Position numbers and translations under genes: made by a program. A stretch of 64,000 nt of DNA from assembly GCA_007121455.1 (NCBI GenBank), contig SKKN01000035.1:124001-188000 (forward strand). The letters run 5' to 3'. The stretch comes from Gemmatimonadota bacterium. Lineage in GTDB: Bacteria > Gemmatimonadota > Gemmatimonadetes > Longimicrobiales > Gaopeijiaceae. How positions within the stretch are numbered: the first letter of the stretch is position 1; every line of letters begins with the position of its first letter. The notes under the pieces are model-generated. The model searched no databases and had not been told where the DNA came from. It worked only from the letters and a program-made list of their open reading frames with translations. Shown piece by piece: positions 1-64,000 of this stretch.

Positions 1-1971
1 GAGGCACTGGACGCCCTCGACGAAGCCCTGCTCCTCATCCCCGCGCTCGATGATTGGGGGCCCGTTTTTCGTGCCGAGGTCCTGGCGGCCCGAGGCGATA
101 CGGCCGGTGTCGAGGAACAGCTCGCCCTGCTCGTCGAGGGGCCGGAGCTGATGGCACGGTGGGGCTGGGACTTCAGGATGACGGCGGCCGAGGAGGCCGG
201 CGACCTGGACCGCGTGCTGCTCGTAGCGGAAGCGTGGGTCGAGTCAACCGACGGGAGCGCCACGGAGGCTCGGATCTGGGCCCGCACCGGGAACTTGCTC
301 GAGGAGGAGGGGGACGAAGAGGAGGCGCGAGAACTCTTCCTCCGTGCCCTCGCGACAGCGCCCCCGTCCCCGGGCGGATTTCGCGCCGCGCGCGCCCTGG
401 ATGAGATGGGTGGACTCCGATCCGATGAGGAACGAGAGGTCGGAAGGGCGCTGCTTCATCACGGGGAATGGGAGAAGGGACTCGCCCGTCTCTCCAGCCA
501 CCTCGACGGGGATGCCCTCTCCTTCGCCGAAAAGTCGGAGCTGCGGCTCGCTCTGGGTGATGCCCTCTACCGGATGCGAAGGTACGGGGACGCGGAGGCG
601 CTCCTGCGACCACTCACTCGAGCGGATGGTCCAACCGAGACGCTCAAACGGGCGCTCTATCTGAAAGGCCGCTCGCAGCTCGGGCGGGGGAATGACGAGG
701 CGGCTCGAGCCTCCCTGGGCCGACTCGCAGACCTCCATCCCGAGGCTCCCGAGACGCGAAGTGGCCTCTTGCTGCTCGCCGAGCGGGACGTAGGGGCGGA
801 TCGCACCGAACGCGCCCGCGGGCACTTCGAGCGACTCTTCATCGCTGGGGTCGACTCTCCCGCTGCCGAGTTGGCGGCTGTACGCTTCGCGAGCATGGAT
901 TACCTGCAGGGCGCGTACGAGACCGCCGCCCGCACCTTCGACGAGTACTCCCGCAGCAGCATGCGAACGGCAGGCCGCCAGCAGGGCGCCTACTGGGCGG
1001 CCCTGACCCTCGAGCGACAGGACCGGAGCGAAGAAGCGGAGGAGCGGCTTCGGACCACCTACGATGCCGAACCTCTCTCCTTCTACGGAGTGCTGGCGGG
1101 TGAACGCCTCGGAAAGCCGATCCTGCCGAGCGACCTGCCGGCCGGCCCGCCGGAGACGTCCGATCCAGCCCTCGAGAACGCGTACCGGAACGCGCTGGTG
1201 CGGATTGAAGCGCACCGATTCGTCCCGACGGCCGGGTCCCTCGCCTACGAGTCGGAGCGTCTGCAGTCGTACTTCGAGTCACTCGGTGATGAAGCTCTTT
1301 ACGGGTACGCGGAGCACCTGATCGGTCACGGCCAGCCGATGCGCGGCATCCTGATCGGCCGACATATCCAGCGACGTGAAGAGGGGTTGAACCTCCGCCT
1401 GCTCAGGATCGTCTATCCCTTCCCTCACAAGGAGGCCGTGGTCCGCGACGCCCGTGCCCGAGGCCTCGATCCCTTCTTCGTCGCCGGGCTCATCCGCCAG
1501 GAATCGATGTTCGAGACGAGAATCCGAAGCGGCGCCGGAGCCGTGGGGCTCATGCAGATCATGCCGGCAACCGGCGGGGATCTCGCGAGGGAGCTCGGCA
1601 TCAGCGGCTTCACCACCGATTGGCTCCAGGATCCAGAGGTGAACGTCCGGATGGGCACCCACTTCCTCGCCTCGCTCATCCGGCGCTTCGACGGGAACGT
1701 CGTCGACGCTCTGGCCGGCTACAATGCCGGACCCACCCGCGCGCGGAACTGGAGGGGACTTCCCACGTACCGCGATCCGGATGTCTTCGTGGAGCATATC
1801 CCCTTCCGCGAGACCCGCAACTACGTGAAGGTGGTCCAGCAGAACGCCCGAATCTACGCGGGGCTCTATGGATGCGGGGACTTCGCTCCCTGCACCGGCA
1901 TGTCCTATGCGACCTACGTTCGGGAGCGGGCCGGGGGAGCAGCCGGCACGGTGGGGCCAGGCTCGGAATAG
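1..1971 (+). CDS. Soluble lytic murein transglycosylase, 5'-truncated by window edge
   Basis: The frame is open from base 1, so the true start lies upstream; 656 codons are visible. The C-terminal ~170 residues form an SLT/lysozyme-like fold: RQESMFETRIRSGAGAVGLM carries the catalytic Glu (the E of RQES) followed by the G-x-MQIMPATG motif, and AGYNAGPTRARNW is the family's second signature. The long N-terminal part is helical and Leu/Ala/Glu-rich with TPR-like spacing, as in the superhelical ring of Slt70-type enzymes. The family cleaves the MurNAc-GlcNAc bond of peptidoglycan with formation of 1,6-anhydroMurNAc in the periplasm. A signal peptide cannot be judged because the start is missing. 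It converges on an amidohydrolase gene. Confidence 0.93.
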   Translation, partial: EALDALDEALLLIPALDDWGPVFRAEVLAARGDTAGVEEQLALLVEGPELMARWGWDFRMTAAEEAGDLDRVLLVAEAWVESTDGSATEARIWARTGNLLEEEGDEEEARELFLRALATAPPSPGGFRAARALDEMGGLRSDEEREVGRALLHHGEWEKGLARLSSHLDGDALSFAEKSELRLALGDALYRMRRYGDAEALLRPLTRADGPTETLKRALYLKGRSQLGRGNDEAARASLGRLADLHPEAPETRSGLLLLAERDVGADRTERARGHFERLFIAGVDSPAAELAAVRFASMDYLQGAYETAARTFDEYSRSSMRTAGRQQGAYWAALTLERQDRSEEAEERLRTTYDAEPLSFYGVLAGERLGKPILPSDLPAGPPETSDPALENAYRNALVRIEAHRFVPTAGSLAYESERLQSYFESLGDEALYGYAEHLIGHGQPMRGILIGRHIQRREEGLNLRLLRIVYPFPHKEAVVRDARARGLDPFFVAGLIRQESMFETRIRSGAGAVGLMQIMPATGGDLARELGISGFTTDWLQDPEVNVRMGTHFLASLIRRFDGNVVDALAGYNAGPTRARNWRGLPTYRDPDVFVEHIPFRETRNYVKVVQQNARIYAGLYGCGDFAPCTGMSYATYVRERAGGAAGTVGPGSE

Positions 1972-1997
1972 AGGCGCATCACCTGATCGAGGAGCTC

Positions 1998-2029
1998 GCG
2001 ACACCGAAGCGCGCGCTCCGTTCGGTCGC
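1998..2029. terminator. Possible convergent terminator hairpin
   Basis: The 72-bp gap between the convergent transglycosylase and amidohydrolase genes contains an imperfect stem (1998-2008 with 2021-2029: ACCGAA pairs with TTCGGT, then a two-base bulge and GCG/CGC). An outer CTGATC/GATCAG pair (1983-1988 with 2042-2047) encloses it. There is no T-run, so a classical intrinsic terminator is not proven. Confidence 0.3.
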
Positions 2030-2043
2030 ACTGAGGGGCGTGA

Positions 2044-3660
2044 TCAGTACCGAGGCAGAGGCGCGCCCGGATCCATCCCCCGTTCGATCTTCTGCTGGCG
2101 CACCATCTCCGCCACGTCCTCCAGAAGCTGTCCAGCGTCGTAGATGATCCCATCCTTGATCGTGTAGCGGATGCCACCCACCCGCACGGCCTCCCGGGTC
2201 TCGTCATCCAGCTTCACGGCTCCGGTCCCGTAGAGAACCTTCAGGTTCTCGAGCGGGTTCTCCTCGATGAGGATCATGTCGGCATACTTCCCCGGCTCGA
2301 TCGTGCCGATCGGCGGCACCTCGCCGCGAGGCTCCCAGATCTCCTGCGCGGCGTTCAGCGTCGCGGCCTGGATGACCTCGATCGGGTGAAGCCCCACCTC
2401 CCGGAGCAGTTCCAGCTCCTCGATGTAGCCGAAACCGTAGTTCTTGTAGATGAAGCCCGCATCAGATCCCGCCGTGAGGCGGCCGCCCGCGCGGTGGAAG
2501 TCGTTCAGGAACTCCATCCACCGTCGGTAGAACGCTCTCCACTCGGCCTCCTCCTCGGTGCCCCAATAGAACCAGTAGGAGCCGTGTGCTTCTCGATCCG
2601 GATAGTAGAAGTCCCACATCGAGGGCAACGTATATGTATCGTGCCACTCCGACTCCCGAGCACGCATGAAATCACGATTCGCGTCGTAGATCGTCATCGT
2701 CGGGTTGATGAAGAAATCCCGCTCCACGAACTCGTGAACGAGTGCGTTCCATTCCTCGCTTCCCGGCTCGTAGATCATATTCCAGAGTTCGGCCACCCCC
2801 GCGAAGCGATGCTGTTCGTTCTGGTAGTTGTAGTCGAGACGGTAGGGCTGCACCCGGTGGTCGCGGAGCAGCGCCTCGAAAAGACCGTAGAAGTGCGTCA
2901 TTCCGGTCATCCCGAGCTGCGCCGCATCCCGGGCGTTCATTCTCGCCACGCCGGTCTGTTGAAGATGCGCGGTGGTGCCCATCCCCTGCTCGTTCGCCTC
3001 GTCGATCAACGCCTCCATAATCCGGGGCTCGAGGGCGTTGAGCTTGATCCCTTCCACCCCTGCCTCGTGAGCCCACCGCACCCAGTCGCGTGCGGACTCC
3101 GGCGCGTCGACCGAACCCCGATCCCAACCGCTCCCTGGCCGCTGGTAATTCACCACGCGCGGCGCCACGATCTCGTTCCGCGCGCTTCGCTCCTGCTCAT
3201 CGCGAGTGAGCTCGAACGGCCCCAGGTTCACGCCACGCACGGTCGTGATTCCATGGGCGAGCCAGAGCTTGTACGCGTACTCCCACTCGGGGTTCTTCGG
3301 AGGACCACCTGCATGGGCATGCATGTCGATGAATCCGGGAAGGACGTACATCCCGTCGGCATCGATCTCCCGCGTCGCGCCGTCGGGGCGTCCCTCTTCG
3401 TCGATCGGAACTCCGGGGTATCCCACGGTCCGTACCTCGACGATGCGCCCGTCCTCGATCACGATATCCGTGGGCCCGTAAGGAGGCGCTCCCGTCCCGT
3501 CGATCACGGTCGCCCCTCGTATGATGAGTCGCTCGAACGGTCCCTCACCCTCGTCCGGGCCCCGGTCCGGAGCGGGAACCGGCTGGGCCCAGAGGCCCGC
3601 CGGGAGGAGGAACGCCGCGGCGAAAAAGAGAACGCGGGTGAGAAAGACCTTCGCGAGCAT
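2044..3660 (-). CDS. Secreted amidohydrolase (imidazolonepropionase-like metal-dependent hydrolase)
   Basis: 538 residues. The ATG at 3660 is chosen because it starts a clear signal peptide (MLAKVFLTRVLFFAAAFLLP... ending AQ). The open frame continues upstream, but it loses signal-peptide logic and overlaps the divergent globin. Amidohydrolase landmarks appear in order: GFIDMHAHAGG (H-x-H metal pair), a lysine in GIKLNA, TAHLQQTG and THFYG metal His residues, and GSDAG with the catalytic/metal Asp. The C-terminus returns to the beta-sandwich (IEPGKYADMILIEENPL). The family hydrolyses C-N bonds of cyclic amides or peptides; the substrate cannot be told from sequence. Export suggests use of an external or periplasmic substrate. 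A second secreted amidohydrolase lies at 49-51 kb. Confidence 0.88.
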   Translation of the reverse strand: MLAKVFLTRVLFFAAAFLLPAGLWAQPVPAPDRGPDEGEGPFERLIIRGATVIDGTGAPPYGPTDIVIEDGRIVEVRTVGYPGVPIDEEGRPDGATREIDADGMYVLPGFIDMHAHAGGPPKNPEWEYAYKLWLAHGITTVRGVNLGPFELTRDEQERSARNEIVAPRVVNYQRPGSGWDRGSVDAPESARDWVRWAHEAGVEGIKLNALEPRIMEALIDEANEQGMGTTAHLQQTGVARMNARDAAQLGMTGMTHFYGLFEALLRDHRVQPYRLDYNYQNEQHRFAGVAELWNMIYEPGSEEWNALVHEFVERDFFINPTMTIYDANRDFMRARESEWHDTYTLPSMWDFYYPDREAHGSYWFYWGTEEEAEWRAFYRRWMEFLNDFHRAGGRLTAGSDAGFIYKNYGFGYIEELELLREVGLHPIEVIQAATLNAAQEIWEPRGEVPPIGTIEPGKYADMILIEENPLENLKVLYGTGAVKLDDETREAVRVGGIRYTIKDGIIYDAGQLLEDVAEMVRQQKIERGMDPGAPLPRY

Positions 3661-3837
3661 GGCGCTGCTCCGGGTTCGAACCGTGCACTTTGTCCATCGA
3701 TCGGGGGGATAATACACGAGACGGGGAAGAGGCTGCCAGTGCCCGAAGACCCCGTCCGTTCGACTCTTGCGCATCACGAAGTCGCCCCAGTTCCGGGCCA
3801 GGTACCGGCGGGCTACTCCTTCCGTTACACTCGTCCC

Positions 3838-4263
3838 ATGGTCGACACTCGTCCCATGCTGGGTCCCGAACGTCCGACCGCCTACGACATGATCGGCGGC
3901 GAGGCGGGCGTCCGGCGCCTGGTGGACCGCTTCTACGATTTGATGGACACCGCCCCGGAGGCGGCGGGCATCCGGGCGCTCCACGCCGGAAGTCTGAAGG
4001 TCTCCCGCGAGAAGCTCTACCTCTTTCTGTCCGGTTGGATGGGTGGGCCGCCCCTCTACGTGGAGCGCTACGGCCATCCCATGCTTCGGGCGCGCCACCT
4101 CCCGTTCTCGATCGGCGAGAAGGAGCGAGACGAGTGGCTCTGGTGCATGGAACGGGCGCTGGTGGAGCAGGAGATGCCGGACATGCTCCGGGATTACCTC
4201 CGGGACCGGTTCCGGTCGGTTGCGGAGCACATGCGAAACCAGGGAAGGGAGGACGAAGGATGA
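3838..4263 (+). CDS. Truncated hemoglobin (2/2 globin, group II-like)
   Basis: 141 residues from the ATG at 3838; the ATG at 3856 is an equally possible start. YDMIGGEAGVRRLVDRFYDLM is the N-terminal 2/2-globin pattern. The motif LRARHLPFSI contains the proximal heme His (F8), and WLWCMERAL places a Trp at the G8 position typical of group II truncated globins. Such proteins bind O2 or NO in the cytoplasm and are often linked to NO detoxification or O2 supply. The stop overlaps the start of the DUF1499 lipoprotein gene (ATGA), so the two are probably co-translated. It diverges from the amidohydrolase across about 180 bp. Confidence 0.9.
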   Translation: MVDTRPMLGPERPTAYDMIGGEAGVRRLVDRFYDLMDTAPEAAGIRALHAGSLKVSREKLYLFLSGWMGGPPLYVERYGHPMLRARHLPFSIGEKERDEWLWCMERALVEQEMPDMLRDYLRDRFRSVAEHMRNQGREDEG

Positions 4264-4820
4264 ACAGACCCGCTGCACGCGCCTGTGATCCGGTTCTGCG
4301 GGGCGCCCTCTTCGCAGGCCTCGCATTCCTCGGGGCATGTACCGCTCCTCCGCCCGACACTTTGGGCCCGACCTCCGACGGTCTGGCCCCATGCCCCCAT
4401 GCTCCGAACTGCATCCACACCGGCGACGGGCACCCCGAGGGTGTGTCTCCCTTGATCTTGACGGACGACTGGCAAGGCCGCCCCTCGGACGAGGTGTGGG
4501 CCGCGATCGAGTCCGCCGTAGCCTCCCTCCCCAGAACGGAGATCGTGCTCCGAACCGACGACTACCTCCATGCGGAATCGAGGAGCCGGGTCTTCGGGTT
4601 CACGGACGACCTCGAGGTCTATCGCGTCCCGGACTCCCCGGAGCTCGTCGTGCGATCGGAGGCACGGGTCGGCCGCTCGGACATGGGAGTCAACATGAGG
4701 CGGGTGGAAAGCCTCAGGGAGGCGTTGCAGGCACGAGGAGTCGTGGAGACGGCCGCACGGCGAAGGGCCACCTTCCGCGAAGCGCCCATGGGAGAAGGGC
4801 CTCCGGCATCGGTCACCTGA
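4260..4820 (+). CDS. DUF1499 family lipoprotein
   Basis: 186 residues; the ATG overlaps the globin stop by 4 bp. The N-terminus has a hydrophobic segment ending in the lipobox-like FLGAC, giving a predicted lipidated Cys. LAPCPHAPNCIHT is the DUF1499 opening motif (C-P-x-x-P-N-C), followed by the characteristic E-S-R-x-R-x-F-G-F-x-D-D-L-E core (AESRSRVFGFTDDLEVYRV) and RVGRSDMGVNMRRVESL near the end. The family's function is not established. Proteins of this family occur in bacteria and plastids; membrane association is inferred here from the lipobox. Coupling to the globin hints at a shared stress or redox role, but that is inference only. Confidence 0.85.
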   Translation: MNRPAARACDPVLRGALFAGLAFLGACTAPPPDTLGPTSDGLAPCPHAPNCIHTGDGHPEGVSPLILTDDWQGRPSDEVWAAIESAVASLPRTEIVLRTDDYLHAESRSRVFGFTDDLEVYRVPDSPELVVRSEARVGRSDMGVNMRRVESLREALQARGVVETAARRRATFREAPMGEGPPASVT

Positions 4821-5021
4821 AGGCCCTGAGCGGGCGGACTCGGGCCGTGGCGGAGGAGTCCGTGCGCCGAACCCCGCCACCGACCCAAACTCCCTGTCGG
4901 GCGGCCATCGAGGAGTCCCTGGGCTGGACCCGCTCGATGAGCCTGTGATCGTCGACTCCGGCCCCGCAGCACCGATCCGAGCATCGGTCCGACGCCGGAG
5001 ATCGCACGGGCTCCTCGAACG
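4821..5021. other. Non-coding convergent gap
   Basis: This 201-bp stretch separates the DUF1499 gene from the end of the oligopeptide transporter operon. A short hairpin (CCGAT...ATCGG around 4973-4989) is the only structure seen. No credible gene is present. Confidence 0.4.
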
Positions 5022-6026
5022 TCAGATGTCGCCCTTGCGGATGCAGGCGGCCAGGTGCTCACGGCCCGGGCCGGGGACGCTTCCGACCTCTTCGAGGAGC
5101 GGAACCACGGTGCGGCAATCCTCTACCGCGAAGGAGCACCTCGGGTGGAATGGGCACCCGGAAGGTGGTGAGACCGGACTGGGCGCCTCCCCTTCGAGGG
5201 GCGTCACTTTCTTCCGCTTCCGAGGGTCGGGGTCCGGAATCGCTTCGATCAGGGCGCGCGTATAGGGGTGCACCGGAGCCTCGAAGATGCGCTCGACCGG
5301 ACCCTTCTCGACGAGCTTTCCGAGATACATGATCGCGATCGTGTCGCTCACATGCTCCACGACCGAGAGGTCGTGGCTGATGAAGATGTAGGTCAGGTTT
5401 CGCTCCCGCTGGAGCCGCACCATCAGGTTCAAGACCTGGCTCTGCACGGACACGTCGAGCGCCGACACGGGCTCGTCCGCAATCACGAGCCTGGGATCCA
5501 ACGCCAGCGCACGGGCGATCCCGATCCGCTGCCGCTGGCCGCCGGAGAACTCGTGCGGGTAGCGGCCGAGCATCTCACCGGTGAGCCCCACCACCTCCAG
5601 AAGCTCCCGGACCTTTTCCACCTGCTCCGCTTTCGTCCCGATCCTATGAACGACGAGCGGCTCCCGGACGATCTCTCCGACCGTCATCCGGGGATTCAGC
5701 GACGAGTACGGATCCTGGAAGATGATCTGGATGTCCCGTCTCTGCCGGAAGAGTTCCGCCGAGGAGGCGTGCGCCAGGTCGTGCCCGTCGAAGAGGACGC
5801 GTCCTTCCGTAGGATCCTCGAGGCGCATCAACGTGCGGCCGAGCGTCGACTTCCCGCAGCCCGACTCCCCCACGAGCCCCAGCGTCTCCCCCTCCAGCAC
5901 GGAGAAGGTGACCCCGTCGACCGCGCGAACATCCCCGATCCTGCCGCCGAAGACGCCCCCTCGCACCGGGTAGTATTTCCGTAGACCCTCCACGGAGAGA
6001 AGCGGCCCCCCTCCGTTCCAGCTCAC
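5022..6026 (-). CDS. Oligopeptide ABC transporter ATP-binding protein (DppF/OppF type)
   Basis: 334 residues from a GTG at 6026 whose GTGA overlaps the stop of the preceding ATPase gene. Walker A is GESGCGKST, the signature is [14 protein letters not shown], Walker B is [13 protein letters not shown], and the switch His follows in [11 protein letters not shown]. The C-terminal oligo_HPY extension ([16 protein letters not shown]...) and a Cys-rich tail (CPFHPRC...CRTV) are typical of OppD/OppF-type ATPases and may bind an Fe-S cluster. It powers peptide import together with the other ATPase, the two permeases and the binding protein encoded immediately upstream on the same strand. It is the last gene of that operon. 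Confidence 0.95.
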
Positions 6027-7072
6027 GACTCCTCCGGGATGAGTGGGAAGTGACAGGCCACCTGCGTGTGCTTGCGGCCGACCCCGTGCGGGTCCTCCTC
6101 GCTGCACCGCCGCTGGTCCGCGTCCCCCAATCCCTTCCGCCTCCAGCATCGCTCCGCGAACCGGCATCCCTCGGGAAGGTGCAGAGGCGACGGCACGACT
6201 CCTTCGATCGTCGTTAGATCCTGCTTCCTCTTCACGCCCCTCTTCGGAATGCTGCCGAGCAGCCCCTTCGTGTAGGGATGCCGACTCCTTTCGAAGAGAT
6301 CGAAGACGTTCCCCTGTTCGACCACGCGCCCGGCGTACATCACCGCGACCTCGTCACACATCTCGGCCACCACACCCATGTCGTGGGTGATGAAGAGGAC
6401 CGCCACGCCAGTCCGCGCCTGGAGTTCTCGGATCAGGTGCAGGATCTGAGCCTGAATCGTCACGTCGAGCGCCGTCGTCGGTTCGTCGGCGATCAGGAGC
6501 CGGGGCTCGCACAAGAGGGCCATCGCGATCATCACCCGCTGCTTCATGCCGCCCGAAAGCTCGTGCGGATACGAACCCAGACGCGACCCGGGATCCGCGA
6601 TCCCGACGGTCCGAAGCATCTCGATCGAGCGCTCACGCGCTTCGAGGCGTCCCATCCCGAAGCGGAGCCGGAGGACCTCGAGCATCTGCTTCTCAACCGT
6701 GAAGACCGGGTTCAGCGAGGTCATGGGATCCTGGAAGATCATCGCGATCTCCCGCCCGCGGATCTTTGCGAGCTCGCTGCGGCTCATGCCGAGGATGTCG
6801 GCCCCCGCGAAGCCGACCCGCCCCCCGAGTATCCTCCCCGGCGGGCTCGGCACGAGCCGCAGGATCGACGAAGCGGTCACGCTCTTTCCGCAGCCCGACT
6901 CTCCGACCAGGCCGAGCGTCCGCCCTGCCTCGAGCTCGAGCGAGACTCCGTCGACGGCCCTGACGAGCCCCGCCTCCGTGTCGAATCCGATGCGCAGGTC
7001 ATCGATCTCGAGCAACGGGGACGATGCGGTTTCCAGCGCTGGCTGAGCGCTCTCCTCGAATCGCGTCTTCAC
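6023..7072 (-). CDS. Oligopeptide ABC transporter ATP-binding protein (DppD/OppD type)
   Basis: 349 residues from a GTG at 7072, ten bases after the binding-protein stop. Walker A is GESGCGKSV, the signature [15 protein letters not shown], Walker [14 protein letters not shown], with [11 protein letters not shown] as the His switch. The C-terminus has the oligo_HPY region ([15 protein letters not shown]) and a Cys-containing tail ([10 protein letters not shown]). It forms the ATPase heterodimer with the DppF-type protein encoded next. Known Yej systems use one fused ATPase (YejF); here the two halves are separate genes, as in Dpp/Opp systems. Confidence 0.95.
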
Positions 7073-7082
7073 GGTCTCGGGC

Positions 7083-9083
7083 TCAGTGGATGGCGTCGAG
7101 AATTCCGAAGTAATCCACATCCAGGTCGTCGTCGACCGGGAAGGCTTCACCGGTGCGCATCGCGGCCTGGACGGCTTCCCTCCGGTCGGGATCGATCCAG
7201 TAGACCAGGTAGTCCATGACCTGCCCGGTCCTCGGCGGAAGGTAGTACTCGGGAAATTGGACGTGGTCCCAGTGGGCGACCCAAATGAAGGGGGCGCGCC
7301 AGAAGGGGATGTAGAATGCCTCCTGGTGGACGATCTCGTCGATCCGGTACAGAGCATCCCGCCGGGCCTCGAAGTCCAGATCCTCCTCGTAGATCCGGAT
7401 CAGCTCGTCGACCTCCTCGCTCCCGAAGCCCCAGATGTTGTTGTTGTTGACCGCATTCTTGAAGTCGGTGTGGAGATACTGACGGACCGCAGGATAGAAC
7501 CCTGCCGTTCGGGCTGTGATCGTCATCTCGTACTTGCGCTCGAGACCACGCTCGAACGCCGTGCCGGCCTCCAGCAACCGGAGCCGCATGTCCACGCCGG
7601 CGCGACGATACTCCTGCTGCATCACGGTCAGGTGGCGGCTCAACCCGGGGCTCCCGTAGATGACCGTGAAGCTCGCCTTCTCCCCCCGTTCGTTGACGAG
7701 GATGTCATCGGTGTCCGAGCGGGTGAAGATCAGCCCCCGAAGCGCATTCCGGATCCGCTGGAAGAAGTTGCGGCCCCGGATCTCGTCCGGGCGACGATAC
7801 CCCGCGCGCTCCAGGTACTCGCGGGCGCGGGCGGGGTTGAACTCCCGTGGCTGGACATTCGGGTTCGCATACTCCGTTCCCTCGAAAAACGACACCTGCC
7901 GGAAGTATTCGTCGAACATCAGGTTCCGGTTCAGCCGCTCGAAGTTGAACAGGTAGTGCATCGCGACCCGGAAGTCGCGGTTCTGGAAGATCGGCGCCTC
8001 GAGGTTCATGTGGAGGCCGTAGATTCCGGACGGCATGTCGGTGAGGACCCGGGCTCGACGGATCCATCCGTTCTGGACCGCTCCGAACGTATACTCCTCG
8101 TTCCAGGCTCGTGCCGTATACTCCCCGATCATGTCCAGCTCACCACGACGCAGGTAATCCAGATGCCTGTCCTGCGGGATCACCCGAAGGTGGATCCGGT
8201 CGAAGTTGTACAAGCCCTCCATGTAGGGCTTGTCGTCCCCCCACCAGTCGTCGACCCGCTCGAGGGTCACCGACTCCCCACGTGACACCTCCGAAACCAC
8301 ATACGGGCCCACGGCGACCTGGAACTGGTTGTTCGTACGGGTCACCCAATCCTCGTCGAGCACCGTGGCGTGCGCGGGTGTGGCCCACAGGCCGCCATAG
8401 TCCGCAAGCGGCCTCCAGCTCGGGCGCGTCCCTACGATCACCAGCGTGTGATCGTCGATCTTCTCGACGGACTCGTAGTACTGTTCTGCGTAGTTGTTGT
8501 AGAACGGATCGACGATGTGCTCCGACCGCATCATCTCCCAGGTGAAGACGAAGTCGTCCGCTGTGAGCGGCGTCCCGTCACTGAATCGAGCGTCGGGGTC
8601 GAGGCGGAAGTAGATCGTCCTCTGGTCCTCCTGGACGGACCAGTGGGTCGCCAGCTTCGGGATGAAGTTGTCGGTGATCGGGTGCCGGGACACGAGCCCG
8701 AAGCTCATCGTGAACGCTCGATTCCACGCCGCAAAGGCGTCGTTCGAGTTCGGGCCCATCAGCCGAAAGGTCATCGGGTACTGAGCGACCGGGAAGGTGA
8801 ACGTTCCTCCCCTGATCGCATCCGGAGAGCCGATCGGTGGATCGTCCAGGTTCGTCTCCCATTCGACGTCCTCCGGCAGCGTCGCGGGAGTCGTGTCGGT
8901 GTCCGACGCTGCCACTTCCGACCCATCCGGCATCGCAGAAGCCGGATCGGCCGGGAGTCCCTCGCCCGCGACCTCCCGGTCTCCGCCGAGGGCCGGCTCG
9001 GGCCCGCCTGTGAGAAAGGGGAGGGCGAGCACGAAGAGGAGCAGACCCGAACCCACGATCCCGGTTGCAACCCACTGCCTCAT
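7083..9083 (-). CDS. Oligopeptide ABC transporter substrate-binding protein (SBP family 5, YejA/DppA-like)
   Basis: 666 residues. The ATG at 9083 follows GGGAGG at a good distance and begins a signal or anchor segment ([21 protein letters not shown]). No lipobox Cys is seen, so it is either released or membrane-anchored by this helix. A ~60-residue acidic, low-complexity linker precedes the family 5 fold ([20 protein letters not shown]..., then [20 protein letters not shown], the hallmark SBP_bac_5 motif). The large two-lobed protein captures peptides in the periplasm and delivers them to the permeases. It lies between the permease and ATPase genes in one transcription unit. Confidence 0.93.
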
Positions 9084-9155
9084 GTCGACCTCCCGACGGA
9101 GTTGCCCCTTTCCACGAGCTCTCGCCTGCCCACCCCCTCCTCTCCCCCGCACCTC

Positions 9156-10520
9156 CTATTCATATCGCGCGTACTGCTTCGGGTCGAATGCTTCGCGCAC
9201 CGACTCCCCGATGAATACCACCAGGACCAGCGTCACCGTGATCGCCCCGAATGGCGCAAGCGTCAACCACAACTTGTCCCGATTTTCGCTCTGGAGGGCC
9301 TGATCGATCATTTCGCCCCAACTCGGGGTCGGTGGAGGCAGCCCGTATCCGAGATAGTCGAGGCCGGTGAGCGCGAACACCGCGGCGACTACCGCGAAGG
9401 GGGTGAACGTCACCAGAGGGGTGAGACAGTTGGGCAGGAGGTGCCGGAAGATCACCCGCAAGTGGGACGCGCCGTACGAACGAGCCGCCAGACAGTACTC
9501 GCGCGTCTTTTCGCGGTACATCTCGGTGCGCATGTAGAAGGTGATGCTGATCCACTGGAAGATCGCCATGATCCCAAGGAGCATCCAGAACGTGGGGGCG
9601 AACAGGGCCGCCATGATGATCACCACGTAGAGGAACGGGATCGCGAGCAGGACCTCGAGCACGCGCTGGCTCAAGATGTCGAACCGTCCGCCCAGATAGC
9701 CCTGGAGGCTTCCGACGAACGTCCCGATCAACTGTCCGAAGACCACGAGGAAGACCGCGAAGAAGATCGAGATGCGGAACCCGTAGAAGAGGCGCGAGGC
9801 CACGTCCCGTCCCTGCGAGTCCGTGCCGAGGTAATGCCTGCGGCGGAAGTCGGGCGCAGTGGGTGGCACGGCTCCGAGCCCCGCGAGCGACGGCATGGCA
9901 CCACTCCTCGCCAGGCCCGCGAGGTCTCCCGTGGGAGAGCGCGCGGGATCGGCCAGGATCTCCTCGATCTCCCCCCGGTGGATCACGCCGGCGAGCTCGT
10001 CCAGGCCGTCACGGCGCGCCAGCCACTCGGCAGCCGCGAGATCCTCCTCGTCGATCGCGAGCTGGACGTCGTTCAGGATCTCGTTGTACCAGAAGTCGCT
10101 CTCATAGGGATCCCAGGGGATCGGCGGCATCACGACGTAGTTGCCCCGGTTCGGATACCTCGCGTCCAGCTCGGCGAGCGCCCGGGGGTCGTCCCCGACC
10201 TCGGTGCGCTCCCGCTCGTACAGATACCGCTCGAGCCGCCATTCGCGCTGAAGCCGCAGGTACTCCGTCTCGAGGTCCCCCATGCCCCAGGCGGGAGGTG
10301 GCTCCTGGCCGAACGTCGCCATCTCGTAGAACTCGGAGGTCGGCAGGTAGAGCCGGCCATCGTACCAGACGAGGAGCGCCCGGCTCTCGGCCAGGTACGG
10401 AGCGAAGATCGAGAGCACGACGGCAACGCACAGGATGATGAGCGAGTAGTACCCGCGCTTGATGCTGCGAAAGCGATCGAGTCGCTTCTTCATGATCGGG
10501 TCGAGTCGGATCCAGGCCAT
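9156..10520 (-). CDS. ABC transporter permease, YejE/DppC-like with large periplasmic insert
   Basis: 454 residues, about 100 longer than usual DppC proteins. After a first membrane helix (YYSLIILCVAVVLSIFAPYLA), residues ~45-240 form a soluble segment containing ESRALLVWYDGRLYLPTSEF, a pattern that recalls YejE of the microcin C/oligopeptide transporter. The C-terminal half holds the remaining helices and the EAA loop (EYCLAARSYGASHLRVIFRHLLPN) that docks on the ATPases. The gene begins 6 bp after the YejB-like permease stop. It forms the inner-membrane channel with that partner. Confidence 0.92.
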   Translation of the reverse strand: MAWIRLDPIMKKRLDRFRSIKRGYYSLIILCVAVVLSIFAPYLAESRALLVWYDGRLYLPTSEFYEMATFGQEPPPAWGMGDLETEYLRLQREWRLERYLYERERTEVGDDPRALAELDARYPNRGNYVVMPPIPWDPYESDFWYNEILNDVQLAIDEEDLAAAEWLARRDGLDELAGVIHRGEIEEILADPARSPTGDLAGLARSGAMPSLAGLGAVPPTAPDFRRRHYLGTDSQGRDVASRLFYGFRISIFFAVFLVVFGQLIGTFVGSLQGYLGGRFDILSQRVLEVLLAIPFLYVVIIMAALFAPTFWMLLGIMAIFQWISITFYMRTEMYREKTREYCLAARSYGASHLRVIFRHLLPNCLTPLVTFTPFAVVAAVFALTGLDYLGYGLPPPTPSWGEMIDQALQSENRDKLWLTLAPFGAITVTLVLVVFIGESVREAFDPKQYARYE

Positions 10521-10526
10521 CGTCGC

Positions 10527-11573
10527 CTACTCGAACCGGACGCGGGGATCGACGAACGCCACCGCCAGATCCGAGACCAGATTTCCGACCATGAGCAGCA
10601 CGCTGGAGATCACGAGGAAGCCCATGACCACCGGGAAGTCTCGGGCCTGGATCGCTTCGAAAGCCAGCAGCCCGACTCCCTGGATGTTGAATACCCGCTC
10701 GATCAGGAAGCTGCCCGTGAGGAAGATTCCCAGCAGGCTGCCGACGCTCGTGGCCATCGGGATGAGGGAGTTCCGAAGCGCGTGTACGAAGACCGCACGA
10801 CGCCAACTCAGCCCCTTCGCCAGCGCCGTCCTGACGTAGTCGGCGCTCATGTTCTCGATCAGGCTGTTCTTCATCAGCATGGTGGCGACGGCGAACGACC
10901 CCACGAGGTACGCGATCAGCGGTAGGATCGAATGCCACACGATGTCCACCGCCTGCGCGGCCAGGGGCAACTCCTCCGCGCCCGGGGAGCGGAAGCCGCC
11001 CAGTGGGAAGATCTCGAACTGCACCGCGAAGAGATTGCTCAGCACAGCCCCGAGCGCGAACCCTGGAACGGCATACCCGATGAAGATCAGGACCGAGGTC
11101 ACGTGATCCACGCTCGTCCGGTGGCGGATCGCCTTCAGGATCCCGAGGGGAATACAGATGCCGTAGGTGAAGAGCGCGGTGATCAGGCCGTAGTAGATCG
11201 AGATGGGGAGCCGCTCTGCGATGACCCGGATCACCGGCTCGTTGTAGCGGAAGGATTGACCCAGGTCGAGGCGGATCGTGTCCCAGAGCCAACTCAAGTA
11301 GGCAACCGGGAGCGGCTGGTCGAAGCCGTAGTACTCGCGGAGCTGAGCGAGCTGTTCCTCCGGAAGATCGAGTTGGACCCGTGCGTCTCCGCCTACCGCC
11401 ACCTCTCCCGCCGCGCCCGCGCCGGCCAGCGACATTCGAAGCTGGTCGATCTGTCCGCCGGGTACGAACTGGCACAGCATGAACGTGATGAACGTGATGC
11501 CGAGGAAGGTGGGGACCATCAGCAGCACCCGACGGAACACATAGTCGCGCAGCGCTTCTCCGCGGGATTTCAC
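10527..11573 (-). CDS. ABC transporter permease, YejB/DppB-like
   Basis: 348 residues from a GTG at 11573, preceded by GGAGGG about 10 bases upstream; an in-frame ATG at 11618 lacks a ribosome site but cannot be excluded. It opens RDYVFRRVLLMVPTFLGITFITF, the standard DppB N-terminal helix. A ~70-residue periplasmic segment (LDLPEEQLAQLREYYGFDQPLP) precedes the permease core with the EAA motif (ADYVRTALAKGLSWRRAVFVHALRN). The extended N-terminal loop and the YejE-like partner favour a YejAB-type peptide importer. It is the first gene of the five-gene minus-strand operon. Confidence 0.92.
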   Translation of the reverse strand: MKSRGEALRDYVFRRVLLMVPTFLGITFITFMLCQFVPGGQIDQLRMSLAGAGAAGEVAVGGDARVQLDLPEEQLAQLREYYGFDQPLPVAYLSWLWDTIRLDLGQSFRYNEPVIRVIAERLPISIYYGLITALFTYGICIPLGILKAIRHRTSVDHVTSVLIFIGYAVPGFALGAVLSNLFAVQFEIFPLGGFRSPGAEELPLAAQAVDIVWHSILPLIAYLVGSFAVATMLMKNSLIENMSADYVRTALAKGLSWRRAVFVHALRNSLIPMATSVGSLLGIFLTGSFLIERVFNIQGVGLLAFEAIQARDFPVVMGFLVISSVLLMVGNLVSDLAVAFVDPRVRFE

Positions 11574-11805
11574 AGACCCTTTTCCCTCCGGTTTCGACCC
11601 GGCATCACGCACCTGCATGTAAATGGATGACAGAAGCTGGAAATGCAAATTGCGCGTCGCGAGTGCGAGTTCCTTCCGGCAACCACCTCGCCGCGATCCG
11701 GAGCTAACCGAGGGACCGTAGAATGAACGCCCACGGCCGACGTGAGGGTCTGGAGGGTGATCGATCGGGGGCGTGCGGGGTAGGCACCCGCGATCGTGAC
11801 CATGT

Positions 11806-11824
11806 CCTGGGCATTCAGCCCAGG
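11806..11824 (+). promoter_or_regulatory. Hairpin ahead of the betaine-type ABC operon
   Basis: CCTGGGC (11806-11812) and GCCCAGG (11818-11824) form a perfect 7-bp stem with a 5-base loop, ending about 20 bases before the GTG start at 11845. In this 271-bp divergent region it could be a mRNA structure or an operator-like site. No convincing -35/-10 pair was found nearby on either strand. Confidence 0.3.
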
Positions 11825-11844
11825 CGGGAGGCAGGAGAACGAAC

Positions 11845-12642
11845 GTGGGTACACCCCCCGAGTCGGACGGCCGCGTCGCCCGTCCTCCCCTCCCTTCCTT
11901 CGCCCTCGAAGCCCGGGACGTCCAGAAGCGCTTTGGAGAGGTCGTCGCGCTGGCGGGTGTCTCGCTCCGCGTGGCCCCGGGGGAGTGCGTCGCGCTCGTG
12001 GGGGAGAGCGGATCGGGAAAAACCACCCTGCTTCGAGCGTTCAATCGGATGGTGGTCCCCGACGCAGGTGCGATCCTGTTGGGAGGCCGGGATGCCTCGG
12101 GCCTGGACCCGGTTCGAGTCCGCCGCGAGACCGGCTACGTCCAGCAGGAGGGCGGGCTCCTCCCGCACTGGACGGTCCTTCGAAACGCTGCAATGGTCCC
12201 GTGGCTCCTCGGTATGGAGGATGCGGAGGCGTGGGGCGGAGAAGCGCTGGACCGTGTCGGCCTTCCACAGGACCACTTCGCGGCCCGGTGGCCGCGGGAG
12301 CTTTCCGGGGGACAACGTCAGCGAGTGGCGATCGCGCGGGCCGTTGCGGCCCGGCCCGAGGTGATCCTTCTGGACGAGCCGTTCGGGGCGCTGGACGCGA
12401 TCACCCGGGCCGAGGTGAGGGACGGCTTCGGATCGCTCCGTCGGGAGCTCCGGATGACGACCGTCCTCGTGACACACGACCTGCACGAGGCCGTGGAGCT
12501 CGCGGACCGGGTGGCCGTGCTCCGTGAGGGGAGGCTCGAGCAGGTGGCCGAGCCCGGCCGGCTTCTGAGTGCACCGGCGAGCCCCTACGTGGCGGCTCTC
12601 CTGGCGCGCGCCCGGCTGGGCGCCGGAAGGGCAGAGGAATGA
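11845..12642 (+). CDS. Glycine betaine/choline-type ABC transporter ATP-binding protein
   Basis: 265 residues from a GTG at 11845 (CAGGAG seven bases upstream). Walker A GESGSGKTT, Q-loop around GYVQQEGGLLPHWTV, signature LSGGQRQRVAIARA, Walker B VILLDEPFGALD, and VTHDLHEAVELADRV with the switch His. The LLPHWTV segment and the following fused binding-protein/permease place it in the OpuA/OpuC/ProV-type quaternary-amine group, although it lacks the C-terminal CBS domains of OpuCA. It is translationally coupled (ATGA) to the next gene. The likely role is import of an osmoprotectant or choline-like compound; the substrate is inferred. Confidence 0.9.
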   Translation: MGTPPESDGRVARPPLPSFALEARDVQKRFGEVVALAGVSLRVAPGECVALVGESGSGKTTLLRAFNRMVVPDAGAILLGGRDASGLDPVRVRRETGYVQQEGGLLPHWTVLRNAAMVPWLLGMEDAEAWGGEALDRVGLPQDHFAARWPRELSGGQRQRVAIARAVAARPEVILLDEPFGALDAITRAEVRDGFGSLRRELRMTTVLVTHDLHEAVELADRVAVLREGRLEQVAEPGRLLSAPASPYVAALLARARLGAGRAEE

Positions 12643-14228
12643 GACGCTTCGTTTCGATTCCGATTTTCGCGGCCCTTCTCCTCGGCCCGGGCGTGGGTGC
12701 CGCGCAGGACCCCGGGGAGGGCGAGACGGTCCGCGCGGTGATCGTCGCCTCGAAACCCTTCGGCGAGTCCTACCTCCTCGGCGAGATGTTCGCGCAGCTC
12801 CTCGAGGCGCGCGGGTTCCCGGTCGAGCGACGGCTCGGCCTGGGCTCGACCGAAGTGGCGTTCGGTGCCCTCAGAACCGGGGCGGTCGATGTGTACCCGG
12901 AATACACGGGCACCGGTCTCCTCGCCATCCTGGGGGAAGAGCCCCGGGGGACTCCGCACGAGATCTTCCGGCGGGTCTCCGCCGAGTTCCGGGAGCGGTG
13001 GGGCATTCGCTGGCTGCCGCCCCTCGGTTTTCAGAACACCTACGCCATCTCCGTCCGCCGTGCGACGGCTGAGGCGTTGGGCCTGGAGACCCTTTCGGAC
13101 CTGGCCGGCGCCGGGCCCGACCTGGTGGGGGGCTTCTCTCCCGATTTCCTCGGGCGCGGCGACGGTCTCCCGGGGCTGGAGGAGGCCTACGGGCTTCGAA
13201 TGGGGGAGACCCGCTCCCTCCTGCAGGCCGTGAAGTACGAGGCGCTCGAAAGGAGCAGCGTGGATGTGATCGATGCGTACTCGACCGACGGGTTTCTGGC
13301 GCGGGCCGAAGTGATGGTGCTCGAGGACGACCGCGGGTTCTTTCCACCGTACGAGGCGGCGGCCCTGGTGAGCCGACGCCTGCAGGAGGAGCTTCCCGGA
13401 GCGGTGGCGGCCCTCACGGAGGTGTCGGGCCTCCTGGAGGAGGAGGCGATGCGGGAGCTCAACCGCCGCCTGGAGGTGGACGGGGAGCCGCTCACACGGG
13501 TGGCCCGCGACGCGCTGCTGAGCGTGGGGCTATTGGCCGACGCGGGATCGATTCCCGATCAGGAGGGGCTTCGCCCCCGGTCGGAGGGCCTTCCTTCCTA
13601 CCTGTGGGAGCGACGGCACGAGACAGTGCAGCAGACGCTCCGCCACCTCCTCCTGGTGGGCCTCTCCATGTTCGGCGCGATCCTGGTCGCAGTGCCCGGC
13701 GGCCTTGCCCTGGAGCGGTCGCGGGCCGGAGCCGAAGGCGTGATCCGGAGCGTCGGCGTCGTCCAGACCCTCCCCAGCATCGCACTCCTCGCATTCATGA
13801 TCCCCCTCTTCGGGATCGGTGTCCTGCCAGCCGTGGTCGCGCTCTTCCTCTACTCGCTCTTTCCCATCCTTCGAAACACGTTCACCGGCGTGCGAGACGC
13901 GGATCCGGCAGCCGTTGACGCGGCTCGGGCTCTCGGGATGACACCACTCCAGATCCTCCGCCACGTGCGCCTTCCTCTGGCCGCCCCGGTGATCATGGCG
14001 GGGGTGAGGACGGCGGCGGTGATCAACGTCGGGACGGCGACCCTCGCCGCGTTCATCGGCGCCGGCGGGCTGGGCGACCCGATCGTCTCCGGACTCGCCC
14101 TCTCCGATCCATGGATGATCCTGTCCGGTGCGTTGCCCGCCGCCGTGCTGGCGGTGCTCGTCGATGCCGGGCTGGCCATCACGGAGCGGGCGGCGACCCC
14201 GAAGGGAGTGGTGGTCAGCGGCTCCTGA
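12639..14228 (+). CDS. Fused substrate-binding protein and permease of glycine betaine/choline ABC transporter
   Basis: 529 residues with a signal sequence (MRRFVSIPIFAALLLGPGVG). Residues ~25-300 are an OpuAC/OpuCC-type binding domain (SKPFGESYLLGEMFAQLLE at its start, DVYPEYTGTGL, DVIDAYSTDGF). Residues ~325-520 are a BPD-transp-1 permease with LPSIALLAFMIPLFGIG and an EAA loop (AVDAARALGMTPLQILRHVRLP). Two separate subunits of OpuC-type systems are thus one chain, with the binding domain N-terminal and presumably in the periplasm. The start overlaps the ATPase stop, so the two genes make a complete transporter. Confidence 0.92.
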   Translation: MRRFVSIPIFAALLLGPGVGAAQDPGEGETVRAVIVASKPFGESYLLGEMFAQLLEARGFPVERRLGLGSTEVAFGALRTGAVDVYPEYTGTGLLAILGEEPRGTPHEIFRRVSAEFRERWGIRWLPPLGFQNTYAISVRRATAEALGLETLSDLAGAGPDLVGGFSPDFLGRGDGLPGLEEAYGLRMGETRSLLQAVKYEALERSSVDVIDAYSTDGFLARAEVMVLEDDRGFFPPYEAAALVSRRLQEELPGAVAALTEVSGLLEEEAMRELNRRLEVDGEPLTRVARDALLSVGLLADAGSIPDQEGLRPRSEGLPSYLWERRHETVQQTLRHLLLVGLSMFGAILVAVPGGLALERSRAGAEGVIRSVGVVQTLPSIALLAFMIPLFGIGVLPAVVALFLYSLFPILRNTFTGVRDADPAAVDAARALGMTPLQILRHVRLPLAAPVIMAGVRTAAVINVGTATLAAFIGAGGLGDPIVSGLALSDPWMILSGALPAAVLAVLVDAGLAITERAATPKGVVVSGS

Positions 14229-14265
14229 CGGGGCCCCACCCAGCCGGCCATTCCCCCTCGAACCT

Positions 14266-15945
14266 CTACATTCTCCGGTAGGCCGGGCCGCTTCCGCCTT
14301 CCCGAGGCGTCCACCGCGGCCCGAGGATGTCCGTCGCCTTGCAGTCGATGCAGTTCGGGGCGTTCACGACGAGCTCGTCGCCCTCCTTCTCGTAGACTCC
14401 CGCAGGGCAGACGTGGACGTAGAACTCCGCGAGCTCGGGTGGCACGCCATCCCCGACCACGAGGTGGGAGGGTATGTCGTCCCGCGTCTTGTTCCCGGAC
14501 TTGAAGACGGCGTCGACCTTGGAAAAGGTGAGCTTGCCATCCGGGACGAGAGGCACGTGGCTCCCATCCAGGACACGGGGCTCTGCGGCGTCCTCCTCCA
14601 GGTCGATCCGACCGCCCGGAAAAGCTCCTCCGGTCACGGTCATGAGACCCGCCTTCATTCCCCCCCGATAGAAGCCGTCTTTGAACGCGGGCCGCATATT
14701 CCGGGTCTTGTAGAGGTCCTTCATGATGAACGAGTCGTCGATCGCCTCGGTGTAGGACCGGAGACCGGCCTCACTGGTATCGCCGTTCTTGATCGCCTTG
14801 AAGATTGCGCGTGCCGCGAGAATCCCCGATTGGACGGCGTAGTGGATCCCCTTCAGAGAGGGTACGTCGACGAACCCGGCTGCATCGCCGACCATCACGA
14901 CCCCGTCCCCGTGGCGTCGCTCGGGTACCGCATGGTACCCCCCCTCCGGAATCGTCTTGGCTCCCCACTCCACGAGCTCCCCTCCCTCGAGGTGGATCCG
15001 GAAGAGAGGATGGAGCTTCATCCGCTGCAGCAGCTCGTGCACGTCCAGGCGGGCGTCCCGGTAATCGAGACCGACCACCAGCCCCAGCGCCACCAGATCG
15101 TCCCCCATCGGGTACATGAAGCTCCCACCGAAGGCGTCGTTCGGGAGAGGCCAGCCCATCGTATGGATCACCCGGTCGAGAGGGGTTTTCACCTCCCAGA
15201 GCTCCTTCACTCCCAGGGCGTAGATCTGCGGGCTCGCGGCACCGATCTTCTGCCATTCGCGATAGGCCATCGTGAGAGGCCCGCGGGTCCCCTCTGCGAG
15301 GACGGTGACGCGACCGGTGAGGTCCATGGCCGGCGTGTAGCCGGAGCCCGGATTCCCCGACCGGTCCAGGCCGGCGGGAGCGGTCCTCACCCCGATCACC
15401 CTTTCTTCCTCCACGAGGAGGGAGTCCACCGGAAATCCGGGAAAGACGTTCACCCCGAGCTCTTCCGCACGCTCCCCCATCCACCGCACTACCTCGCAGA
15501 TGGAGGCGACGAAGTTTCCGTGGTTCTTCATCGTCGGAGGTGTGGGAAGTCGAACGGCGCCCTTCTCCCTGAGCAGGTAGACGGCTTCATTCCCCACCGG
15601 CCTCCGGAACGGGAGATCGTCATCCGACAAATCGGGGAAGAGCTCTCGGAAAGGTCCCGGGTTCACCACCGCACCGGAAAGGGCGTGCTCCCCGAGCTCG
15701 GCCGACTTTTCGAGGACGCCGATCTCGAGGGTGCCGAGCTCTCCCCCTTCCTCGGCATCCCGCTGCACGAGGCGCGCAAGTTCGATCGCCCCCGCGAGAC
15801 CCGCGGGTCCGCCGCCCACGAAGAGGACATCCATGGGTACCGCTTCCTGATCGGGCGCCTCCGCTCGGATCAGGCGATCCATCGGTAGCTCGGGCTGATG
15901 GTTCAGGGGTGTAACCTTGGCCCCGGTGCCGATTCGTTCCGCCAT
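14266..15945 (-). CDS. Electron transfer flavoprotein-ubiquinone oxidoreductase, with an altered Fe-S motif
   Basis: 559 residues; the ATG at 15945 follows GGAGAGGG. FVGGGPAGLAGAIELARL is the FAD-binding GxGxxG fold, and LGEHALSGAVVNPGPFREL plus GFVDVPSLKGIHYAVQSG are ETF-QO signatures. The C-terminal ferredoxin-like part reads HVCPAGVYE... NCIDCKATDILGP. Family members normally end this region with C-x2-C-x2-C (NC-x2-CKTCD), but here the last cysteine is Thr, leaving three of four cluster ligands. The enzyme passes electrons from reduced ETF (fatty-acid and amino-acid oxidation) to the quinone pool at the inner membrane. It is monocistronic in this window, diverging from the MoxR gene. Confidence 0.9.
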   Translation of the reverse strand: MAERIGTGAKVTPLNHQPELPMDRLIRAEAPDQEAVPMDVLFVGGGPAGLAGAIELARLVQRDAEEGGELGTLEIGVLEKSAELGEHALSGAVVNPGPFRELFPDLSDDDLPFRRPVGNEAVYLLREKGAVRLPTPPTMKNHGNFVASICEVVRWMGERAEELGVNVFPGFPVDSLLVEEERVIGVRTAPAGLDRSGNPGSGYTPAMDLTGRVTVLAEGTRGPLTMAYREWQKIGAASPQIYALGVKELWEVKTPLDRVIHTMGWPLPNDAFGGSFMYPMGDDLVALGLVVGLDYRDARLDVHELLQRMKLHPLFRIHLEGGELVEWGAKTIPEGGYHAVPERRHGDGVVMVGDAAGFVDVPSLKGIHYAVQSGILAARAIFKAIKNGDTSEAGLRSYTEAIDDSFIMKDLYKTRNMRPAFKDGFYRGGMKAGLMTVTGGAFPGGRIDLEEDAAEPRVLDGSHVPLVPDGKLTFSKVDAVFKSGNKTRDDIPSHLVVGDGVPPELAEFYVHVCPAGVYEKEGDELVVNAPNCIDCKATDILGPRWTPREGGSGPAYRRM

Positions 15946-16154
15946 TCCCTCTCCTTGTGGATGTAGCTGTTCGTCCGTCGTCGAACCCGCGCGTGGTGGC
16001 GCGACCGGCCGCCGGTCCTCGAGCGCACCCGTCGGAAGCGCGCAGATGGGGAACCTCTGCCCCTCCGCTGTTTACGGCACTTCGACGGGAATCGACCCCG
16101 CTAGCTTACATCATACCCCCACTCACGTCACGCGTGAGCCGGAGCCGGAGCCGA

Positions 16155-17624
16155 ATGGCCAAAGACCGTCCCTCCACCCTCGCGGAGCTTCGGGAGTCCG
16201 GCTACCGCACCAGAATCGTCAAAGACGAGCTCCGCGAGAATCTGGTGCGAAAGCTTCGAGGGCGCGACCCGCTCTTCCCCGGTGTCATCGGCTACGACGA
16301 TACGGTGCTACCCGGAATCGTCAACGCGATCCTCGCTCGACAGGACTTCATCCTCCTGGGGCTCAGGGGGCAGGCGAAGAGCCGGATCCTGCGGCAGCTC
16401 GTGGACCTTCTGGACGAGGAGATCCCGATCCTCGCCGGCAGCGAGGTCAACGACGACCCGCTGCGCCCCGTTTCCCGCTACGGGCGACTTCTGGTGGAGG
16501 AGCACGGGGATGAGGCCCCGGTCGCCTGGCTGCCGCGAGAGGCGCGCTTCGTGGAGAAGCTGGCCACACCCGATGTCACGATCGCGGACATCATCGGTGA
16601 CGTGGATCCCATCAAGGCCGCACGGGGCGGGCACGTGCTCGGGGACGAGCTCACGATGCATTTCGGGCTGCTGCCTCGAGCGAACCGGGGGATCTTCGCC
16701 GTAAACGAGCTCCCGGATCTCGCGGGAAAGATTCAGGTCGGTCTCTTCAACATCCTCCAGGAAGGGGACGTCCAGATCAAAGGGTACCCGGTTCGCCTCT
16801 CCCTCGACCTCCAGATGGTCTTCACTGCGAATCCGGAGGATTACACGGCCCGCGGAAAAATCATCACTCCGCTCAAGGACCGGATCGGGGCCGAGGTGCG
16901 GACGCACTACCCGCACGCCATCGATCTGGGGATGGAGATCACGAGGCAGGAGGCGTGGGTGGATCGTGGGGGGATTCCGGTGAAGTTGCCTGATTTCGTA
17001 GCGGAGGTGGTAGAGCGCGTCGCCTTCATCGCGCGCGGCGACAAGAGGATCGACCACCGCTCGGGGGTCAGCCAGCGGATGCCCATCGCCGTCCTCGAAG
17101 CCTCGATCTCGAACGCGGAGCAACGTGCGCTTTCGCGGAACGAGGATGCGGTCGTCCCCCGGATCGGCGACCTCTATGCGGCGCTCCCGTCGATCACGGG
17201 AAAGCTGGAGCTCGAATACGAAGGAGAGCTCCAGGGCGCCGAGCCCATCGCGCGGGAGCTGATCGCACGGGCCGCCCGGGAGTCCTTTCGGGAGCGGGCG
17301 GGCGGGGCCGACGTCGAGTCGGTGGTCGAGTACTTCGAGGAGGGAGGTGCGCTCCAGGTCTCCGGCGACGCAGCGGCGGAGGCGTGTGTCGCCGGGTTCG
17401 AGCAGGTGCCGGGCCTCCTCGACCTCGTGGGATCGGTGGGACTCGCCCCCTCGAGCGCGCCGGCGGGCTGGCGGGTGGCGGGGTGCGAGCTCGTCCTCGA
17501 AGCGCTGGTCGCCGAGCGCCGCATCAGCCGGACCGACGAGGGAGGCTATGGGCGGGCGCGCCATGAACGACCCAAGGGGAAGGGTGGCAAGGGCTTCGAC
17601 GCCTTCGGCTCACCGGGCTCTTAG
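16155..17624 (+). CDS. MoxR/Mg-chelatase-type AAA+ ATPase
   Basis: 489 residues from the ATG at 16155, which starts MAKDRPSTLAELRESGYRTR. LLGLRGQAKSRILRQL is a MoxR-like P-loop (Ala in place of the last Gly before Lys is normal there). GIFAVNELPDLAGKIQVGLF is the Walker B/sensor stretch, and MVFTANPEDYTARGKI the sensor 1 region. Such ATPases work with von Willebrand A proteins as chaperones or metal-insertion machines. A matching VWA gene lies 1.3 kb downstream on the same strand, with mutY lodged between them on the other strand. The 3' end overlaps the mutY stop by 4 bp. Confidence 0.88.
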   Translation: MAKDRPSTLAELRESGYRTRIVKDELRENLVRKLRGRDPLFPGVIGYDDTVLPGIVNAILARQDFILLGLRGQAKSRILRQLVDLLDEEIPILAGSEVNDDPLRPVSRYGRLLVEEHGDEAPVAWLPREARFVEKLATPDVTIADIIGDVDPIKAARGGHVLGDELTMHFGLLPRANRGIFAVNELPDLAGKIQVGLFNILQEGDVQIKGYPVRLSLDLQMVFTANPEDYTARGKIITPLKDRIGAEVRTHYPHAIDLGMEITRQEAWVDRGGIPVKLPDFVAEVVERVAFIARGDKRIDHRSGVSQRMPIAVLEASISNAEQRALSRNEDAVVPRIGDLYAALPSITGKLELEYEGELQGAEPIARELIARAARESFRERAGGADVESVVEYFEEGGALQVSGDAAAEACVAGFEQVPGLLDLVGSVGLAPSSAPAGWRVAGCELVLEALVAERRISRTDEGGYGRARHERPKGKGGKGFDAFGSPGS

Positions 17625-18814
17625 CTCCTCCCGTCCCGCGCGACGGCCTCGACGACCAGCCGTGCGATCCTGGCCTGCGCCACGGAGAGCGGAAACCCAC
17701 CGAGTTCGTCTGCTTCGATCCACACGGCTCGTTCAGCTCCCGCGCCGGCCGGCCGATCCTCGCTACGCTCCTCGCCTCGAGCTCCAAGGATTCCGGTCTG
17801 CAGCTCGTCCAGGCCCAACTCGTCCGATCCGGATGGCGCGCTCACGCTGAAGAGGAAGGGACGGTAGCGACCCAGGCGGTGCGAAAACCGGTGCTCCACC
17901 TCGTCCAGCCGCTCCCCGGTCGCAAGACCGGAATACCCCTCGGCTGCGGCGGCGCGAAGCGCGGCTTCCCGCTCCTCCTCCCCGTCCTCCAGCTCCTCTC
18001 CCGGAAACTCCCACATCCCCGCGAGCAGGCCGTCTTCGGAGCGCCGGCGGAGGAGCACGGCAGATCGGCGGCCGGCCCGCGCCTCGACGAGGACCGCCAC
18101 GCCCACCCTCATCTCCTTCGGGGGCGCCCGCCTCCGGGGCGCGGGGCGTTCCCGCTCGGTCCCCCGGATCCGGGAGGCGCAATGGACCTGAACGGGGCAG
18201 GACGAGCACGCCGGAGCTCGCGGGGTGCAGATCGTCGAGCCGAGCTCCATGACCGCCTGGTTGAACGCTCCAGGAGCGGCCGGATCGACCAGAGCGCTCG
18301 CCCATTTCCCGAGTCGTGGCTCGGTCGGAGCCGCATCGTCGAACAGCCGGGCCAGCACCCGCCTGGCATTGCCATCCACCGCTGGGGCTGGAACCCCGTG
18401 CGCGATGCTCGCGACGGCCCCGGCGGTGTAATCGCCGACCCCGGGGAGCGCGCTTAGCTTCTCGAGGTCGTCCGGCACCGATCCCTCGTGCTGTTCCCGC
18501 ACCAGCCGTACGGCAGCGTGGAGGTTCCGAGCGCGCCGGTAGTAGCCGAGGCCGGTCCACATCTTGAGGACCTCGTCGAGATCCGCGCCGGCGAGGCTCT
18601 CCAGATCCGGGAACCGCTCCATCCAGCGTCTGTAGTAGGGGATGACGGTGTCGACCCGGGTCTGCTGAAGCATCACCTCCGACACGAGGATCCTGTACGG
18701 ATCATCCTCCTCCCGCCACGGCAGGTCCCTCTTCCTCTCACGGAAGAAGTCGAGGAGCCTGCGGCGGAAGAGGCGGATTGCCTCGGATGACGTAGGGGGA
18801 GCCAGACCGGACAT
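17621..18814 (-). CDS. mutY: A/G-specific adenine DNA glycosylase
   Basis: 397 residues from the ATG at 18814. It removes adenine mispaired with 8-oxoguanine. DLPWREEDDPYRILVSEVMLQQTRV contains the catalytic Glu region and the QQT motif; LPGVGDYTAGAVAS is the helix-hairpin-helix; VDGNARRVLARL supplies the catalytic Asp. The 4Fe-4S loop is C-x6-C-x2-C-x5-C in CTPRAPACSSCPVQVHC. The C-terminal half is the NUDIX-like 8-oxoG recognition domain (VAVLVEARAGRRSAVLLRRR..., EHRFSHRLGRY). Length is slightly above the usual ~350. It is divergent from the VWA gene. Confidence 0.95.
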   Translation of the reverse strand: MSGLAPPTSSEAIRLFRRRLLDFFRERKRDLPWREEDDPYRILVSEVMLQQTRVDTVIPYYRRWMERFPDLESLAGADLDEVLKMWTGLGYYRRARNLHAAVRLVREQHEGSVPDDLEKLSALPGVGDYTAGAVASIAHGVPAPAVDGNARRVLARLFDDAAPTEPRLGKWASALVDPAAPGAFNQAVMELGSTICTPRAPACSSCPVQVHCASRIRGTERERPAPRRRAPPKEMRVGVAVLVEARAGRRSAVLLRRRSEDGLLAGMWEFPGEELEDGEEEREAALRAAAAEGYSGLATGERLDEVEHRFSHRLGRYRPFLFSVSAPSGSDELGLDELQTGILGARGEERSEDRPAGAGAERAVWIEADELGGFPLSVAQARIARLVVEAVARDGRS

Positions 18815-18863
18815 GGCGGGAAGGTAAGGCCCCGGATATGCTGGGAAAGGGGTGCACCCGCCT

Positions 18864-18879
18864 GGCGGGTCGACCCGCC
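18864..18879. promoter_or_regulatory. Perfect 16-bp palindrome in divergent mutY/VWA intergenic region
   Basis: GGCGGGTCGACCCGCC is an exact inverted repeat centred in the 116-bp gap between the divergent mutY and VWA genes. Its position suits an operator for a dimeric regulator, or an mRNA hairpin for the VWA leader. No flanking -35/-10 was recognised. Confidence 0.4.
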
Positions 18880-18930
18880 CGACTCGATCCGCGCGACTCG
18901 ACCCTCGCTCGATCCCCGAAGGGGCCACGG

Positions 18931-20223
18931 ATGCGTTTCACCACGTACGCCAAGTACAAGGGAAGCTGGTTCGATGCCCTGAACCTCGAGGCTCTCCTCG
19001 AACACCTGTCCGACTTCCTGCTCGACGGCGGATTCGCGGGCGGCCCGCATTTCCACCCGTACTGGGGGTGGTCCGGGGATGAGGAGACGAACTCGACGGA
19101 GTCGCTGAAGGGAGCGCTCCTCGAGGCGCTCGTGGAGAGCGGCCAGCTCACCCCCGAGATGCTCGAGGAGCTCCGGGGAGAGGGGGGAGGGGACGAGGAG
19201 ATCCGCGCCCGCATCGCGAAGCTCCTCGACGACCTCGTCGAGCGGCTCGTGGAGGAGGGCTACCTCCGGCTGGACGGGGAGGAGGAGGGACTCGGCGGTG
19301 GGCCCGTCGAAATGGACGAGAAGGGGACGGTGGACGAGGCGAAGGCAGCCTCTCGAACCGTGGACTTCGAGCTCACCCGAAAGGGTATGGACTTCCTCGG
19401 TTACCGCGCCCTTCGGAACCTCCTCGGCGCACTGGGCAAGTCCGCCGCTGGATCGCATGACACACCGCACCTGGCCACCGGCGTGGAGGCGACGGCCGCC
19501 TCCAGGCCGTACCACTTCGGCGACACGCTCAACCTGGACATTCCGGCGACGCTCCGCAGTGCCATCGCGCGGGAAGGCCTCGTCTTCCCGTTGGAGCTGG
19601 AGGAGGAGGACCTGAGGGTCCACCAGACGGAGTACCGCTCCTCGTGTGCGACCGTCCTGATGCTGGACATCTCCCATTCCATGATCCTCTACGGCGAGGA
19701 CCGGTTCTCGCCGGCGAAGAGGGTCGCCCTCGCCCTCTCCCACCTGATCCGGACGCAGTACCCGGGAGACAGCCTGCGCGTGGTAACCTTCGGGGACCGG
19801 GCGCAGGAGATCCCCCTCTCCGGACTGGGCCGGGCACAGGTGGGCCCCTTCCACACGAACACGGCCGAGGGGTTCGAGGTGGCGCGGCGCATCCTCCGCT
19901 CCCAGAAGCAGGACATGCGTCAGATCATCATGATTACGGACGGCAAGCCGAGTGCGATCACCCTTCCCGACGGACGGGTCTATACGAACTCGGGCGGCCT
20001 CGATCCGAGAATCCTGCGCGAGACGTTCCGGGAGGTCGCCGCGTGCCGGAAGTCCGGGATCCTGATCAACACCTTCATGCTGGCGCAGGACCCCTACCTG
20101 GTTCAGTTCGTCCGGAAGGTTTCGGAGATCGCGCGCGGCAAGGCCTACTTCACCACGACGATGACGCTGGGCCAATACGTGATGATGGACTTTCTTCGCC
20201 GCCGTACCGAACGGGTGCGGTAG
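18931..20223 (+). CDS. von Willebrand factor A domain protein (partner of MoxR-type ATPase)
   Basis: 430 residues from the ATG at 18931 (MRFTTYAKYKGSWFDALNLE). The C-terminal VWA domain keeps all MIDAS parts: LMLDISHSM (D-x-S-x-S), FHTNTAEG (Thr) and IMITDGKPSA (Asp). The N-terminal half is acidic and helical with no recognised domain. Paired MoxR-VWA proteins assemble or activate partner enzymes; the shared neighbourhood with the AAA+ gene at 16-17.6 kb supports a functional pair. Like that ATPase, it is a cytoplasmic protein with no signal peptide. Confidence 0.87.
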   Translation: MRFTTYAKYKGSWFDALNLEALLEHLSDFLLDGGFAGGPHFHPYWGWSGDEETNSTESLKGALLEALVESGQLTPEMLEELRGEGGGDEEIRARIAKLLDDLVERLVEEGYLRLDGEEEGLGGGPVEMDEKGTVDEAKAASRTVDFELTRKGMDFLGYRALRNLLGALGKSAAGSHDTPHLATGVEATAASRPYHFGDTLNLDIPATLRSAIAREGLVFPLELEEEDLRVHQTEYRSSCATVLMLDISHSMILYGEDRFSPAKRVALALSHLIRTQYPGDSLRVVTFGDRAQEIPLSGLGRAQVGPFHTNTAEGFEVARRILRSQKQDMRQIIMITDGKPSAITLPDGRVYTNSGGLDPRILRETFREVAACRKSGILINTFMLAQDPYLVQFVRKVSEIARGKAYFTTTMTLGQYVMMDFLRRRTERVR

Positions 20224-20291
20224 ATGCACCGGCGACGTAGCGTCGAGCTCCTCGTCTTCGATCCCTGCTCCTCCTCCCCGGAGCGGAAGCG

Positions 20292-21446
20292 TTGTTCCTG
20301 ACCGGCTTACGCTGCCTTCGATGCAACACCCGCGTCGCTCCCGATCTCGACGCGTACCTCTGCCCTCGCTGCGGCGACGGTGGAGACGGAGATCCCGGCA
20401 TCCTGGATGCGGAGTACGATTATGACGGGGTGAGGGAGGCCGTGAGGGAAGGTTCGGGTTGGCTCCGTGGGTCCCCGACGCTCTTCCGGTACCTTCCGCT
20501 GCTCCCGGTGGATGCCCCCGGACCGGGGCTCCCCGCCGGCGGCACTCCCCTCGTCCCGGCGCCTCGGCTCGCCCGACGCCTCGGCCTCCGTGCGCTCTAC
20601 CTCAAGGACGAGACCCGAAACCCGACGCGGTGCCTGAAGGATCGCGCGACCGCCATCGCCGTGACCCTCGCTCTCGCCCAGGGGAGGCGGGACGTGTACT
20701 GTGCCTCGGCGGGAAACGCGGCGATCTCCCTCGCGGGCTTTGCCGCCCACCTCGAGATGCCCTGCCACGTCTTCGTCCCACGTCGCGCCTCCCCGGAGCG
20801 CCTCCGCTGGTTGAGCGGCTACGGCGCGGACGTCCACGTCTCGACGGGCGACTACGATCAGGCGTTCGCCGAGTCGGAAGAGCAGGGCCGGAACGAAGGC
20901 TGGTACAGCCGGAACTGCGCCTTCAACCCCTTCCTCGTGGAGGGGAAGAAGACGGCCGCCTTCGAGATCGCCGAGAGCCTCGACTGGGCCGTCCCCGACC
21001 TCGTCGTCGCTCCGGTCGGAGACGGATGCACGCTCTCAGCTCAGGGCAAGGGATTTCGGGAGCTCCGCGAGCTCGGCCTGACCGAACGCATTCCCCGCCT
21101 CCTCGGAGTCCAGGCCGAGGGCGTTCAGCCCCTCGTCCGGAGGGCGGCGTCCGACAGCGGGGCACGACCCAGTGAAGTGGGTTCCACGCGGGCCGCGTCG
21201 ATCGATGTGAAACGTCCTCGGAATGCCCTCCGCCTACTCCACGAGCTGCAGGAGTCCGGAGGGAGCATGAACGCCGTTCCCGACGACGAGATCGGAGAAG
21301 CCGAGGTGGAGCTGGCTCGTGATGCCGGGATGGTGGCCGAGTTCACCAGCGCTGCGACGCTCGCCGGCCTCCGGCGGCACCTCGAAGAGGTCGGAAGCGA
21401 AGGCGAGACCGCTGTCCTCCTGATCACCGGGGGACGGTCGGGCTGA
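20292..21446 (+). CDS. Threonine synthase-like PLP enzyme with N-terminal zinc ribbon
   Basis: 384 residues from a TTG at 20292; the start is uncertain. Residues 8-27 hold CLRCNTRV...LCPRC, a zinc-ribbon often seen at the N-terminus of bacterial and archaeal threonine synthases. ALYLKDETRNPTRCLKDRAT contains the PLP lysine, with Cys-Leu where most threonine synthases have Ser/Gly-Phe (SFKDR). CASAGNAAISLAGFAA is the Asn phosphate-contact motif, and VAPVGDGCTLSAQGKGF corresponds to the glycine-rich PLP phosphate loop. The reaction in the family is O-phosphohomoserine to threonine plus phosphate; related fold-type II enzymes are an alternative. It converges on an outer-membrane protein gene. 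Confidence 0.8.
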   Translation: MFLTGLRCLRCNTRVAPDLDAYLCPRCGDGGDGDPGILDAEYDYDGVREAVREGSGWLRGSPTLFRYLPLLPVDAPGPGLPAGGTPLVPAPRLARRLGLRALYLKDETRNPTRCLKDRATAIAVTLALAQGRRDVYCASAGNAAISLAGFAAHLEMPCHVFVPRRASPERLRWLSGYGADVHVSTGDYDQAFAESEEQGRNEGWYSRNCAFNPFLVEGKKTAAFEIAESLDWAVPDLVVAPVGDGCTLSAQGKGFRELRELGLTERIPRLLGVQAEGVQPLVRRAASDSGARPSEVGSTRAASIDVKRPRNALRLLHELQESGGSMNAVPDDEIGEAEVELARDAGMVAEFTSAATLAGLRRHLEEVGSEGETAVLLITGGRSG

Positions 21447-21451
21447 GGGAG

Positions 21452-22201
21452 CTACAGCTGCGCCACGATCGTGACCTGAATCCGACCGTCATTGTTCGTT
21501 TGGGCTCCCCGCTCCACCGCTCCCGCGTCGTACTCGTCGACGAAAGTGAGCCGAAGGCGAACCTGGTCCGTCAGCTCGAAGGAGAGGATGTTGCGAGAGG
21601 TGAGGGTGAAGTCGCCCAACTCCGCGAAAGCCGGACGGTACGAGGTTTCGCTGCTGAACTCGATCCGCCCGTTCGCAGCCTCCCTTCGGATGCGTAGGCG
21701 GTTCGACCAGCGGGCGAGCGTGTCCTCGTCGCCGGCGTCCGCATCATCCCGGGGAAAGGTCCTCTCGGCGAGCACGGCGGCGGAGAGCTCGACCCGCGTC
21801 CGGTCGTCGCGGCGAAGGACGAGCTTCATCCCCGCTCCGGTGTTGTACCGGAGGGCGATCCTGCGCTCCAGGCTCGACTGGATCCGGCCCGAGACGAATG
21901 GGCTCCACCGCAGCTCTGGTCGGAAGGTGAGATCGGTCGTCGCGTCCCACGACCTCCGGTTCACGAAGCTCTCCCCTTCGTCATCCATCGACCGCCCATA
22001 GCTGAAGTGGGCCTCGGAGGTGCTCTCGAAGAGAGGATCGGTCCGTTCCACGAGCCCACTGGTCGCGAGAACCGTCTGGCTCTGGTTGCCGAAGAAGACG
22101 CTCCCCCCCACCTCCCCCTCGACCTCCCATTCCGCTTCCTGGGCCGTAAGGTGCAGGGGCATGAGGACGACCATCAGGAGGAAAAGTCTGCATCGCGTCA
22201 T
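21452..22201 (-). CDS. DUF481-like outer-membrane beta-barrel protein
   Basis: 249 residues with a signal peptide (MTRCRLFLLMVVLMPLHLTAQ). The mature part alternates polar and hydrophobic residues in beta-strand fashion (VEGEVGGSVFFGNQSQTVL..., GRIEFSSETSYRPAFAELG, QVRLRLTFVDEYDAGAVER). That pattern and length resemble DUF481/YdiY-type salt-induced outer-membrane proteins, and the chain ends in a hydrophobic strand (RIQVTIVAQL). Family-level evidence is from pattern only. The function is unknown. Confidence 0.65.
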   Translation of the reverse strand: MTRCRLFLLMVVLMPLHLTAQEAEWEVEGEVGGSVFFGNQSQTVLATSGLVERTDPLFESTSEAHFSYGRSMDDEGESFVNRRSWDATTDLTFRPELRWSPFVSGRIQSSLERRIALRYNTGAGMKLVLRRDDRTRVELSAAVLAERTFPRDDADAGDEDTLARWSNRLRIRREAANGRIEFSSETSYRPAFAELGDFTLTSRNILSFELTDQVRLRLTFVDEYDAGAVERGAQTNNDGRIQVTIVAQL

Positions 22202-22443
22202 CTCGAGCCTCTTCGCTTGATCCTCCGCCCGGCGGCGGCCGGTACAGGGCGCGCCGCCGCGAAATCCGGAGCATGGGAAGTGCGGTGTGCCACCCGGCGG
22301 TGAACCGGACACGGAGAAGGTAGCGCGTGATTCGGAAGCTTCCAAGCAGCGGAAAGGACCCCCTTGCCCCGGGGGCCGGCTCGCGAAAGGTTCCTCACGA
22401 TGCGAAGGTGCGAACGTCCCGACCTCGTCGCCCGGGAGGCGGA

Positions 22444-22689
22444 TTGATTGATGTAGAGGAACGAAAGCTCGGGGAGCTTACAATCCGCATCGATCGCCTG
22501 CTGTGCGTCGGATTCGGAGACTGCATCGAGGAAGCTCCGACCGCCTTCGAGTTCGACGATGAGGGGATCGCGGTTTTCCGGGAGAACGCCGCGGCTACGG
22601 AGCCCGGAATCGTGATCGAAGCGTGCCGGTCGTGCCCTGTCGATGCTCTCGAGGTGCTCGCCCCCGACGGCAGCCGAATCGTCCCCTGA
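22444..22689 (+). CDS. Small ferredoxin ([3Fe-4S]/[4Fe-4S] type)
   Basis: 81 residues from a TTG at 22444 preceded by GGGAGG; the reading frame remains open upstream and the start is uncertain. IRIDRLLCVGFGDCIEEAPTAFEFDDEGI gives the first Cys pair (C-x5-C) and EACRSCPVDAL the last Cys-Pro; an extra Cys three residues before it could be a fourth ligand. This is the single-cluster ferredoxin family used as an electron carrier to P450s and radical SAM enzymes. It opens a run of Fe-S-related genes (Mrp, PCP_red proteins, radical SAM), which suggests it supplies electrons to that system. Confidence 0.8.
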   Translation: MIDVEERKLGELTIRIDRLLCVGFGDCIEEAPTAFEFDDEGIAVFRENAAATEPGIVIEACRSCPVDALEVLAPDGSRIVP

Positions 22690-22735
22690 CGCACCTCCTC
22701 TCGCCCCGCGCGACGCGGGCTCCGGAGAATCGGCG

Positions 22736-23680
22736 ATGCGAAAATTCCGTACGTACGGTGAAGTGGAGCACTCGACGGGTTCGGAGCTTCTGGAGCAGGT
22801 GCTCGATCAGCGGGACCGCCTGGCTCGGCGCCTTGCCGAGGTGGGCACGATCGTGGCCGTCGCGAGCGGTAAGGGCGGTGTCGGAAAGAGCGCGGTGACC
22901 GCGAATCTCGCCGTCTCCCTCGCCGCGCGAGGGCACCGAGTCGGTGTGCTGGACGCGGACCTCAACGGACCCTCTCTCGGCCGCATGCTGGGGGTCGTCG
23001 ACGCCGGGCTGGAGGACCGGGCCGACGGAGTGGTGCCGGCCGAGGGCCCGCGAGGGGTCCGCGTGATTTCCATGGAGCTTCTCCAGGACCGGGAAGATGC
23101 GCCGCTGCGCTGGAAGGAACCGAATTCGGACACCTTCCTGTGGCAGAGCAGCATGGAAGCCATGGCCCTGCGGGAGTTCCTCGCGGACGTCGCCTGGGGG
23201 AAGCTGGATTACCTCCTGGTGGACGTGCCCCCCGGAACCGACAAGATCCGGCGTCTCCTCGAGCTGGTTCCGACGCTCCCCGTCGCGCTTCTCGTCTCCA
23301 CTCCCGCGGAAATGTCCCGCGCCGTCGTGCTTCGCTCGATCCGGCTCGTTCGCGAAGCGGGCGTCCCTTCCGTCGCCCTGGTCGCGAACATGACGGAGTA
23401 CCTCTGTCCCGATTGCGGCCATCGCGGAAGCCTCTTCCGGGGAGACGGCGTGCGGCGGCTCGCGGAGGAGTCGGGCCTTCCCATATGGGCAGAGGTTCCA
23501 TTCGACCCCCGCCTCGGCGAAGCGACCGACCGGGGAGTCCCTCCCGCTGCCGAGCAGGCGGCCAACCCGGTGGCGGAAGCATTCGCACGGATCGTGGCTC
23601 GCCTCGAGGAACCCCCCGGACCCGATCATGAGGCGCCCGGCTCTCCCTCCGGCAGTGCCGACCCGGAGACTTCGTCATGA
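22736..23680 (+). CDS. Mrp/NBP35-family P-loop ATPase (Fe-S carrier)
   Basis: 314 residues from the ATG at 22736. ASGKGGVGKSAVTANLA is the deviant Walker A of MinD/Mrp proteins; GVLDADLNGPSLGRMLG and YLLVDVPPGTDKIRRLL are the switch and Walker B segments. A C-x2-C motif in TEYLCPDCGHRGSLF matches the conserved bridging-cluster motif of Mrp. Unlike many Mrp proteins there is no N-terminal DUF59 domain. The ~35-residue N-terminal helix precedes the ATPase directly. Mrp proteins bind and deliver 4Fe-4S clusters in the cytoplasm. It is coupled by ATGA to the PCP_red protein that follows. Confidence 0.9.
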   Translation: MRKFRTYGEVEHSTGSELLEQVLDQRDRLARRLAEVGTIVAVASGKGGVGKSAVTANLAVSLAARGHRVGVLDADLNGPSLGRMLGVVDAGLEDRADGVVPAEGPRGVRVISMELLQDREDAPLRWKEPNSDTFLWQSSMEAMALREFLADVAWGKLDYLLVDVPPGTDKIRRLLELVPTLPVALLVSTPAEMSRAVVLRSIRLVREAGVPSVALVANMTEYLCPDCGHRGSLFRGDGVRRLAEESGLPIWAEVPFDPRLGEATDRGVPPAAEQAANPVAEAFARIVARLEEPPGPDHEAPGSPSGSADPETSS

Positions 23681-24156
23681 AGTTTCTCTGCCTCGAATGC
23701 GACCAGGTGATGGAGTTCGCCGAGCGGCAGATCCCGGGAGACGGCACGCTCGCGGCGGTCTTCGTCTGCCCGGAGTGCGACCGGGAGATGGCACTCCTCA
23801 CGAATCCCATGGAAACCCAGTTCGTGAGCTCCATGGGAGTGAAGATCGGAGGGAGGGAGGTTCCGGCCCAACCGATGGAAGGGATCCGGACTTCGCTCGA
23901 TGAGGGCGGTGAGAAGGCCTTCACCGAGCCGGTGGGTGAGGCGGCCGGGAATGACCCTTCCGTTCCGGCACCTCCGGGAGCCCCGTCCGTCGTCTGGACC
24001 CCCGAGGCGATCGAGCGACTCCAGCGAGTGCCCAGCTTCGTCCGGGGCATGGTCAAGAGGATCTACACCGATTATGCCCGGGAGCGGGGCATCCGCACGC
24101 TCACTCCGGAGACCATGGATACGGCCCGGAGCGACCTCGGCCTCGAAGGAATGTAA
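23677..24156 (+). CDS. Zinc-ribbon protein with C-terminal PCP_red domain
   Basis: 159 residues, overlapping the Mrp gene by ATGA. The N-terminus reads MKFLCLECDQVMEF...FVCPECDREM, two C-x2-C knuckles that can hold Zn or an Fe-S cluster. After a flexible Pro/Gly/Glu linker, residues ~107-157 (VVWTPEAIERLQRVPSFVRG, then TDYARERG) form the three-helix PCP_red domain (PF08369). This domain is best known as the C-terminus of BchB/ChlB, the 57-kDa subunit of light-independent protochlorophyllide reductase. No other Bch gene is present. The same domain ends two further proteins in this locus. The function is unknown; a small helical docking or cluster-binding role is inferred. Confidence 0.82.
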   Translation: MKFLCLECDQVMEFAERQIPGDGTLAAVFVCPECDREMALLTNPMETQFVSSMGVKIGGREVPAQPMEGIRTSLDEGGEKAFTEPVGEAAGNDPSVPAPPGAPSVVWTPEAIERLQRVPSFVRGMVKRIYTDYARERGIRTLTPETMDTARSDLGLEGM

Positions 24157-24157
24157 G

Positions 24158-24529
24158 GTGGAGGACCTCCGCGGTCGGAAGTTCCGGCAGGCCGCATTCG
24201 TATACCTCCACGTTGGAATCCTCTACCTGGCGGCCGTGTGGGCGATGGCCGCCACAGGCGCTCTCCCGGAGGAGAGGGGACCGGTCTGGTTCTGGATCCT
24301 GGTGGGGGTGGCTATTCTCGCTGTCGTCTTCTGGGGCCTCTGGAGCTGGCAGAACGCATGGTTCGCGCGCGTGATCTGGGCGCTCCACGCCCTGCGACTG
24401 CCTGCGCTGATCGAAGGGGCATTCTTTCCGGCCGAGGGCGCGGCGCTCGCACCGTCCTTCTATCTGACGGCGATCGTCGTCGTGGTGATCAACCTCTGGA
24501 TGCTCGCGCGGGCCGCGTGGGACCTCTGA
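24158..24529 (+). CDS. Small integral membrane protein, unknown
   Basis: 123 residues from a GTG at 24158, two bases after the previous stop. Hydropathy by eye gives four membrane helices: FVYLHVGILYLAAVWAM, VWFWILVGVAILAVVFWGL, a middle stretch from WFARVIWALHALRLPALIEGA, and YLTAIVVVVINLWMLARAAW. A conserved-looking His sits in the first helix (YLHVG). I do not recognise the family. It is in one transcription unit with the Mrp and PCP_red genes and is followed by an ABC exporter. Confidence 0.7.
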   Translation: MEDLRGRKFRQAAFVYLHVGILYLAAVWAMAATGALPEERGPVWFWILVGVAILAVVFWGLWSWQNAWFARVIWALHALRLPALIEGAFFPAEGAALAPSFYLTAIVVVVINLWMLARAAWDL

Positions 24530-24545
24530 CGAAACCGGACAGCCC

Positions 24546-25511
24546 GTGAGCCCCGTCGAAAGCTCGGCGGTGGTCCGCGCCGAGGAGATGGCCTTCCGGT
24601 ATCCCTCGGGACGCCGGGGCATCGAACCCACCACACTGGCGGCCCGGCCGGGGGAGATCGTTGCGCTCGTCGGGCCGAACGGTTCGGGAAAATCCACCTT
24701 CCTCCGCCTCCTCGCCACGGACCTCCAGCCGACGGGAGGGCGCCTGAGCCTCCTCGGGACTGACGCGCGGCGCCCTCGGCCGTCCCTTCGCCGGCGCATC
24801 GCATGGGCGGCCGACGAACCCGTGCACCTCGAGGCTCTCTCCGGCGCTGAGAACCTTCGGCTCTTCCTCCAGCTCTCACGACGGGGCGGCTTCCGGGCCC
24901 GGTATGCGGAGGAACTCCTCGACGCCTTCAACCTCTCCGCGGACCGCAACGTCCCGGTGAGCGAGTACTCCTTCGGCATGGGCAGAAAGCTTCTGCTCAC
25001 CGAGGTTCTGGCCGCCGAGCCGGAACTCCTCCTCCTCGACGAACCCACCGTGGGCCTCGACCCACCCGGCATCGCCGCGCTCCGGAAGGAGGTGAGAAGG
25101 GCCGCCGCGCGCGGGGCGAGCGTCTTCATCGCCACCAACGAAATCGTCGAGACGCCTCTGATGGCCGACCGAATCGTTTTTCTTCACGAGGGGCGCCCCC
25201 TGGCGGACGGGGCCCCTGCGAAGCTCCTGAACGAGGTGCGAGGGCGCACCAGGATCACGATCGATGTGACCGGGGAGCTCGAAACCCTCCCGGCGATGCC
25301 CGACATCGAGTCGCTGCACGTGCAACCCGGCCGCGTGGTGGCGGAGAGCTCGAGGGGGACCCGAGCCCTCCCACGGCTCCTCGAGGCGCTGATCGAAACG
25401 GGAACGTCGATCCGCGAGATCCAGGTGAGAGAGCCGAATCTCTCCGACGTCTTTCGCCGACTCTCCGGCGTCGAGCTCGACACGGATCGAGCTGAGAGGG
25501 GGGCCGAGTGA
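24546..25511 (+). CDS. ABC transporter ATP-binding protein (ABC-2 exporter type)
   Basis: 321 residues from a GTG at 24546. Walker A is GPNGSGKST and Walker B LLLLDEPTVGLD. The signature motif, usually LSGGQ, reads YSFGMGRKLLL, which is a degenerate form found in some ABC-2 ATPases. NEIVETPLMADRIVFLHEG stands where the His switch normally is, with Asn-Glu in place of the usual H-D. The ~80-residue C-terminal domain (RTRITIDVTGELETLPAMPD) is like that of ABC-2 exporter ATPases of the DrrA/CcmA group. It pairs with the membrane protein encoded next (4-bp GTGA overlap). The substrate is unknown; heme or a maturation intermediate is conceivable from context only. Confidence 0.85.
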   Translation: MSPVESSAVVRAEEMAFRYPSGRRGIEPTTLAARPGEIVALVGPNGSGKSTFLRLLATDLQPTGGRLSLLGTDARRPRPSLRRRIAWAADEPVHLEALSGAENLRLFLQLSRRGGFRARYAEELLDAFNLSADRNVPVSEYSFGMGRKLLLTEVLAAEPELLLLDEPTVGLDPPGIAALRKEVRRAAARGASVFIATNEIVETPLMADRIVFLHEGRPLADGAPAKLLNEVRGRTRITIDVTGELETLPAMPDIESLHVQPGRVVAESSRGTRALPRLLEALIETGTSIREIQVREPNLSDVFRRLSGVELDTDRAERGAE

Positions 25512-26233
25512 CGCGCTTTCCGATCTGGGGACTCGAGTGGCGCCTGGGGCTCCGAAGGCGGAGGCTCTTCGTCCTGAACGTGACGATCCCGCTTCTCCTC
25601 GTCGTCCCGCTCATCGCGGCGGGGGCGCCGGCATTTCACTCGGCGGCCGCGATCACCGTCCTCTTCGTGCTCTTCGGAATCTTCGGCTCCGCGATCCCCC
25701 TCCTCCGGGACGGCGAAGGGGGAATTCTACGCCGCTTCGTGCTGACGGGTGGTTCGGAAGGGGGGATCCTCACCCAGCGCCTTCTCGCCTCTGCCTGCCT
25801 CGACTTCCTCCAGCTCCTCCCCTCCCTCGCGGTCGTGCTCCTGGCGGGCGAAGGCTCCATCTGGCCCCTGGCGGCAGCGATCCTCTTCCCCAGCCTCCTC
25901 GCGGCGAACCTGATCGGCGCCTGGGTCGCGGCAGGCGCACGCTCCTTGGCCGAAGGCGCGCTTTTTGCGGCCGTGACGGGGCTATTCCTCCTCCACGGAT
26001 CGGGAGTGTTTCGGACCGCGACGCCCGGAACGGCCGGGGCGCTGCTCGAGACGTGGCTTCCCTTCGGACCCCTGCACCGCACGCTCCTCGCCGCCACGGG
26101 TGGCGGCCCACCCCCCGCCGAGCCCCTCGTGGCGATCATGCTCCCGCTGAGCTCGGGAGCCGTCCTTCTCCTCGTGACCGGCCTTTTCGCGCGATTCCTG
26201 ATCGAGCGGATCGCCCCCGCCATACGCCCCTGA
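25508..26233 (+). CDS. ABC-2 type transporter permease
   Basis: 241 residues from a GTG at 25508. Six membrane helices are evident, starting LNVTIPLLLVVPLIAAG and ending SGAVLLLVTGLFARFLIERI, as expected of ABC-2 or CcmB-like permeases. The amphipathic N-terminus (WRLGLRRRRLF) would contact the ATPase. It is the last gene of the unit beginning with the ferredoxin. A strong promoter for the next unit starts 30 bases after its stop. Confidence 0.82.
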   Translation: MTRFPIWGLEWRLGLRRRRLFVLNVTIPLLLVVPLIAAGAPAFHSAAAITVLFVLFGIFGSAIPLLRDGEGGILRRFVLTGGSEGGILTQRLLASACLDFLQLLPSLAVVLLAGEGSIWPLAAAILFPSLLAANLIGAWVAAGARSLAEGALFAAVTGLFLLHGSGVFRTATPGTAGALLETWLPFGPLHRTLLAATGGGPPPAEPLVAIMLPLSSGAVLLLVTGLFARFLIERIAPAIRP

Positions 26234-26263
26234 CATCCACGTTCAGGTCGCGGGAAACCCAAG

Positions 26264-26292
26264 TTGACAGCCCGTGAATCGCCGGATATACT
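26264..26292 (+). promoter_or_regulatory. Near-consensus sigma-70 promoter
   Basis: TTGACA at 26264-26269 and TATACT at 26287-26292 are separated by exactly 17 bases. This is a perfect -35 and a five-of-six -10, rare in this GC-rich window. Transcription would start near 26299, running into the UspA/radical SAM/oxidase gene series. Confidence 0.75.
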
Positions 26293-26670
26293 GGCCATTC
26301 GGTGGAGTCGACCTTCAGTGGTCGATCGTGGGATTCGGTGCCTTCGGGTACCCCATACATGAAGCTCGGTCTCTCGCAGGCGGAGAGGTCGGGTCCGTAC
26401 AAAACAATCTGCTCATGCGACCCCGAAGCCGAACGGCCAGGGGTCCTCGGATTCGCCTCCCCAGGGGGAGGAGGATCCAGATAAGAACGCGAGAGGGCGA
26501 GACCTACTCGTCCCCCCTTTCGCACCCGGATCTGCGCCAAGCCTCCTCAGGGAGGAGTATTCCCGACGGACGATCGTCGGTATAGGGCCCCGCTCGGTCC
26601 CAGGCTTGGGATCGTGGGCTCGGTGCGGCCATTCGGTGTGCAGGGGGCAGATTCGGACCCGACGACCGAG
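26293..26670 (+). other. Long untranslated leader of the UspA-PCP_red gene
   Basis: About 370 bases separate the predicted transcription start from the ATG. No credible gene lies here. Local hairpins are visible: TCGACC/GGTCGA near 26308-26325, CCTCC/GGAGG near 26542-26555, CCGACG/CGTCGG (26563-26568 with 26575-26580) and TCCCA/TGGGA (26598-26611). None matches a riboswitch class I know. A leader of this length can carry post-transcriptional control. Confidence 0.5.
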
Positions 26671-28707
26671 ATGCGCATGTACCGAGAGGTCTTCGTCCCC
26701 GTCGACAACTCCTCCCACTCCCACTGGGCAGTGGACCGCGCCATCGAGATCTGCAAGAGATCCGAAGGGCGCATCACCGGCAATCACGTCTACGCCGCAC
26801 GCCTGCACGATGTCCGCTTTCGCCAGTTGGAAACGGGCCTCCCCGCCCAGTTCCAGACGGACGAGGAGATCAAGCGGCAGCGGAAAATCCACGACAAGTT
26901 GATCGAGAAGGGGCTCCAGCTCATCTCGGACTCCTTCCTCGACCAGACGGAGAAGCGGTGTCGTGAGGCAAACGTGCCGCTGACTCGTCAGCTCCTCGAA
27001 GGCATCAACTTCGAAGAGATCATCCTCGAGGCGAGCAAGGGGGCCGGCCGGCTCCCGAGCCTGATCGGCTTCGACGCCAACATCGCGGACAAGTACGACG
27101 GCGGCGAGCACGTACGAAGCGACGTCCAGCTGGGAGAGGACGGCCGCATCGTGGCGGAGGACGAGGAGCAGGACGAGAAGCTCGCCGGACAGAGCGGACG
27201 TGAGTACGACCTCGTCTGCATCGGAGCCCATGGGATCGGGAAGCAGCCTTACTCACAGCTCGGCGGGGTCGCGTCCCGGGTCATCCGGAAGGTCGAGAAG
27301 GACACACTCGTCATCCGGGACGACCAACCGCTCGAGGGCGGCCGCTGGATGGTCTGCGTGGATGGCTCCTCCTACTCGTACAAGGCGATGAGAAAGGCGC
27401 TGGAGATGGCGCGGGAGTATGGCGCCAAGCTCTACGTATGCTCGGCCTTCGACGTCGAGTACCACCACGTGGTCTTCGGGAACATCAAAGACGTCCTCTC
27501 CGCTCAGGCCGCCAAGGTCTTCAAGTTCGAAGAGCAGGAAGAGCTCCACAACAACATCATCGACAAAGGGCTCCTGAAGCTCTGCCAGGCGAACCTCAAG
27601 CGGGCCGAGGTCATGGCACAGGAGTTTCCCGATGTCGAGATGCAGACGCAGATCCTCATCGGAAAGCCCTTCCAGTGCATCCTCCAGTGGGTCGAGGAGG
27701 TGGAGCCCAGCCTCCTCATCGTCGCTCGCCATGGCGGCCACCGGATCGACGGCACGGAGATGGGTTCACAGGCGGACAACCTCAGCCGCCTCACCCCCAC
27801 GAACGTCCTGCTCGTAGGCACCCAGGACGTGCGCGCGGACGAGATTCCCTGGATCGAAGAGGACGGGGAACAGGGGCTCGAATGGGCCCCCGACGCGGAA
27901 GTGCGAATCCTGAGAGTGCCCCCGTTCGCGCTCGGCATCGCCCGCAAGGCAGTCGAAGAGTTCGTGGTGGAGCACTACGCCTCGAATGGAAACGGGAACG
28001 GAAACGGCAGCGGCCCCAACGGCGCAGCGGTCCTTCCGACCGTCACGAACGAGCGGCTCGACGAGGCGATCCGCAAGCTCCTCCCCACGCACATGCAGAT
28101 CGTGATGGGGATCGGCACGGCGGAAGAGATGGCGATGGCCGAGGTGAAGGCGGACGAAGCGATGAAGCGCACCGTCGTGGAGGGGCACGACTCCGACCCG
28201 GAGCCGGAGACGCCCATGATCTCCACGAAATGCCCCTACACGCATCACGTCCAGACCCGTGAGCGGACGGCGGCGGACCCGGTCGTATGGACCCAGGAAG
28301 CGTTCCAGCGGCTGAAGACCGTCCCCCTGATCGCCCGTCCGCTGGCCCGAAACACCGTGGAGCGGTTCGCCAAGGAGCACGGCTTCTGGCGTGTCACGAC
28401 ACGCGTAATGGACGAGAACAAGCAGGCGATGATCGAGGCGGACGAGTTCGACATGGACACGATGCTCGTGATGTTCAAGGAACTCCAGACCAAGCAGGTC
28501 AAGGCCGCTGCCGAAGGAGGGGACGCCCTGAGCCCCGAGATGCGGAAATTCATCGACGAGGCGAAGGCCCAGGGGGTCACGCGCTGCCCCATCCGTGACA
28601 TGGAACAGCAGGCCGACGCCTGTCCGATGGACTTCAAGACCGCTACGCCGGAGGAGGCGAAGGCAGCCGTCGAGCAGTTCATGAACCAAGAGAAGGACGG
28701 CAAGTGA
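26671..28707 (+). CDS. Tandem universal stress protein with C-terminal PCP_red domain
   Basis: 678 residues from the ATG at 26671; an in-frame ATG at 26677 and a GTG at 26614 are alternatives. Two UspA-like domains are present. The first starts YREVFVPVDNSSHSHWAVDRA and ends LVCIGAHGIG...GGVASRVIRK...TLVI. The second starts WMVCVDGSSYSYKAMRKALE and ends LIVARHGGHR...NLSRLTPTNVLLVG. The first carries a long charged insertion. After a Gly/Asn-rich linker a third region (VVWTQEAFQRLKTVPLIARP, residues ~535-590) matches the PCP_red domain of the neighbours. A Cys-containing tail (CPIRDM, ACPMDF) follows. UspA domains bind ATP or AMP; the role here is unknown. GTGA overlap couples it to the radical SAM gene. 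Confidence 0.82.
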   Translation: MRMYREVFVPVDNSSHSHWAVDRAIEICKRSEGRITGNHVYAARLHDVRFRQLETGLPAQFQTDEEIKRQRKIHDKLIEKGLQLISDSFLDQTEKRCREANVPLTRQLLEGINFEEIILEASKGAGRLPSLIGFDANIADKYDGGEHVRSDVQLGEDGRIVAEDEEQDEKLAGQSGREYDLVCIGAHGIGKQPYSQLGGVASRVIRKVEKDTLVIRDDQPLEGGRWMVCVDGSSYSYKAMRKALEMAREYGAKLYVCSAFDVEYHHVVFGNIKDVLSAQAAKVFKFEEQEELHNNIIDKGLLKLCQANLKRAEVMAQEFPDVEMQTQILIGKPFQCILQWVEEVEPSLLIVARHGGHRIDGTEMGSQADNLSRLTPTNVLLVGTQDVRADEIPWIEEDGEQGLEWAPDAEVRILRVPPFALGIARKAVEEFVVEHYASNGNGNGNGSGPNGAAVLPTVTNERLDEAIRKLLPTHMQIVMGIGTAEEMAMAEVKADEAMKRTVVEGHDSDPEPETPMISTKCPYTHHVQTRERTAADPVVWTQEAFQRLKTVPLIARPLARNTVERFAKEHGFWRVTTRVMDENKQAMIEADEFDMDTMLVMFKELQTKQVKAAAEGGDALSPEMRKFIDEAKAQGVTRCPIRDMEQQADACPMDFKTATPEEAKAAVEQFMNQEKDGK

Positions 28708-30122
28708 CCGACGGCCTTCCGGAACGAAGGCTTCCCACCCTCCCGGTGGGGAACGAATCGCGAATCGGCGAGGCCGGATCCGTTGCATTCGAGCCCTTCT
28801 TCCGTTCTGCCGCCCCCCGATTGGAAGACGGAGAGGCCGACACGTTCGTCCCTCACGTGGTGGCATGGAACCTCACGAAGCGGTGCAACCTGGCGTGCGC
28901 GCACTGCTACATCTCCGCAGGATCGTGGCATGCCGCGAAAGACGAGCTCTCCACGAGCGAATGCCGCCGGATCCTGGACGAGATCCTGGAGCTGAACGCG
29001 AGCCCCATGCTCATCCTCTCCGGAGGCGAGCCTCTCCTGCGGGAGGATCTCGAAGAGCTGGCGAGCCACGCTTCGTCCGCCGGCGCGACGGTCGTGGTGG
29101 GAACGAACGGAACCCGGCTCACGAGCGAGCGGATCGACTCACTCATGGAAGCCGGTGTCCAGGGGGTGGCGGTGAGCGTCGACTCCCTCCGAGCGAGCTA
29201 TCACGACCGCTTCCGGCACGGGGGGGGAGCCCTCCACGATACGCTCGCCGCCGTGGACCGCCTGGGTGCGCATGGGCTGGACTTCGTGGTCCAGACGTCC
29301 CTCACGCGTGGAAACCGTCACGAGCTTCGGGAACTGGTGGGATGGGCGGAGGGGAAGGGCGCCCTCTCCTTCAACCTCTACTTCCTCGTGGCCACCGGCC
29401 GGGGCGAAGGAATGACCGGTTTGTCTCCGGAGGAGAATGAGGAGGTTCTCGCGGAGCTGGCGGAGCTCGAGGCGGAGTACCGTGGGCGAATGATGGTTCG
29501 CTCGAAGTGCCAGCCCCAAATCATGCGCCACGTCGTGGACGGGCACGGAGACTCCCCCCTTCTCAACTACCGGACGCGATGTCCCTGCGGAATCCACTAC
29601 TGCAGGATCACCCCCGAGGGAAAGGTCACTCCCTGCCCTTACACCCCGATCGTCGCCGGTGACCTGCGAGAGCAGGCTTTCTCCGACATCTGGCGGGACT
29701 CCACCCTCTTCCACACGATCCGGCACGGCGAGCTCGGAGGGAAGTGCGGACGCTGCGAGTACCGCGAGGTCTGCGGAGGGTGCAGGGCGAGAGCGCACTC
29801 CGAGAGCGGCGACATTCTCGGCCCCGATGAATCGTGCGCCTACGAACCGTCGGGGGACCGGCCCCTGGTTCGCACCGAGCGCGAGATCACCTACGGGTCC
29901 ATCCACGAGGAGACCCTGCCCTGGACGGACGAGGCCCGCGACCGGATCGCTCGAGTACCCAGCTTCGTCCGGGGGGTGGTCACCGCCAGGGTCGAGGGGT
30001 TCGCAAGGGACAGAGGATACCGACAGGTCGACGTGGAGGTGATGGCGGAGGTACGGCGGAGCCTCCCGGTGGACTTCTCTCAGAAGCTTCCCTTCTTCCT
30101 CCGAAAGGGTGGGGACGCGTGA
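28704..30122 (+). CDS. Radical SAM/SPASM protein with C-terminal PCP_red domain
   Basis: 472 residues from a GTG overlapping the preceding stop. WNLTKRCNLACAHCYISAGS carries C-x3-C-x2-C for the SAM-binding 4Fe-4S cluster (first Cys about residue 61), and LILSGGEPLL is the GGE motif. Residues ~290-385 form a Cys-rich SPASM region (CPCGIHYCRITPEGKVTPCP..., KCGRCEYREVCGGCRARAH) of the type found in the NirJ/AhbC/AhbD heme-biosynthesis enzymes and peptide maturases. Residues ~405-455 (LPWTDEARDRIARVPSFVRG) are PCP_red. The domain fusion and the heme proteins encoded downstream suggest modification of a tetrapyrrole or of a protein in the same complex; this is inference. Confidence 0.88.
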   Translation: MTDGLPERRLPTLPVGNESRIGEAGSVAFEPFFRSAAPRLEDGEADTFVPHVVAWNLTKRCNLACAHCYISAGSWHAAKDELSTSECRRILDEILELNASPMLILSGGEPLLREDLEELASHASSAGATVVVGTNGTRLTSERIDSLMEAGVQGVAVSVDSLRASYHDRFRHGGGALHDTLAAVDRLGAHGLDFVVQTSLTRGNRHELRELVGWAEGKGALSFNLYFLVATGRGEGMTGLSPEENEEVLAELAELEAEYRGRMMVRSKCQPQIMRHVVDGHGDSPLLNYRTRCPCGIHYCRITPEGKVTPCPYTPIVAGDLREQAFSDIWRDSTLFHTIRHGELGGKCGRCEYREVCGGCRARAHSESGDILGPDESCAYEPSGDRPLVRTEREITYGSIHEETLPWTDEARDRIARVPSFVRGVVTARVEGFARDRGYRQVDVEVMAEVRRSLPVDFSQKLPFFLRKGGDA

Positions 30123-30148
30123 ACGGTCAGAGCGGAGGGGATGGGCGG

Positions 30149-31966
30149 GTGAACGTCAAAGACCTCTTGTTGGAACGAAAAGGCTGGATCGTCGCTCTGC
30201 TCGCGGTCGGCGGGATGCTCCTCCTGGCCTTTCCGCTCGTCGCTCAATACTCGGTACCTGAATACGGCGACGACTTCCCCCTGATCGGGAGTCGGGCCGC
30301 CGTATGGATCGCGGCGCAGGTTCACCTGATGTTCGCCGCGTTCGTTCTCGGAGTCCCGATGTTCGCGGTGATCGCCGAAGCCGTCTCCATTTTCGGCAAA
30401 CAGGACCGCTACGACCGTCTCGCGAAGGAGTTCACCCGACTCCTCCTGGTGGCCTACAGCGCGACGGCGCTCTGGGGCGGCCTCCTCCTCTTCCTCCTCA
30501 CCACGCTCTACCCGACCCTCTGGAGCTACCTTGCCGAGATCTTCGGCGCTTCGATGTGGGTCTACGCCGGGCTCTTTTTCATCGAGTCCGCGACCCTCTA
30601 CACCTACTACTACACGTGGGAACGATGGAAGAGGGGCCGGGCCAAGCTCTTCCACTGGGGGCTCGGGATCCTCCTCAACGTCTGGGGCACGACCGTGATG
30701 TTCATCGCGAACTCGTGGCTCACGTACATGACGAGTCCCCCGGCCGACGTCACTCCGGATACGGCCCCCGGGATGGTGCAGTTCTGGAGCGCGTTCGCCA
30801 ATGCGACGTGGATGCCGATCAACATTCATCGATTGATCGCGAACGCCGTCTTCGGGGGCGCGATCGTGGCGGCCTACGCCGCGTACCGATTCCTCAAGGC
30901 GAAAACGCCCGAAGAGCGGGCGCATTACGACTGGATGGGATACGTCGGAAACCTCATCGCGATCGGGGTCTTCCTCGTCCTTCCCTTCGCCGGCTACTGG
31001 TTGGGCCGGGAGATCTACGAGTACAACCAGCAGATGGGCATCACGATGATGGGCGGCTTCATGAGCTGGCTCTGGATCGTCCAGGCGTTCCTCATCGGGG
31101 TCCTCTTCCTCGCCGCGAACTACTACCTGTGGATCGGCCTGGGCCGGATTCCCGGAGGCGAGCGTTTTGCCCCCTACACGAAGTACATGCTCGTCGTGCT
31201 CGTGCTCGGGTTCATCGTCTGGGCGACGCCGCACTCGATGATCGCCACTCGGGACGAGCTCGCCGCGATGGGGGGTACGCACCATCCCTTCCTCGGTGTC
31301 CTCGGGCTGATGAGCGCCAAGAATACGGCGGTCAACCTCATGATCCTGACCACGTTCCTCTCCTTCCTCATGTACCGGAGAGCGAACAAGATTCCGACGG
31401 TGTCGTGGGCACGCACGGGCACGATCTCCCAGGGGACGATCCTCGCCGTCGCGTCGATCGTGGTTCTCTTCTACGGAGTCTATGGCTACTTCGTCCCCAC
31501 GATCGTCCGGATCGGCTTCTCGGTCTACCAGGTCCTGATCGTCCTCTTCACGATCGTCGCGGTCCTCGTGATCGATGTCCTCATCGCGCGGGGAGCGGAT
31601 ACCCGCGGCCCGATCCGCTGGGGGCAGATGCCCGAACGCTCGCAATACGCCCTCTTCGTCATCGTCGTGACCTTCACGTGGCTCATGGGCCTCATGGGGT
31701 TCGCCCGGAGTGGGATCCGCCAGCACTGGCACATCTGGGAAGTCATGCGGGACACGTCGCCTCATGCCGCTACGCCCGCGCTGGGATACGCGGCTCAGGT
31801 CATCAGCGTCTGCGTCATCCTCTTCCTCCTGATGATCGCGTTCGTCTTCTGGATCGGAGGCCTGATCGAGAAGCCTCAGCTCGTTCCGCAGGAGACGGAG
31901 GACACGGACGCCGCGGAGCTCGGACCGGGCTACGAACCGAGCCTGCAACCCGCAACCGGGGATTGA
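30149..31966 (+). CDS. Cytochrome bd-like oxidase subunit I (no CydB partner)
   Basis: 605 residues from a GTG at 30149 (GGAGG ten bases upstream); a GTG at 30119 that overlaps the radical SAM stop is an alternative. The first half aligns by eye with CydA. IAAQVHLMFAAFVLGVPMF has the N-terminal heme His (about residue 59), FFIESATLYTYYYTWERW the conserved Glu (about 146), NSWLTYMTSPP the CydA N-x-W motif, and NIHRLIANAVFGGAIVAAYAAY the second heme His (about 227). I do not find the GW-x3-E-x-GRQPW quinol loop, and the C-terminal half adds further helices unlike CydA. No subunit II gene follows; three cytochrome c genes do. It may take electrons from cytochrome c and reduce O2 or another acceptor such as NO. 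Confidence 0.8.
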   Translation: MNVKDLLLERKGWIVALLAVGGMLLLAFPLVAQYSVPEYGDDFPLIGSRAAVWIAAQVHLMFAAFVLGVPMFAVIAEAVSIFGKQDRYDRLAKEFTRLLLVAYSATALWGGLLLFLLTTLYPTLWSYLAEIFGASMWVYAGLFFIESATLYTYYYTWERWKRGRAKLFHWGLGILLNVWGTTVMFIANSWLTYMTSPPADVTPDTAPGMVQFWSAFANATWMPINIHRLIANAVFGGAIVAAYAAYRFLKAKTPEERAHYDWMGYVGNLIAIGVFLVLPFAGYWLGREIYEYNQQMGITMMGGFMSWLWIVQAFLIGVLFLAANYYLWIGLGRIPGGERFAPYTKYMLVVLVLGFIVWATPHSMIATRDELAAMGGTHHPFLGVLGLMSAKNTAVNLMILTTFLSFLMYRRANKIPTVSWARTGTISQGTILAVASIVVLFYGVYGYFVPTIVRIGFSVYQVLIVLFTIVAVLVIDVLIARGADTRGPIRWGQMPERSQYALFVIVVTFTWLMGLMGFARSGIRQHWHIWEVMRDTSPHAATPALGYAAQVISVCVILFLLMIAFVFWIGGLIEKPQLVPQETEDTDAAELGPGYEPSLQPATGD

Positions 31967-31976
31967 GGAGAGGGAG

Positions 31977-32783
31977 ATGTCGAGCGTCGACCTGAAGATC
32001 GTACTGGTGACCGTGATTACGATCGCCGCATATACCCTGGTGGCGAACATCATCCCGCAGGTGCAGTCCGACGTTCCGGAGGACATCGCCTTCGGCGCGG
32101 ACGTGACGTCCGAGGAGCTGGTCGACGCAGGCCGAAGCTTGTATGAAGGGGCGGGAGGGTGCCTTGCGTGCCATACGGAAGCCGGCGGCGCCCGGGGACC
32201 GAACCTGCTCACGGGCCATGACGGTGAGGGTGCGATCGGAGAGCGGTGCGAAGATCGCATCGCGGACCTGGACTGCAAGGACTATCTCTTCAGGGCACTG
32301 GTCGATCCGGGCGCATACGTGGTGGAGGGATATCCTCCCATCATGCCTCCGACGGACCGGACGCTGACGACACCTCAGGTCTGGGCCATCGTGGCGTACC
32401 TGGAGTCCCTGGGTGGGGAGGTGACCGTGACGGGAGATGACCTGGCACAGGCCGAAGAGGAGACCGCACAACCCGCCGCTGCTCCCAACGGGGAGCAAGC
32501 CGCAGCACCGGCCGTAGCCACCGACGACGCCGAAGCGATTCTCCAGGACCTCTGCCTCATGTGCCACCAGATGGGTGATCGGGGGACCGAGATGGGCCCC
32601 TCGTTCGACGAGGTCGGAGCACGACTCACCGCCTCGGAGATCCGCACGAAGATCCTGCATCCGGACCAGCTGATCTCCGAGGGCTACGAGCCCCTTGCCG
32701 GCGTGATGCCCTCCAACTTCGGGAGCCAACTCACTGCAACGCAGCTCGAATCGATCGTGCAGTACCTGAGCGCGCTTCGCTGA
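31977..32783 (+). CDS. Membrane-anchored diheme cytochrome c
   Basis: 268 residues, ten bases after the bd-like gene. One N-terminal membrane helix (LKIVLVTVITIAAYTLVANI) is followed by two heme-binding C-x2-CH sites: GGCLACHTEAGG in the first domain and LCLMCHQMGD in the second. The domains are joined by an Ala/Pro/Glu linker. Met ligands are likely in YPPIMPPTDR and GVMPSNF. It probably sits on the periplasmic face and relays electrons to or from the bd-like protein. Confidence 0.88.
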   Translation: MSSVDLKIVLVTVITIAAYTLVANIIPQVQSDVPEDIAFGADVTSEELVDAGRSLYEGAGGCLACHTEAGGARGPNLLTGHDGEGAIGERCEDRIADLDCKDYLFRALVDPGAYVVEGYPPIMPPTDRTLTTPQVWAIVAYLESLGGEVTVTGDDLAQAEEETAQPAAAPNGEQAAAPAVATDDAEAILQDLCLMCHQMGDRGTEMGPSFDEVGARLTASEIRTKILHPDQLISEGYEPLAGVMPSNFGSQLTATQLESIVQYLSALR

Positions 32784-32798
32784 CGGGGAGTGGGAAGA

Positions 32799-33578
32799 AT
32801 GCGAAAAAATCTCCAGGAACCGTTCTGGCAGGCCCTGATCGTTCTCGCGATCAGCTACGTCCTGCTCAAGTGGGGAATCCCGTACATCCCCCCGCTCATC
32901 GGGGTCTCCAGCGCTCCCGTCCCCCAGAGCGTCCTCGTGCAGTTCATGCTCACGGTCGCCGTCGGCGTTCTCGTCTGGGTGAGCGACAACGAGGAGCGGT
33001 GGCGGAGGTTCAAGCAGCCGATCCGGGAGGCGCTGGTGCTTCCCGAGCGGAAGCGGGTCCGCGTCGCCCTACTCGTGCTCCTTCCTCTCCTCGTGGGCTT
33101 CGTCACGTACGACACGGTTCGTCCGCGCGTCGATGCGCCGGCAGGCATCCGCGCCGTCCATCCGGCGCCGCCCACACAGATCGATTTCCGGGGCGAGCCG
33201 GTGCGCATCGAAGGTGCGGAGAACCCGCTGCGCGAAGAGGGGCGGATCGAGGAAGCGCGAGAGAGGGGCTTCGACATCTACTACCAGAGTTGCATGCCGT
33301 GCCACGGTGACTACCTGGACGGACAGGGCCACTTCGCACATGGCTACAGCCCGGCTCCGCTGACCCTGCGGGGAGGGAGCACGATCGCGCAGCTCACCGA
33401 GAGCTACGTCTTCTGGAGAATCGCGAAGGGGGGCCCGGGCCTGCCACGGGAAGGCAATCCCTGGAACTCGGCCATGCCCGCATGGGAGGACTTTCTCACC
33501 GAGGAGGACATCTGGGCCGTGACCCTCTTCCTCTACGAGCAGGCGGGCATCTCGCCCCGAACGTGGGAGGAGCATTGA
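32799..33578 (+). CDS. Membrane-bound monoheme cytochrome c
   Basis: 259 residues from the ATG at 32799; GTG 32790 is an in-frame alternative. Three membrane helices come first (FWQALIVLAISYVLLKWGI, VLVQFMLTVAVGVLVWV and VALLVLLPLLVGFVTY). A periplasmic cytochrome c domain follows with YQSCMPCHGDYLDGQGHFA and a Met in NSAMPAWEDFL as the likely sixth ligand. The multi-helix anchor fused to a class I cytochrome c is like membrane cytochromes that dock in respiratory complexes. The stop overlaps the next start (TGATG). Confidence 0.85.
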   Translation: MRKNLQEPFWQALIVLAISYVLLKWGIPYIPPLIGVSSAPVPQSVLVQFMLTVAVGVLVWVSDNEERWRRFKQPIREALVLPERKRVRVALLVLLPLLVGFVTYDTVRPRVDAPAGIRAVHPAPPTQIDFRGEPVRIEGAENPLREEGRIEEARERGFDIYYQSCMPCHGDYLDGQGHFAHGYSPAPLTLRGGSTIAQLTESYVFWRIAKGGPGLPREGNPWNSAMPAWEDFLTEEDIWAVTLFLYEQAGISPRTWEEH

Positions 33579-35176
33579 TGCGCGTGCACACGGCCATGAC
33601 GACCCTCGCGTTGGCGGCCGTCTTCGTCGCCTGGCCCGCCGGGGCCCAGGACGGGGACCTGGCCAGGGGGCAGGAGGTCTATGATCGGTGGTGCGCCTCC
33701 TGCCACGGGTTCGACGGCGCCGGGGAGGGACCCGCCGCGGCGTACATGCTCCCCCGTCCCCGGGACTTCACGGGTGGGCTCTACCAGATCCGCACCACGA
33801 CGGGGGGCGAGTTGCCGACCGACGATGACATCCTTCACGTCATCGACGAGGGGATGCCCGGCACGACCATGCCCGGATGGCAGGATCAACTCTCCCGAGC
33901 AGACCGGCGCGCTCTCGTAGCGTACCTGAAGAGCTTCTACCCCGGCTTCGAGACCTTCGGCGCCCCCGAACCGGTCTCGATCGGGCGTGCCGGACGCGCG
34001 TCCGAAGATCGCCTCGCGGAGGGGCGGATGTTTTACGACTCGATCGAATGCTGGCAGTGCCACGGAGGGCTCGGAAGGGGGGACGGATCTTCGGGTCCGA
34101 CTCTGGAGGATGATTGGGGCTACCCGATCCGCGCCGCCGACCTCACGCAGAACTGGAGGTTCAGTGGAGGGGGGAGCGTCGAGGACATCTACCGCCGAAT
34201 CCTCACGGGCATGGACGGAACACCGATGCCGGCCCACGCCGACCTGATCGATGCCGGCTTCATGGACGAGGAACAACTCTGGAGCGTCGCCCACTACGTG
34301 CGAAGCCTTTCCCCGGAACGCGTTCCCCGCGTCCGGGAAGTGGTCCGCGTGGAGCGGCGCGAGCCGGGCGAGGTGCCGAGCACCGTGCACGATGAGCGGT
34401 GGGAGGATGTGGATTCGTTCTACATCCCGCTGGTCGCGCAGATCATCATAGAGCCTCGCTGGTTCGATCCCTCCGTCAACACCGTCTGGGTCCAGGGAAT
34501 CCATGATGGAGAGGAGCTCGCCCTGCGCCTCAGTTGGAGCGACCGGACCCGAAGCCCCGACCCGGAGTGGAGCGACTTCCAGGCGAGGGTCATCGATGTC
34601 ATGGAACCGAAGGAAGGCGATCCTGTGGAGCCGGGGCCGTTGCCGGATGGGATCACGCTCCAGTTCCCGACGAACATCCCCGACGGCACGGAGCGCCCCT
34701 ACTTCCTGATGGGCGACTCCCGCAATCCAGTCTATCTCTGGCAGTGGCGAAGCGACCAGGAGGGAGTGGAGGCTGCGACGGCCCAGGGGATGCGCGAGAT
34801 CCAGCCCCTCTCCGGCCGAACCATCGACGTCGATGCCCACTGGGAGGATGGCCTTTGGCAGGTCGTTCTCCGGGCTCCTTTTACCGCGGAGGACCCTAGA
34901 AACGAAGTCGAGTTCGAAGTAGGACGACCGATTCCGATCGCGTTCTACGCGTGGGACGGTGACCACGGGGAAGAAGGGACCCGGGGCTCGATCGGCTCGT
35001 GGTACTTCATCCATCTGGAGGAGGAGACCCCCGCGGCCGTCTACGTGGCACCCCTCGTAGCCGGGCTCTTCACCGTGGGACTCGGTCTTTTCGTGATCGC
35101 TCGGGCCCAGAGACGGGAGCGCCTGTCCTCCGAGGCGAACGGGCATGAGGAAGTGAGTACGACGACCACCGCATAG
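33578..35176 (+). CDS. Diheme cytochrome c fused to ethylbenzene dehydrogenase-like heme b domain
   Basis: 532 residues with a signal peptide (MRVHTAMTTLALAAVFVAWPAGA). Two cytochrome c domains carry WCASCHGFDGAGEG and ECWQCHGGLGRGDG. From about residue 290 a beta-rich domain (SFYIPLVAQIIIEPRWFDPS, VQGIHDGEELALRLSWSD, IPIAFYAWDGD) resembles the heme b-binding EB_dh domain of ethylbenzene dehydrogenase gamma subunits and NxrC-like proteins. It ends in a membrane helix (APLVAGLFTVGLGLFVIARA). The chain could carry electrons over three hemes from a periplasmic donor. No molybdoenzyme subunit is encoded nearby, so the usual partner is missing. Confidence 0.85.
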   Translation: MRVHTAMTTLALAAVFVAWPAGAQDGDLARGQEVYDRWCASCHGFDGAGEGPAAAYMLPRPRDFTGGLYQIRTTTGGELPTDDDILHVIDEGMPGTTMPGWQDQLSRADRRALVAYLKSFYPGFETFGAPEPVSIGRAGRASEDRLAEGRMFYDSIECWQCHGGLGRGDGSSGPTLEDDWGYPIRAADLTQNWRFSGGGSVEDIYRRILTGMDGTPMPAHADLIDAGFMDEEQLWSVAHYVRSLSPERVPRVREVVRVERREPGEVPSTVHDERWEDVDSFYIPLVAQIIIEPRWFDPSVNTVWVQGIHDGEELALRLSWSDRTRSPDPEWSDFQARVIDVMEPKEGDPVEPGPLPDGITLQFPTNIPDGTERPYFLMGDSRNPVYLWQWRSDQEGVEAATAQGMREIQPLSGRTIDVDAHWEDGLWQVVLRAPFTAEDPRNEVEFEVGRPIPIAFYAWDGDHGEEGTRGSIGSWYFIHLEEETPAAVYVAPLVAGLFTVGLGLFVIARAQRRERLSSEANGHEEVSTTTTA

Positions 35177-35201
35177 CAACTCGAATAGGAGGAGATCGAC
35201 C

Positions 35202-36122
35202 ATGCAAGGCACGAGAAGTCTGATCCGAATTGGAGCGCCCGCACTGCTCCTCGCCGTAGCCGTCGCCTGTGGAGACGACGCGCCGGACGGCCCCCCACCG
35301 GGCACACCGGCCGAGATGCCCTTCGACGAAGGCACCGCCGGCGATGTGCAAGGGAGCGTCGTCTTCGAGGGCACGCCCCCTTCGCCGGAGCCGCTCGACA
35401 TGGCTTCGGAGCCGGACTGCGCCGCGATGTACGACGAGACGCCGACGCGGGACCTCATCAAGGTGAGCGGGGACGGGCAGCTCGGGGACGTCTTCGTGTA
35501 CGTGAGCGAAGGCCTCGAGGACATGCAGTTTCCGATCCCCGAGGAAGGAACCGTGATCGATCAGCAGGGCTGCCGTTACATCCCACACATAACCGGCGTC
35601 ATGGCGAACCAGACGTTCGTGCTGCGCAACTCCGACGGCCTCCTCCACAACATCAATGCGAGACCGGAGGTGAATCGTCCGTTCAACATCAGCCAGCCGG
35701 TGAACATGGATACGGAGCGGACCTTCGCTCAGCCGGAGGTGATGATCCCCCTTCGCTGCGACGTCCACGGGTGGATGATCAGCTATGTGGGAGTGGTGGC
35801 GCATCCCTATCACTCGGTTTCCGGGGACGATGGGTCGTTCGACCTCAGCACGCTCCCCCCGGGGGAGTACGTTGTGACGGCGTGGCACTCCCAGCTCGGC
35901 ACCCAGGAGCAGACGGTCACGGTCGAGACGGGTGAGGTTGCCGAGATCGCCTTCACCTTCGATGAGGGGATGCTCGCCCATGCCGACGTGCCGATGGCCG
36001 ACCCGATCGATCCGCACGACCACCACCATCCCCTCGACGTCCGGGCCCGGCGGCTCGCCCAGGATGGTCACGGGACGCACGAGCACGGAGGCCATGTCGC
36101 GGGGCCGATGGGGCCTCGCTGA
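35202..36122 (+). CDS. Cupredoxin-like lipoprotein
   Basis: 306 residues; AGGAGG (35187-35192) lies nine bases before the ATG. A lipoprotein signal ends in LLLAVAVACGDD. The middle has a plastocyanin-like fold with NSDGLLHNINARPEVNRPFN (His ligand) and PLRCDVHGWMISYVGVV (Cys, His and Met ligands), consistent with a type 1 copper site. A C-terminal carboxypeptidase-regulatory-like beta-sandwich (VSGDDGSFDLSTLPPGEYVV) and a His-rich tail (DPHDHHHPLD, HGTHEHGGH) follow. It could shuttle electrons between the cytochromes upstream and the oxidase downstream; the His-rich tail may bind Cu. Confidence 0.85.
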   Translation: MQGTRSLIRIGAPALLLAVAVACGDDAPDGPPPGTPAEMPFDEGTAGDVQGSVVFEGTPPSPEPLDMASEPDCAAMYDETPTRDLIKVSGDGQLGDVFVYVSEGLEDMQFPIPEEGTVIDQQGCRYIPHITGVMANQTFVLRNSDGLLHNINARPEVNRPFNISQPVNMDTERTFAQPEVMIPLRCDVHGWMISYVGVVAHPYHSVSGDDGSFDLSTLPPGEYVVTAWHSQLGTQEQTVTVETGEVAEIAFTFDEGMLAHADVPMADPIDPHDHHHPLDVRARRLAQDGHGTHEHGGHVAGPMGPR

Positions 36123-36213
36123 CCACGATAAGGTTCGACGCACATGACCCGCCCCGAGCCGGGCGTCCGGAAACCGGGCGTCCGGCCGGGGACAGGATCA
36201 GGAGACGAAGCGA

Positions 36214-36969
36214 ATGAACTGGCTGCTCGACCCCTCGTTTTCGACCTTCGGACCCGATATCGATCGGCTTTACTACATCATCCTGGTCATCACGGGGCTG
36301 GTCTTCGTCCTCACCGAATTCCTCCTCTTCTACTTCCTCTTCAAGTACCGCAAGAAAGAGGGCCGGAAGGCGGAATACAGCCATGGGAGCACGAAAGCCG
36401 AGGTGATCTGGACACTCATCCCGTTCGTGATCGTCGTCGCCATCGGGCTCATGAGCGTCTCCGTCTGGGATCAGATCAAGAACCCGGTCGAGTTCCCGAA
36501 CCCGGACTATGAAATCATCGTGTCGGCCCGCCAGTTCGAGTGGGACGCGATTTATCCGGGAGCTGACGGAGAGCTCGGAACGGAGGACGATTTCACGGTA
36601 CTCAACCGAATCCATGTGCCGGTGAACGAACCCATCCTGGTCCACCTCGAAGCGGAGGACGTGATCCACTCCTTCTTCGTTCCCGATTTCCGCCTGAAGC
36701 AGGATGCCGTCCCGGGCATGACGATCCCCGTCTGGTTCGAAGTCACCGAGCCCGGCGAGTACATTCTCGGCTGCGCGGAGCTTTGCGGCATCGGACACTA
36801 CCGGATGGACGGGATGATCGTCGTCCTGACGGCCGAGGAGTACCGGGAGTGGGAAGCGGGCCAGATCGCATTCCACTCCGGTGAGAGGAGCCCGGACGAG
36901 GGAGACGTGGTCGCCTCGCGCGGAGACGAAGAGGATTCGGACGAGACGCAGGACACGGGCGGTCCATGA
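36214..36969 (+). CDS. coxB: Cytochrome c oxidase subunit II
   Basis: 251 residues from the ATG at 36214. Two transmembrane helices (LYYIILVITGLVFVLTEFLLFY and AEVIWTLIPFVIVVAIGLM) flank a cytoplasmic loop. The periplasmic cupredoxin domain has the binuclear CuA site, HSFFVPDFRLKQDAVPG and then CAELCGIGHYRM (C-x3-C-x3-H-x2-M). Unlike the second subunit II at 45-46 kb there is no fused cytochrome c; the acidic C-terminal tail ends the protein. It receives electrons from a soluble donor, possibly the cytochromes or cupredoxin encoded just upstream, and passes them to subunit I. Confidence 0.95.
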   Translation: MNWLLDPSFSTFGPDIDRLYYIILVITGLVFVLTEFLLFYFLFKYRKKEGRKAEYSHGSTKAEVIWTLIPFVIVVAIGLMSVSVWDQIKNPVEFPNPDYEIIVSARQFEWDAIYPGADGELGTEDDFTVLNRIHVPVNEPILVHLEAEDVIHSFFVPDFRLKQDAVPGMTIPVWFEVTEPGEYILGCAELCGIGHYRMDGMIVVLTAEEYREWEAGQIAFHSGERSPDEGDVVASRGDEEDSDETQDTGGP

Positions 36970-37012
36970 TGCCCGATCCCGGTGATCTAGACGCGAGCCC
37001 CATCGAACGGAC

Positions 37013-38806
37013 ATGGCCATGAGCGCAACCGCTGCAGCGAAAACGGATTGGGATCAGCCAGGATTCGCGGGAGGCGAGCATCACGAGCCCTCCTTCATCC
37101 GGAAGTACATCTTCTCCACGGATCACAAGATCATCGCGATCCAGTTCCTGGTGACGAGCCTCTTCTTCCTCATCGTAGGGGGGCTTCTCGCGGTGATGAT
37201 CCGGTGGCAGCTGGGCTTCCCCGGAGCGCCCCTTCCAGGCGGCGACCTGCTTCCCGACACCATGGCGCCCGGGGGAATCATCCTCCCCGAGTTCTACAAC
37301 GCGATGGTGACGATGCACGGGACGTTCATGATCTTCTTCGCGATCATGCCGCTGATGGTGGGCGTCTTCGGGAACCTCCTCATCCCGCTCCAGATCGGCG
37401 CGGGAGACATGGCTTTCCCGAAGCTCAACATGCTCTCCTTCTGGCTCGCCGTGCCCGCGGGTTTCATCATGTTGGCCAGCTTCTTCGTGGAGGGAGGCGC
37501 GGCCGGCGCGGGGTGGACCGCGTACGCCCCCCTCTCCGCCGATGGTGAGTACACCGGGGTCTACCTCGGCCAGCAGCTCTGGCTCGTCTCCCTCTTCATC
37601 CTCGGCTTCTCCTCCATCGCCGGCGCGGTGAACTACGTCACGACGATCATCAACATGCGGGCCCCGGGGCTCACCTGGTTCCGACTGCCGCTCACGATCT
37701 GGTCGCTCTTCATCACCTCCTTCCTCGTGCTCCTCGCCATTCCGATTCTGGCCGGCGCACTCATCATGCTCCTCACGGACCAGACGCTCGGAACCACGTT
37801 CTTCCTCCCGGCGGGGGGCGGCGAGCCTCTTCTCTGGCAGCACCTCTTCTGGTTCTTCGGGCACCCCGAGGTCTACATCCTCATCCTTCCGGCGATGGGG
37901 ATCGTCTCGGACATCCTGTCGAACGGCGCCAGGAAGCCGGTCTTCGGATACCACGCCATGGTTCTCGCGATCATCGCCATCGCGTTCCTCGGGTGGATCG
38001 TGTGGGGCCATCACATGTTCATGAGCGGCATGAACCCGATGCTCGGTACCACCTTCATGATCACGACGATGGTGATCGCGGTCCCTTCGGCGATCAAGGT
38101 GTTCAACTGGCTCGGGACGCTCTGGAGGGGGAACATCGAGTTTCACGCCCCGCTGCTCTACAGCGTCGGCTTCGTCTCCCTCTTCATCGTCGGAGGGCTT
38201 TCCGGGATCTTCATGGCGTCGACCCCGGTCGACATCTACATCCACGATACGTACTTCATCGTCGCCCACATCCACTACGTGCTGTTCGGTGGAAGCCTCT
38301 TCGCCATCTTCGCGGGGATCACCTTCTGGTATCCGAAGATGTTCGGGCGGATGATGAGCTCCTTCTGGAACAAGATCCATTTCGTGCTGACGTTCATCTT
38401 CTACAGCATGGCCTTCTTTCCGATGCACGGGCTGGGACTCGAGGGGATGATGCGACGCCTGTACGACCCGACCCAGTACGCATACCTGGCGGAGCTGCAG
38501 CCCTGGAATCAGTTCATCTCGATCTCGGTCTTCCTGCTCGCGGCCACCCAGGTGATCTACTTCGCGAATTTCACCCTCTCCCTGTGGAAGGGGGAGAAGG
38601 CCACTGCGAATCCGTGGAGGGCGAACAGCCTCGAGTGGTCCGTTCCTTCGCCACCGCCTCACGGAAACTTCGAGCGGATCCCGATCGTGTACCGGGGCCC
38701 CTACGAGTACAGCTCTCCGGAGTCGGACGAGGACTTCTACCCGCAGTTCGTCCCTCCCCGGCAGAAGACTGCTCCGCGGCCCGAGCCCCAGCCCACCGCC
38801 GACTGA
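37013..38806 (+). CDS. coxA: Cytochrome c oxidase subunit I
   Basis: 597 residues; the ATG at 37019 is an alternative start. A proton-pumping heme-copper oxidase core of A1 type. MVTMHGTFMIFFAIMP has the low-spin heme a ligand, FFGHPEVYILILPAMG the CuB His with the cross-linked Tyr and the Glu of the D channel, WGHHMFMSG two further CuB His, and VAHIHYVLFGG the two heme ligands. Twelve membrane helices are expected. The cytoplasmic C-terminus reads WSVPSPPPHGNF, shared with the second copy at 43-45 kb. It reduces O2 to water at the heme a3-CuB site. Confidence 0.96.
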   Translation: MAMSATAAAKTDWDQPGFAGGEHHEPSFIRKYIFSTDHKIIAIQFLVTSLFFLIVGGLLAVMIRWQLGFPGAPLPGGDLLPDTMAPGGIILPEFYNAMVTMHGTFMIFFAIMPLMVGVFGNLLIPLQIGAGDMAFPKLNMLSFWLAVPAGFIMLASFFVEGGAAGAGWTAYAPLSADGEYTGVYLGQQLWLVSLFILGFSSIAGAVNYVTTIINMRAPGLTWFRLPLTIWSLFITSFLVLLAIPILAGALIMLLTDQTLGTTFFLPAGGGEPLLWQHLFWFFGHPEVYILILPAMGIVSDILSNGARKPVFGYHAMVLAIIAIAFLGWIVWGHHMFMSGMNPMLGTTFMITTMVIAVPSAIKVFNWLGTLWRGNIEFHAPLLYSVGFVSLFIVGGLSGIFMASTPVDIYIHDTYFIVAHIHYVLFGGSLFAIFAGITFWYPKMFGRMMSSFWNKIHFVLTFIFYSMAFFPMHGLGLEGMMRRLYDPTQYAYLAELQPWNQFISISVFLLAATQVIYFANFTLSLWKGEKATANPWRANSLEWSVPSPPPHGNFERIPIVYRGPYEYSSPESDEDFYPQFVPPRQKTAPRPEPQPTAD

Positions 38807-38819
38807 GAGGAAGCACAAG

Positions 38820-39455
38820 ATGAGTCAGGCAGCCACGATGCCGATCGAGGAGCGAGCACCGGAGCCCGGGCTGGGGATCTACAACCTCAAGCTGGGAATC
38901 TGGATCTTCCTCCTGTCGGAGGTGATGTTCTTCACCGCCCTGATCGGAAGTTACGTCATTCTCCGGTTCGCTCACCCCGACCACTTCGCCGCGCCCGGAG
39001 AGGTCCTGAACGTCCCGCTCACCGCCGTCAACACCTTCATCCTGATCTGCTCCTCGGTGACGATGGTGAAGGCGTACGCAGCGATCGAAAAGGACGACCA
39101 GAAGGGGCTGAAGCAGTGGCTCCTCGCCACAATCGTGCTCGGAAGCACGTTCGTGGGGGTGCAGGTCTACGAGTACATCCATCTGGTCAACGACGGGTTC
39201 GTCCCTGATGCGCAGGCATATGTCGAGTCCGGTCTGGCCGGCGGCCCGCTCTACAGCTCCACCTTCTACCTGATGACCGGGTTCCACGGGGTACACGTGG
39301 CGCTCGGCGTGGGCGCCCTCATCTTCATCCTGATCAAGGCGATGAGAGGAGCCTACTCTTCCCAGCGCCTCGGAGGGGTCGAGGGGGTGGGCCTGTACTG
39401 GCACTTCGTGGACCTGGTCTGGATCGTGCTCTTCACGATCGTCTACCTGATCTGA
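38820..39455 (+). CDS. coxC: Cytochrome c oxidase subunit III
   Basis: 211 residues, 13 bases after the subunit I stop. Five helices, with NLKLGIWIFLLSEVMFFTAL (the conserved Glu-Val-Met-Phe segment), YLMTGFHGVHVALGVGAL and GLYWHFVDLVWIVLFTIVYL, all diagnostic of the family. It stabilises subunit I and the proton uptake path. There is another copy at 42.4-43.0 kb with moderate similarity. Confidence 0.95.
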   Translation: MSQAATMPIEERAPEPGLGIYNLKLGIWIFLLSEVMFFTALIGSYVILRFAHPDHFAAPGEVLNVPLTAVNTFILICSSVTMVKAYAAIEKDDQKGLKQWLLATIVLGSTFVGVQVYEYIHLVNDGFVPDAQAYVESGLAGGPLYSSTFYLMTGFHGVHVALGVGALIFILIKAMRGAYSSQRLGGVEGVGLYWHFVDLVWIVLFTIVYLI

Positions 39456-39536
39456 GTTCGGTTTCGGCTCGACGCCCCCTTTCGCCGGGCCACCGAGCCA
39501 CGCACGTTGAACGAAACGAAGACAAGGAGCGTCGTC

Positions 39537-39809
39537 ATGCAGCACGGGGAAAGTGCACATCCGCCGTACATGATGATCTGGGTCGTGCTGGCCGTCCTCA
39601 TGTTCGCGAAGGTGGGCGTTTCGCTCGTCGATATGGGACGAGGGATGTCGATCGCGCTCCTCGTCCTGATCTCGCTGGTGAGCGCAGTGCTCGTCGCCCT
39701 CTACTACATGCATCTCCGGTTCGAGCCGAAGAAGCTGTGGATCCTCGCGGCACTCCCACTGCCGCTCATCGCGATCCTGATCCTCACCGTCATCCAGGAG
39801 TTCAGATGA
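39537..39809 (+). CDS. Cytochrome c oxidase subunit IV (caa3/CyoD-like)
   Basis: 90 residues from the ATG at 39537, chosen because AGGAG lies seven bases upstream; a TTG at 39507 is less likely. Three helices are visible (MMIWVVLAVLMFAKVGVSLV, SIALLVLISLVSAVLVALYYM and WILAALPLPLIAILILTVI) with ALYYMHLRFE, a motif of prokaryotic COX4/CyoD proteins. It supports assembly of the oxidase core. Confidence 0.85.
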   Translation: MQHGESAHPPYMMIWVVLAVLMFAKVGVSLVDMGRGMSIALLVLISLVSAVLVALYYMHLRFEPKKLWILAALPLPLIAILILTVIQEFR

Positions 39810-39821
39810 GGGCCGTGTGCA

Positions 39822-39980
39822 ATGGCTGCGCATGATCCACTCATGGTGGGCATGTTCTGGGGAGGCGTGCTCGTCGCATCCGTCCCGATGCTTCTTGCGT
39901 TCGGGATTGGTATCTACGTCCTGAAGCGGTATCGTGCGGGCCGTAGACAAGAGCCTCCAGAGGGGCGAAAAACCAGCTGA
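39822..39980 (+). CDS. 52-residue single-pass membrane protein in cox operon
   Basis: An ATG at 39822, 12 bases after the subunit IV stop, starts a 52-codon gene ending with TGA at 39980. One helix (FWGGVLVASVPMLLAFGIGIYV) is followed by LKRYRAGRRQEP, a basic cytoplasmic tail, and the N-terminus has two Met and one His. The length and topology recall small oxidase accessory subunits (CcoQ/CydX-like), but no clear homology is seen. Operon position between coxD-like and the next membrane protein supports that it is real. Confidence 0.6.
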   Translation: MAAHDPLMVGMFWGGVLVASVPMLLAFGIGIYVLKRYRAGRRQEPPEGRKTS

Positions 39981-39999
39981 ACCACAGGGGAAGGGGCAA

Positions 40000-40956
40000 A
40001 TGGACGACAGGAAGTGGTGGCTTCGCGGTGTGGCGGCCGGAATCATCGGAGCAACGGTACTGGCATTCTGGTTTCTGCTCGTGGATGCGGCGTACGGCGC
40101 TCCATTCCGGACACCGGCACTCCTAGCCAGGTCCCTCCTGACGGTCGAGGGCCTGGAGACGAGCCCGGGGCTGATCGCGCTCTACACTCTGGTCCACTAC
40201 GCCGCCTTCATCCTGGTCGGGGTCGGTGCGACGTGGATTCTTCTGAAGCTCCAGACCGCACCCGGTATTCTCCTCGGGCTCGTTCTCGGATTCCTCCTCT
40301 TCGACATCGTCTTCTTCGCGAGCATGACGATCACGGGGGTGGACGTCGTCGAGGAGCTCGGATGGGTAGAGGTGCTTGCGGGGAACCTCATCGCCGGCGT
40401 CTCGGTGATGGGCTTCCTCCACCTCACCGGAGTGGCCCGTGCCGTTTCGTGGTGGGAAGCGCTAGCCGATCACCAGATCGTCCGCGAGGGCCTCGTCGCA
40501 GGGCTGGTCGCCGGAGTCGCCGTCGCAATGTGGTTCTTCGTGATCGATGCCGCGCAGGGGCGGCTCTTCTTCACCCCGGGAGCGCTCGGGTCCGCACTCT
40601 TCCTCGGCGCCACGGACATCGCCTCGATCGAGGTGAACGTCTGGACGGTCCTCGGCTACAGCCTCTTCCACTTCGCGGCGTTTTTCGCCGTGGGCCTCAT
40701 CGCCTCCGCCTTCGCCTGGCAGGCAGAGGACACGCCGCCCCTCATCCTCGCGGCCGTCCTCCTCTTCGTGGCCTTCGAGGCCTTCTTCCTCGGGCTCCTC
40801 GCCGTGGTGGCCGAATTCCTGCTCGGCCCCCTCGCCTGGTGGTCGATCGCCCTCGGAAACCTCCTCGCCGTCGTGGCGATGGGCACCTACCTCTGGATCA
40901 AACACCCGAAGCTGCGGCAGGCGCTCGCTCAAGATCCGTTCGACCGGACGATGTGA
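40000..40956 (+). CDS. Internally duplicated polytopic membrane protein, unknown
   Basis: 318 residues from the ATG at 40000, preceded by GGGGAAGGGG. About eight membrane helices form two similar halves: FWFLLVDAAYGAPFRTPAL and LYTLVHYAAFILVGVGATWI in the first match MWFFVIDAAQGRLFFTPGAL and LGYSLFHFAAFFAVGLIASA in the second. Each half keeps an Asp-Ala-Ala and a His-(Y/F)-Ala-Ala-Phe. I do not recognise the family. Its place at the end of the cox operon suggests a role in oxidase assembly or heme/copper handling, but there is no direct evidence. Confidence 0.75.
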   Translation: MDDRKWWLRGVAAGIIGATVLAFWFLLVDAAYGAPFRTPALLARSLLTVEGLETSPGLIALYTLVHYAAFILVGVGATWILLKLQTAPGILLGLVLGFLLFDIVFFASMTITGVDVVEELGWVEVLAGNLIAGVSVMGFLHLTGVARAVSWWEALADHQIVREGLVAGLVAGVAVAMWFFVIDAAQGRLFFTPGALGSALFLGATDIASIEVNVWTVLGYSLFHFAAFFAVGLIASAFAWQAEDTPPLILAAVLLFVAFEAFFLGLLAVVAEFLLGPLAWWSIALGNLLAVVAMGTYLWIKHPKLRQALAQDPFDRTM

Positions 40957-40981
40957 GGGCGAGACGCTTTCGGGCGTAGAT

Positions 40982-41021
40982 GAGCCCCGGCGACTTCTAC
41001 CTCGTCCGGTCGTCGGGGCTC
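40982..41021. terminator. Bidirectional hairpin between convergent oxidase operons
   Basis: GAGCCCCGGCGAC (40982-40994) pairs with GTCGTCGGGGCTC (41009-41021) in a 13-bp stem with one G-T wobble and a 14-base loop. It lies 26 bases after the plus-strand stop and overlaps the end of the last minus-strand gene, whose stop is in the loop. No T-run follows, so Rho-independent release is not certain. Confidence 0.5.
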
Positions 41022-41215
41022 GTGTACCCGAGGAACCGGTTGAGCCGGGTCAGGTAGCCGATCAGAATCGCTCCGAGCAGAATGAATACCATCCCCAGGA
41101 CGAGCGAGCCCGTGGCTCCCGTCCGCCCGTACCCGACGATCTCCCAGATCCCGTATCCGAAGCAGAAGACGATGGCGGCGGCGATGAGCCCGCGGTGGAA
41201 GGGGACGATGGACAT
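40997..41215 (-). CDS. Small two-helix membrane protein, end of second oxidase operon
   Basis: 72 residues from the ATG at 41215, nine bases after the CtaG stop. Two membrane helices (GLIAAAIVFCFGYGIWEIVGY and GSLVLGMVFILLGAILIGYLTRL) are followed by a short charged tail. I do not recognise it; size, topology and operon context suggest a small oxidase accessory protein. Confidence 0.65.
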   Translation of the reverse strand: MSIVPFHRGLIAAAIVFCFGYGIWEIVGYGRTGATGSLVLGMVFILLGAILIGYLTRLNRFLGYTSPDDRTR

Positions 41216-41224
41216 GGGGTCACC

Positions 41225-42052
41225 TCATGGGGAGGATTCGATGATGGGTTTGCCCTCTGGATCCTCCCGCCACTGACGATATTCGTCCTTCGTCCAGCGG
41301 AAGAACACGGCGGTGATCGCCACCCAGAAGATCAGCATCCCGGGGATCCACATGATGAGTCCTCCCAGCCGCTGATCGTCGAGCACCGACAGTGCGATGA
41401 TCCTCGGCGCCGCCTCATACCAGGTGTAGAGCACGCTGTCGGAGAGCGTGATGAACGCGGAAACGATCGTCGACGGAATTCCGAAGGCAAAGATGTAGAC
41501 CATCAGGAGTGGGCCGTCCGGAATTCGTCGAAGCTCCGGCACCGGATCCACGACCGGCCACCACATCATCACGGCCACAGCCATGAACATCAAATGCTGG
41601 ATGATGTGCACGTTGTGGTCCATCAGGGCCCAGTTGTACATCTCCGGGAAGTGCCACCCGACGAACGTCACATTGTAGGCGGTGAATGCCATCACCGGGT
41701 GCGTGAGGAGGCGCGCTGCACGGTGGATTGCCGGGACCTCCAATGCCTTGTTGATCAACCAGGGCGGAAGACCCAGAATCAGGAACGGCGGCATGATCAG
41801 CATCAGGAGGATGTGCTGCACCATGTGCGCCGAGAAGAGGTAGTGATCGCTCCACTCGTGGAGAGGCCCGTTCAGGGAGAAGAAGATGACCCCCACTGCG
41901 CCCATGAACGACGCCACGCGCCAGCGAGACGCCGGAGACCCGGACCAGCCGTAACGCCGTCGAGCCGGTCCGACCGCCAGGAGGTACATCCCCGCCAGGT
42001 AGAGGCACCCGACGACGATGCTGGGAAAGACCGAAAACCCTCCGGGACTCAT
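41225..42052 (-). CDS. ctaG: Caa3-type cytochrome oxidase assembly factor CtaG
   Basis: 275 residues. Seven helices are expected. HLLFSAHMVQHILLM-type motifs (here YLFSAHMVQHILLMLIMPPF) and IIQHLMFMAVAVMMWWPVV contain the conserved His pairs of caa3_CtaG proteins. FVGWHFPEMYNWALMDHNVH adds a His-rich loop that may bind copper. In Bacillus this family is needed for functional caa3 oxidase, probably through CuB-site maturation. It follows the subunit IV gene by 14 bases in the minus-strand operon. Confidence 0.9.
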   Translation of the reverse strand: MSPGGFSVFPSIVVGCLYLAGMYLLAVGPARRRYGWSGSPASRWRVASFMGAVGVIFFSLNGPLHEWSDHYLFSAHMVQHILLMLIMPPFLILGLPPWLINKALEVPAIHRAARLLTHPVMAFTAYNVTFVGWHFPEMYNWALMDHNVHIIQHLMFMAVAVMMWWPVVDPVPELRRIPDGPLLMVYIFAFGIPSTIVSAFITLSDSVLYTWYEAAPRIIALSVLDDQRLGGLIMWIPGMLIFWVAITAVFFRWTKDEYRQWREDPEGKPIIESSP

Positions 42053-42066
42053 GACACCCGGAGGAG

Positions 42067-42423
42067 TCAGACGTGGAAGCGAGGGAGGACGTGATAGATC
42101 ACGGAAAGCGCCCCGACCATGAACGCCGCCAATGCGGCACCGATCGCGAACACCCAGGTGAATACGATGTGATCCACCTTGAGGTGCATGTAGAAGAGAA
42201 CGACAAGGGCAATCTTGACCGTCGAGAGCGCGATGAGGATCGGCGTCCGCACGTCATCGAGGGCCGGGATATAGTAGATCGCGACCTTGATCCCCATGAG
42301 CACGGCGAGAACCACACCGATCAGCACATACGTGCGCAGGGGGATGTGTCCTCCTTCCCCATGCGCTCCGTGTTCTGCGTCGGAGCCTCTTCCTTCCTCC
42401 TGTGCCGCGGCGTTGCTGCTCAT
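42067..42423 (-). CDS. Cytochrome c oxidase subunit IV (CyoD/COX4-like)
   Basis: 118 residues from the ATG at 42423. A His/Gly/Glu-rich N-terminus (~25 residues) is followed by three helices (LRTYVLIGVVLAVLMGIKVAIY, LIALSTVKIALVVLFYM and VFAIGAALAAFMVGALSVIYH) and the VVLFYMHLKVD motif of prokaryotic subunit IV. It is about 30 residues longer than the counterpart in the plus-strand cox operon. Confidence 0.87.
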   Translation of the reverse strand: MSSNAAAQEEGRGSDAEHGAHGEGGHIPLRTYVLIGVVLAVLMGIKVAIYYIPALDDVRTPILIALSTVKIALVVLFYMHLKVDHIVFTWVFAIGAALAAFMVGALSVIYHVLPRFHV

Positions 42424-42433
42424 CGTTCCCCCA

Positions 42434-43021
42434 TCAGGAGATCAGGTAGACCAGGCTGAAGATGACGATCCAGATGATGTCGACGAAGTGCCAGTAGATC
42501 CCGGCAATCTCGACCTTCAGCGCGCCCTTGGGCGGGATCTTGTCCCGGTAGATCATCCACCACAGGGCCGCCATCCAGATCATCCCCACGAACACGTGGA
42601 CCTTGTGGGTCCCCGTCAGCACGTAGTACGAAGAGCCGAACGTGCTGGAGGTGAGGGTGAGACCCTCACTGATGAAGTGGCTGTACTCGTAGGCCTCGAT
42701 CGCCAGGAACGTTCCCCCCATTGCGATCACGACCGCGAGCCACGAAAGGGCGAACTTCTTCGCACCCCGCTGCACGCCGTCCAGGGCGAGAACCATCGCC
42801 AGAGAGCTGAAGAGCAGGGTGCTCGTGCTCAGGGTCGTGAGCGGGATGTTCCAGATGTCTTCCGGGAAGGGCCCCACGACTGCCGTTCCGCGGTACACCA
42901 TGTAGGCGGAGATGAGGGTGCCGAAGAAGAGGCACTCCGACCCGATGAACGTCCAGAATCCGAGCTTCCAATTATCTACCCCCGTCGAGGTTGGGGGGTG
43001 GTCCGCCGCTCCCTCAGCCAT
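42434..43021 (-). CDS. ctaE: Cytochrome c oxidase subunit III
   Basis: 195 residues. NWKLGFWTFIGSECLFFGTL is the subunit III N-terminal helix with its conserved Glu, YVLTGTHKVHVFVGMIWMAA the central helix, and GIYWHFVDIIWIVIFSLVYL the last. Five helices are expected. The symbol follows Bacillus caa3 naming because the partner subunit II has a fused cytochrome c. The start codon lies within the end of a 23-codon open frame that links it to the subunit I gene. Confidence 0.95.
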   Translation of the reverse strand: MAEGAADHPPTSTGVDNWKLGFWTFIGSECLFFGTLISAYMVYRGTAVVGPFPEDIWNIPLTTLSTSTLLFSSLAMVLALDGVQRGAKKFALSWLAVVIAMGGTFLAIEAYEYSHFISEGLTLTSSTFGSSYYVLTGTHKVHVFVGMIWMAALWWMIYRDKIPPKGALKVEIAGIYWHFVDIIWIVIFSLVYLIS

Positions 43022-43084
43022 ATCGTCGAGTCCATTCCGCCGTAACGTGGTCGCTTTCGCCCGTCTCGAATCCGGGAGTCGCCA

Positions 43085-44917
43085 TCAGTGCTCCGCTCCT
43101 TCTGGAAATGCGGGCTCGAACGCCCACATGAAGACGCAGGTCGCCGTGGGAATCATGCCCAGTGCAATCACCCACCAGATCCCCGTCATCACCAGGGCCC
43201 AGGAAAGCGTGATCGACGCGGCCAGGAGGAATGGCCAGTAGGAGGGGTTCGGCATATGTGGCTCTGCCTTCGGAGGTGCCATCGTCACACCCTCGACCTC
43301 CCTCCTCTCCTCCTCGTCCCAGAGCGGCTCCCGACTTCGCACGGTGGGGATGTTCGGGAAGTTGTAGTGATGTGGAGGAGAGGGCAGGGCCCACTCGAGG
43401 CTGCTTGCTCCCCACGGGTCCGCCGGGGCCCGCTCCCCCTTCCGGTAGCTTTGGATCACATTCCACGTCATGATCAGGCCGCTCAGCCCGAAGATCACCG
43501 CTCCGACGGTGGAGAGCTGATTCCAGATTTCGAGCCCCAATCCCTCCGGATAGGTGAAGATCCGCCGGGGCATTCCGTACAGGCCCGCGAAGTGCATGGG
43601 AAAGAAGGTCAGGTTCAGCCCGATGAGCGTGGTCCAGAAGTGCCACTTTCCGAGCGTCTCGTCCAGGTAACGTCCGATCGCCTTCGGGAACCAGTAGTAG
43701 AGAGCCGCCCACAGCCCCATCATCGTGCCGCCGACGATCACGTAGTGGAAGTGAGCGACCACGAAATAGGTATCGTGCTGCTGCAGGTTCACCGGGGCCG
43801 AAGCGTGCATGATTCCGGACAGGCCGCCGATCGTGAAGACAGCGAGCAGACCCACCGAGAAGAGCATCGCGGTCGTGAACCGGATCGACCCCCCCCACAT
43901 CGTCCCGAGCCAGTTGAAGATCTTCACTCCCGTCGGGATGGCGATGATCATCGTGGCGGCGATGAAGAAGGAATCCGCGAACGGCCCCAGCCCCACCGTG
44001 AACATGTGATGACTCCACACGCCCCATCCGATGAACCCGATCAGGATCCCGGCATATACGACGATCGGGTAGCCGAAGAGCGGCTTCTTCGAAAAAGTGG
44101 GGATGATGTCGGAGATCGCACCGAAGGCCGGAAGAATCAGGATGTAGACCTCCGGATGCCCGAAGAGCCAGAACAGATGCTGCCAGAAGACGGGGTCTCC
44201 CCCTCGGGCCGGATCGAAGAACGCCGCCCCGAAGATCCGGTCGAAGCCGAGGAAGATCAGCGCCACGGAGATGATGGGCACCGCCGTGACCAGGAGGAAG
44301 CTCGTGACGAGCGTCATCCAGGTGAAAAGCGGCATCCGCATCAGCTTCATGCCGGGCGCTCGCATGTTGATGATCGTGGTGATGAAGTTCACCCCCCCCA
44401 TGATCGAGCTGATCCCGACGATCGACAGGCCGATCAGCCAGAAGTCCATGTTCAGCCCGGGGGAGAACTGTGGCAGGGTGAGGTTCGCGTACCCTGTCCA
44501 GGCCCGGTCCGGTGCGGCCCCGAAGAAGAAGCTCGAGGTCAGGTAGAGCCCCCCGAGGAGGTAGATCCAGTAGGAGAGCGCGTTCAGCCGAGGAAAGGCG
44601 ACGTCCCGCGCGCCGATCTGGAGCGGCACCACGAAGTTGAAGAACGCCACGGCCATCGGCATGGCAACGAGGAAAATCATGCTCGTGCCATGCATGGTGA
44701 AGAATTCGTTGTAGACCTCGGCCGACAGGAAGTCGTTCGCGGGCCGGAAGAGCTGGATCCTTATGAGGATAGCTTGGGCCCCCGCGATCAGGAAAAAGAT
44801 CAGCGAGGTGGCGAAGTACATCAGGGCGATCCGCTTGTGATCGACCGTGGTGATCCAACTCCAGATCCCGGTCTCCTCGGCGTGAGTGTCCGGGTCGTTC
44901 TCTATCTGCACCGACAT
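43085..44917 (-). CDS. ctaD: Cytochrome c oxidase subunit I (caa3 type) with extended C-terminus
   Basis: 610 residues. TMHGTSMIFLVAMP, WLFGHPEVYILILPAFG, VWSHHMFTVG and VAHFHYVIVGG supply all heme and CuB ligands, and GHPEV marks an A1-type oxidase. After the usual twelve helices the chain goes on past LEWALPSPPHHYNF into ~90 residues with two more helices (YWPFLLAASITLSWALVMTGI and WWVIALGMIPTATCVFMWAF), a subunit III-like addition seen in caa3 oxidases. It works with the subunit II-cytochrome c fusion encoded upstream. Confidence 0.95.
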   Translation of the reverse strand: MSVQIENDPDTHAEETGIWSWITTVDHKRIALMYFATSLIFFLIAGAQAILIRIQLFRPANDFLSAEVYNEFFTMHGTSMIFLVAMPMAVAFFNFVVPLQIGARDVAFPRLNALSYWIYLLGGLYLTSSFFFGAAPDRAWTGYANLTLPQFSPGLNMDFWLIGLSIVGISSIMGGVNFITTIINMRAPGMKLMRMPLFTWMTLVTSFLLVTAVPIISVALIFLGFDRIFGAAFFDPARGGDPVFWQHLFWLFGHPEVYILILPAFGAISDIIPTFSKKPLFGYPIVVYAGILIGFIGWGVWSHHMFTVGLGPFADSFFIAATMIIAIPTGVKIFNWLGTMWGGSIRFTTAMLFSVGLLAVFTIGGLSGIMHASAPVNLQQHDTYFVVAHFHYVIVGGTMMGLWAALYYWFPKAIGRYLDETLGKWHFWTTLIGLNLTFFPMHFAGLYGMPRRIFTYPEGLGLEIWNQLSTVGAVIFGLSGLIMTWNVIQSYRKGERAPADPWGASSLEWALPSPPHHYNFPNIPTVRSREPLWDEEERREVEGVTMAPPKAEPHMPNPSYWPFLLAASITLSWALVMTGIWWVIALGMIPTATCVFMWAFEPAFPEGAEH

Positions 44918-44954
44918 GAGCTCAATCTCTCGTGGCTGAGGGCATGGCCATGGA

Positions 44955-46184
44955 TCACCTCAAGCTCAGGAGATAGGCCGCAACGGCCTCCACCTGCTCT
45001 TCCGTGAGGTTCGTGGGCGGCCAGTTCCCCCCGGGCCGGTCCACTCCGGGCATCAGAACACCGGGCTTGATGGACTCCGGATCGGAGATCCAACGAACCA
45101 GGTTCTCCCGGTCATTGTCGAGGAGTCCCGCTCCGACCGTCATTCGCTCGCCGAACCGCGTCAGGTCCGGCCCGATCCGCCCCTGGGCCGTGGTTCCCTG
45201 AATCGCGTGGCAGGCCACGCATGTCGACTGGTGCAGGAAGATATCCCGCCCGAGGGACACCTGTTCGGGATCGGGCGCAGGTGCCTCTGCCGCACCCGCA
45301 TCCACCTCCTGGTCCAGGTCCGCCGCAGGGCCCGTCTCCGGCACCTCGTCCTCCTCTTCCGCCTCACCTTCCGCTTCCGGAGGAGCGGCGGTCGGAGAGG
45401 GTACGTGCCAGCGCTCGATCCAATCCTCGAACTCGTCCTCCTCCTGGACCACCACGCGCATCCTCATCAGCGCATGGGAGTCCCCGCAGAACTCCGCACA
45501 CTGGCCCAAGAACACCCCGGTTTCGAAAGGAGTGAAGTAGAGCCAGTTGTACTCGGGTTCGCCGTCAGGCTCCCTCACGGCGACGACCGGGTTCACATCC
45601 CTCTTCCCTCCGAGCTTGGGCACCCAGAAGGAGTGGATGACATCGGCCGAGCCGAGGCGGAGGCTCACGGAACGGTCCGCAGGCAAGTAGAGCTCGTTCG
45701 CGGTCGTGACACCCTCTTCGGGGTAGTGGAACTCCCACCAGAACTGGTGTCCCGTCACCTCGACCAGCAGGGCATCATCCGAGATCGGTCTCTGGGTCGC
45801 GAAGACCGCTTGGATGCTCGGGATCGCGATCGCCAGGACGATGAGTGCGGGGCCGGTCGTCCACCCGATCTCGAGTCCCATGTGTCCGCGAATCTGTCGA
45901 GGGTGCTCGTCGCCCTCGCGCTCCCGGTAGCGGACGACCACCCAGGCGAGAAGGATCCACACCACGCCAAGCACGAACATCGTCCACCAGAAGATGTTCA
46001 CGTAGAGGCCGTGGATGATCTCCGCAAAGTCGGTGTGCGGGCTGATGGTGGACTGCGGGTAGCTCTCCTCGCACGCGGTGAGGAAGAGGGCCGTGGCGAG
46101 AAGGAGGAGGGCGCCTACGAGGCGGCTAAACACTCCCCGCCCCCCCTCCGAGTCGCGCTCGGTTTCGTATGAAAGGTTCTGCAT
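44955..46184 (-). CDS. ctaC: Cytochrome c oxidase subunit II with fused cytochrome c (caa3)
   Basis: 409 residues. A lipoprotein signal ends LFLTACEES. Two helices (YVNIFWWTMFVLGVVWILLAWV and GWTTGPALIVLAIAIP) anchor the CuA domain, which carries HSFWVPKLGGKRDVNP and CAEFCGDSHALM as ligands. A strongly acidic Glu/Ala/Pro linker follows and then a class I cytochrome c with STCVACHAIQGT and a Met in KPGVLMPGVDRPG. The fused heme c lets the oxidase take electrons directly from a membrane-bound donor. It is the first gene of the six-gene minus-strand operon. Confidence 0.96.
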   Translation of the reverse strand: MQNLSYETERDSEGGRGVFSRLVGALLLLATALFLTACEESYPQSTISPHTDFAEIIHGLYVNIFWWTMFVLGVVWILLAWVVVRYREREGDEHPRQIRGHMGLEIGWTTGPALIVLAIAIPSIQAVFATQRPISDDALLVEVTGHQFWWEFHYPEEGVTTANELYLPADRSVSLRLGSADVIHSFWVPKLGGKRDVNPVVAVREPDGEPEYNWLYFTPFETGVFLGQCAEFCGDSHALMRMRVVVQEEDEFEDWIERWHVPSPTAAPPEAEGEAEEEDEVPETGPAADLDQEVDAGAAEAPAPDPEQVSLGRDIFLHQSTCVACHAIQGTTAQGRIGPDLTRFGERMTVGAGLLDNDRENLVRWISDPESIKPGVLMPGVDRPGGNWPPTNLTEEQVEAVAAYLLSLR

Positions 46185-46290
46185 CAGCGAGTCCAGTCCC
46201 GGCCTACGTCCGTTGATTTGACAGCGCGCGGCACCGGCCCTCGTGGGCGAGACGCGCTGGTGGGGAAGGCGGGCCTCGAGCCCGATAAGG

Positions 46291-46551
46291 CTATTCGAGG
46301 CCGTCGAGGAGGAATGCTTCGTCGACGAGCATGATGGGGATGTCGTGCCGCACCGGATACAGGACCCTCCCGTCTTCCCTCACCAGCCCCCCCTCGTCCA
46401 GCGGTTCAGTCACGGTATCGCCCCCCTTGGTGAGCAACTTCCGGCTCTCGATCGCGCGATTCACCCGCCCGACCAGCTCCTCGTCAGCGACTCGTACAGG
46501 TTCCTTGGTCTCCGGACAGACCAATATGCTCAAAAGCTCCGGATCGACCAT
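46291..46551 (-). CDS. Trm112-family small protein
   Basis: 86 residues from the ATG at 46551 (MVDPELLSILVCPETKEPV). Ending VLYPVRHDIPIMLVDEAF, it matches the YcaR/Trm112 fold; most such proteins start CPxC, but here the second Cys is Thr (CPET), and no other Cys is present, so Zn binding by four Cys is not possible. Members act as activating partners of methyltransferases or have unknown roles. Divergent from the DUF192 gene. Confidence 0.82.
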   Translation of the reverse strand: MVDPELLSILVCPETKEPVRVADEELVGRVNRAIESRKLLTKGGDTVTEPLDEGGLVREDGRVLYPVRHDIPIMLVDEAFLLDGLE

Positions 46552-46775
46552 CACGACCCCCACAGGGTGGATTTTGTACGTTCCATCTCTACACACGCCC
46601 TCCCATGCACCCCTCGGTCGCGCCGGGGGTCCATTTTTCTAAAAGGTGGGATAAATTAGCAAGAGGCGTCTCCGGATGCGACCCTTCGAGATCGGTGGTC
46701 GCGCGGAGCGCTGAGCCGCGAGAGCGGCCGGATCGGTCCGGAGACGGGCCGGCCGAAGATCCTCTCAATCGGTAC
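46552..46775. promoter_or_regulatory. AT-rich divergent intergenic region
   Basis: The 224-bp gap between the divergent Trm112-like and DUF192 genes holds an A/T-rich patch (46633-46661, with TTTTTCTAAAA and GATAAATTAG) that stands out from the GC-rich surroundings. Both strands probably have promoters here, but no hexamer pair with good spacing could be assigned. Confidence 0.4.
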
Positions 46776-47336
46776 ATGGTGACCATGGATTCCAGCTTCG
46801 AGAATACGCCCCACTCCAGTCCGCTCCGGCGGCGCATCGCCCTGGTCCTTCCGGCCCTCCTGCTCGTCGCGGCCGGCGTCGGCTGTGGGACCGACGAGGA
46901 CGCACGACCCGCCGATGCCCGCGCTCAGCCCGGAGTCGGGGAGGAGGCGGACGGACCCGGCGCCCCCGCCCGCGGAATGTCGTGGGTGATCTTCGAAGCC
47001 GACACCGTCCGCGCCGAGGTCGCCGACACCCCGGATGCTCGTGAGCGCGGCCTCATGTTCCGGGAGTCCCTCGAGCCTGGAGCCGGTATGCTCTTCGTTT
47101 TCGATGAGAGCCGGGTCCGATCCTTCTGGATGCGGGACACGTTCATCCCCCTCTCCATCGCGTTCATCGATTCCGACCTGCGCGTGGTGGACATCCAGCA
47201 GATGGAGCCCGAATCCGAGGAGTTCTACGAGTCGGGGCAGCCGGCGATGTTCGCACTGGAAGTGCCCCAGAACTGGTTCCAGGAACGGGGCATCGAAGTA
47301 GGGCAGCAAGCCCGAATCATCTTCGGGCCACGCTGA
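46776..47336 (+). CDS. DUF192 family lipoprotein
   Basis: 186 residues from the ATG at 46776; ATG 46785 is an alternative. A hydrophobic segment ending LLVAAGVGCGTDE suggests a lipoprotein. The DUF192 core follows: VRAEVADTPDARERGLMFRE, GAGMLFVFDESRVRSFWMRD, and FIPLSIAFIDSDLRVVDIQQ. The fold is a small beta-barrel with unknown function. It converges on the aminotransferase with 7 bases between stops. Confidence 0.87.
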   Translation: MVTMDSSFENTPHSSPLRRRIALVLPALLLVAAGVGCGTDEDARPADARAQPGVGEEADGPGAPARGMSWVIFEADTVRAEVADTPDARERGLMFRESLEPGAGMLFVFDESRVRSFWMRDTFIPLSIAFIDSDLRVVDIQQMEPESEEFYESGQPAMFALEVPQNWFQERGIEVGQQARIIFGPR

Positions 47337-47343
47337 CACCGCG

Positions 47344-48510
47344 TCACCCGCGTACCGAGCAGACGCCGTCGAGAAGGGCGTGCACGTCCGCTCGGTCGTT
47401 GTAGAGGTGGGGGGAGATCCGGAGCGCCCTTCCGCGGAGCGAGACCTGCACACTCCGCGCCTCCAGCGCCTCTCGGAGTTCCTCGCGGTCGATGTCGTCC
47501 GGCACGTCCACTCCGAGGATGTGGGCCGCCCGCCACCCTTCCTCCTCGACACCAAACCCTTCGGCCTTTAGCTCTCCAGCGAGTTCGGCGGTGAGGCGGC
47601 CGCAGTGGGCCCGCACCTCCTTCGGTCCCCACTCGTGGACGAGGCGGAGCCCTTCGAGGAGCATCGGAAGGAGGATGAAGTTGCTCCGCTCGCCCACGTC
47701 GTAGCGAAGCGCGCCCGGCGCGTACTCGGCCCGGTAGTCGACGAGCCCGCGAAAATCGTCGCTGCCCGCCCGCGTGATCCACCCTTCCTCGAGGGGAATC
47801 CCGCCGTCGAACCGCTCCCCGAAGTACCCGAGGGCGACCGAGTAGGGGCCAAGCAGCCACTTGTAGGAGGCACAGATCAGCGCGTCGGGCCGGACACGGT
47901 CCATCGGAAACGGCGCCGCTCCAACGCTCTGGGTGCCGTCCACGACGAGGAGCGCACCGACCTCCCTGGTCCGTTCCCCGATCGCTTCGAGGTCGAAGCG
48001 GGTGCCGTCCGTCCAGTGGAAGGGGGCAAGAGAGACGGCCGCGGTCCGGTCGTCGATCGCCTCCACCACCCGGCGGCTCCAGCCCTCTCCCCGCCCCGGA
48101 GTGCCCGTGCGGGGCGCGGGAGGGTCGACGAACCGAACCCTGGCCCCCTCTCGATGCTCGAGCGCCAGCCAGGCGTAGACATTGCCGGGAAACTGGTCCC
48201 GTACGACGACCAGGTTTCGTCCCCGGACGGGCCCCACGTTCCCTGCCGCCACCGCCACCCCGTAGGACACGGAGGGCAGGATCGCGATCCGGGCCGGATC
48301 GCTGACGCCCACGAGGCGTGCAAAGGCGGAGCGGACCTCGTCGCTTTCCTGGAAGAAGTCCTCCGGGCGGATCCCGGAAGGGACCCGCTTTCGGCGGATC
48401 CCTCGGATCCCCGCTTCCTCCACTGCCCGCGGAAGCGGACTCATGTAGGCGCAGTTCAGGTAGTGGACATCGGGCGGGAGTTGGAACGCGTCTTCATGCG
48501 GGGAGAGCAC
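47344..48510 (-). CDS. Class V aminotransferase (cysteine desulfurase-like PLP enzyme)
   Basis: 388 residues from a GTG at 48510 with GGAGG upstream. YLNCAYMSPLPRAVEEAG is the substrate-side N-terminus. LPSVSYGVAVAAGNV, VSLAPFHWTDGTRFDLEAIG and LLVVDGTQSVGAAPFPMD (Asp and Gln contacts to PLP) precede ICASYKWLLGPYSVALGYF, whose Lys is the Schiff-base residue. There is no reactive Cys loop as in NifS/IscS, so desulfurase activity is unlikely. Isopenicillin-N epimerase-like or kynureninase-like activities are possible. The substrate is unknown. Confidence 0.88.
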   Translation of the reverse strand: MLSPHEDAFQLPPDVHYLNCAYMSPLPRAVEEAGIRGIRRKRVPSGIRPEDFFQESDEVRSAFARLVGVSDPARIAILPSVSYGVAVAAGNVGPVRGRNLVVVRDQFPGNVYAWLALEHREGARVRFVDPPAPRTGTPGRGEGWSRRVVEAIDDRTAAVSLAPFHWTDGTRFDLEAIGERTREVGALLVVDGTQSVGAAPFPMDRVRPDALICASYKWLLGPYSVALGYFGERFDGGIPLEEGWITRAGSDDFRGLVDYRAEYAPGALRYDVGERSNFILLPMLLEGLRLVHEWGPKEVRAHCGRLTAELAGELKAEGFGVEEEGWRAAHILGVDVPDDIDREELREALEARSVQVSLRGRALRISPHLYNDRADVHALLDGVCSVRG

Positions 48511-48673
48511 GACACCTCCGAAGTGTGCAGGGGGCAGCCGACCCGGACGGCGCCGGCCGGATCGGCCATCGTGCCATTCTCCCCACGGGAGCGCAACGGC
48601 CGGGCCTTGGCCACTTCGGCGGAGCCGCGTTATCCTCATGTGGGTCCCAAACCAACACTGGGGGAGCGCGAGA

Positions 48674-49231
48674 ATGAGCTTTCGAACGAATCCGGATCGG
48701 ATACTCGATCACATCGACAGGGAACGAAATCGAGACGAGGCTGGCGGATCACACTTCTCGCGGGACGCCTCGGCCCGGGAGCTCGATACGGAGGTTCCGT
48801 CCCTCGAGGCGACCTCGGCGGAGCGGCTTCGCCGCCTCTTCAAGATCGTGGAACGCGCGTATATGACCGCGGCCCAGAGTACGGAGATGAGGAAGCTGGC
48901 CGCCCGCTTCCAGGCGATCGGCGACATCTCGACGCATCACGCCCGGGGCGACGTCTCCGTCTCGGTGCAGTACCTCGACCACGAGCGTCCAGATGACGTG
49001 GGGGTCTCCCCTTTCGAAGTCGTTCCCGACGACCTCGTGGAGGCCCGGAAGGCGACACGAACCAGCCGTGCCGACGCGAATGCGATGAAGGTGCTCCGCC
49101 AGGAACTCAGAGATGGAGTGATGGCCGCATACAAGAAGATGGAACCCCGCCTACGCGACGGCGTCCGCGAACGGGCGGACATGGGGCATGTCGGTGCACA
49201 GGTGACAATCGACCTCCGCCCCGGTAGCTGA
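48674..49231 (+). CDS. Hypothetical cytoplasmic protein
   Basis: 185 residues from the ATG at 48674 (GGGGAGCGCGAGA upstream). No signal or membrane segment. The sequence is charged and helical in the middle (SAERLRRLFKIVERAYMTAAQ, DANAMKVLRQELRDGVMAAY) with a beta-like stretch GDVSVSVQYLDHE. I do not recognise it. It lies between a class V aminotransferase on the other strand and an amidohydrolase on the same strand. Confidence 0.65.
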   Translation: MSFRTNPDRILDHIDRERNRDEAGGSHFSRDASARELDTEVPSLEATSAERLRRLFKIVERAYMTAAQSTEMRKLAARFQAIGDISTHHARGDVSVSVQYLDHERPDDVGVSPFEVVPDDLVEARKATRTSRADANAMKVLRQELRDGVMAAYKKMEPRLRDGVRERADMGHVGAQVTIDLRPGS

Positions 49232-49268
49232 CGGGGCGAGAACGGATCCTCCCAACATCGAGGTGCCG

Positions 49269-50753
49269 ATGCGCGTCGCTCCGTACTCGAGACGCCTGTC
49301 GCGCCGATTCCGGCGTGCAGCCACCGCACTCGGTACCACCGCCGCCGTCTGCGTCACCATGGGCCTTCTGCCTTCCGCCCTTACCGGGCAATTGTCCGCC
49401 GGTGAAATCAGAGACGGAAGGGTCCTCGTCCTGAGCGGCGCCACGGTCGTCGACGGCACCGGCAGCGAGCCGCTTCCGGATGCGAACGTCGTGGTGGAGG
49501 GGGACCGTATCTCGTGCGTCGGATCCGCCGAGGAATGCCCGCCCCCGAGCGGGGCGCGTGAACTGGAGCTCGACGGGCACTGGATCACGCCAGGCCTCGT
49601 GGACGCGCACGTGCACTTTTCCCAGAGCGGGTGGGTGGACGGACGCCCCGATGCCCGGGACTTGCGCCACGAACATCCCTACCCCGAGACGGTCCTCGAG
49701 CTGCGGCAGAATCCGGAGCGCTTCTTTCGCGCGTATCTCTGCTCCGGCGTCACCGCCGTCTTCGACGTCGGAGGATACCCGTGGACCTGGGGGCTCCGCG
49801 GACACGCCGAGCCCGGGCAGCCCGTTCCGAGAATTGCGGCGGCTGGTCCCCTGCTCTCGACCCGGGACCACTGGGTGAACCTCCCCGCAGAACTCCAGTT
49901 CGTTCACATCCCCGACGAAGAAGGAGTGCGGGCCGGCATCGAGTACCTGGTCAGCCGCGACACGGATGCGATCAAGGTCTGGTACCTCGTCCAGCCGGGC
50001 ACCGCCGAAGAAGCGACGTACCGCCCCCTCCTCGAACTCGCCGGCGCGCTCGCGCAGGAGGCAGGGGTGCCGCTCATCGTACACGCCACGGCGCTCGAGG
50101 CCGCCAAGCAGGCAATCCGATCAGGAGCCCACCTTCTCGTCCACTCCGTGACCGACCAAATCGTGGATGACGAGTTCCTGGAGATGGCTCGGGACGCAGG
50201 CACCATGTACAACCCGACGCTGACCGTGTACGAGGGTTATCACGACATCCAAGCCGGCTTCTTCCGCGAGGGGCGCTACCCCCTCGACTGTGTGGACCCC
50301 GGGACCCTCCAGCGAGCGCGGGCCACCGAGGAATGGCGGGACACCGTCGACCCGGAGGAGGTCGCCCTCTCTGCTCGCGAACTGGAGCAACGCAACCGAC
50401 TCCTGGCGGAAAACCTCCGAAGGGTGCACCAGGCCGAGATCCCGATCGCAGCCGGCACGGACGCGGGAAACCCCCTCACCCTCCACGGCCCCTCGATCCA
50501 CAGGGAGCTCTCAATGATGCGGCAGGCCGGCCTCACCCCGATGGAGGTGCTCGTGTCCGCCACTTTGAATGGGGCTCGGGCGATGGGTCGCGCGGAGGAT
50601 TTTGGCTCCATCGAGGCGGGAAAACTGGCGGACCTCCTCGTGGTCGGTTCGGATCCGACCGTCGACCTCAATGCCTTCGAGGACCTCTCCTTTCTGCTTC
50701 TCGGCGGGGAAATCCATCGACCGGAGGCCCTCCTCCCCGACCCGCCGAGGTAG
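49269..50753 (+). CDS. Secreted amidohydrolase (second copy type)
   Basis: 494 residues from the ATG at 49269; GTG 49263 is in frame. A signal-like N-terminus (basic, then TALGTTAAVCVTMGLLPSAL) precedes the amidohydrolase fold. Metal and catalytic residues are in GLVDAHVHFSQSG (H-x-H), AIKVWYLV (Lys), PLIVHATAL and HLLVHSVTD (His), and IAAGTDAGNPL (Asp). The C-terminus GSIEAGKLADLLVVGSDP is the usual beta-sandwich return. The substrate is unknown; it shares layout with the amidohydrolase at 2-3.7 kb. Confidence 0.88.
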   Translation: MRVAPYSRRLSRRFRRAATALGTTAAVCVTMGLLPSALTGQLSAGEIRDGRVLVLSGATVVDGTGSEPLPDANVVVEGDRISCVGSAEECPPPSGARELELDGHWITPGLVDAHVHFSQSGWVDGRPDARDLRHEHPYPETVLELRQNPERFFRAYLCSGVTAVFDVGGYPWTWGLRGHAEPGQPVPRIAAAGPLLSTRDHWVNLPAELQFVHIPDEEGVRAGIEYLVSRDTDAIKVWYLVQPGTAEEATYRPLLELAGALAQEAGVPLIVHATALEAAKQAIRSGAHLLVHSVTDQIVDDEFLEMARDAGTMYNPTLTVYEGYHDIQAGFFREGRYPLDCVDPGTLQRARATEEWRDTVDPEEVALSARELEQRNRLLAENLRRVHQAEIPIAAGTDAGNPLTLHGPSIHRELSMMRQAGLTPMEVLVSATLNGARAMGRAEDFGSIEAGKLADLLVVGSDPTVDLNAFEDLSFLLLGGEIHRPEALLPDPPR

Positions 50754-50817
50754 GTAGAGACATGCCGAAGCGTCGTCGCCCCGATCGTCGAAGGGCGCCC
50801 CCACCGTTCCCCCCTTC

Positions 50818-51102
50818 ATGAAGCTGGTCGGAACCAAGGCGGGCGTGGAGCTCCTCGTCCACGTGCAGCCCCGCGCCGGACGCTCGGAGGTCGCGGGCGT
50901 GCATGGGGACGCACTCCGGGTGCGGATTGCGGCACCGCCCGTCGAGGGCGAGGCCAACCAGGAGCTTCGTCGCCTTCTCGGAAAGCGCCTGGGCCTGCCC
51001 CCTTCCTCGATCGAGGTCCTCCGCGGAGAACAGTCACGCTCGAAGCGCCTCCTCCTTCCCGGACTCACCCCGCAGCAGGTCAAAGACGGCCTCGGCCTCT
51101 GA
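50818..51102 (+). CDS. DUF167/YggU family protein
   Basis: 94 residues from the ATG at 50818. The pattern VHVQPRAGRSEVAGVHGDAL, APPVEGEANQELRRLLGKRL and RGEQSRSKRLLL is diagnostic for DUF167. Structures show a small alpha/beta domain; the role is not established. Four bases separate it from the phosphatase-superfamily gene, so both may be co-transcribed with the amidohydrolase upstream. Confidence 0.92.
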   Translation: MKLVGTKAGVELLVHVQPRAGRSEVAGVHGDALRVRIAAPPVEGEANQELRRLLGKRLGLPPSSIEVLRGEQSRSKRLLLPGLTPQQVKDGLGL

Positions 51103-51105
51103 CCC

Positions 51106-52029
51106 ATGTCCCGGGTGCTCTTTCTCTTCCTCGACGGTGTGGGTATCGGGCCCGGTGATCCTGCCAGGAACCCGTTCCTCGGTGCGCGGCTGCCCTGCCT
51201 GCGAAGCATCCTCGGCGGCCGGCTTCCGGTGTTTCGGACCCGTTCCGACGCACGAGTGAGCAGCGCTCCCATCCCTCTCGACGCCCGTCTCGAGACGGAG
51301 GGCACGCCGCGGAGCGGCACCGGACAGGTTTCGGTTCTCACGGGGCGGAACGCAGCCCTCCTCTTCGGCGGGCATTTCGGGCCATGGACGCCGGTGCGCC
51401 TCCGGCCGCTCCTGGCACAGGAGAACCTCTTCGTCCAGGCTCGCCGGCGAGGCCTCTCCGTACGCTTCGCCAATGCGTATCCCGAGCGATACCTGGAGCG
51501 TGTGCCGTCGCGTCGCGTCGCCGGACCCACACTGGCCGCCGATGCCGCCGGGCTTCTCGTACGGCACCACCGGGAGCTGGAGCGGGGCGAGGCCGTCGCC
51601 ACCGGTATCGTGAACCGAGGGTGGCGGAAGGAGCTCGGGTTCTCGGAGGTCCCCGAGGTCAGCCCCGAGGAGGCCGGCAGAAACCTGGCGCGCCTCGCCG
51701 GCGGCGGCCACCTCACCTTCTTCGCCCATTATGGCACCGACCATGCCGGACACCGCGGCGGCTGGGACGGGGCAGTCGCGGCGCTCGAGCAGGTGGACCG
51801 GTTCCTCGGAGGGATACTCGATGCGCTTCCTCCGGACGTGACCCTCCTCGTCGCAAGCGACCACGGCAATATCGAGGATGTCGAATCCGGCCACACCCGC
51901 AATCCGGCTCTCGGATTGGCTGTGGGACCCGGAGCGGACGAGCTGTGCACGGAGCTCCGCTCGATCACCGACGTGGCGCCGGCAATCCTCCGCTTTCTTC
52001 CAGACCCTGCCCCGAAGCCCGCAAGCTGA
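51106..52029 (+). CDS. Alkaline phosphatase-superfamily metalloenzyme (phosphoglycerate mutase-like)
   Basis: 307 residues. FLFLDGVGIGPGD gives the first metal Asp, SGTGQVSVLTGRNAA the nucleophile region (Thr or Ser), THDH-type metal ligands are in AHYGTDHAGHRGG, and VASDHGNIEDVESGHTRNPA holds the second Asp-His pair. This order fits the iPGM/phosphopentomutase family, but at 307 residues it is much shorter than iPGM (~510) and lacks a clear second phosphotransferase domain. The reaction is uncertain. Confidence 0.83.
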   Translation: MSRVLFLFLDGVGIGPGDPARNPFLGARLPCLRSILGGRLPVFRTRSDARVSSAPIPLDARLETEGTPRSGTGQVSVLTGRNAALLFGGHFGPWTPVRLRPLLAQENLFVQARRRGLSVRFANAYPERYLERVPSRRVAGPTLAADAAGLLVRHHRELERGEAVATGIVNRGWRKELGFSEVPEVSPEEAGRNLARLAGGGHLTFFAHYGTDHAGHRGGWDGAVAALEQVDRFLGGILDALPPDVTLLVASDHGNIEDVESGHTRNPALGLAVGPGADELCTELRSITDVAPAILRFLPDPAPKPAS

Positions 52030-52139
52030 AGGAAGCACTTTGAGCCGAATGCAGTACCTCGTGCGCCATTCAGTCCCCATCTGAACGCAGCACCCGGTGC
52101 GCCATGGAGACGCCCACTCCTGAAAGGGAGCTTCTCTCC

Positions 52140-53912
52140 ATGTCCCCGCGAACGAAGATCCTCGGCCGCCTTCTCGTGGACGACGGCGGCGTTCGGGAAC
52201 GGGACCTCGAGGAGGTCCTCGAAGCCCAGCGCGTCTCCGGCGGCCGCCTCGGCGAGCTGCTGCTCGAGGCAGGGAAGGTGGATGGGGAAGCCCTGGCGCG
52301 TGCCCTCGCCCGCCAGCTCGCGCTTCCATACGAGGCTCCTCCGCTTCAGCCGGACGAGAAGGCCACCACCCACATCCCTTCCGGGATCGCGAGCGAGCGG
52401 GTGATGCTTCCGCTTGCGGTGACGCCGCGAACACTCCGGCTCGCCATGTCGGATCCCCTCGACCTGGCAGCGATCGACGAAGCCGGCTTTCGGTCGGGTC
52501 GGCGGATCGAGGTGGCTGTCGCCAGCCATGGAGCGATCGCCGCGGGGATCCGCCGCGCGTACGGAGCCGAGCTTGTCGATCTCGCGAGCGCCGTCCCAGG
52601 GGCAGGCGGAGGGGGAGGCTCCACCGAGCCTGAGGGCCGGCCCGTCGGCGGATCGGGGTCGGCCCCGGCCTCGCAGCTACTGGACCGGATCTTCCGGGGA
52701 GCAGTGGAGGATGGTGCCAGCGACATCCACCTGGAAAGGGAGGAGAAAGAGCTCGTGGTCCGGGAGAGGATCGACGGCGTGCTTCGTCGGGTGAGCAGCC
52801 TTCCCGTCTCCGCCCACGAGGCCGTGCTCTCCCGGCTGAAGGTGCTCGCCGGGATGGACATCGCCGTGAGGCGCAGACCACAGGACGGGGGCTTCCCGCT
52901 CCACCTTCCGGGAACAAGCCTCAACCTCCGGGTCTCGACGCTTCCGGTCGAGGGCGGTGAGAAGGGTGTAATCCGGATCCTGGATCCACGGGATGCACCC
53001 GAGAACCTGGAGGAACTGGGATTTCCGGAAGCGGTGCTCGATCGCCTTCGCAGACTCATCCGGTCCGGGCAGGGGGTGATTCTCGCGGCGGGTCCGACCG
53101 GGAGTGGGAAGAGCAGCACCCTCTTCGGCGCGCTGGGGGAAGTGGACCGGGAGGCGTTGAACGTGGTCACTCTCGAAGACCCGGTCGAATACCGGATGGA
53201 AGGCGTCTCCCAGGTTCAGGTGCGGCCTCAGGCCGGCTTGACCTTTCCATCGGCGCTCCGCTCCGTCTTGAGGCAGGACCCCGATGTGGTGATGATCGGT
53301 GAGATCCGGGATCGGGAGACGGCAGAGATCGCAATGGCCGCCGCCGTCACCGGGCACCTGGTCCTCTCCTCGATTCACACCACGGACGCGCCGAGTGCGG
53401 TCACCCGGCTCCTCAACATGGGCGTGCCACCCTTTTTGATCGCTGGAGGGCTGAGCGGTGTCGTGGCCCAGAGGCTCGTGCGCAGGATCTGCGGAAGATG
53501 CGGTGGCCGGGGAGCAGACTGCGCGGCGTGCGTGGAAGGATACCGGGGGCGGACGGGGATCTTCCAGGTGCTCGCGATGTCCGACGCCCTCCGGGACCAG
53601 GTCATGAGCGGAGCACCCTCGACGACCCTCAGGCGGTGCGCGGAGGACGAGGGAATGGCAGCGCTCGAGGACGACGCGAAGAGGAAGGTCGCGGAGGGGC
53701 TGACGGACGCCCACGAAATCTCGCGCGTTCTGCACGTGGACCCCGGCACTCCCTTCTCCTGCCGGGGATGCGGAGAGAGAATTCCAGCCTCGGGGCGCGG
53801 ATGCCCGGCGTGCGGCAGACCGAGAGCGCCCTTCTGCCCATGCGGCCAGGAGCTGAGGTCCGGCTGGCGCTACTGTCCCGCCTGCCTGCGGAAAGCGGCC
53901 CTCAACCGTTGA
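52140..53912 (+). CDS. GspE/PilB-type secretion ATPase with C-terminal zinc ribbons
   Basis: 590 residues from the ATG at 52140, which has GGGAG upstream; ATG 52104 lacks one. N-terminal T2SSE_N domain (GRLLVDDGGVRERDLEEVLE, GRLGELLLEAGKVDGEALAR). The ATPase has GASDIHLE, Walker A AAGPTGSGKSST, Asp box TLEDPVEYRMEGVSQVQV, Walker B PDVVMIGEIRD, and HLVLSSIHTTDA. A CxxC pair region (CGRCGGRGADCAAC) typical of GspE lies after it. Unusually the chain continues with two further zinc-ribbon units (SCRGCGERIP...CPACG and CPCGQEL...YCPACL). It drives pilus or type II pseudopilus assembly, yet no other such gene is adjacent. Confidence 0.9.
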   Translation: MSPRTKILGRLLVDDGGVRERDLEEVLEAQRVSGGRLGELLLEAGKVDGEALARALARQLALPYEAPPLQPDEKATTHIPSGIASERVMLPLAVTPRTLRLAMSDPLDLAAIDEAGFRSGRRIEVAVASHGAIAAGIRRAYGAELVDLASAVPGAGGGGGSTEPEGRPVGGSGSAPASQLLDRIFRGAVEDGASDIHLEREEKELVVRERIDGVLRRVSSLPVSAHEAVLSRLKVLAGMDIAVRRRPQDGGFPLHLPGTSLNLRVSTLPVEGGEKGVIRILDPRDAPENLEELGFPEAVLDRLRRLIRSGQGVILAAGPTGSGKSSTLFGALGEVDREALNVVTLEDPVEYRMEGVSQVQVRPQAGLTFPSALRSVLRQDPDVVMIGEIRDRETAEIAMAAAVTGHLVLSSIHTTDAPSAVTRLLNMGVPPFLIAGGLSGVVAQRLVRRICGRCGGRGADCAACVEGYRGRTGIFQVLAMSDALRDQVMSGAPSTTLRRCAEDEGMAALEDDAKRKVAEGLTDAHEISRVLHVDPGTPFSCRGCGERIPASGRGCPACGRPRAPFCPCGQELRSGWRYCPACLRKAALNR

Positions 53913-54043
53913 ATTCCTTCCCTACCCTCACCTCCCGGATATGGCCGGCCCGGATGAGGTAGTCTCCTGCCCAGATGGCCGACCCCGCCGAGAACCCTCG
54001 TTGAAGTGGAAAGTTCTTGCCTGTGGTCAAGCGAAGCTTTAAG

Positions 54044-54072
54044 CTGACAGAGAAATTAGCCGGAACTAAACT
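54044..54072 (+). promoter_or_regulatory. Probable sigma-70 promoter
   Basis: CTGACA (54044-54049) and TAAACT (54067-54072) lie 17 bases apart. The predicted start near 54079 leaves a very short leader carrying AGGAGG (54084-54089) right before the ATG at 54095. The surrounding A/T-rich stretch is unusual for the window. Confidence 0.5.
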
Positions 54073-54094
54073 CGCACCTCTCCAGGAGGTTCAC

Positions 54095-55096
54095 ATGCAC
54101 TTCATGAGCGTCGGAATCCATCGCATTCCGCACCTGATGGGAGCGGCCGCCGAGGCTGCCGGAGGGGCGCCGCGACCCTTCCATCGTCTCCGGCCCCTGC
54201 TCGCCGGTGCGGGGCTCGCCCTCCTTCCGTTGCTCATCGCCTGCAATGGCGACAACGACATCACGCCCCCCGGCGACCCAGTGGGCTCCGTGGCGGGCCA
54301 GGTTCAGGACCAGGAGGGCTCCGGAGTCCAGGGCGCCGTGGTGACCCTCACCCGAGCGGACGAGTCGACGCAGACCGCCACCTCCGGGACGGACGGCTCC
54401 TTCAGCTTCACGAACCTCGTCACCGGGAGCTGGAACCTGGACCTCGAGGCACCGGCAGGGTTCGACCTCGATGACGCGAACCCTCCCCCTTCCTCCGTGA
54501 CCGTCACGGCGGATGAAACAACGGAGGTCAACCTGGCGGTCCGGGAAATCGACGTGACCACCGCATCGATCGAGGGACAGGTCGTGAACGGGTCGCGTGG
54601 AGTCGCGAACGCCGCACTCACCCTCCGCTCCGAAGCGGGAGAGGTCGAGGCGAGCTCCGACGCTGAGGGCTTCTTCTCCTTCGATGACCTCGAGCCTGGC
54701 GAATACGAGCTCGACGTGGCGCCGCCGGAAGGATACGTGCTTTCCGGGCAACAGGAAGAGACGCTGACCTTCGACATGGCGGCGGGCGCCACAGGGGAAG
54801 CGGAGTTCCGACTCGCGTTGGACGGAAGGGACGAGCCGATCGAGATCCGACTCACGGCGAGCAACACCTTCGACCCCGACGAGGTCGTGGTCACGCCGGG
54901 ATCCACGATCAAATGGGTCAACGACTCGAGCATGGATCACACGATCACCCCGGACGACCACGAGGCGTGGAGCCGGCGCGCAATGAGCGAGCAGGGAGAG
55001 GAGTTCGAAGTCCTCTTCGAGGAAGAGGGGGAGTTTCCCTATTTCTGCGAGCCCCACCAGGCGGTCGGGATGGTGGGCGTGATCATCGTGGAATGA
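54095..55096 (+). CDS. Cupredoxin lipoprotein with carboxypeptidase-regulatory-like repeats
   Basis: 333 residues from the ATG at 54095, with a perfect AGGAGG five bases ahead. A long N-terminus (~45 residues) leads to a hydrophobic segment ending LLPLLIACNGDN, so a lipoprotein is likely. Two Ig-like/CarboxypepD_reg repeats follow (GSVAGQVQDQEGSGVQGAVV and ASIEGQVVNGSRGVANAALT, each ending GSFSF- or GFFSF-type). The C-terminus is a plastocyanin-like domain, STIKWVNDSSMDHTITPDDH (His ligand) and PYFCEPHQAVGMVGVIIV (Cys, His, Met). It probably carries a type 1 copper centre on the cell surface or periplasm. Confidence 0.87.
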   Translation: MHFMSVGIHRIPHLMGAAAEAAGGAPRPFHRLRPLLAGAGLALLPLLIACNGDNDITPPGDPVGSVAGQVQDQEGSGVQGAVVTLTRADESTQTATSGTDGSFSFTNLVTGSWNLDLEAPAGFDLDDANPPPSSVTVTADETTEVNLAVREIDVTTASIEGQVVNGSRGVANAALTLRSEAGEVEASSDAEGFFSFDDLEPGEYELDVAPPEGYVLSGQQEETLTFDMAAGATGEAEFRLALDGRDEPIEIRLTASNTFDPDEVVVTPGSTIKWVNDSSMDHTITPDDHEAWSRRAMSEQGEEFEVLFEEEGEFPYFCEPHQAVGMVGVIIVE

Positions 55097-55478
55097 TCGG
55101 CGGTCCAACTCCTGGCAGGTCGGATGGCACTCCCCCCCTGCTGCCATCTGCAGAGGCTTCCTGCCCGTCACTGCCTCCGGTGACGGGCAGGAAGAAGAGG
55201 GCGAGGTAGCCCGCCGTGAGAACGACGAGGAAGACGCCGACTGTGGCGCGCTGAAAGCGGGAGAGCCGCCCCACGCCGACCGGGACGGGGCTCTGAATCG
55301 GCGCCGTTCGCCGGAGCCCGCCGGATTCCTGGAGAAAGGTGTTCATGTCCGCACCGCAGCGCGCGCAGAGGACGAAGGCACCGGGATTCACCATCCAGCA
55401 GTGTGGGCAGATCGCGAGGTCACCCGCAGGGGCGGACGACGGGCGCATGGCGTCTGCCCCCGGGAAGGTACCGGTCAC
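55083..55478 (-). CDS. Zinc-ribbon single-pass membrane protein
   Basis: 131 residues; its ATG overlaps the stop of the preceding minus-strand gene (ATGA). A zinc ribbon (AICPHCWMVNPGAFVLCARC) precedes one membrane helix (VGVFLVVLTAGYLALFFLPV). The 3' end overlaps the convergent cupredoxin gene by 14 bp. The function is unknown. Confidence 0.72.
   Translation of the reverse strand: MTGTFPGADAMRPSSAPAGDLAICPHCWMVNPGAFVLCARCGADMNTFLQESGGLRRTAPIQSPVPVGVGRLSRFQRATVGVFLVVLTAGYLALFFLPVTGGSDGQEASADGSRGGVPSDLPGVGPPIIPR
55157..55194. terminator. Perfect 15-bp inverted repeat
   Basis: CTTCCTGCCCGTCAC (55157-55171) and GTGACGGGCAGGAAG (55180-55194) form an exact 15-bp stem with an 8-base loop. It lies 60 bases after the plus-strand cupredoxin stop, inside the coding end of the convergent zinc-ribbon gene. 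No T-run follows, but transcription termination or RNA protection is plausible. Confidence 0.55.
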
Positions 55479-56200
55479 GACCGCTCCTCCCGCTCTGCCG
55501 CCACCTCGCGCAGAAGCCGACCGACGGGATCCGCACCGCTGCGCCAGAGATGACGATCCGAAACCCGATTCAAGGCTACCCGCACCTCGCTGAACGCATC
55601 CGAGACCTCCCGGAAGACCTGATCCATCCCGAGAGCTTCGGCCTCGCGGGTCTTCGAGGCCAACCGAAACCCGCTGGAGCCCATCTGCTCGTAATAGCGG
55701 ATGCCGGGAGCGCCGCGGCGCAGTGTCCTTGATTCCAGGTAATCCGGAAAGATCCCGGTCAGCCAGAGCGAGAAGTTCCCGAGATGGGAGCGCAGCAGGA
55801 ATGCCTGCCGTCCCTGCGCTTCGCCCATCCCGACGACGAGGTCCACGAGGTAGTGATACTCCTCCTTGGCTTCCTCCGAGATCCGGTAGGCGCGGTTGCC
55901 CTGTCCGAACGCCAGAAGAAGCGATGCCACGTAATCGGCGGTCGCCCGATCCCCCACACCGCGCTCGAGCAGAGCCTGCCGCACGAGGACATAGAAGATG
56001 AGCGAGGGCGGAAGCGAGATGTTCTCCTCCGCAAGCAGGGCGTTCAAGACCCGTGGGTCGTCCAACAGAGCGTCGAGCCCTTCGGATTCGAGACGCGCAC
56101 GCGCGGCTTCGCGCAACTCCGGATCTCCCCGACCGAGGAGATCGGCCAGCATCTGTCCATGGGTCCGGTCAAATGTATGCCTGATCTGGGGAAGGATCAT
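55475..56200 (-). CDS. Hypothetical protein
   Basis: 241 residues from the ATG at 56200. No signal peptide or clear membrane segment; the sequence is rich in Leu, Arg and Glu and mostly helical (DPELREAARARLESEGLDAL, SFVLVRQALL-like SLIFYVLVRQALLERGVGDR). A Tyr/Arg-rich segment (APGIRYYEQMGSSGFRLAS) follows. I do not recognise a family. It is coupled to the zinc-ribbon membrane protein and diverges from the two-component genes. Confidence 0.68.
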   Translation of the reverse strand: MILPQIRHTFDRTHGQMLADLLGRGDPELREAARARLESEGLDALLDDPRVLNALLAEENISLPPSLIFYVLVRQALLERGVGDRATADYVASLLLAFGQGNRAYRISEEAKEEYHYLVDLVVGMGEAQGRQAFLLRSHLGNFSLWLTGIFPDYLESRTLRRGAPGIRYYEQMGSSGFRLASKTREAEALGMDQVFREVSDAFSEVRVALNRVSDRHLWRSGADPVGRLLREVAAEREERS

Positions 56201-56428
56201 CGTTCACCGCCTCCCTGGCATGAGTCACCCCCTGTTCTTGCTCCGTCCTCTCAGGCTCGTCTATCTTGCAGCGGGAGAGGGAGTTCCCGGGGCATTCCGG
56301 GCTCCGGGGGGAAGAGGGATCTACCCTTCCTACACGAGGAGAGCCGGTCCAGTTCGCGCTTTCCCGGTCGCCTCCATCTGCTTCCTCCTTCTACACCTGC
56401 GCTCGCTCGAAGGGGCTGTGCCGATCCG
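56201..56428. promoter_or_regulatory. Divergent intergenic region
   Basis: This 228-bp gap must hold promoters for the hypothetical protein (minus) and the histidine kinase (plus). I found no clear hexamer pair, sigma-54 site or palindrome. Confidence 0.3.
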
Positions 56429-57676
56429 ATGTCCTTCATCCGCACCTTTCGAGGGCGGCTCTTCGTAGCCCTCCTCCTCGTGGCACTCGTGCCGACGGCT
56501 GCAGCCGTGCTGTCGGGGACCGTGCTGATGAGGGAGTTCGTCCAGGCCGCGGGAACCGCAGGACCGTGGGATGCGCTGGCGGAATCCGGCGGGGAGCTGC
56601 TCGAGCGGGTGGAGGAGACGGGAGACCCGCACCTGGCGAGCCGAGCCGAGCGGCACCGGGATCAGCTTTCGGAGTCACTGCGTCTCTCCCGGCTGTATGG
56701 CTTTCTGGCGACCCGTTTTCTGGAGCTCCTGCCCGCCGCGGCAATCACGCTCGTACTCTTCGGCGCGGCGCTTGCTTTTCTTGCCGCGCATTTCCTGGCT
56801 CGGCAGCTTGCCTCCCCGGTGGGGGAGCTGGTGGACTGGACCGGCCGCATCGCGAGGTCGGAGCCTCTCCCCGAGGAGGACGACGGAAGCGAGGTCCAGG
56901 AGTTCACTCGGCTCCGCGCCGCCCTCAGGCAGATGGAAGCCGACCTTCGAAAGGCCCGTGAGCTCGAAGCCGACCAGGTGCGCATGCGAAGCTGGACCGA
57001 GATGGCGCGCCGCGTTGCGCACGAGCTCAAGAACCCGCTCACGCCGATGAGGATGGCGACGGCGCGGCTCGTTCGCACGACGGGGGAGGAGAATGTCGAC
57101 GCGGCCCGGGTCCTCGAAGAGGAGATGGACCGGCTCGACGAGCTGGCCCGCTCGTTCAGCACCTTCGGCCGCATCCCCGACGGTCCCCCGACGGAAGTCG
57201 ACATCGGGGAGATTCTTGCCTCCCTCGCCCGCCGGCACGGCAGCCAGGAGGGCGACGTGGAGGTTTCCACGCCGGGCTCGCTTCCGACCGCGTGGGGCCA
57301 CCCGCAGGCCCTCGAACGAGCGTTCCTGAACCTGACCGCCAACGCTCTGGATGCCGTGGGCGGGATGGATGGCGGGAGCACCCCCGAGCACCCTGCCGTC
57401 CGGATCGAAGTGGAGGAAAGGGGCGTGGAGGTCGCGGTCCGCTTCCTGGACCGGGGGCCCGGGATCCCCCCCGCACAGATCGGGAGGATCTGGGAGCCCG
57501 ACTTCACCACGAAGCGCCGGGGCACGGGCCTGGGACTCGCTTTGGTTCGCCGGACGATTGAGGCCCATGGAGGGCGCGTAGAAGCGCGAAACCGGCCAGA
57601 GGGAGGCGCCGAGTTCTCAGTATTCCTCCCGGCGGGCCCGAGTCCTCTCGTGTCTTCTGAAGGGCACGACGCCTGA
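56429..57676 (+). CDS. NtrY-like sensor histidine kinase
   Basis: 415 residues from the ATG at 56429. Two membrane helices (LFVALLLVALVPTAAAVLSG and ELLPAAAITLVLFGAALAFLA) flank a ~70-residue periplasmic part. A HAMP-like stretch (LASPVGELVDWTGRIARSEP) leads to the HisKA motif RRVAHELKNPLTPMRMA with the phosphorylated His. The catalytic domain has NLTANALDAVGG (N box), DRGPGIP and GTGLGLALVRR. It is the partner of the response regulator whose ATG overlaps its stop (TGATG). It is shorter than NtrY of proteobacteria (~750). Confidence 0.9.
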   Translation: MSFIRTFRGRLFVALLLVALVPTAAAVLSGTVLMREFVQAAGTAGPWDALAESGGELLERVEETGDPHLASRAERHRDQLSESLRLSRLYGFLATRFLELLPAAAITLVLFGAALAFLAAHFLARQLASPVGELVDWTGRIARSEPLPEEDDGSEVQEFTRLRAALRQMEADLRKARELEADQVRMRSWTEMARRVAHELKNPLTPMRMATARLVRTTGEENVDAARVLEEEMDRLDELARSFSTFGRIPDGPPTEVDIGEILASLARRHGSQEGDVEVSTPGSLPTAWGHPQALERAFLNLTANALDAVGGMDGGSTPEHPAVRIEVEERGVEVAVRFLDRGPGIPPAQIGRIWEPDFTTKRRGTGLGLALVRRTIEAHGGRVEARNRPEGGAEFSVFLPAGPSPLVSSEGHDA

Positions 57677-59043
57677 TGCGCGTTCTGATCATCGACGACG
57701 AGGGGAATCTTCGCCGGATGCTGCGGGCGCTCCTCGAGGAGGAAGGGTTCGCGGTGGACGAAGCCGAGAGCGCCGAGGCGGCGCTCACACGGGTGGCGGA
57801 TTCCCCTCCCGAGGTCATCCTCCTGGACCTGGTGCTTCCAGGAATGAGCGGGCTCGAGGCCCTCGAGCCCCTCCAGGAGCGCGCGCCCGGGACTCCGATC
57901 GTGATGATGAGCGGGGAGGCCCGCCTCTCGGATGCCGTCGAGGCAACGCGGCGCGGCGCCTTCCACTTCATCGAGAAGCCCCTCACGCCCGAGGCGGTGC
58001 TTCTCACCGTCCGAGGCGCGATGGAGGTGACCCGCGCCCGGGACCTCTCGCGAGCCCTGAGAGCCGAGCTCGGCCCCGGTGCCGAGCTCGTGGGACGGAG
58101 CCCGGCGATGCAACGCGTTCGGGAAGAGATCGAGAAGGTAGGGCCGACGGAGGCACGGGTCCTGATCACCGGAGAGAGCGGCACGGGGAAGGAGCTCGTC
58201 GCAACGGCCGTGCACGGCCTCTCCCGCCGCCGGAACGAACCCTTCCTCAGGGTCAACTCGGCAGCGATCCCGAGGGACCTCGTGGAAAGCGAGATGTTCG
58301 GGCACGAGAAGGGCTCGTTCACGGGTGCGACGGAGCGGCGGCGCGGCCGGTTCGAGCTGGCCGACCGGGGCACCCTGTTCCTGGACGAAGTGGCAGATCT
58401 CGGACTCGAGGCCCAGGCGAAGCTCCTCCGCACCCTCGAGACGGGCGAGGTCCAGCGGGTCGGAGGGGACGACGCCATCCACGTGGACGTGCGGGTGATC
58501 GCGGCCACGAACCAGGACCTCCGTTTCGAAACGACGCAGGGGCGCTTCAGGGAAGACCTCCTCTTTCGCCTCGAGGTGATCCCGATCCGCCTACCACCTC
58601 TGCGGGAGCGGCCGGAAGACGTACCGCCGCTCGTAGAGCACGTGCGGGAGCGACTCCGAACCAAACAGGGAGTCGTCTCCCCGACGTTCAGCCCCGCGGG
58701 AATCGCGGTGCTGGAAGGGTATGCGTGGCCGGGAAATGTGAGGGAGCTCTTCAACATCGTCGAGCGTCTCGCCATCCTTCATCCCGGTCGTGAGATCGGA
58801 GTGGACGAGGTCGCGGACGTTCTCGTCCGCGGCGGAAGCTATCTCGAAATGGGCCTTCCCTCGTCGCGGAACGATGCTTCCCTTCGGGAGCTTCTCGACC
58901 GCTACGAGGCCCACCTGATCCGCTCTGCACTCGAGCGAACGGAGGGCAATGTCGCAGCGGCGGCAAGGACGCTGAGCACCGATCGCCCGAACCTCTACCG
59001 CAGGATGAAGCGACTCGGACTCAGCCCCGACGATGGACAGTGA
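57676..59043 (+). CDS. Sigma-54-dependent response regulator (NtrC/NtrX family)
   Basis: 455 residues: receiver domain with MRVLIIDDEGNLRRM and phospho-acceptor Asp in ILLDLVLPGMSG, then the AAA+ sigma-54 domain with Walker A ITGESGTGKELV, FGHEKGSFTGATE (the sigma-54 loop, with Ser in place of the common Ala of GAFTGA) and Walker B GTLFLDEVADL. The C-terminal Fis-type helix-turn-helix (GNVAAAARTLSTDRPNLYRR) binds DNA. Together with the kinase it forms a two-component system that activates sigma-54 promoters. The outer-membrane gene follows 25 bases after its stop, and may be part of the same unit. Confidence 0.93.
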   Translation: MRVLIIDDEGNLRRMLRALLEEEGFAVDEAESAEAALTRVADSPPEVILLDLVLPGMSGLEALEPLQERAPGTPIVMMSGEARLSDAVEATRRGAFHFIEKPLTPEAVLLTVRGAMEVTRARDLSRALRAELGPGAELVGRSPAMQRVREEIEKVGPTEARVLITGESGTGKELVATAVHGLSRRRNEPFLRVNSAAIPRDLVESEMFGHEKGSFTGATERRRGRFELADRGTLFLDEVADLGLEAQAKLLRTLETGEVQRVGGDDAIHVDVRVIAATNQDLRFETTQGRFREDLLFRLEVIPIRLPPLRERPEDVPPLVEHVRERLRTKQGVVSPTFSPAGIAVLEGYAWPGNVRELFNIVERLAILHPGREIGVDEVADVLVRGGSYLEMGLPSSRNDASLRELLDRYEAHLIRSALERTEGNVAAAARTLSTDRPNLYRRMKRLGLSPDDGQ

Positions 59044-59068
59044 ACACACCCCCGCGGGAGTCACGACG

Positions 59069-60778
59069 ATGAAGGTTCTGGGACTGATCCTCCTCCTGCT
59101 TCTTGCGGCACGGCCGGGCGTCGCGCAGGAGCGTGTTACCGAGGTGCAGGAACTGCCGCGGGAGCGCGCGGAGGAGCTGCTTGCCTTCGTCAACGACGCC
59201 TCCACGATCGTGAGCTCAGGGCGTGCCCGGCTTCCGGCGGGCGCGGTGATCCGGGGGAACGTGGCATCCCTGGGAGGGCCCTATGTGCTCGGAGGGCGGG
59301 TTGAAGGGAGCCTGGTGGTCGTGAACGGGGACCTCTCGTTCGAGCCCGGAGCCGAAGTGACCGGGGACGTGACGGTCGCGGGGGGCACGCTCCAGGGAGA
59401 GGAGGACGCCACGATCTCCGGCACGCTGACCGTCCATTCCCCTGCGCTCCCCTATACCCGAAGCGGAGAGAAGCTCGTTTATCGGCCCGCTGCCCCCACA
59501 GCGGAAGATTTCTTCAGGTCGCAGCTTCCGTTCGGCACCGCCCGCTTCACCCTGCGGGCAGCCTCGAACTACTCCCGGGTGGAGGGCCTTCCCGTCCTCT
59601 TCGGGCCACTCTTCGAGTCCTCCGGCAGCAACCCCTTTGCGATCGAAGTCTTCGGGATCTGGCGCTCCACCTCCGGCCTGGCCCTGAACCGGAACGAGAT
59701 GGGCTACCGCGTCCAGGTCGAACAGAGCCTGGGGGGAAGCCGGGAGCTCGCCCTCGGCGCGAGCCTCCGTTCGGAGCACGTTCCAATCGAGGATTGGGGG
59801 CTCTCCAACGTCGAAGCCTCGATGGCCACCTTCTTGCTTCGCCGGGACTTTCGGGATTACTACGAACGCTCGGGTTGGTCCGCCTTTTTTCGGTACGCGC
59901 CCATGGGCTCACCGCTCACGCTGCGGGCGGAGTTTCGGGAGGAGGACCACGCATTCGCTCCAATCCGGAACCCGTGGACGCTGGGGGATGAGGACGCCGG
60001 CTGGCGGCCTCAGCCCATCGTCTCCGAGGGTGAGATACGCTCGGTCGGAGCGTCGCTCCGCTTCGACTCCCGAAACGATGTCACCGCCCCGTCGCATGGC
60101 TGGCTCGCCGACTTTCGCGTGCGCAGGGGGGTCGGAGGCAATCTGCGCCACCCCCTGCACACCCCCCCGTTGCCGGACGCCACCCCCGAGCGCCCGGATT
60201 CGGACTTCACGACGGCGCTGATCGATGCCCGGAGGTACTTCCGCCTGGGGCCAGCCACCCGCATGTCCGTTCGAGGCCTCGCCGCAGGTGCGCTGACGGA
60301 GCGTCCCCTTCCCTCGCAACTTCAACACTCGGTAGGAGGCGAAGGATCTCTGCCGGGGCACCCGCGCTTCAGCGGCGACTGCGGGGCCCGGGCCGAGACG
60401 AGGCTCCACCCCACGGACGGAAGCCCGGCGTATGCCGCCTACGGTTGCGACCGGGTGGCCCTTCTCCAGATGGAGTACCAGCGGACGTTCGGCTTCGGCT
60501 GGCTTCCGCTCCCGGACGAGTGGCACGATCCTGCGGAGGAATGGGACTGGGCCCCCTTCTTCGACTTCCGTCCGCGCTGGTCCGTCTTCTTCAACGCGGG
60601 CCGGGGCTGGGCCCTCGACGGACCCCTACCGCACGATCTGCCCCGGGTGAGCAGTCCCACGCTCACGGATGCGGGCTTCGGAGTGTTCCTCGGCTCGATC
60701 GGGCTCTACTGGGCGGTGCCGCTGACGCAACGCGACAGAGGTGTGAACTTCTTCGTCCGCCTCCACCACCGGTTCTGA
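59069..60778 (+). CDS. Polymer-forming (bactofilin-like) domain fused to BamA/Omp85-type barrel
   Basis: 569 residues from the ATG at 59069, chosen for its signal peptide (MKVLGLILLLLLAARPGVAQ). Residues ~55-125 (VIRGNVASLGGPYVLGGRVE, GSLVVVNGDLSFEPGAEVTG, GDVTVAGGTLQGEEDATISG) show the right-handed beta-helix turns of polymer-forming proteins such as bactofilins. The rest has beta-barrel strands, with VGASLRFDSRNDVTAPSHGW (the Omp85 R-x-DSRN-type motif) and an aromatic C-terminal end (NFFVRLHHRF), so it should insert in the outer membrane. This combination in one chain is uncommon. Confidence 0.78.
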   Translation: MKVLGLILLLLLAARPGVAQERVTEVQELPRERAEELLAFVNDASTIVSSGRARLPAGAVIRGNVASLGGPYVLGGRVEGSLVVVNGDLSFEPGAEVTGDVTVAGGTLQGEEDATISGTLTVHSPALPYTRSGEKLVYRPAAPTAEDFFRSQLPFGTARFTLRAASNYSRVEGLPVLFGPLFESSGSNPFAIEVFGIWRSTSGLALNRNEMGYRVQVEQSLGGSRELALGASLRSEHVPIEDWGLSNVEASMATFLLRRDFRDYYERSGWSAFFRYAPMGSPLTLRAEFREEDHAFAPIRNPWTLGDEDAGWRPQPIVSEGEIRSVGASLRFDSRNDVTAPSHGWLADFRVRRGVGGNLRHPLHTPPLPDATPERPDSDFTTALIDARRYFRLGPATRMSVRGLAAGALTERPLPSQLQHSVGGEGSLPGHPRFSGDCGARAETRLHPTDGSPAYAAYGCDRVALLQMEYQRTFGFGWLPLPDEWHDPAEEWDWAPFFDFRPRWSVFFNAGRGWALDGPLPHDLPRVSSPTLTDAGFGVFLGSIGLYWAVPLTQRDRGVNFFVRLHHRF

Positions 60779-60785
60779 AGCTTCC

Positions 60786-61430
60786 GTGCATCGGCCCGCG
60801 GGGCTCGCCCTTCTTTTCGCTCTGGTCATCGCCTTGGTCGCTGCTGCGCCGGTCGGAGCGCAGGACGCGCCGGTCCATCTGCAAGTGCACCCCACGGAGC
60901 GGAGTGTCCGGGTCGTCTTCCAGGACCTCTTCTCCGGTGGAGGACTTCCGGAAGCCCTCTCCTCCGGCCTCCCGGTGCGGATCCACATCGTGACGGAGCT
61001 CTGGCGGGACGGCGTTGTGGACGCCCTCGAACGGCGGAGCGAGTGGAGGGCGACCGTCATTCTCGACCCGCTGGGCAACCGTTACCGCGTCGAGGCGGGA
61101 CCGGCCGATCCCGGGGAAGGATCCACAACACAAGAAGTGACGACGGACCTCGCCGCGATCGACCGCATCCTGGAACGGACGCTGCGGATCCCGATCCGGC
61201 CCGGGAGGAGCGGAACGTACTACTACCTCGCCCGGCTCGAGCTGGAAACTCTCGCACCTTCCGACCTCGACGACCTTAGCCGCTGGCTCCGGGGGGACCT
61301 CGGCCCGGCCGTCGAGGGGGGAGGGATCGCCGGAGCGGTGGGACGAGGGCTGCGACGTCTCCTCGTTGGCATCCTCGGTCTTCCGGTTCAGCGGTTCGAG
61401 GTCCGAAGCGAGCGTTTCGAAGTGCCCTGA
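60786..61430 (+). CDS. Secreted DUF4390-like protein
   Basis: 214 residues from a GTG at 60786, seven bases after the barrel gene. The signal peptide is MHRPAGLALLFALVIALVAA..., ending GAQ. The mature protein is beta-rich (VHLQVHPTERSVRVVFQDLF, GLPVRIHIVTELWRDGVVDA, YYYLARLELETLAPSDLDDL), similar in layout to DUF4390 proteins. A hydrophobic C-terminal helix may exist (AVGRGLRRLLVGILGLPV). The family role is not known. It is probably co-transcribed with the outer-membrane barrel gene and the two-component pair. Confidence 0.7.
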   Translation: MHRPAGLALLFALVIALVAAAPVGAQDAPVHLQVHPTERSVRVVFQDLFSGGGLPEALSSGLPVRIHIVTELWRDGVVDALERRSEWRATVILDPLGNRYRVEAGPADPGEGSTTQEVTTDLAAIDRILERTLRIPIRPGRSGTYYYLARLELETLAPSDLDDLSRWLRGDLGPAVEGGGIAGAVGRGLRRLLVGILGLPVQRFEVRSERFEVP

Positions 61431-61434
61431 GGGG

Positions 61435-62637
61435 TCAGGCCTCCAGCATCCCGAACACCTCCGTGACCTGCTCCCAACCCACGCGCAGGAGAAAGGTGTT
61501 GTTTCGCCCGTAGGACTTCACCCCGAGCACGAAGAAGCCCGGCTCCGGATTCTGGAGCATCTCCGGGCCCTGGCGCACCGAATCCAGGCAGTCGGCGCCT
61601 CCGCTGCCCAGAAGGGCGGCAGCCAGCTTCATCGGCCCCGAGGTGGCGTAGCATTCGTGGACCTGGAGCTGGCGGTAGAGTCGGTCATCCCCCACGGACC
61701 CGGTCAGTGAAAGGACTTGGTCGACCGTGACGGACTCCGTCGACCCACCAGCGCCGCGGAGGACCGCCCGGATACCGCCGTTCGCCTCCTCCACCCGATC
61801 CACCACCCGCCCGGCAAGCAGCTCTACGGCAGGTGATCCGCCATCCGCCAGTTCGCGGGCGACGCGGGCGAGCTCCGCCCTCGTCGGAAGGGGGTCGTCC
61901 GGCACCGCCCCCCAGTCCGGTACTTCGTTCCGGACCGCCCAGAGCACATGTGTTCCGGGGGCGGCCTCACCAAGCGACGCGAGATCCCGTGCTGCCGTCT
62001 GCGCCGAATGGCCGGCGCCGACCAGGAGCGTCGTCCTCCCACCCCATACCTCGCGTGTCCGCTCGAGGTCGGGAATCGTCCGGGTGATCCGGGACCCGAG
62101 GGCGGCCTCGCCCGGGGCCGGGATCCCGCCATCCCCGAGAGGGTTCGGGCGATCGTGCGTGCCCGTGCAGTCCAGTACGACCTCCGCGCGTTCCACCCAC
62201 TCGCGGTCCCCTGAATCCCGGAGGAGAAGTCGGAAGGCATGCTCACCGCGCCGACCGGTGCCGATCTCGTGGTGCTTGAGCAGGCCTTCTCTGCTCACCG
62301 CCTCGACGCGCACGCCGGTCCGAAGCCCCTCCTGCACCTCGCTCGTCCGGGCCAGCGGCCCGAGCACACGCTCGACGAGCTCGTGGCCGGTCGGAGGCTC
62401 GTCCCGATCCAACGGGACCACACCGTCAGGGAGGTGCCGGAGCATCCGCTCCGAAACGTTCATGCTCCAGGGCGTGAACAGGCGCACGTGGCCCCAGGAG
62501 CGGAGATTGCCCGCCACGTCATCTGCCGCTTCGTACAGGGTGAACGGGAAGCCCGCCTCGATGCAGGCCAGCGCCGCTTCCATTCCGATCGGTCCCGCGC
62601 CCAGGATCGCGACCCTCGCTGCTCGTCCGTCCGTCAT
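61435..62637 (-). CDS. FAD/NAD(P)-dependent oxidoreductase (flavin monooxygenase-like)
   Basis: 400 residues from the ATG at 62637, overlapping the GNAT stop (ATGA). AILGAGPIGMEAALACIEAG is the N-terminal FAD GxGxxG motif, and TLLVGAGHSAQTAARDLASL a second dinucleotide-binding motif for NAD(P)H. EVVLDCTGTHDRPNPLG matches the ATG-containing FAD-linker segment. GFFVLGVKSYGRNNTFLLRV near the end contacts the flavin. Baeyer-Villiger/FMO-type or thioredoxin-reductase-like activities are possible; the substrate is unknown. Confidence 0.85.
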   Translation of the reverse strand: MTDGRAARVAILGAGPIGMEAALACIEAGFPFTLYEAADDVAGNLRSWGHVRLFTPWSMNVSERMLRHLPDGVVPLDRDEPPTGHELVERVLGPLARTSEVQEGLRTGVRVEAVSREGLLKHHEIGTGRRGEHAFRLLLRDSGDREWVERAEVVLDCTGTHDRPNPLGDGGIPAPGEAALGSRITRTIPDLERTREVWGGRTTLLVGAGHSAQTAARDLASLGEAAPGTHVLWAVRNEVPDWGAVPDDPLPTRAELARVARELADGGSPAVELLAGRVVDRVEEANGGIRAVLRGAGGSTESVTVDQVLSLTGSVGDDRLYRQLQVHECYATSGPMKLAAALLGSGGADCLDSVRQGPEMLQNPEPGFFVLGVKSYGRNNTFLLRVGWEQVTEVFGMLEA

Positions 62638-63479
62638 GCCTCCTCCTTCTGCCGATTTCGACCCTTCACTGCTTCATGAATCAACAGGTAGTGGGAGAGG
62701 GTTCCCTCCTGCACCAGCTCCCGGGCCTCGTAGCCCTCCCCGAGGAGCTGCACGAGGACCTGGCGGGTTGCCTTCCGCCAGCGGAATGCGAGGTCCGGAT
62801 CGCGTGCCCGGAGCATGGAGAAGGCGGCCGGCACCGGAACCCGTACACGAGGCCCCAGAGGTCCAATGCGGGGCGTTCCTGGACGGGGTCCCGAGGCGGT
62901 GCCTTCGACCGCGAAGGCTTCCGGCAGCGAACGCACCTCCTCCCACGCCGGAGGCGCAGTCGAGCCCGCGAGACGATCTCGCACCCGGTCCGCGTCCAAC
63001 TCCCACGATACGATGAACCGGTCTGTGGGCAGCTCTCCGTGAAGGGCAGAGCCGGTCCTCCCGTACATGTCCGGCACATACTCCCGCACCACTCCTCCGA
63101 GCTTCCCCAGATTGAGATGGGCGTTCTTCGACTCCAGGGGATCGAAGCTCCACGAGGCGCGCTGAACGCCCGCGGCGAGAAGCTCGCGTCGCTGAAAGGC
63201 CTTGAGCTCGACCGCGATTCCCCGATTCCGGTGGTCGGACCGTACGGCGAGCATGTCCGACCAGTGCATCGGCCGGCGTTCTACCCATCCCGTCAAGCCG
63301 AAGACGAACCCGACCAACGCGCCCGCTTCGTCGAAGGCGCCCGCGACGACCCCGCCGAGCTTTCGGGCCATCATGAGCACTGCGACGGGGACCTTCTCCG
63401 AGAACCCCGCTCCCCAGATCTCCTCCTGGAGGTCGACACAGGCCCGGTACTCATCCAGCGAATCGAGAGACCGGATCAC
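62634..63479 (-). CDS. GNAT family N-acetyltransferase (COG3375-like)
   Basis: 281 residues. MHWSDMLAVRSDHRNRGIAV is the acetyl-CoA pyrophosphate-binding A motif (R-x2-G-I-A). SWSFDPLESKNAHLNLGKLG and VREYVPDMYG are typical of COG3375-type proteins. No signal peptide. The overlap with both neighbours (ATGA) shows it belongs to one minus-strand operon. Its acceptor is unknown. Confidence 0.85.
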   Translation of the reverse strand: MIRSLDSLDEYRACVDLQEEIWGAGFSEKVPVAVLMMARKLGGVVAGAFDEAGALVGFVFGLTGWVERRPMHWSDMLAVRSDHRNRGIAVELKAFQRRELLAAGVQRASWSFDPLESKNAHLNLGKLGGVVREYVPDMYGRTGSALHGELPTDRFIVSWELDADRVRDRLAGSTAPPAWEEVRSLPEAFAVEGTASGPRPGTPRIGPLGPRVRVPVPAAFSMLRARDPDLAFRWRKATRQVLVQLLGEGYEARELVQEGTLSHYLLIHEAVKGRNRQKEEA

Positions 63480-64000
63480 TCACGCCTCGCCGCGGAAAAG
63501 GGCAACTCGAGGTCGAGCTTGGCGTTCAACATACGAGCGGCCTCGGGCCAGGTGGAGCGATCCCGCAGATCGAGCGCGGGAAGCCCGGAGAGCCGACCGA
63601 TCAGCTCCACACCGGCGAGGGTGTTCGCCGCCGTCCCCGTCACGAGATCGACCGGAAGCGGATAGGCTTCCATGAAGCCTCGTGCCGCGTACGGGTCGGA
63701 TGCACAGAGGACGATGAAACGCACCGCGTCGCGAATCATCTGGATCGCAGCCTCTCCGTTGTACGGCTCCAATGGAGAAGCCCCCACTTCGACCGCCGCC
63801 ACGTCCGCTCCGGAGCTCTCCATCCGAGTCAGGAGGCTTCCCAGCGCAGGACCGTACTCTTCCACGGGAACGACGGTCGAAGGGAGCCCGACGTCCACGA
63901 AATCCAGGACCGGATCGGCTCCCGCATCCGCCATCGTAAGGATGTCCCGGTAATGTCCGGCACCGGTGAGCTTCGCACCCAGAACCCGAAGCCCCCCGGC
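63476..64000 (-). CDS. Unknown protein, 5'-truncated by window edge (possible DUF1611-like P-loop protein)
   Basis: The frame is open to base 64000, so the N-terminus is missing; 174 residues are seen. GGLRVLGAKLTGAGHYRDIL, ADAGADPVLDFVDVGLPSTV and DVAAVEVGASPLEPYNGEAA look like the middle and C-terminal parts of DUF1611/MobB-like P-loop NTPases, in which the Walker A would lie just upstream (outside the window). It overlaps the GNAT start. If it belongs with DUF1611, a D-glutamate N-acyltransferase (DgcN)-type role is one option; this is weak. Confidence 0.55.
   Translation of the reverse strand, partial: AGGLRVLGAKLTGAGHYRDILTMADAGADPVLDFVDVGLPSTVVPVEEYGPALGSLLTRMESSGADVAAVEVGASPLEPYNGEAAIQMIRDAVRFIVLCASDPYAARGFMEAYPLPVDLVTGTAANTLAGVELIGRLSGLPALDLRDRSTWPEAARMLNAKLDLELPFSAARRE

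Follow-up and report, generated by a model that had tools for sequence, protein, structure and literature searches.

The gene run studied here lies on the forward strand of the window, the stretch of 64,000 nucleotides that was analyzed, and extends from a gene for a single-cluster ferredoxin (starting at 22444) to the genes of a caa3-type oxidase (ending at 39809). Table 1 lists its genes with the abbreviations used below.

Table 1. Genes of the run, with positions in the window and the matches or motifs on which the assignments are based
Feature	Position	Strand	Matches and motifs
Ferredoxin, single [4Fe-4S] cluster	22444..22689	+	PF13459 Fer4_15 40.7 bits, PF13370 37.9 bits
Mrp/NUBPL-type P-loop ATPase (Mrp)	22643..23680	+	PF10609 228 bits; kept in locus
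Zinc-ribbon protein with C-terminal PCP_red (ZnPCP)	23677..24156	+	PF08369 53.1 bits; two CxxC pairs
Small membrane protein	24158..24529	+	no Pfam match
ABC ATPase	24546..25511	+	PF00005 91.6 bits
Second ABC gene, probable permease	25508..26233	+	no family match
Tandem Usp protein; two PCP_red copies at the C-terminus, the first of them partial (Usp-PCP)	26671..28707	+	PF00582 107 bits; PF08369 53.4 bits
Radical SAM/SPASM enzyme with C-terminal PCP_red (rSAM-PCP)	28704..30122	+	PF04055, PF13186, PF08369
Cytochrome bd-family subunit I-like membrane protein (bd-like protein)	30149..31966 (start 30119 possible)	+	PF01654 74 bits
Diheme c-type cytochrome (c1)	31977..32783	+	two CXXCH; PF13442
Membrane-anchored monoheme cytochrome c (c2)	32790..33578	+	one CXXCH; PF13442; conserved
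Diheme cytochrome c fused to EB_dh heme-b domain (c3EB)	33578..35176	+	PF09459 59 bits, TIGR03477 97 bits
Secreted protein, carboxypeptidase-regulatory-like fold (CarbP)	35202..36122	+	PF13620 32.8 bits
caa3-type cytochrome c oxidase CoxB, CoxA, CoxC, CoxD	36214..39809	+	COX2, COX1, COX3 Pfam matches

The order ferredoxin, Mrp, ZnPCP, Usp-PCP, rSAM-PCP, bd-like protein, c1, c2, c3EB, CarbP, CoxB, CoxA and CoxC was found, as far as the contigs reach, in each of 20 loci taken from further genomes of the same phylum (here termed the home phylum), and the conservation of the gene set, for which a preliminary description of this DNA had proposed a check, was thereby established. The ferredoxin gene is placed after that of ZnPCP in some home-phylum families; it was seen in most of the 20 loci, and the cases in which it is missing fall at short contigs. 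This protein probably passes electrons to the radical SAM enzyme, and Mrp, the true start of which is probably near 22736, is a presumed Fe-S carrier; the Fer4_15 and PF10609 matches agree with the preliminary description, which had placed both proteins in this run. In ZnPCP, the segments MKFLC...C and W...FVRGMVK are invariant among 18 orthologs. Homologs of the small membrane gene are common among the 20 loci but not present in all. The preliminary description had also included an ABC exporter: an ATPase and a probable permease are indeed present in the window, but the pair occurs in a minority of the 20 loci, and the exporter was therefore rejected as a component of the module.

Downstream of the bd-like gene, c1 follows directly in 20/20 home-phylum loci. 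The three c-type cytochrome genes confirm the earlier assignment of such proteins to this position; the last of them, a conserved gene with two CXXCH motifs, is fused to a domain of the EB_dh/DMSO-reductase type II gamma kind. CarbP accompanies the bd-like gene in most loci, those of Poribacteria and Brocadia among them. The conserved unit extends beyond 36122 into the caa3-type oxidase genes, which keep the same order where contigs reach. A second cytochrome c oxidase set, with COX1 at 43085-44917, is located on the minus strand of the window (41225-46184) and faces the first.

The preliminary description had noticed a sequence pattern shared by the C-termini of the zinc-ribbon, Usp and radical SAM/SPASM proteins and had attributed it to PCP_red. 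An hmmscan search with PF08369 (curated cut-off of 32.5 bits) detected the domain above this cut-off in all three proteins, namely, at residues 107-151 of ZnPCP (53.1 bits), in two stretches of the Usp protein (53.4 bits, the best at residues 540-584) and at residues 407-451 of rSAM-PCP (51.2 bits). The number of three proteins was thus correct, but the copies number four, since the Usp gene encodes one at 27883-27972, which is partial and under the cut-off (22.5 bits), and another at 28288-28422. A search of the whole genome (3.5 Mb) returned just these four matches, all at this locus and within about 6 kb, so their grouping is not a matter of chance. Comparison of HMMs with solved structures matched the PCP_red regions to the C-terminus of BchB, which is part of a tetrapyrrole-binding enzyme, and this homology makes a tetrapyrrole-related role of the domain plausible. 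The domain can be far more abundant elsewhere: Nitrospira genomes contain about 12 matches each, some Nitrospirota proteins consist almost wholly of four tandem PCP_red domains (e.g., L196:18664-19671 and L214:7933-8994), and in Brocadia and another planctomycete the radical SAM enzyme is fused to three of them (L089:9938-12028 and L088:9995-11881).

Several features link rSAM-PCP to enzymes of heme synthesis. Its cysteines form a CX3CX2C motif starting at C61 and a CX2CX5CX20C motif starting at C348, all of which are invariant in 21 orthologs, and they correspond exactly to the signature of AhbD, defined as CX3CX2C plus a C-terminal CX2CX5CX20C (PMC3942049). The protein nevertheless scored under every NCBIfam cut-off, with 281.4 bits for TIGR04545 (AhbD) and 281.6 bits for TIGR04055 (NirJ2), each against a cut-off of 500 bits; a relative from Sporomusa (L112) passes the NirJ2 cut-off with 534 bits. 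In a tree of 114 proteins, the PCP_red-containing radical SAM enzymes and one truncated relative form a single clade (SH-aLRT 99), the neighbors of which are NirJ2 and AhbD/NirJ2-like proteins of methanogens, and the wider AhbD/NirJ2 group has a support of 96. Seven Nitrospirota genomes encode, beside rSAM-PCP, a second AhbD-like radical SAM enzyme that lacks PCP_red. Two of these were scored and reached 444-447 bits for AhbD, below the cut-off of 500, versus 292-297 bits for rSAM-PCP of the same genomes; the higher scores of these paralogs speak for a separate job of rSAM-PCP. The AlphaFold model of the enzyme (pLDDT 77.7) matches PqqE and peptide maturases, leaving the substrate undecided, and PqqE, SkfB and SuiB rank closest among solved structures in sequence as well as in fold. 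As there is no solved structure of AhbD or NirJ among the matches, fold matches to peptide maturases are to be expected.

The bd-like protein, also recognized in the preliminary description, passes PF01654 over residues 48-570 (cut-off 26.2 bits); its gene is in another frame than the long ORF at 30304-31995. The ligands in CydA are His19 for heme d, His186 and Met393 for heme b558, and Glu445 for heme b595 (PMC8585947). In an alignment with 39 relatives of more than 500 residues, the equivalent of His19 is H59 of the window protein, kept in 38/39, and that of His186 is H227, kept in 39/39, while the region of Met393 was not alignable. No acidic residue equivalent to Glu445 precedes the RQxW motif in this family, and its place is taken by near-invariant Met, Arg and His residues; the family-specific M513, M516 and H528 of the window protein are candidates for standing in for Glu445. 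The AlphaFold model is weak (pLDDT 64) and is of use at the family level only, at which the ten best Foldseek matches were all bd oxidase subunits I. No CydB gene was recognized between the radical SAM gene and CoxB of the window locus, and in the 20 loci this interval has an identical gene content. In a Nitrospira locus (L198:5803-9812), the bd-like gene is preceded by two multi-helix genes that resemble, by eye, a split cytochrome b.

The presence of the bd-like gene closely follows that of PCP_red. Among 200 home-phylum genomes, the window genome included, 51 possess a bd-like gene; all 51 contain PCP_red, and the gene was found in 0/128 PCP_red-negative genomes. Another 21 genomes have PCP_red but no bd-like gene, most of them with one or two matches in frames of 530-660 amino acids, and the matches in most of these genomes are expected to correspond to BchB. 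When the cassette is counted as at least three PCP_red matches, it is present in 50/51 genomes with the bd-like gene as compared to 1/149 without. Two of the 21 genomes (G016 and G159) have radical SAM, ZnPCP and Mrp genes and no detectable bd-like gene, on short contigs. Presence and absence of the bd-like gene and the cassette also vary within home-phylum families, and the genera g11 and g15 each have one member with both and another with neither.

Similar data were obtained for Nitrospirota, where PCP_red is present in 64/64 genomes with the bd-like gene, which was found in 0/69 PCP_red-negative genomes, and for Planctomycetota, with 15/15 and 0/178, respectively, the sporadic large-genome members of the latter phylum carrying either both or neither. 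For the three phyla and 544 genomes, all 130 genomes with a bd-like gene are thus PCP_red positive, and 0/375 PCP_red-free genomes contain the gene; the p values of Fisher tests range from 1e-19 to 1e-31 across the surveys, but they ignore kinship, and shared ancestry inflates the counts. The preliminary description had considered that its proposal would fall if PCP_red genes and the bd-like oxidase did not occur together, and the opposite was found. Twelve Nitrospirota genomes with the bd-like gene, six of which have only one or two PF08369 matches, were rechecked with a radical SAM profile; all 12 gave a strong match, each full-length radical SAM enzyme read has a C-terminal PCP_red, and most are located beside a Usp gene.

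A scan of bacteria and archaea based on the radical SAM alignment identified enzymes with PCP_red in Poribacteria, Planctomycetota including Brocadia, Nitrospinota, Nitrospirota, Myxococcota, Hyphomicrobiales, Chromatiales and others. The link between rSAM-PCP and the bd-like protein spans at least nine phyla, with nitrite oxidizers and anammox bacteria among the carriers, and includes loci in which the genes are unlinked; the radical SAM gene is often not adjacent to the bd-like gene, except in the home phylum, in Bacteroidota and in Myxococcota. A bacteroidotal contig (L098) contains the entire locus, its radical SAM enzyme having a weak PCP_red (21 bits), and in a rokubacterial one (L158) the radical SAM gene runs off the contig and adjoins a Usp-PCP gene. 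Usp-PCP adjoins the radical SAM gene in many loci of other phyla, and in the anammox bacterium Brocadia it is found inside the run of bd-like and cytochrome c genes. A bd relative is encoded by 13/15 genomes of other phyla with rSAM-PCP but by 2/13 genomes with radical SAM enzymes lacking PCP_red, a comparison that is confounded because the latter are mostly anaerobes; in one of these two, the radical SAM gene ends at a contig edge. Genes of the rSAM-PCP type without a bd match were seen in two MAGs (G208 and G211) and two Nitrospirota genomes (G229 and G235).

Heme genes surround rSAM-PCP in distant lineages. In a myxococcotal locus (L093), HemY and CtaB enclose the run that contains the radical SAM gene, and in one of Hyphomicrobiales (L096) this gene adjoins HemY; the HemY and CtaB proteins pass the TIGR00562 and TIGR01473 cut-offs. 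A home-phylum locus (L215) continues into CtaB, HemQ, HemE, HemH and HemY. HemQ was identified in 48/51 home-phylum genomes with the bd-like gene versus 41/149 others, often on the same contig at a distance of 8-27 kb. Since nearly all genomes with the bd-like gene have HemQ, they use the coproporphyrin-dependent route. For the same reason, the replacement of HemQ was rejected as the sole function of rSAM-PCP. Two further observations concern these contigs: HemQ (coproheme decarboxylase) ends in a fused Rieske-type ferredoxin domain in two home-phylum loci (L215:4869-5945 and L218:16052-17200), and the Hyphomicrobiales locus opens with genes (L096:482-4927) that resemble, by eye, a diheme peroxidase and an arsenite/iodate oxidoreductase pair.

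With regard to the respiratory chain, bc-type cytochrome b is rarer in home-phylum genomes with the bd-like gene (16/51) than in the others (96/149). NrfD-family genes, which from paired matches may be read as alternative complex III, are present in all 51; the bd complex thus need not replace complex III, an option that had been considered.

Gene content, domain families, gene order, co-occurrence in three phyla, the radical SAM clade, its cysteine signature and the neighboring heme genes were observed, and on this basis we lean slightly towards the view that the locus encodes a module dedicated to modifying heme for, or delivering it to, a bd-family complex linked to cytochrome c. The ferredoxin and Mrp would provide electrons and Fe-S clusters to the AhbD/NirJ2-type radical SAM enzyme, which would change a side chain, of the propionate or vinyl type, of coproheme or heme drawn from the coproporphyrin-dependent pathway. 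PCP_red, common to the radical SAM, zinc-ribbon and Usp proteins, would keep the partners or the tetrapyrrole together, and the product would enter the bd-like complex, which would exchange electrons with cytochrome c. We infer this chemistry, the role of PCP_red and the use of the product by the bd-like protein from the genes and their relatives. The preliminary description had proposed the maturation of an unusual heme or of an Fe-S cofactor. Its tetrapyrrole part gains from the position of the radical SAM clade among AhbD/NirJ2 and from the heme genes flanking it in distant lineages; its Fe-S part gains no support, because a role in serving the radical SAM enzyme accounts just as well for Mrp and the ferredoxin, and the docking function that it gave to PCP_red is hypothetical. 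No module of this kind is known for canonical bd oxidases, although they contain heme d, and this counts against a heme module for the bd-like complex.

The main rival reading, which we consider unlikely, is that rSAM-PCP is an ordinary oxygen-independent coproheme decarboxylase with the function of AhbD, supplying plain heme b under the same low-oxygen conditions that call for the bd-like oxidase, with PCP_red as an accessory. The exact AhbD signature (PMC3942049) would fit this function, as would the HemQ-containing, and hence coproporphyrin-dependent, genomes; AhbD genes are known alongside hemY, hemH and hemQ (PMC10548856), a context like that of the rSAM-PCP loci, which keeps this reading alive. 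However, the same HemQ already performs the coproheme step in 48/51 genomes, seven Nitrospirota have in addition the AhbD-like enzymes without PCP_red that outscore rSAM-PCP in the two cases read, the clade is a separate one, and so strict a coupling to a single oxidase family is not expected of a general heme enzyme.

It is still less probable that the PCP_red and Usp proteins help to assemble or regulate the bd-cytochrome c complex and that the radical SAM enzyme modifies a protein residue in the manner of SPASM peptide maturases. The SPASM domain, PqqE, SkfB and SuiB as nearest solved structures and the Usp-PCP gene in the anammox bd operon agree with this proposal, but the structural matches are those expected where AhbD and NirJ are missing from the comparison, the clade nests in a heme-synthesis group, and no candidate for a precursor peptide came to notice when the 20 loci were read. 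Finally, the association might reflect lineage history, with the genes inherited or moved jointly as a respiratory island that has no shared function. The block-wise inheritance of the home locus and the internal relatedness of the Nitrospira and anammox lineages are compatible with this, but the link persists across at least nine phyla where genes are unlinked, the bd-like gene and the cassette vary jointly within home-phylum families and in the two genera mentioned above, and in the sporadic large-genome Planctomycetota the two occur together or not at all, so that we regard this reading as very improbable.

Within the preferred reading of a heme module for the bd-like complex, a more specific version is that the radical SAM-PCP_red proteins make an undescribed heme, altered in its ring or side chains, for a bd-like complex that lacks the b595 glutamate. 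We put this version forward tentatively and with some doubt; the product may possibly be ordinary heme b made without O2. If an undescribed heme is indeed made, nitrite oxidizers, anammox bacteria and the phylum of the window would have a heme of unknown type in their respiratory chains, and the handling of tetrapyrroles by PCP_red would be general instead of limited to chlorophyll. The co-occurrence itself moves PCP_red from chlorophyll biosynthesis into respiration in at least nine phyla and singles out a clade of heme radical SAM enzymes without an assigned reaction. Literature searches returned no title or abstract that links a PCP_red/radical SAM module with a bd-like protein.

Comparison with known systems places the locus next to, and apart from, several of them. 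The DPOR subunit BchB has a homologous C-terminal PCP_red of 45 residues (PDB 2xdq, 3aek and 8vqi; NMR domains 2kru and 2l09), but the proteins of the locus lack its nitrogenase-like body; BchB/BchN nitrogenase-like domains were not found in them, and the match to BchB is confined to its last ~60 residues (39 bits against a cut-off of 490). AhbD (TIGR04545) belongs to the same radical SAM group, with an identical cysteine signature and heme-gene neighbors, whereas rSAM-PCP scores below its cut-off, adds a C-terminal PCP_red, forms a separate clade and coexists with AhbD-like enzymes and HemQ. The heme d1 enzymes NirJ and NirJ2 (TIGR04051 and TIGR04055) are the nearest grouping in the tree and have the same auxiliary cluster motif, but rSAM-PCP remains below the cut-off (281.6/500) and carries PCP_red, and no nir genes were noticed in the loci read. 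The bd-like protein shares with CydA (PF01654) a family match above the cut-off, the equivalents of His19 and His186 and the RQxW motif; it differs by the missing Glu445 equivalent, the absence of CydB from the 20 loci and the three linked c-type cytochrome genes. Its close relatives in Nitrospira and Nitrospina, recognized by similarity, suggest a link to the OR-N CydAA' branch. In the literature, the OR-N bd-like proteins of these genera appear among the putative terminal oxidases, their function being unproven (PMC10839748, PMC12342949), and the strictly co-occurring radical SAM/PCP_red module offers a concrete handle on their heme content.
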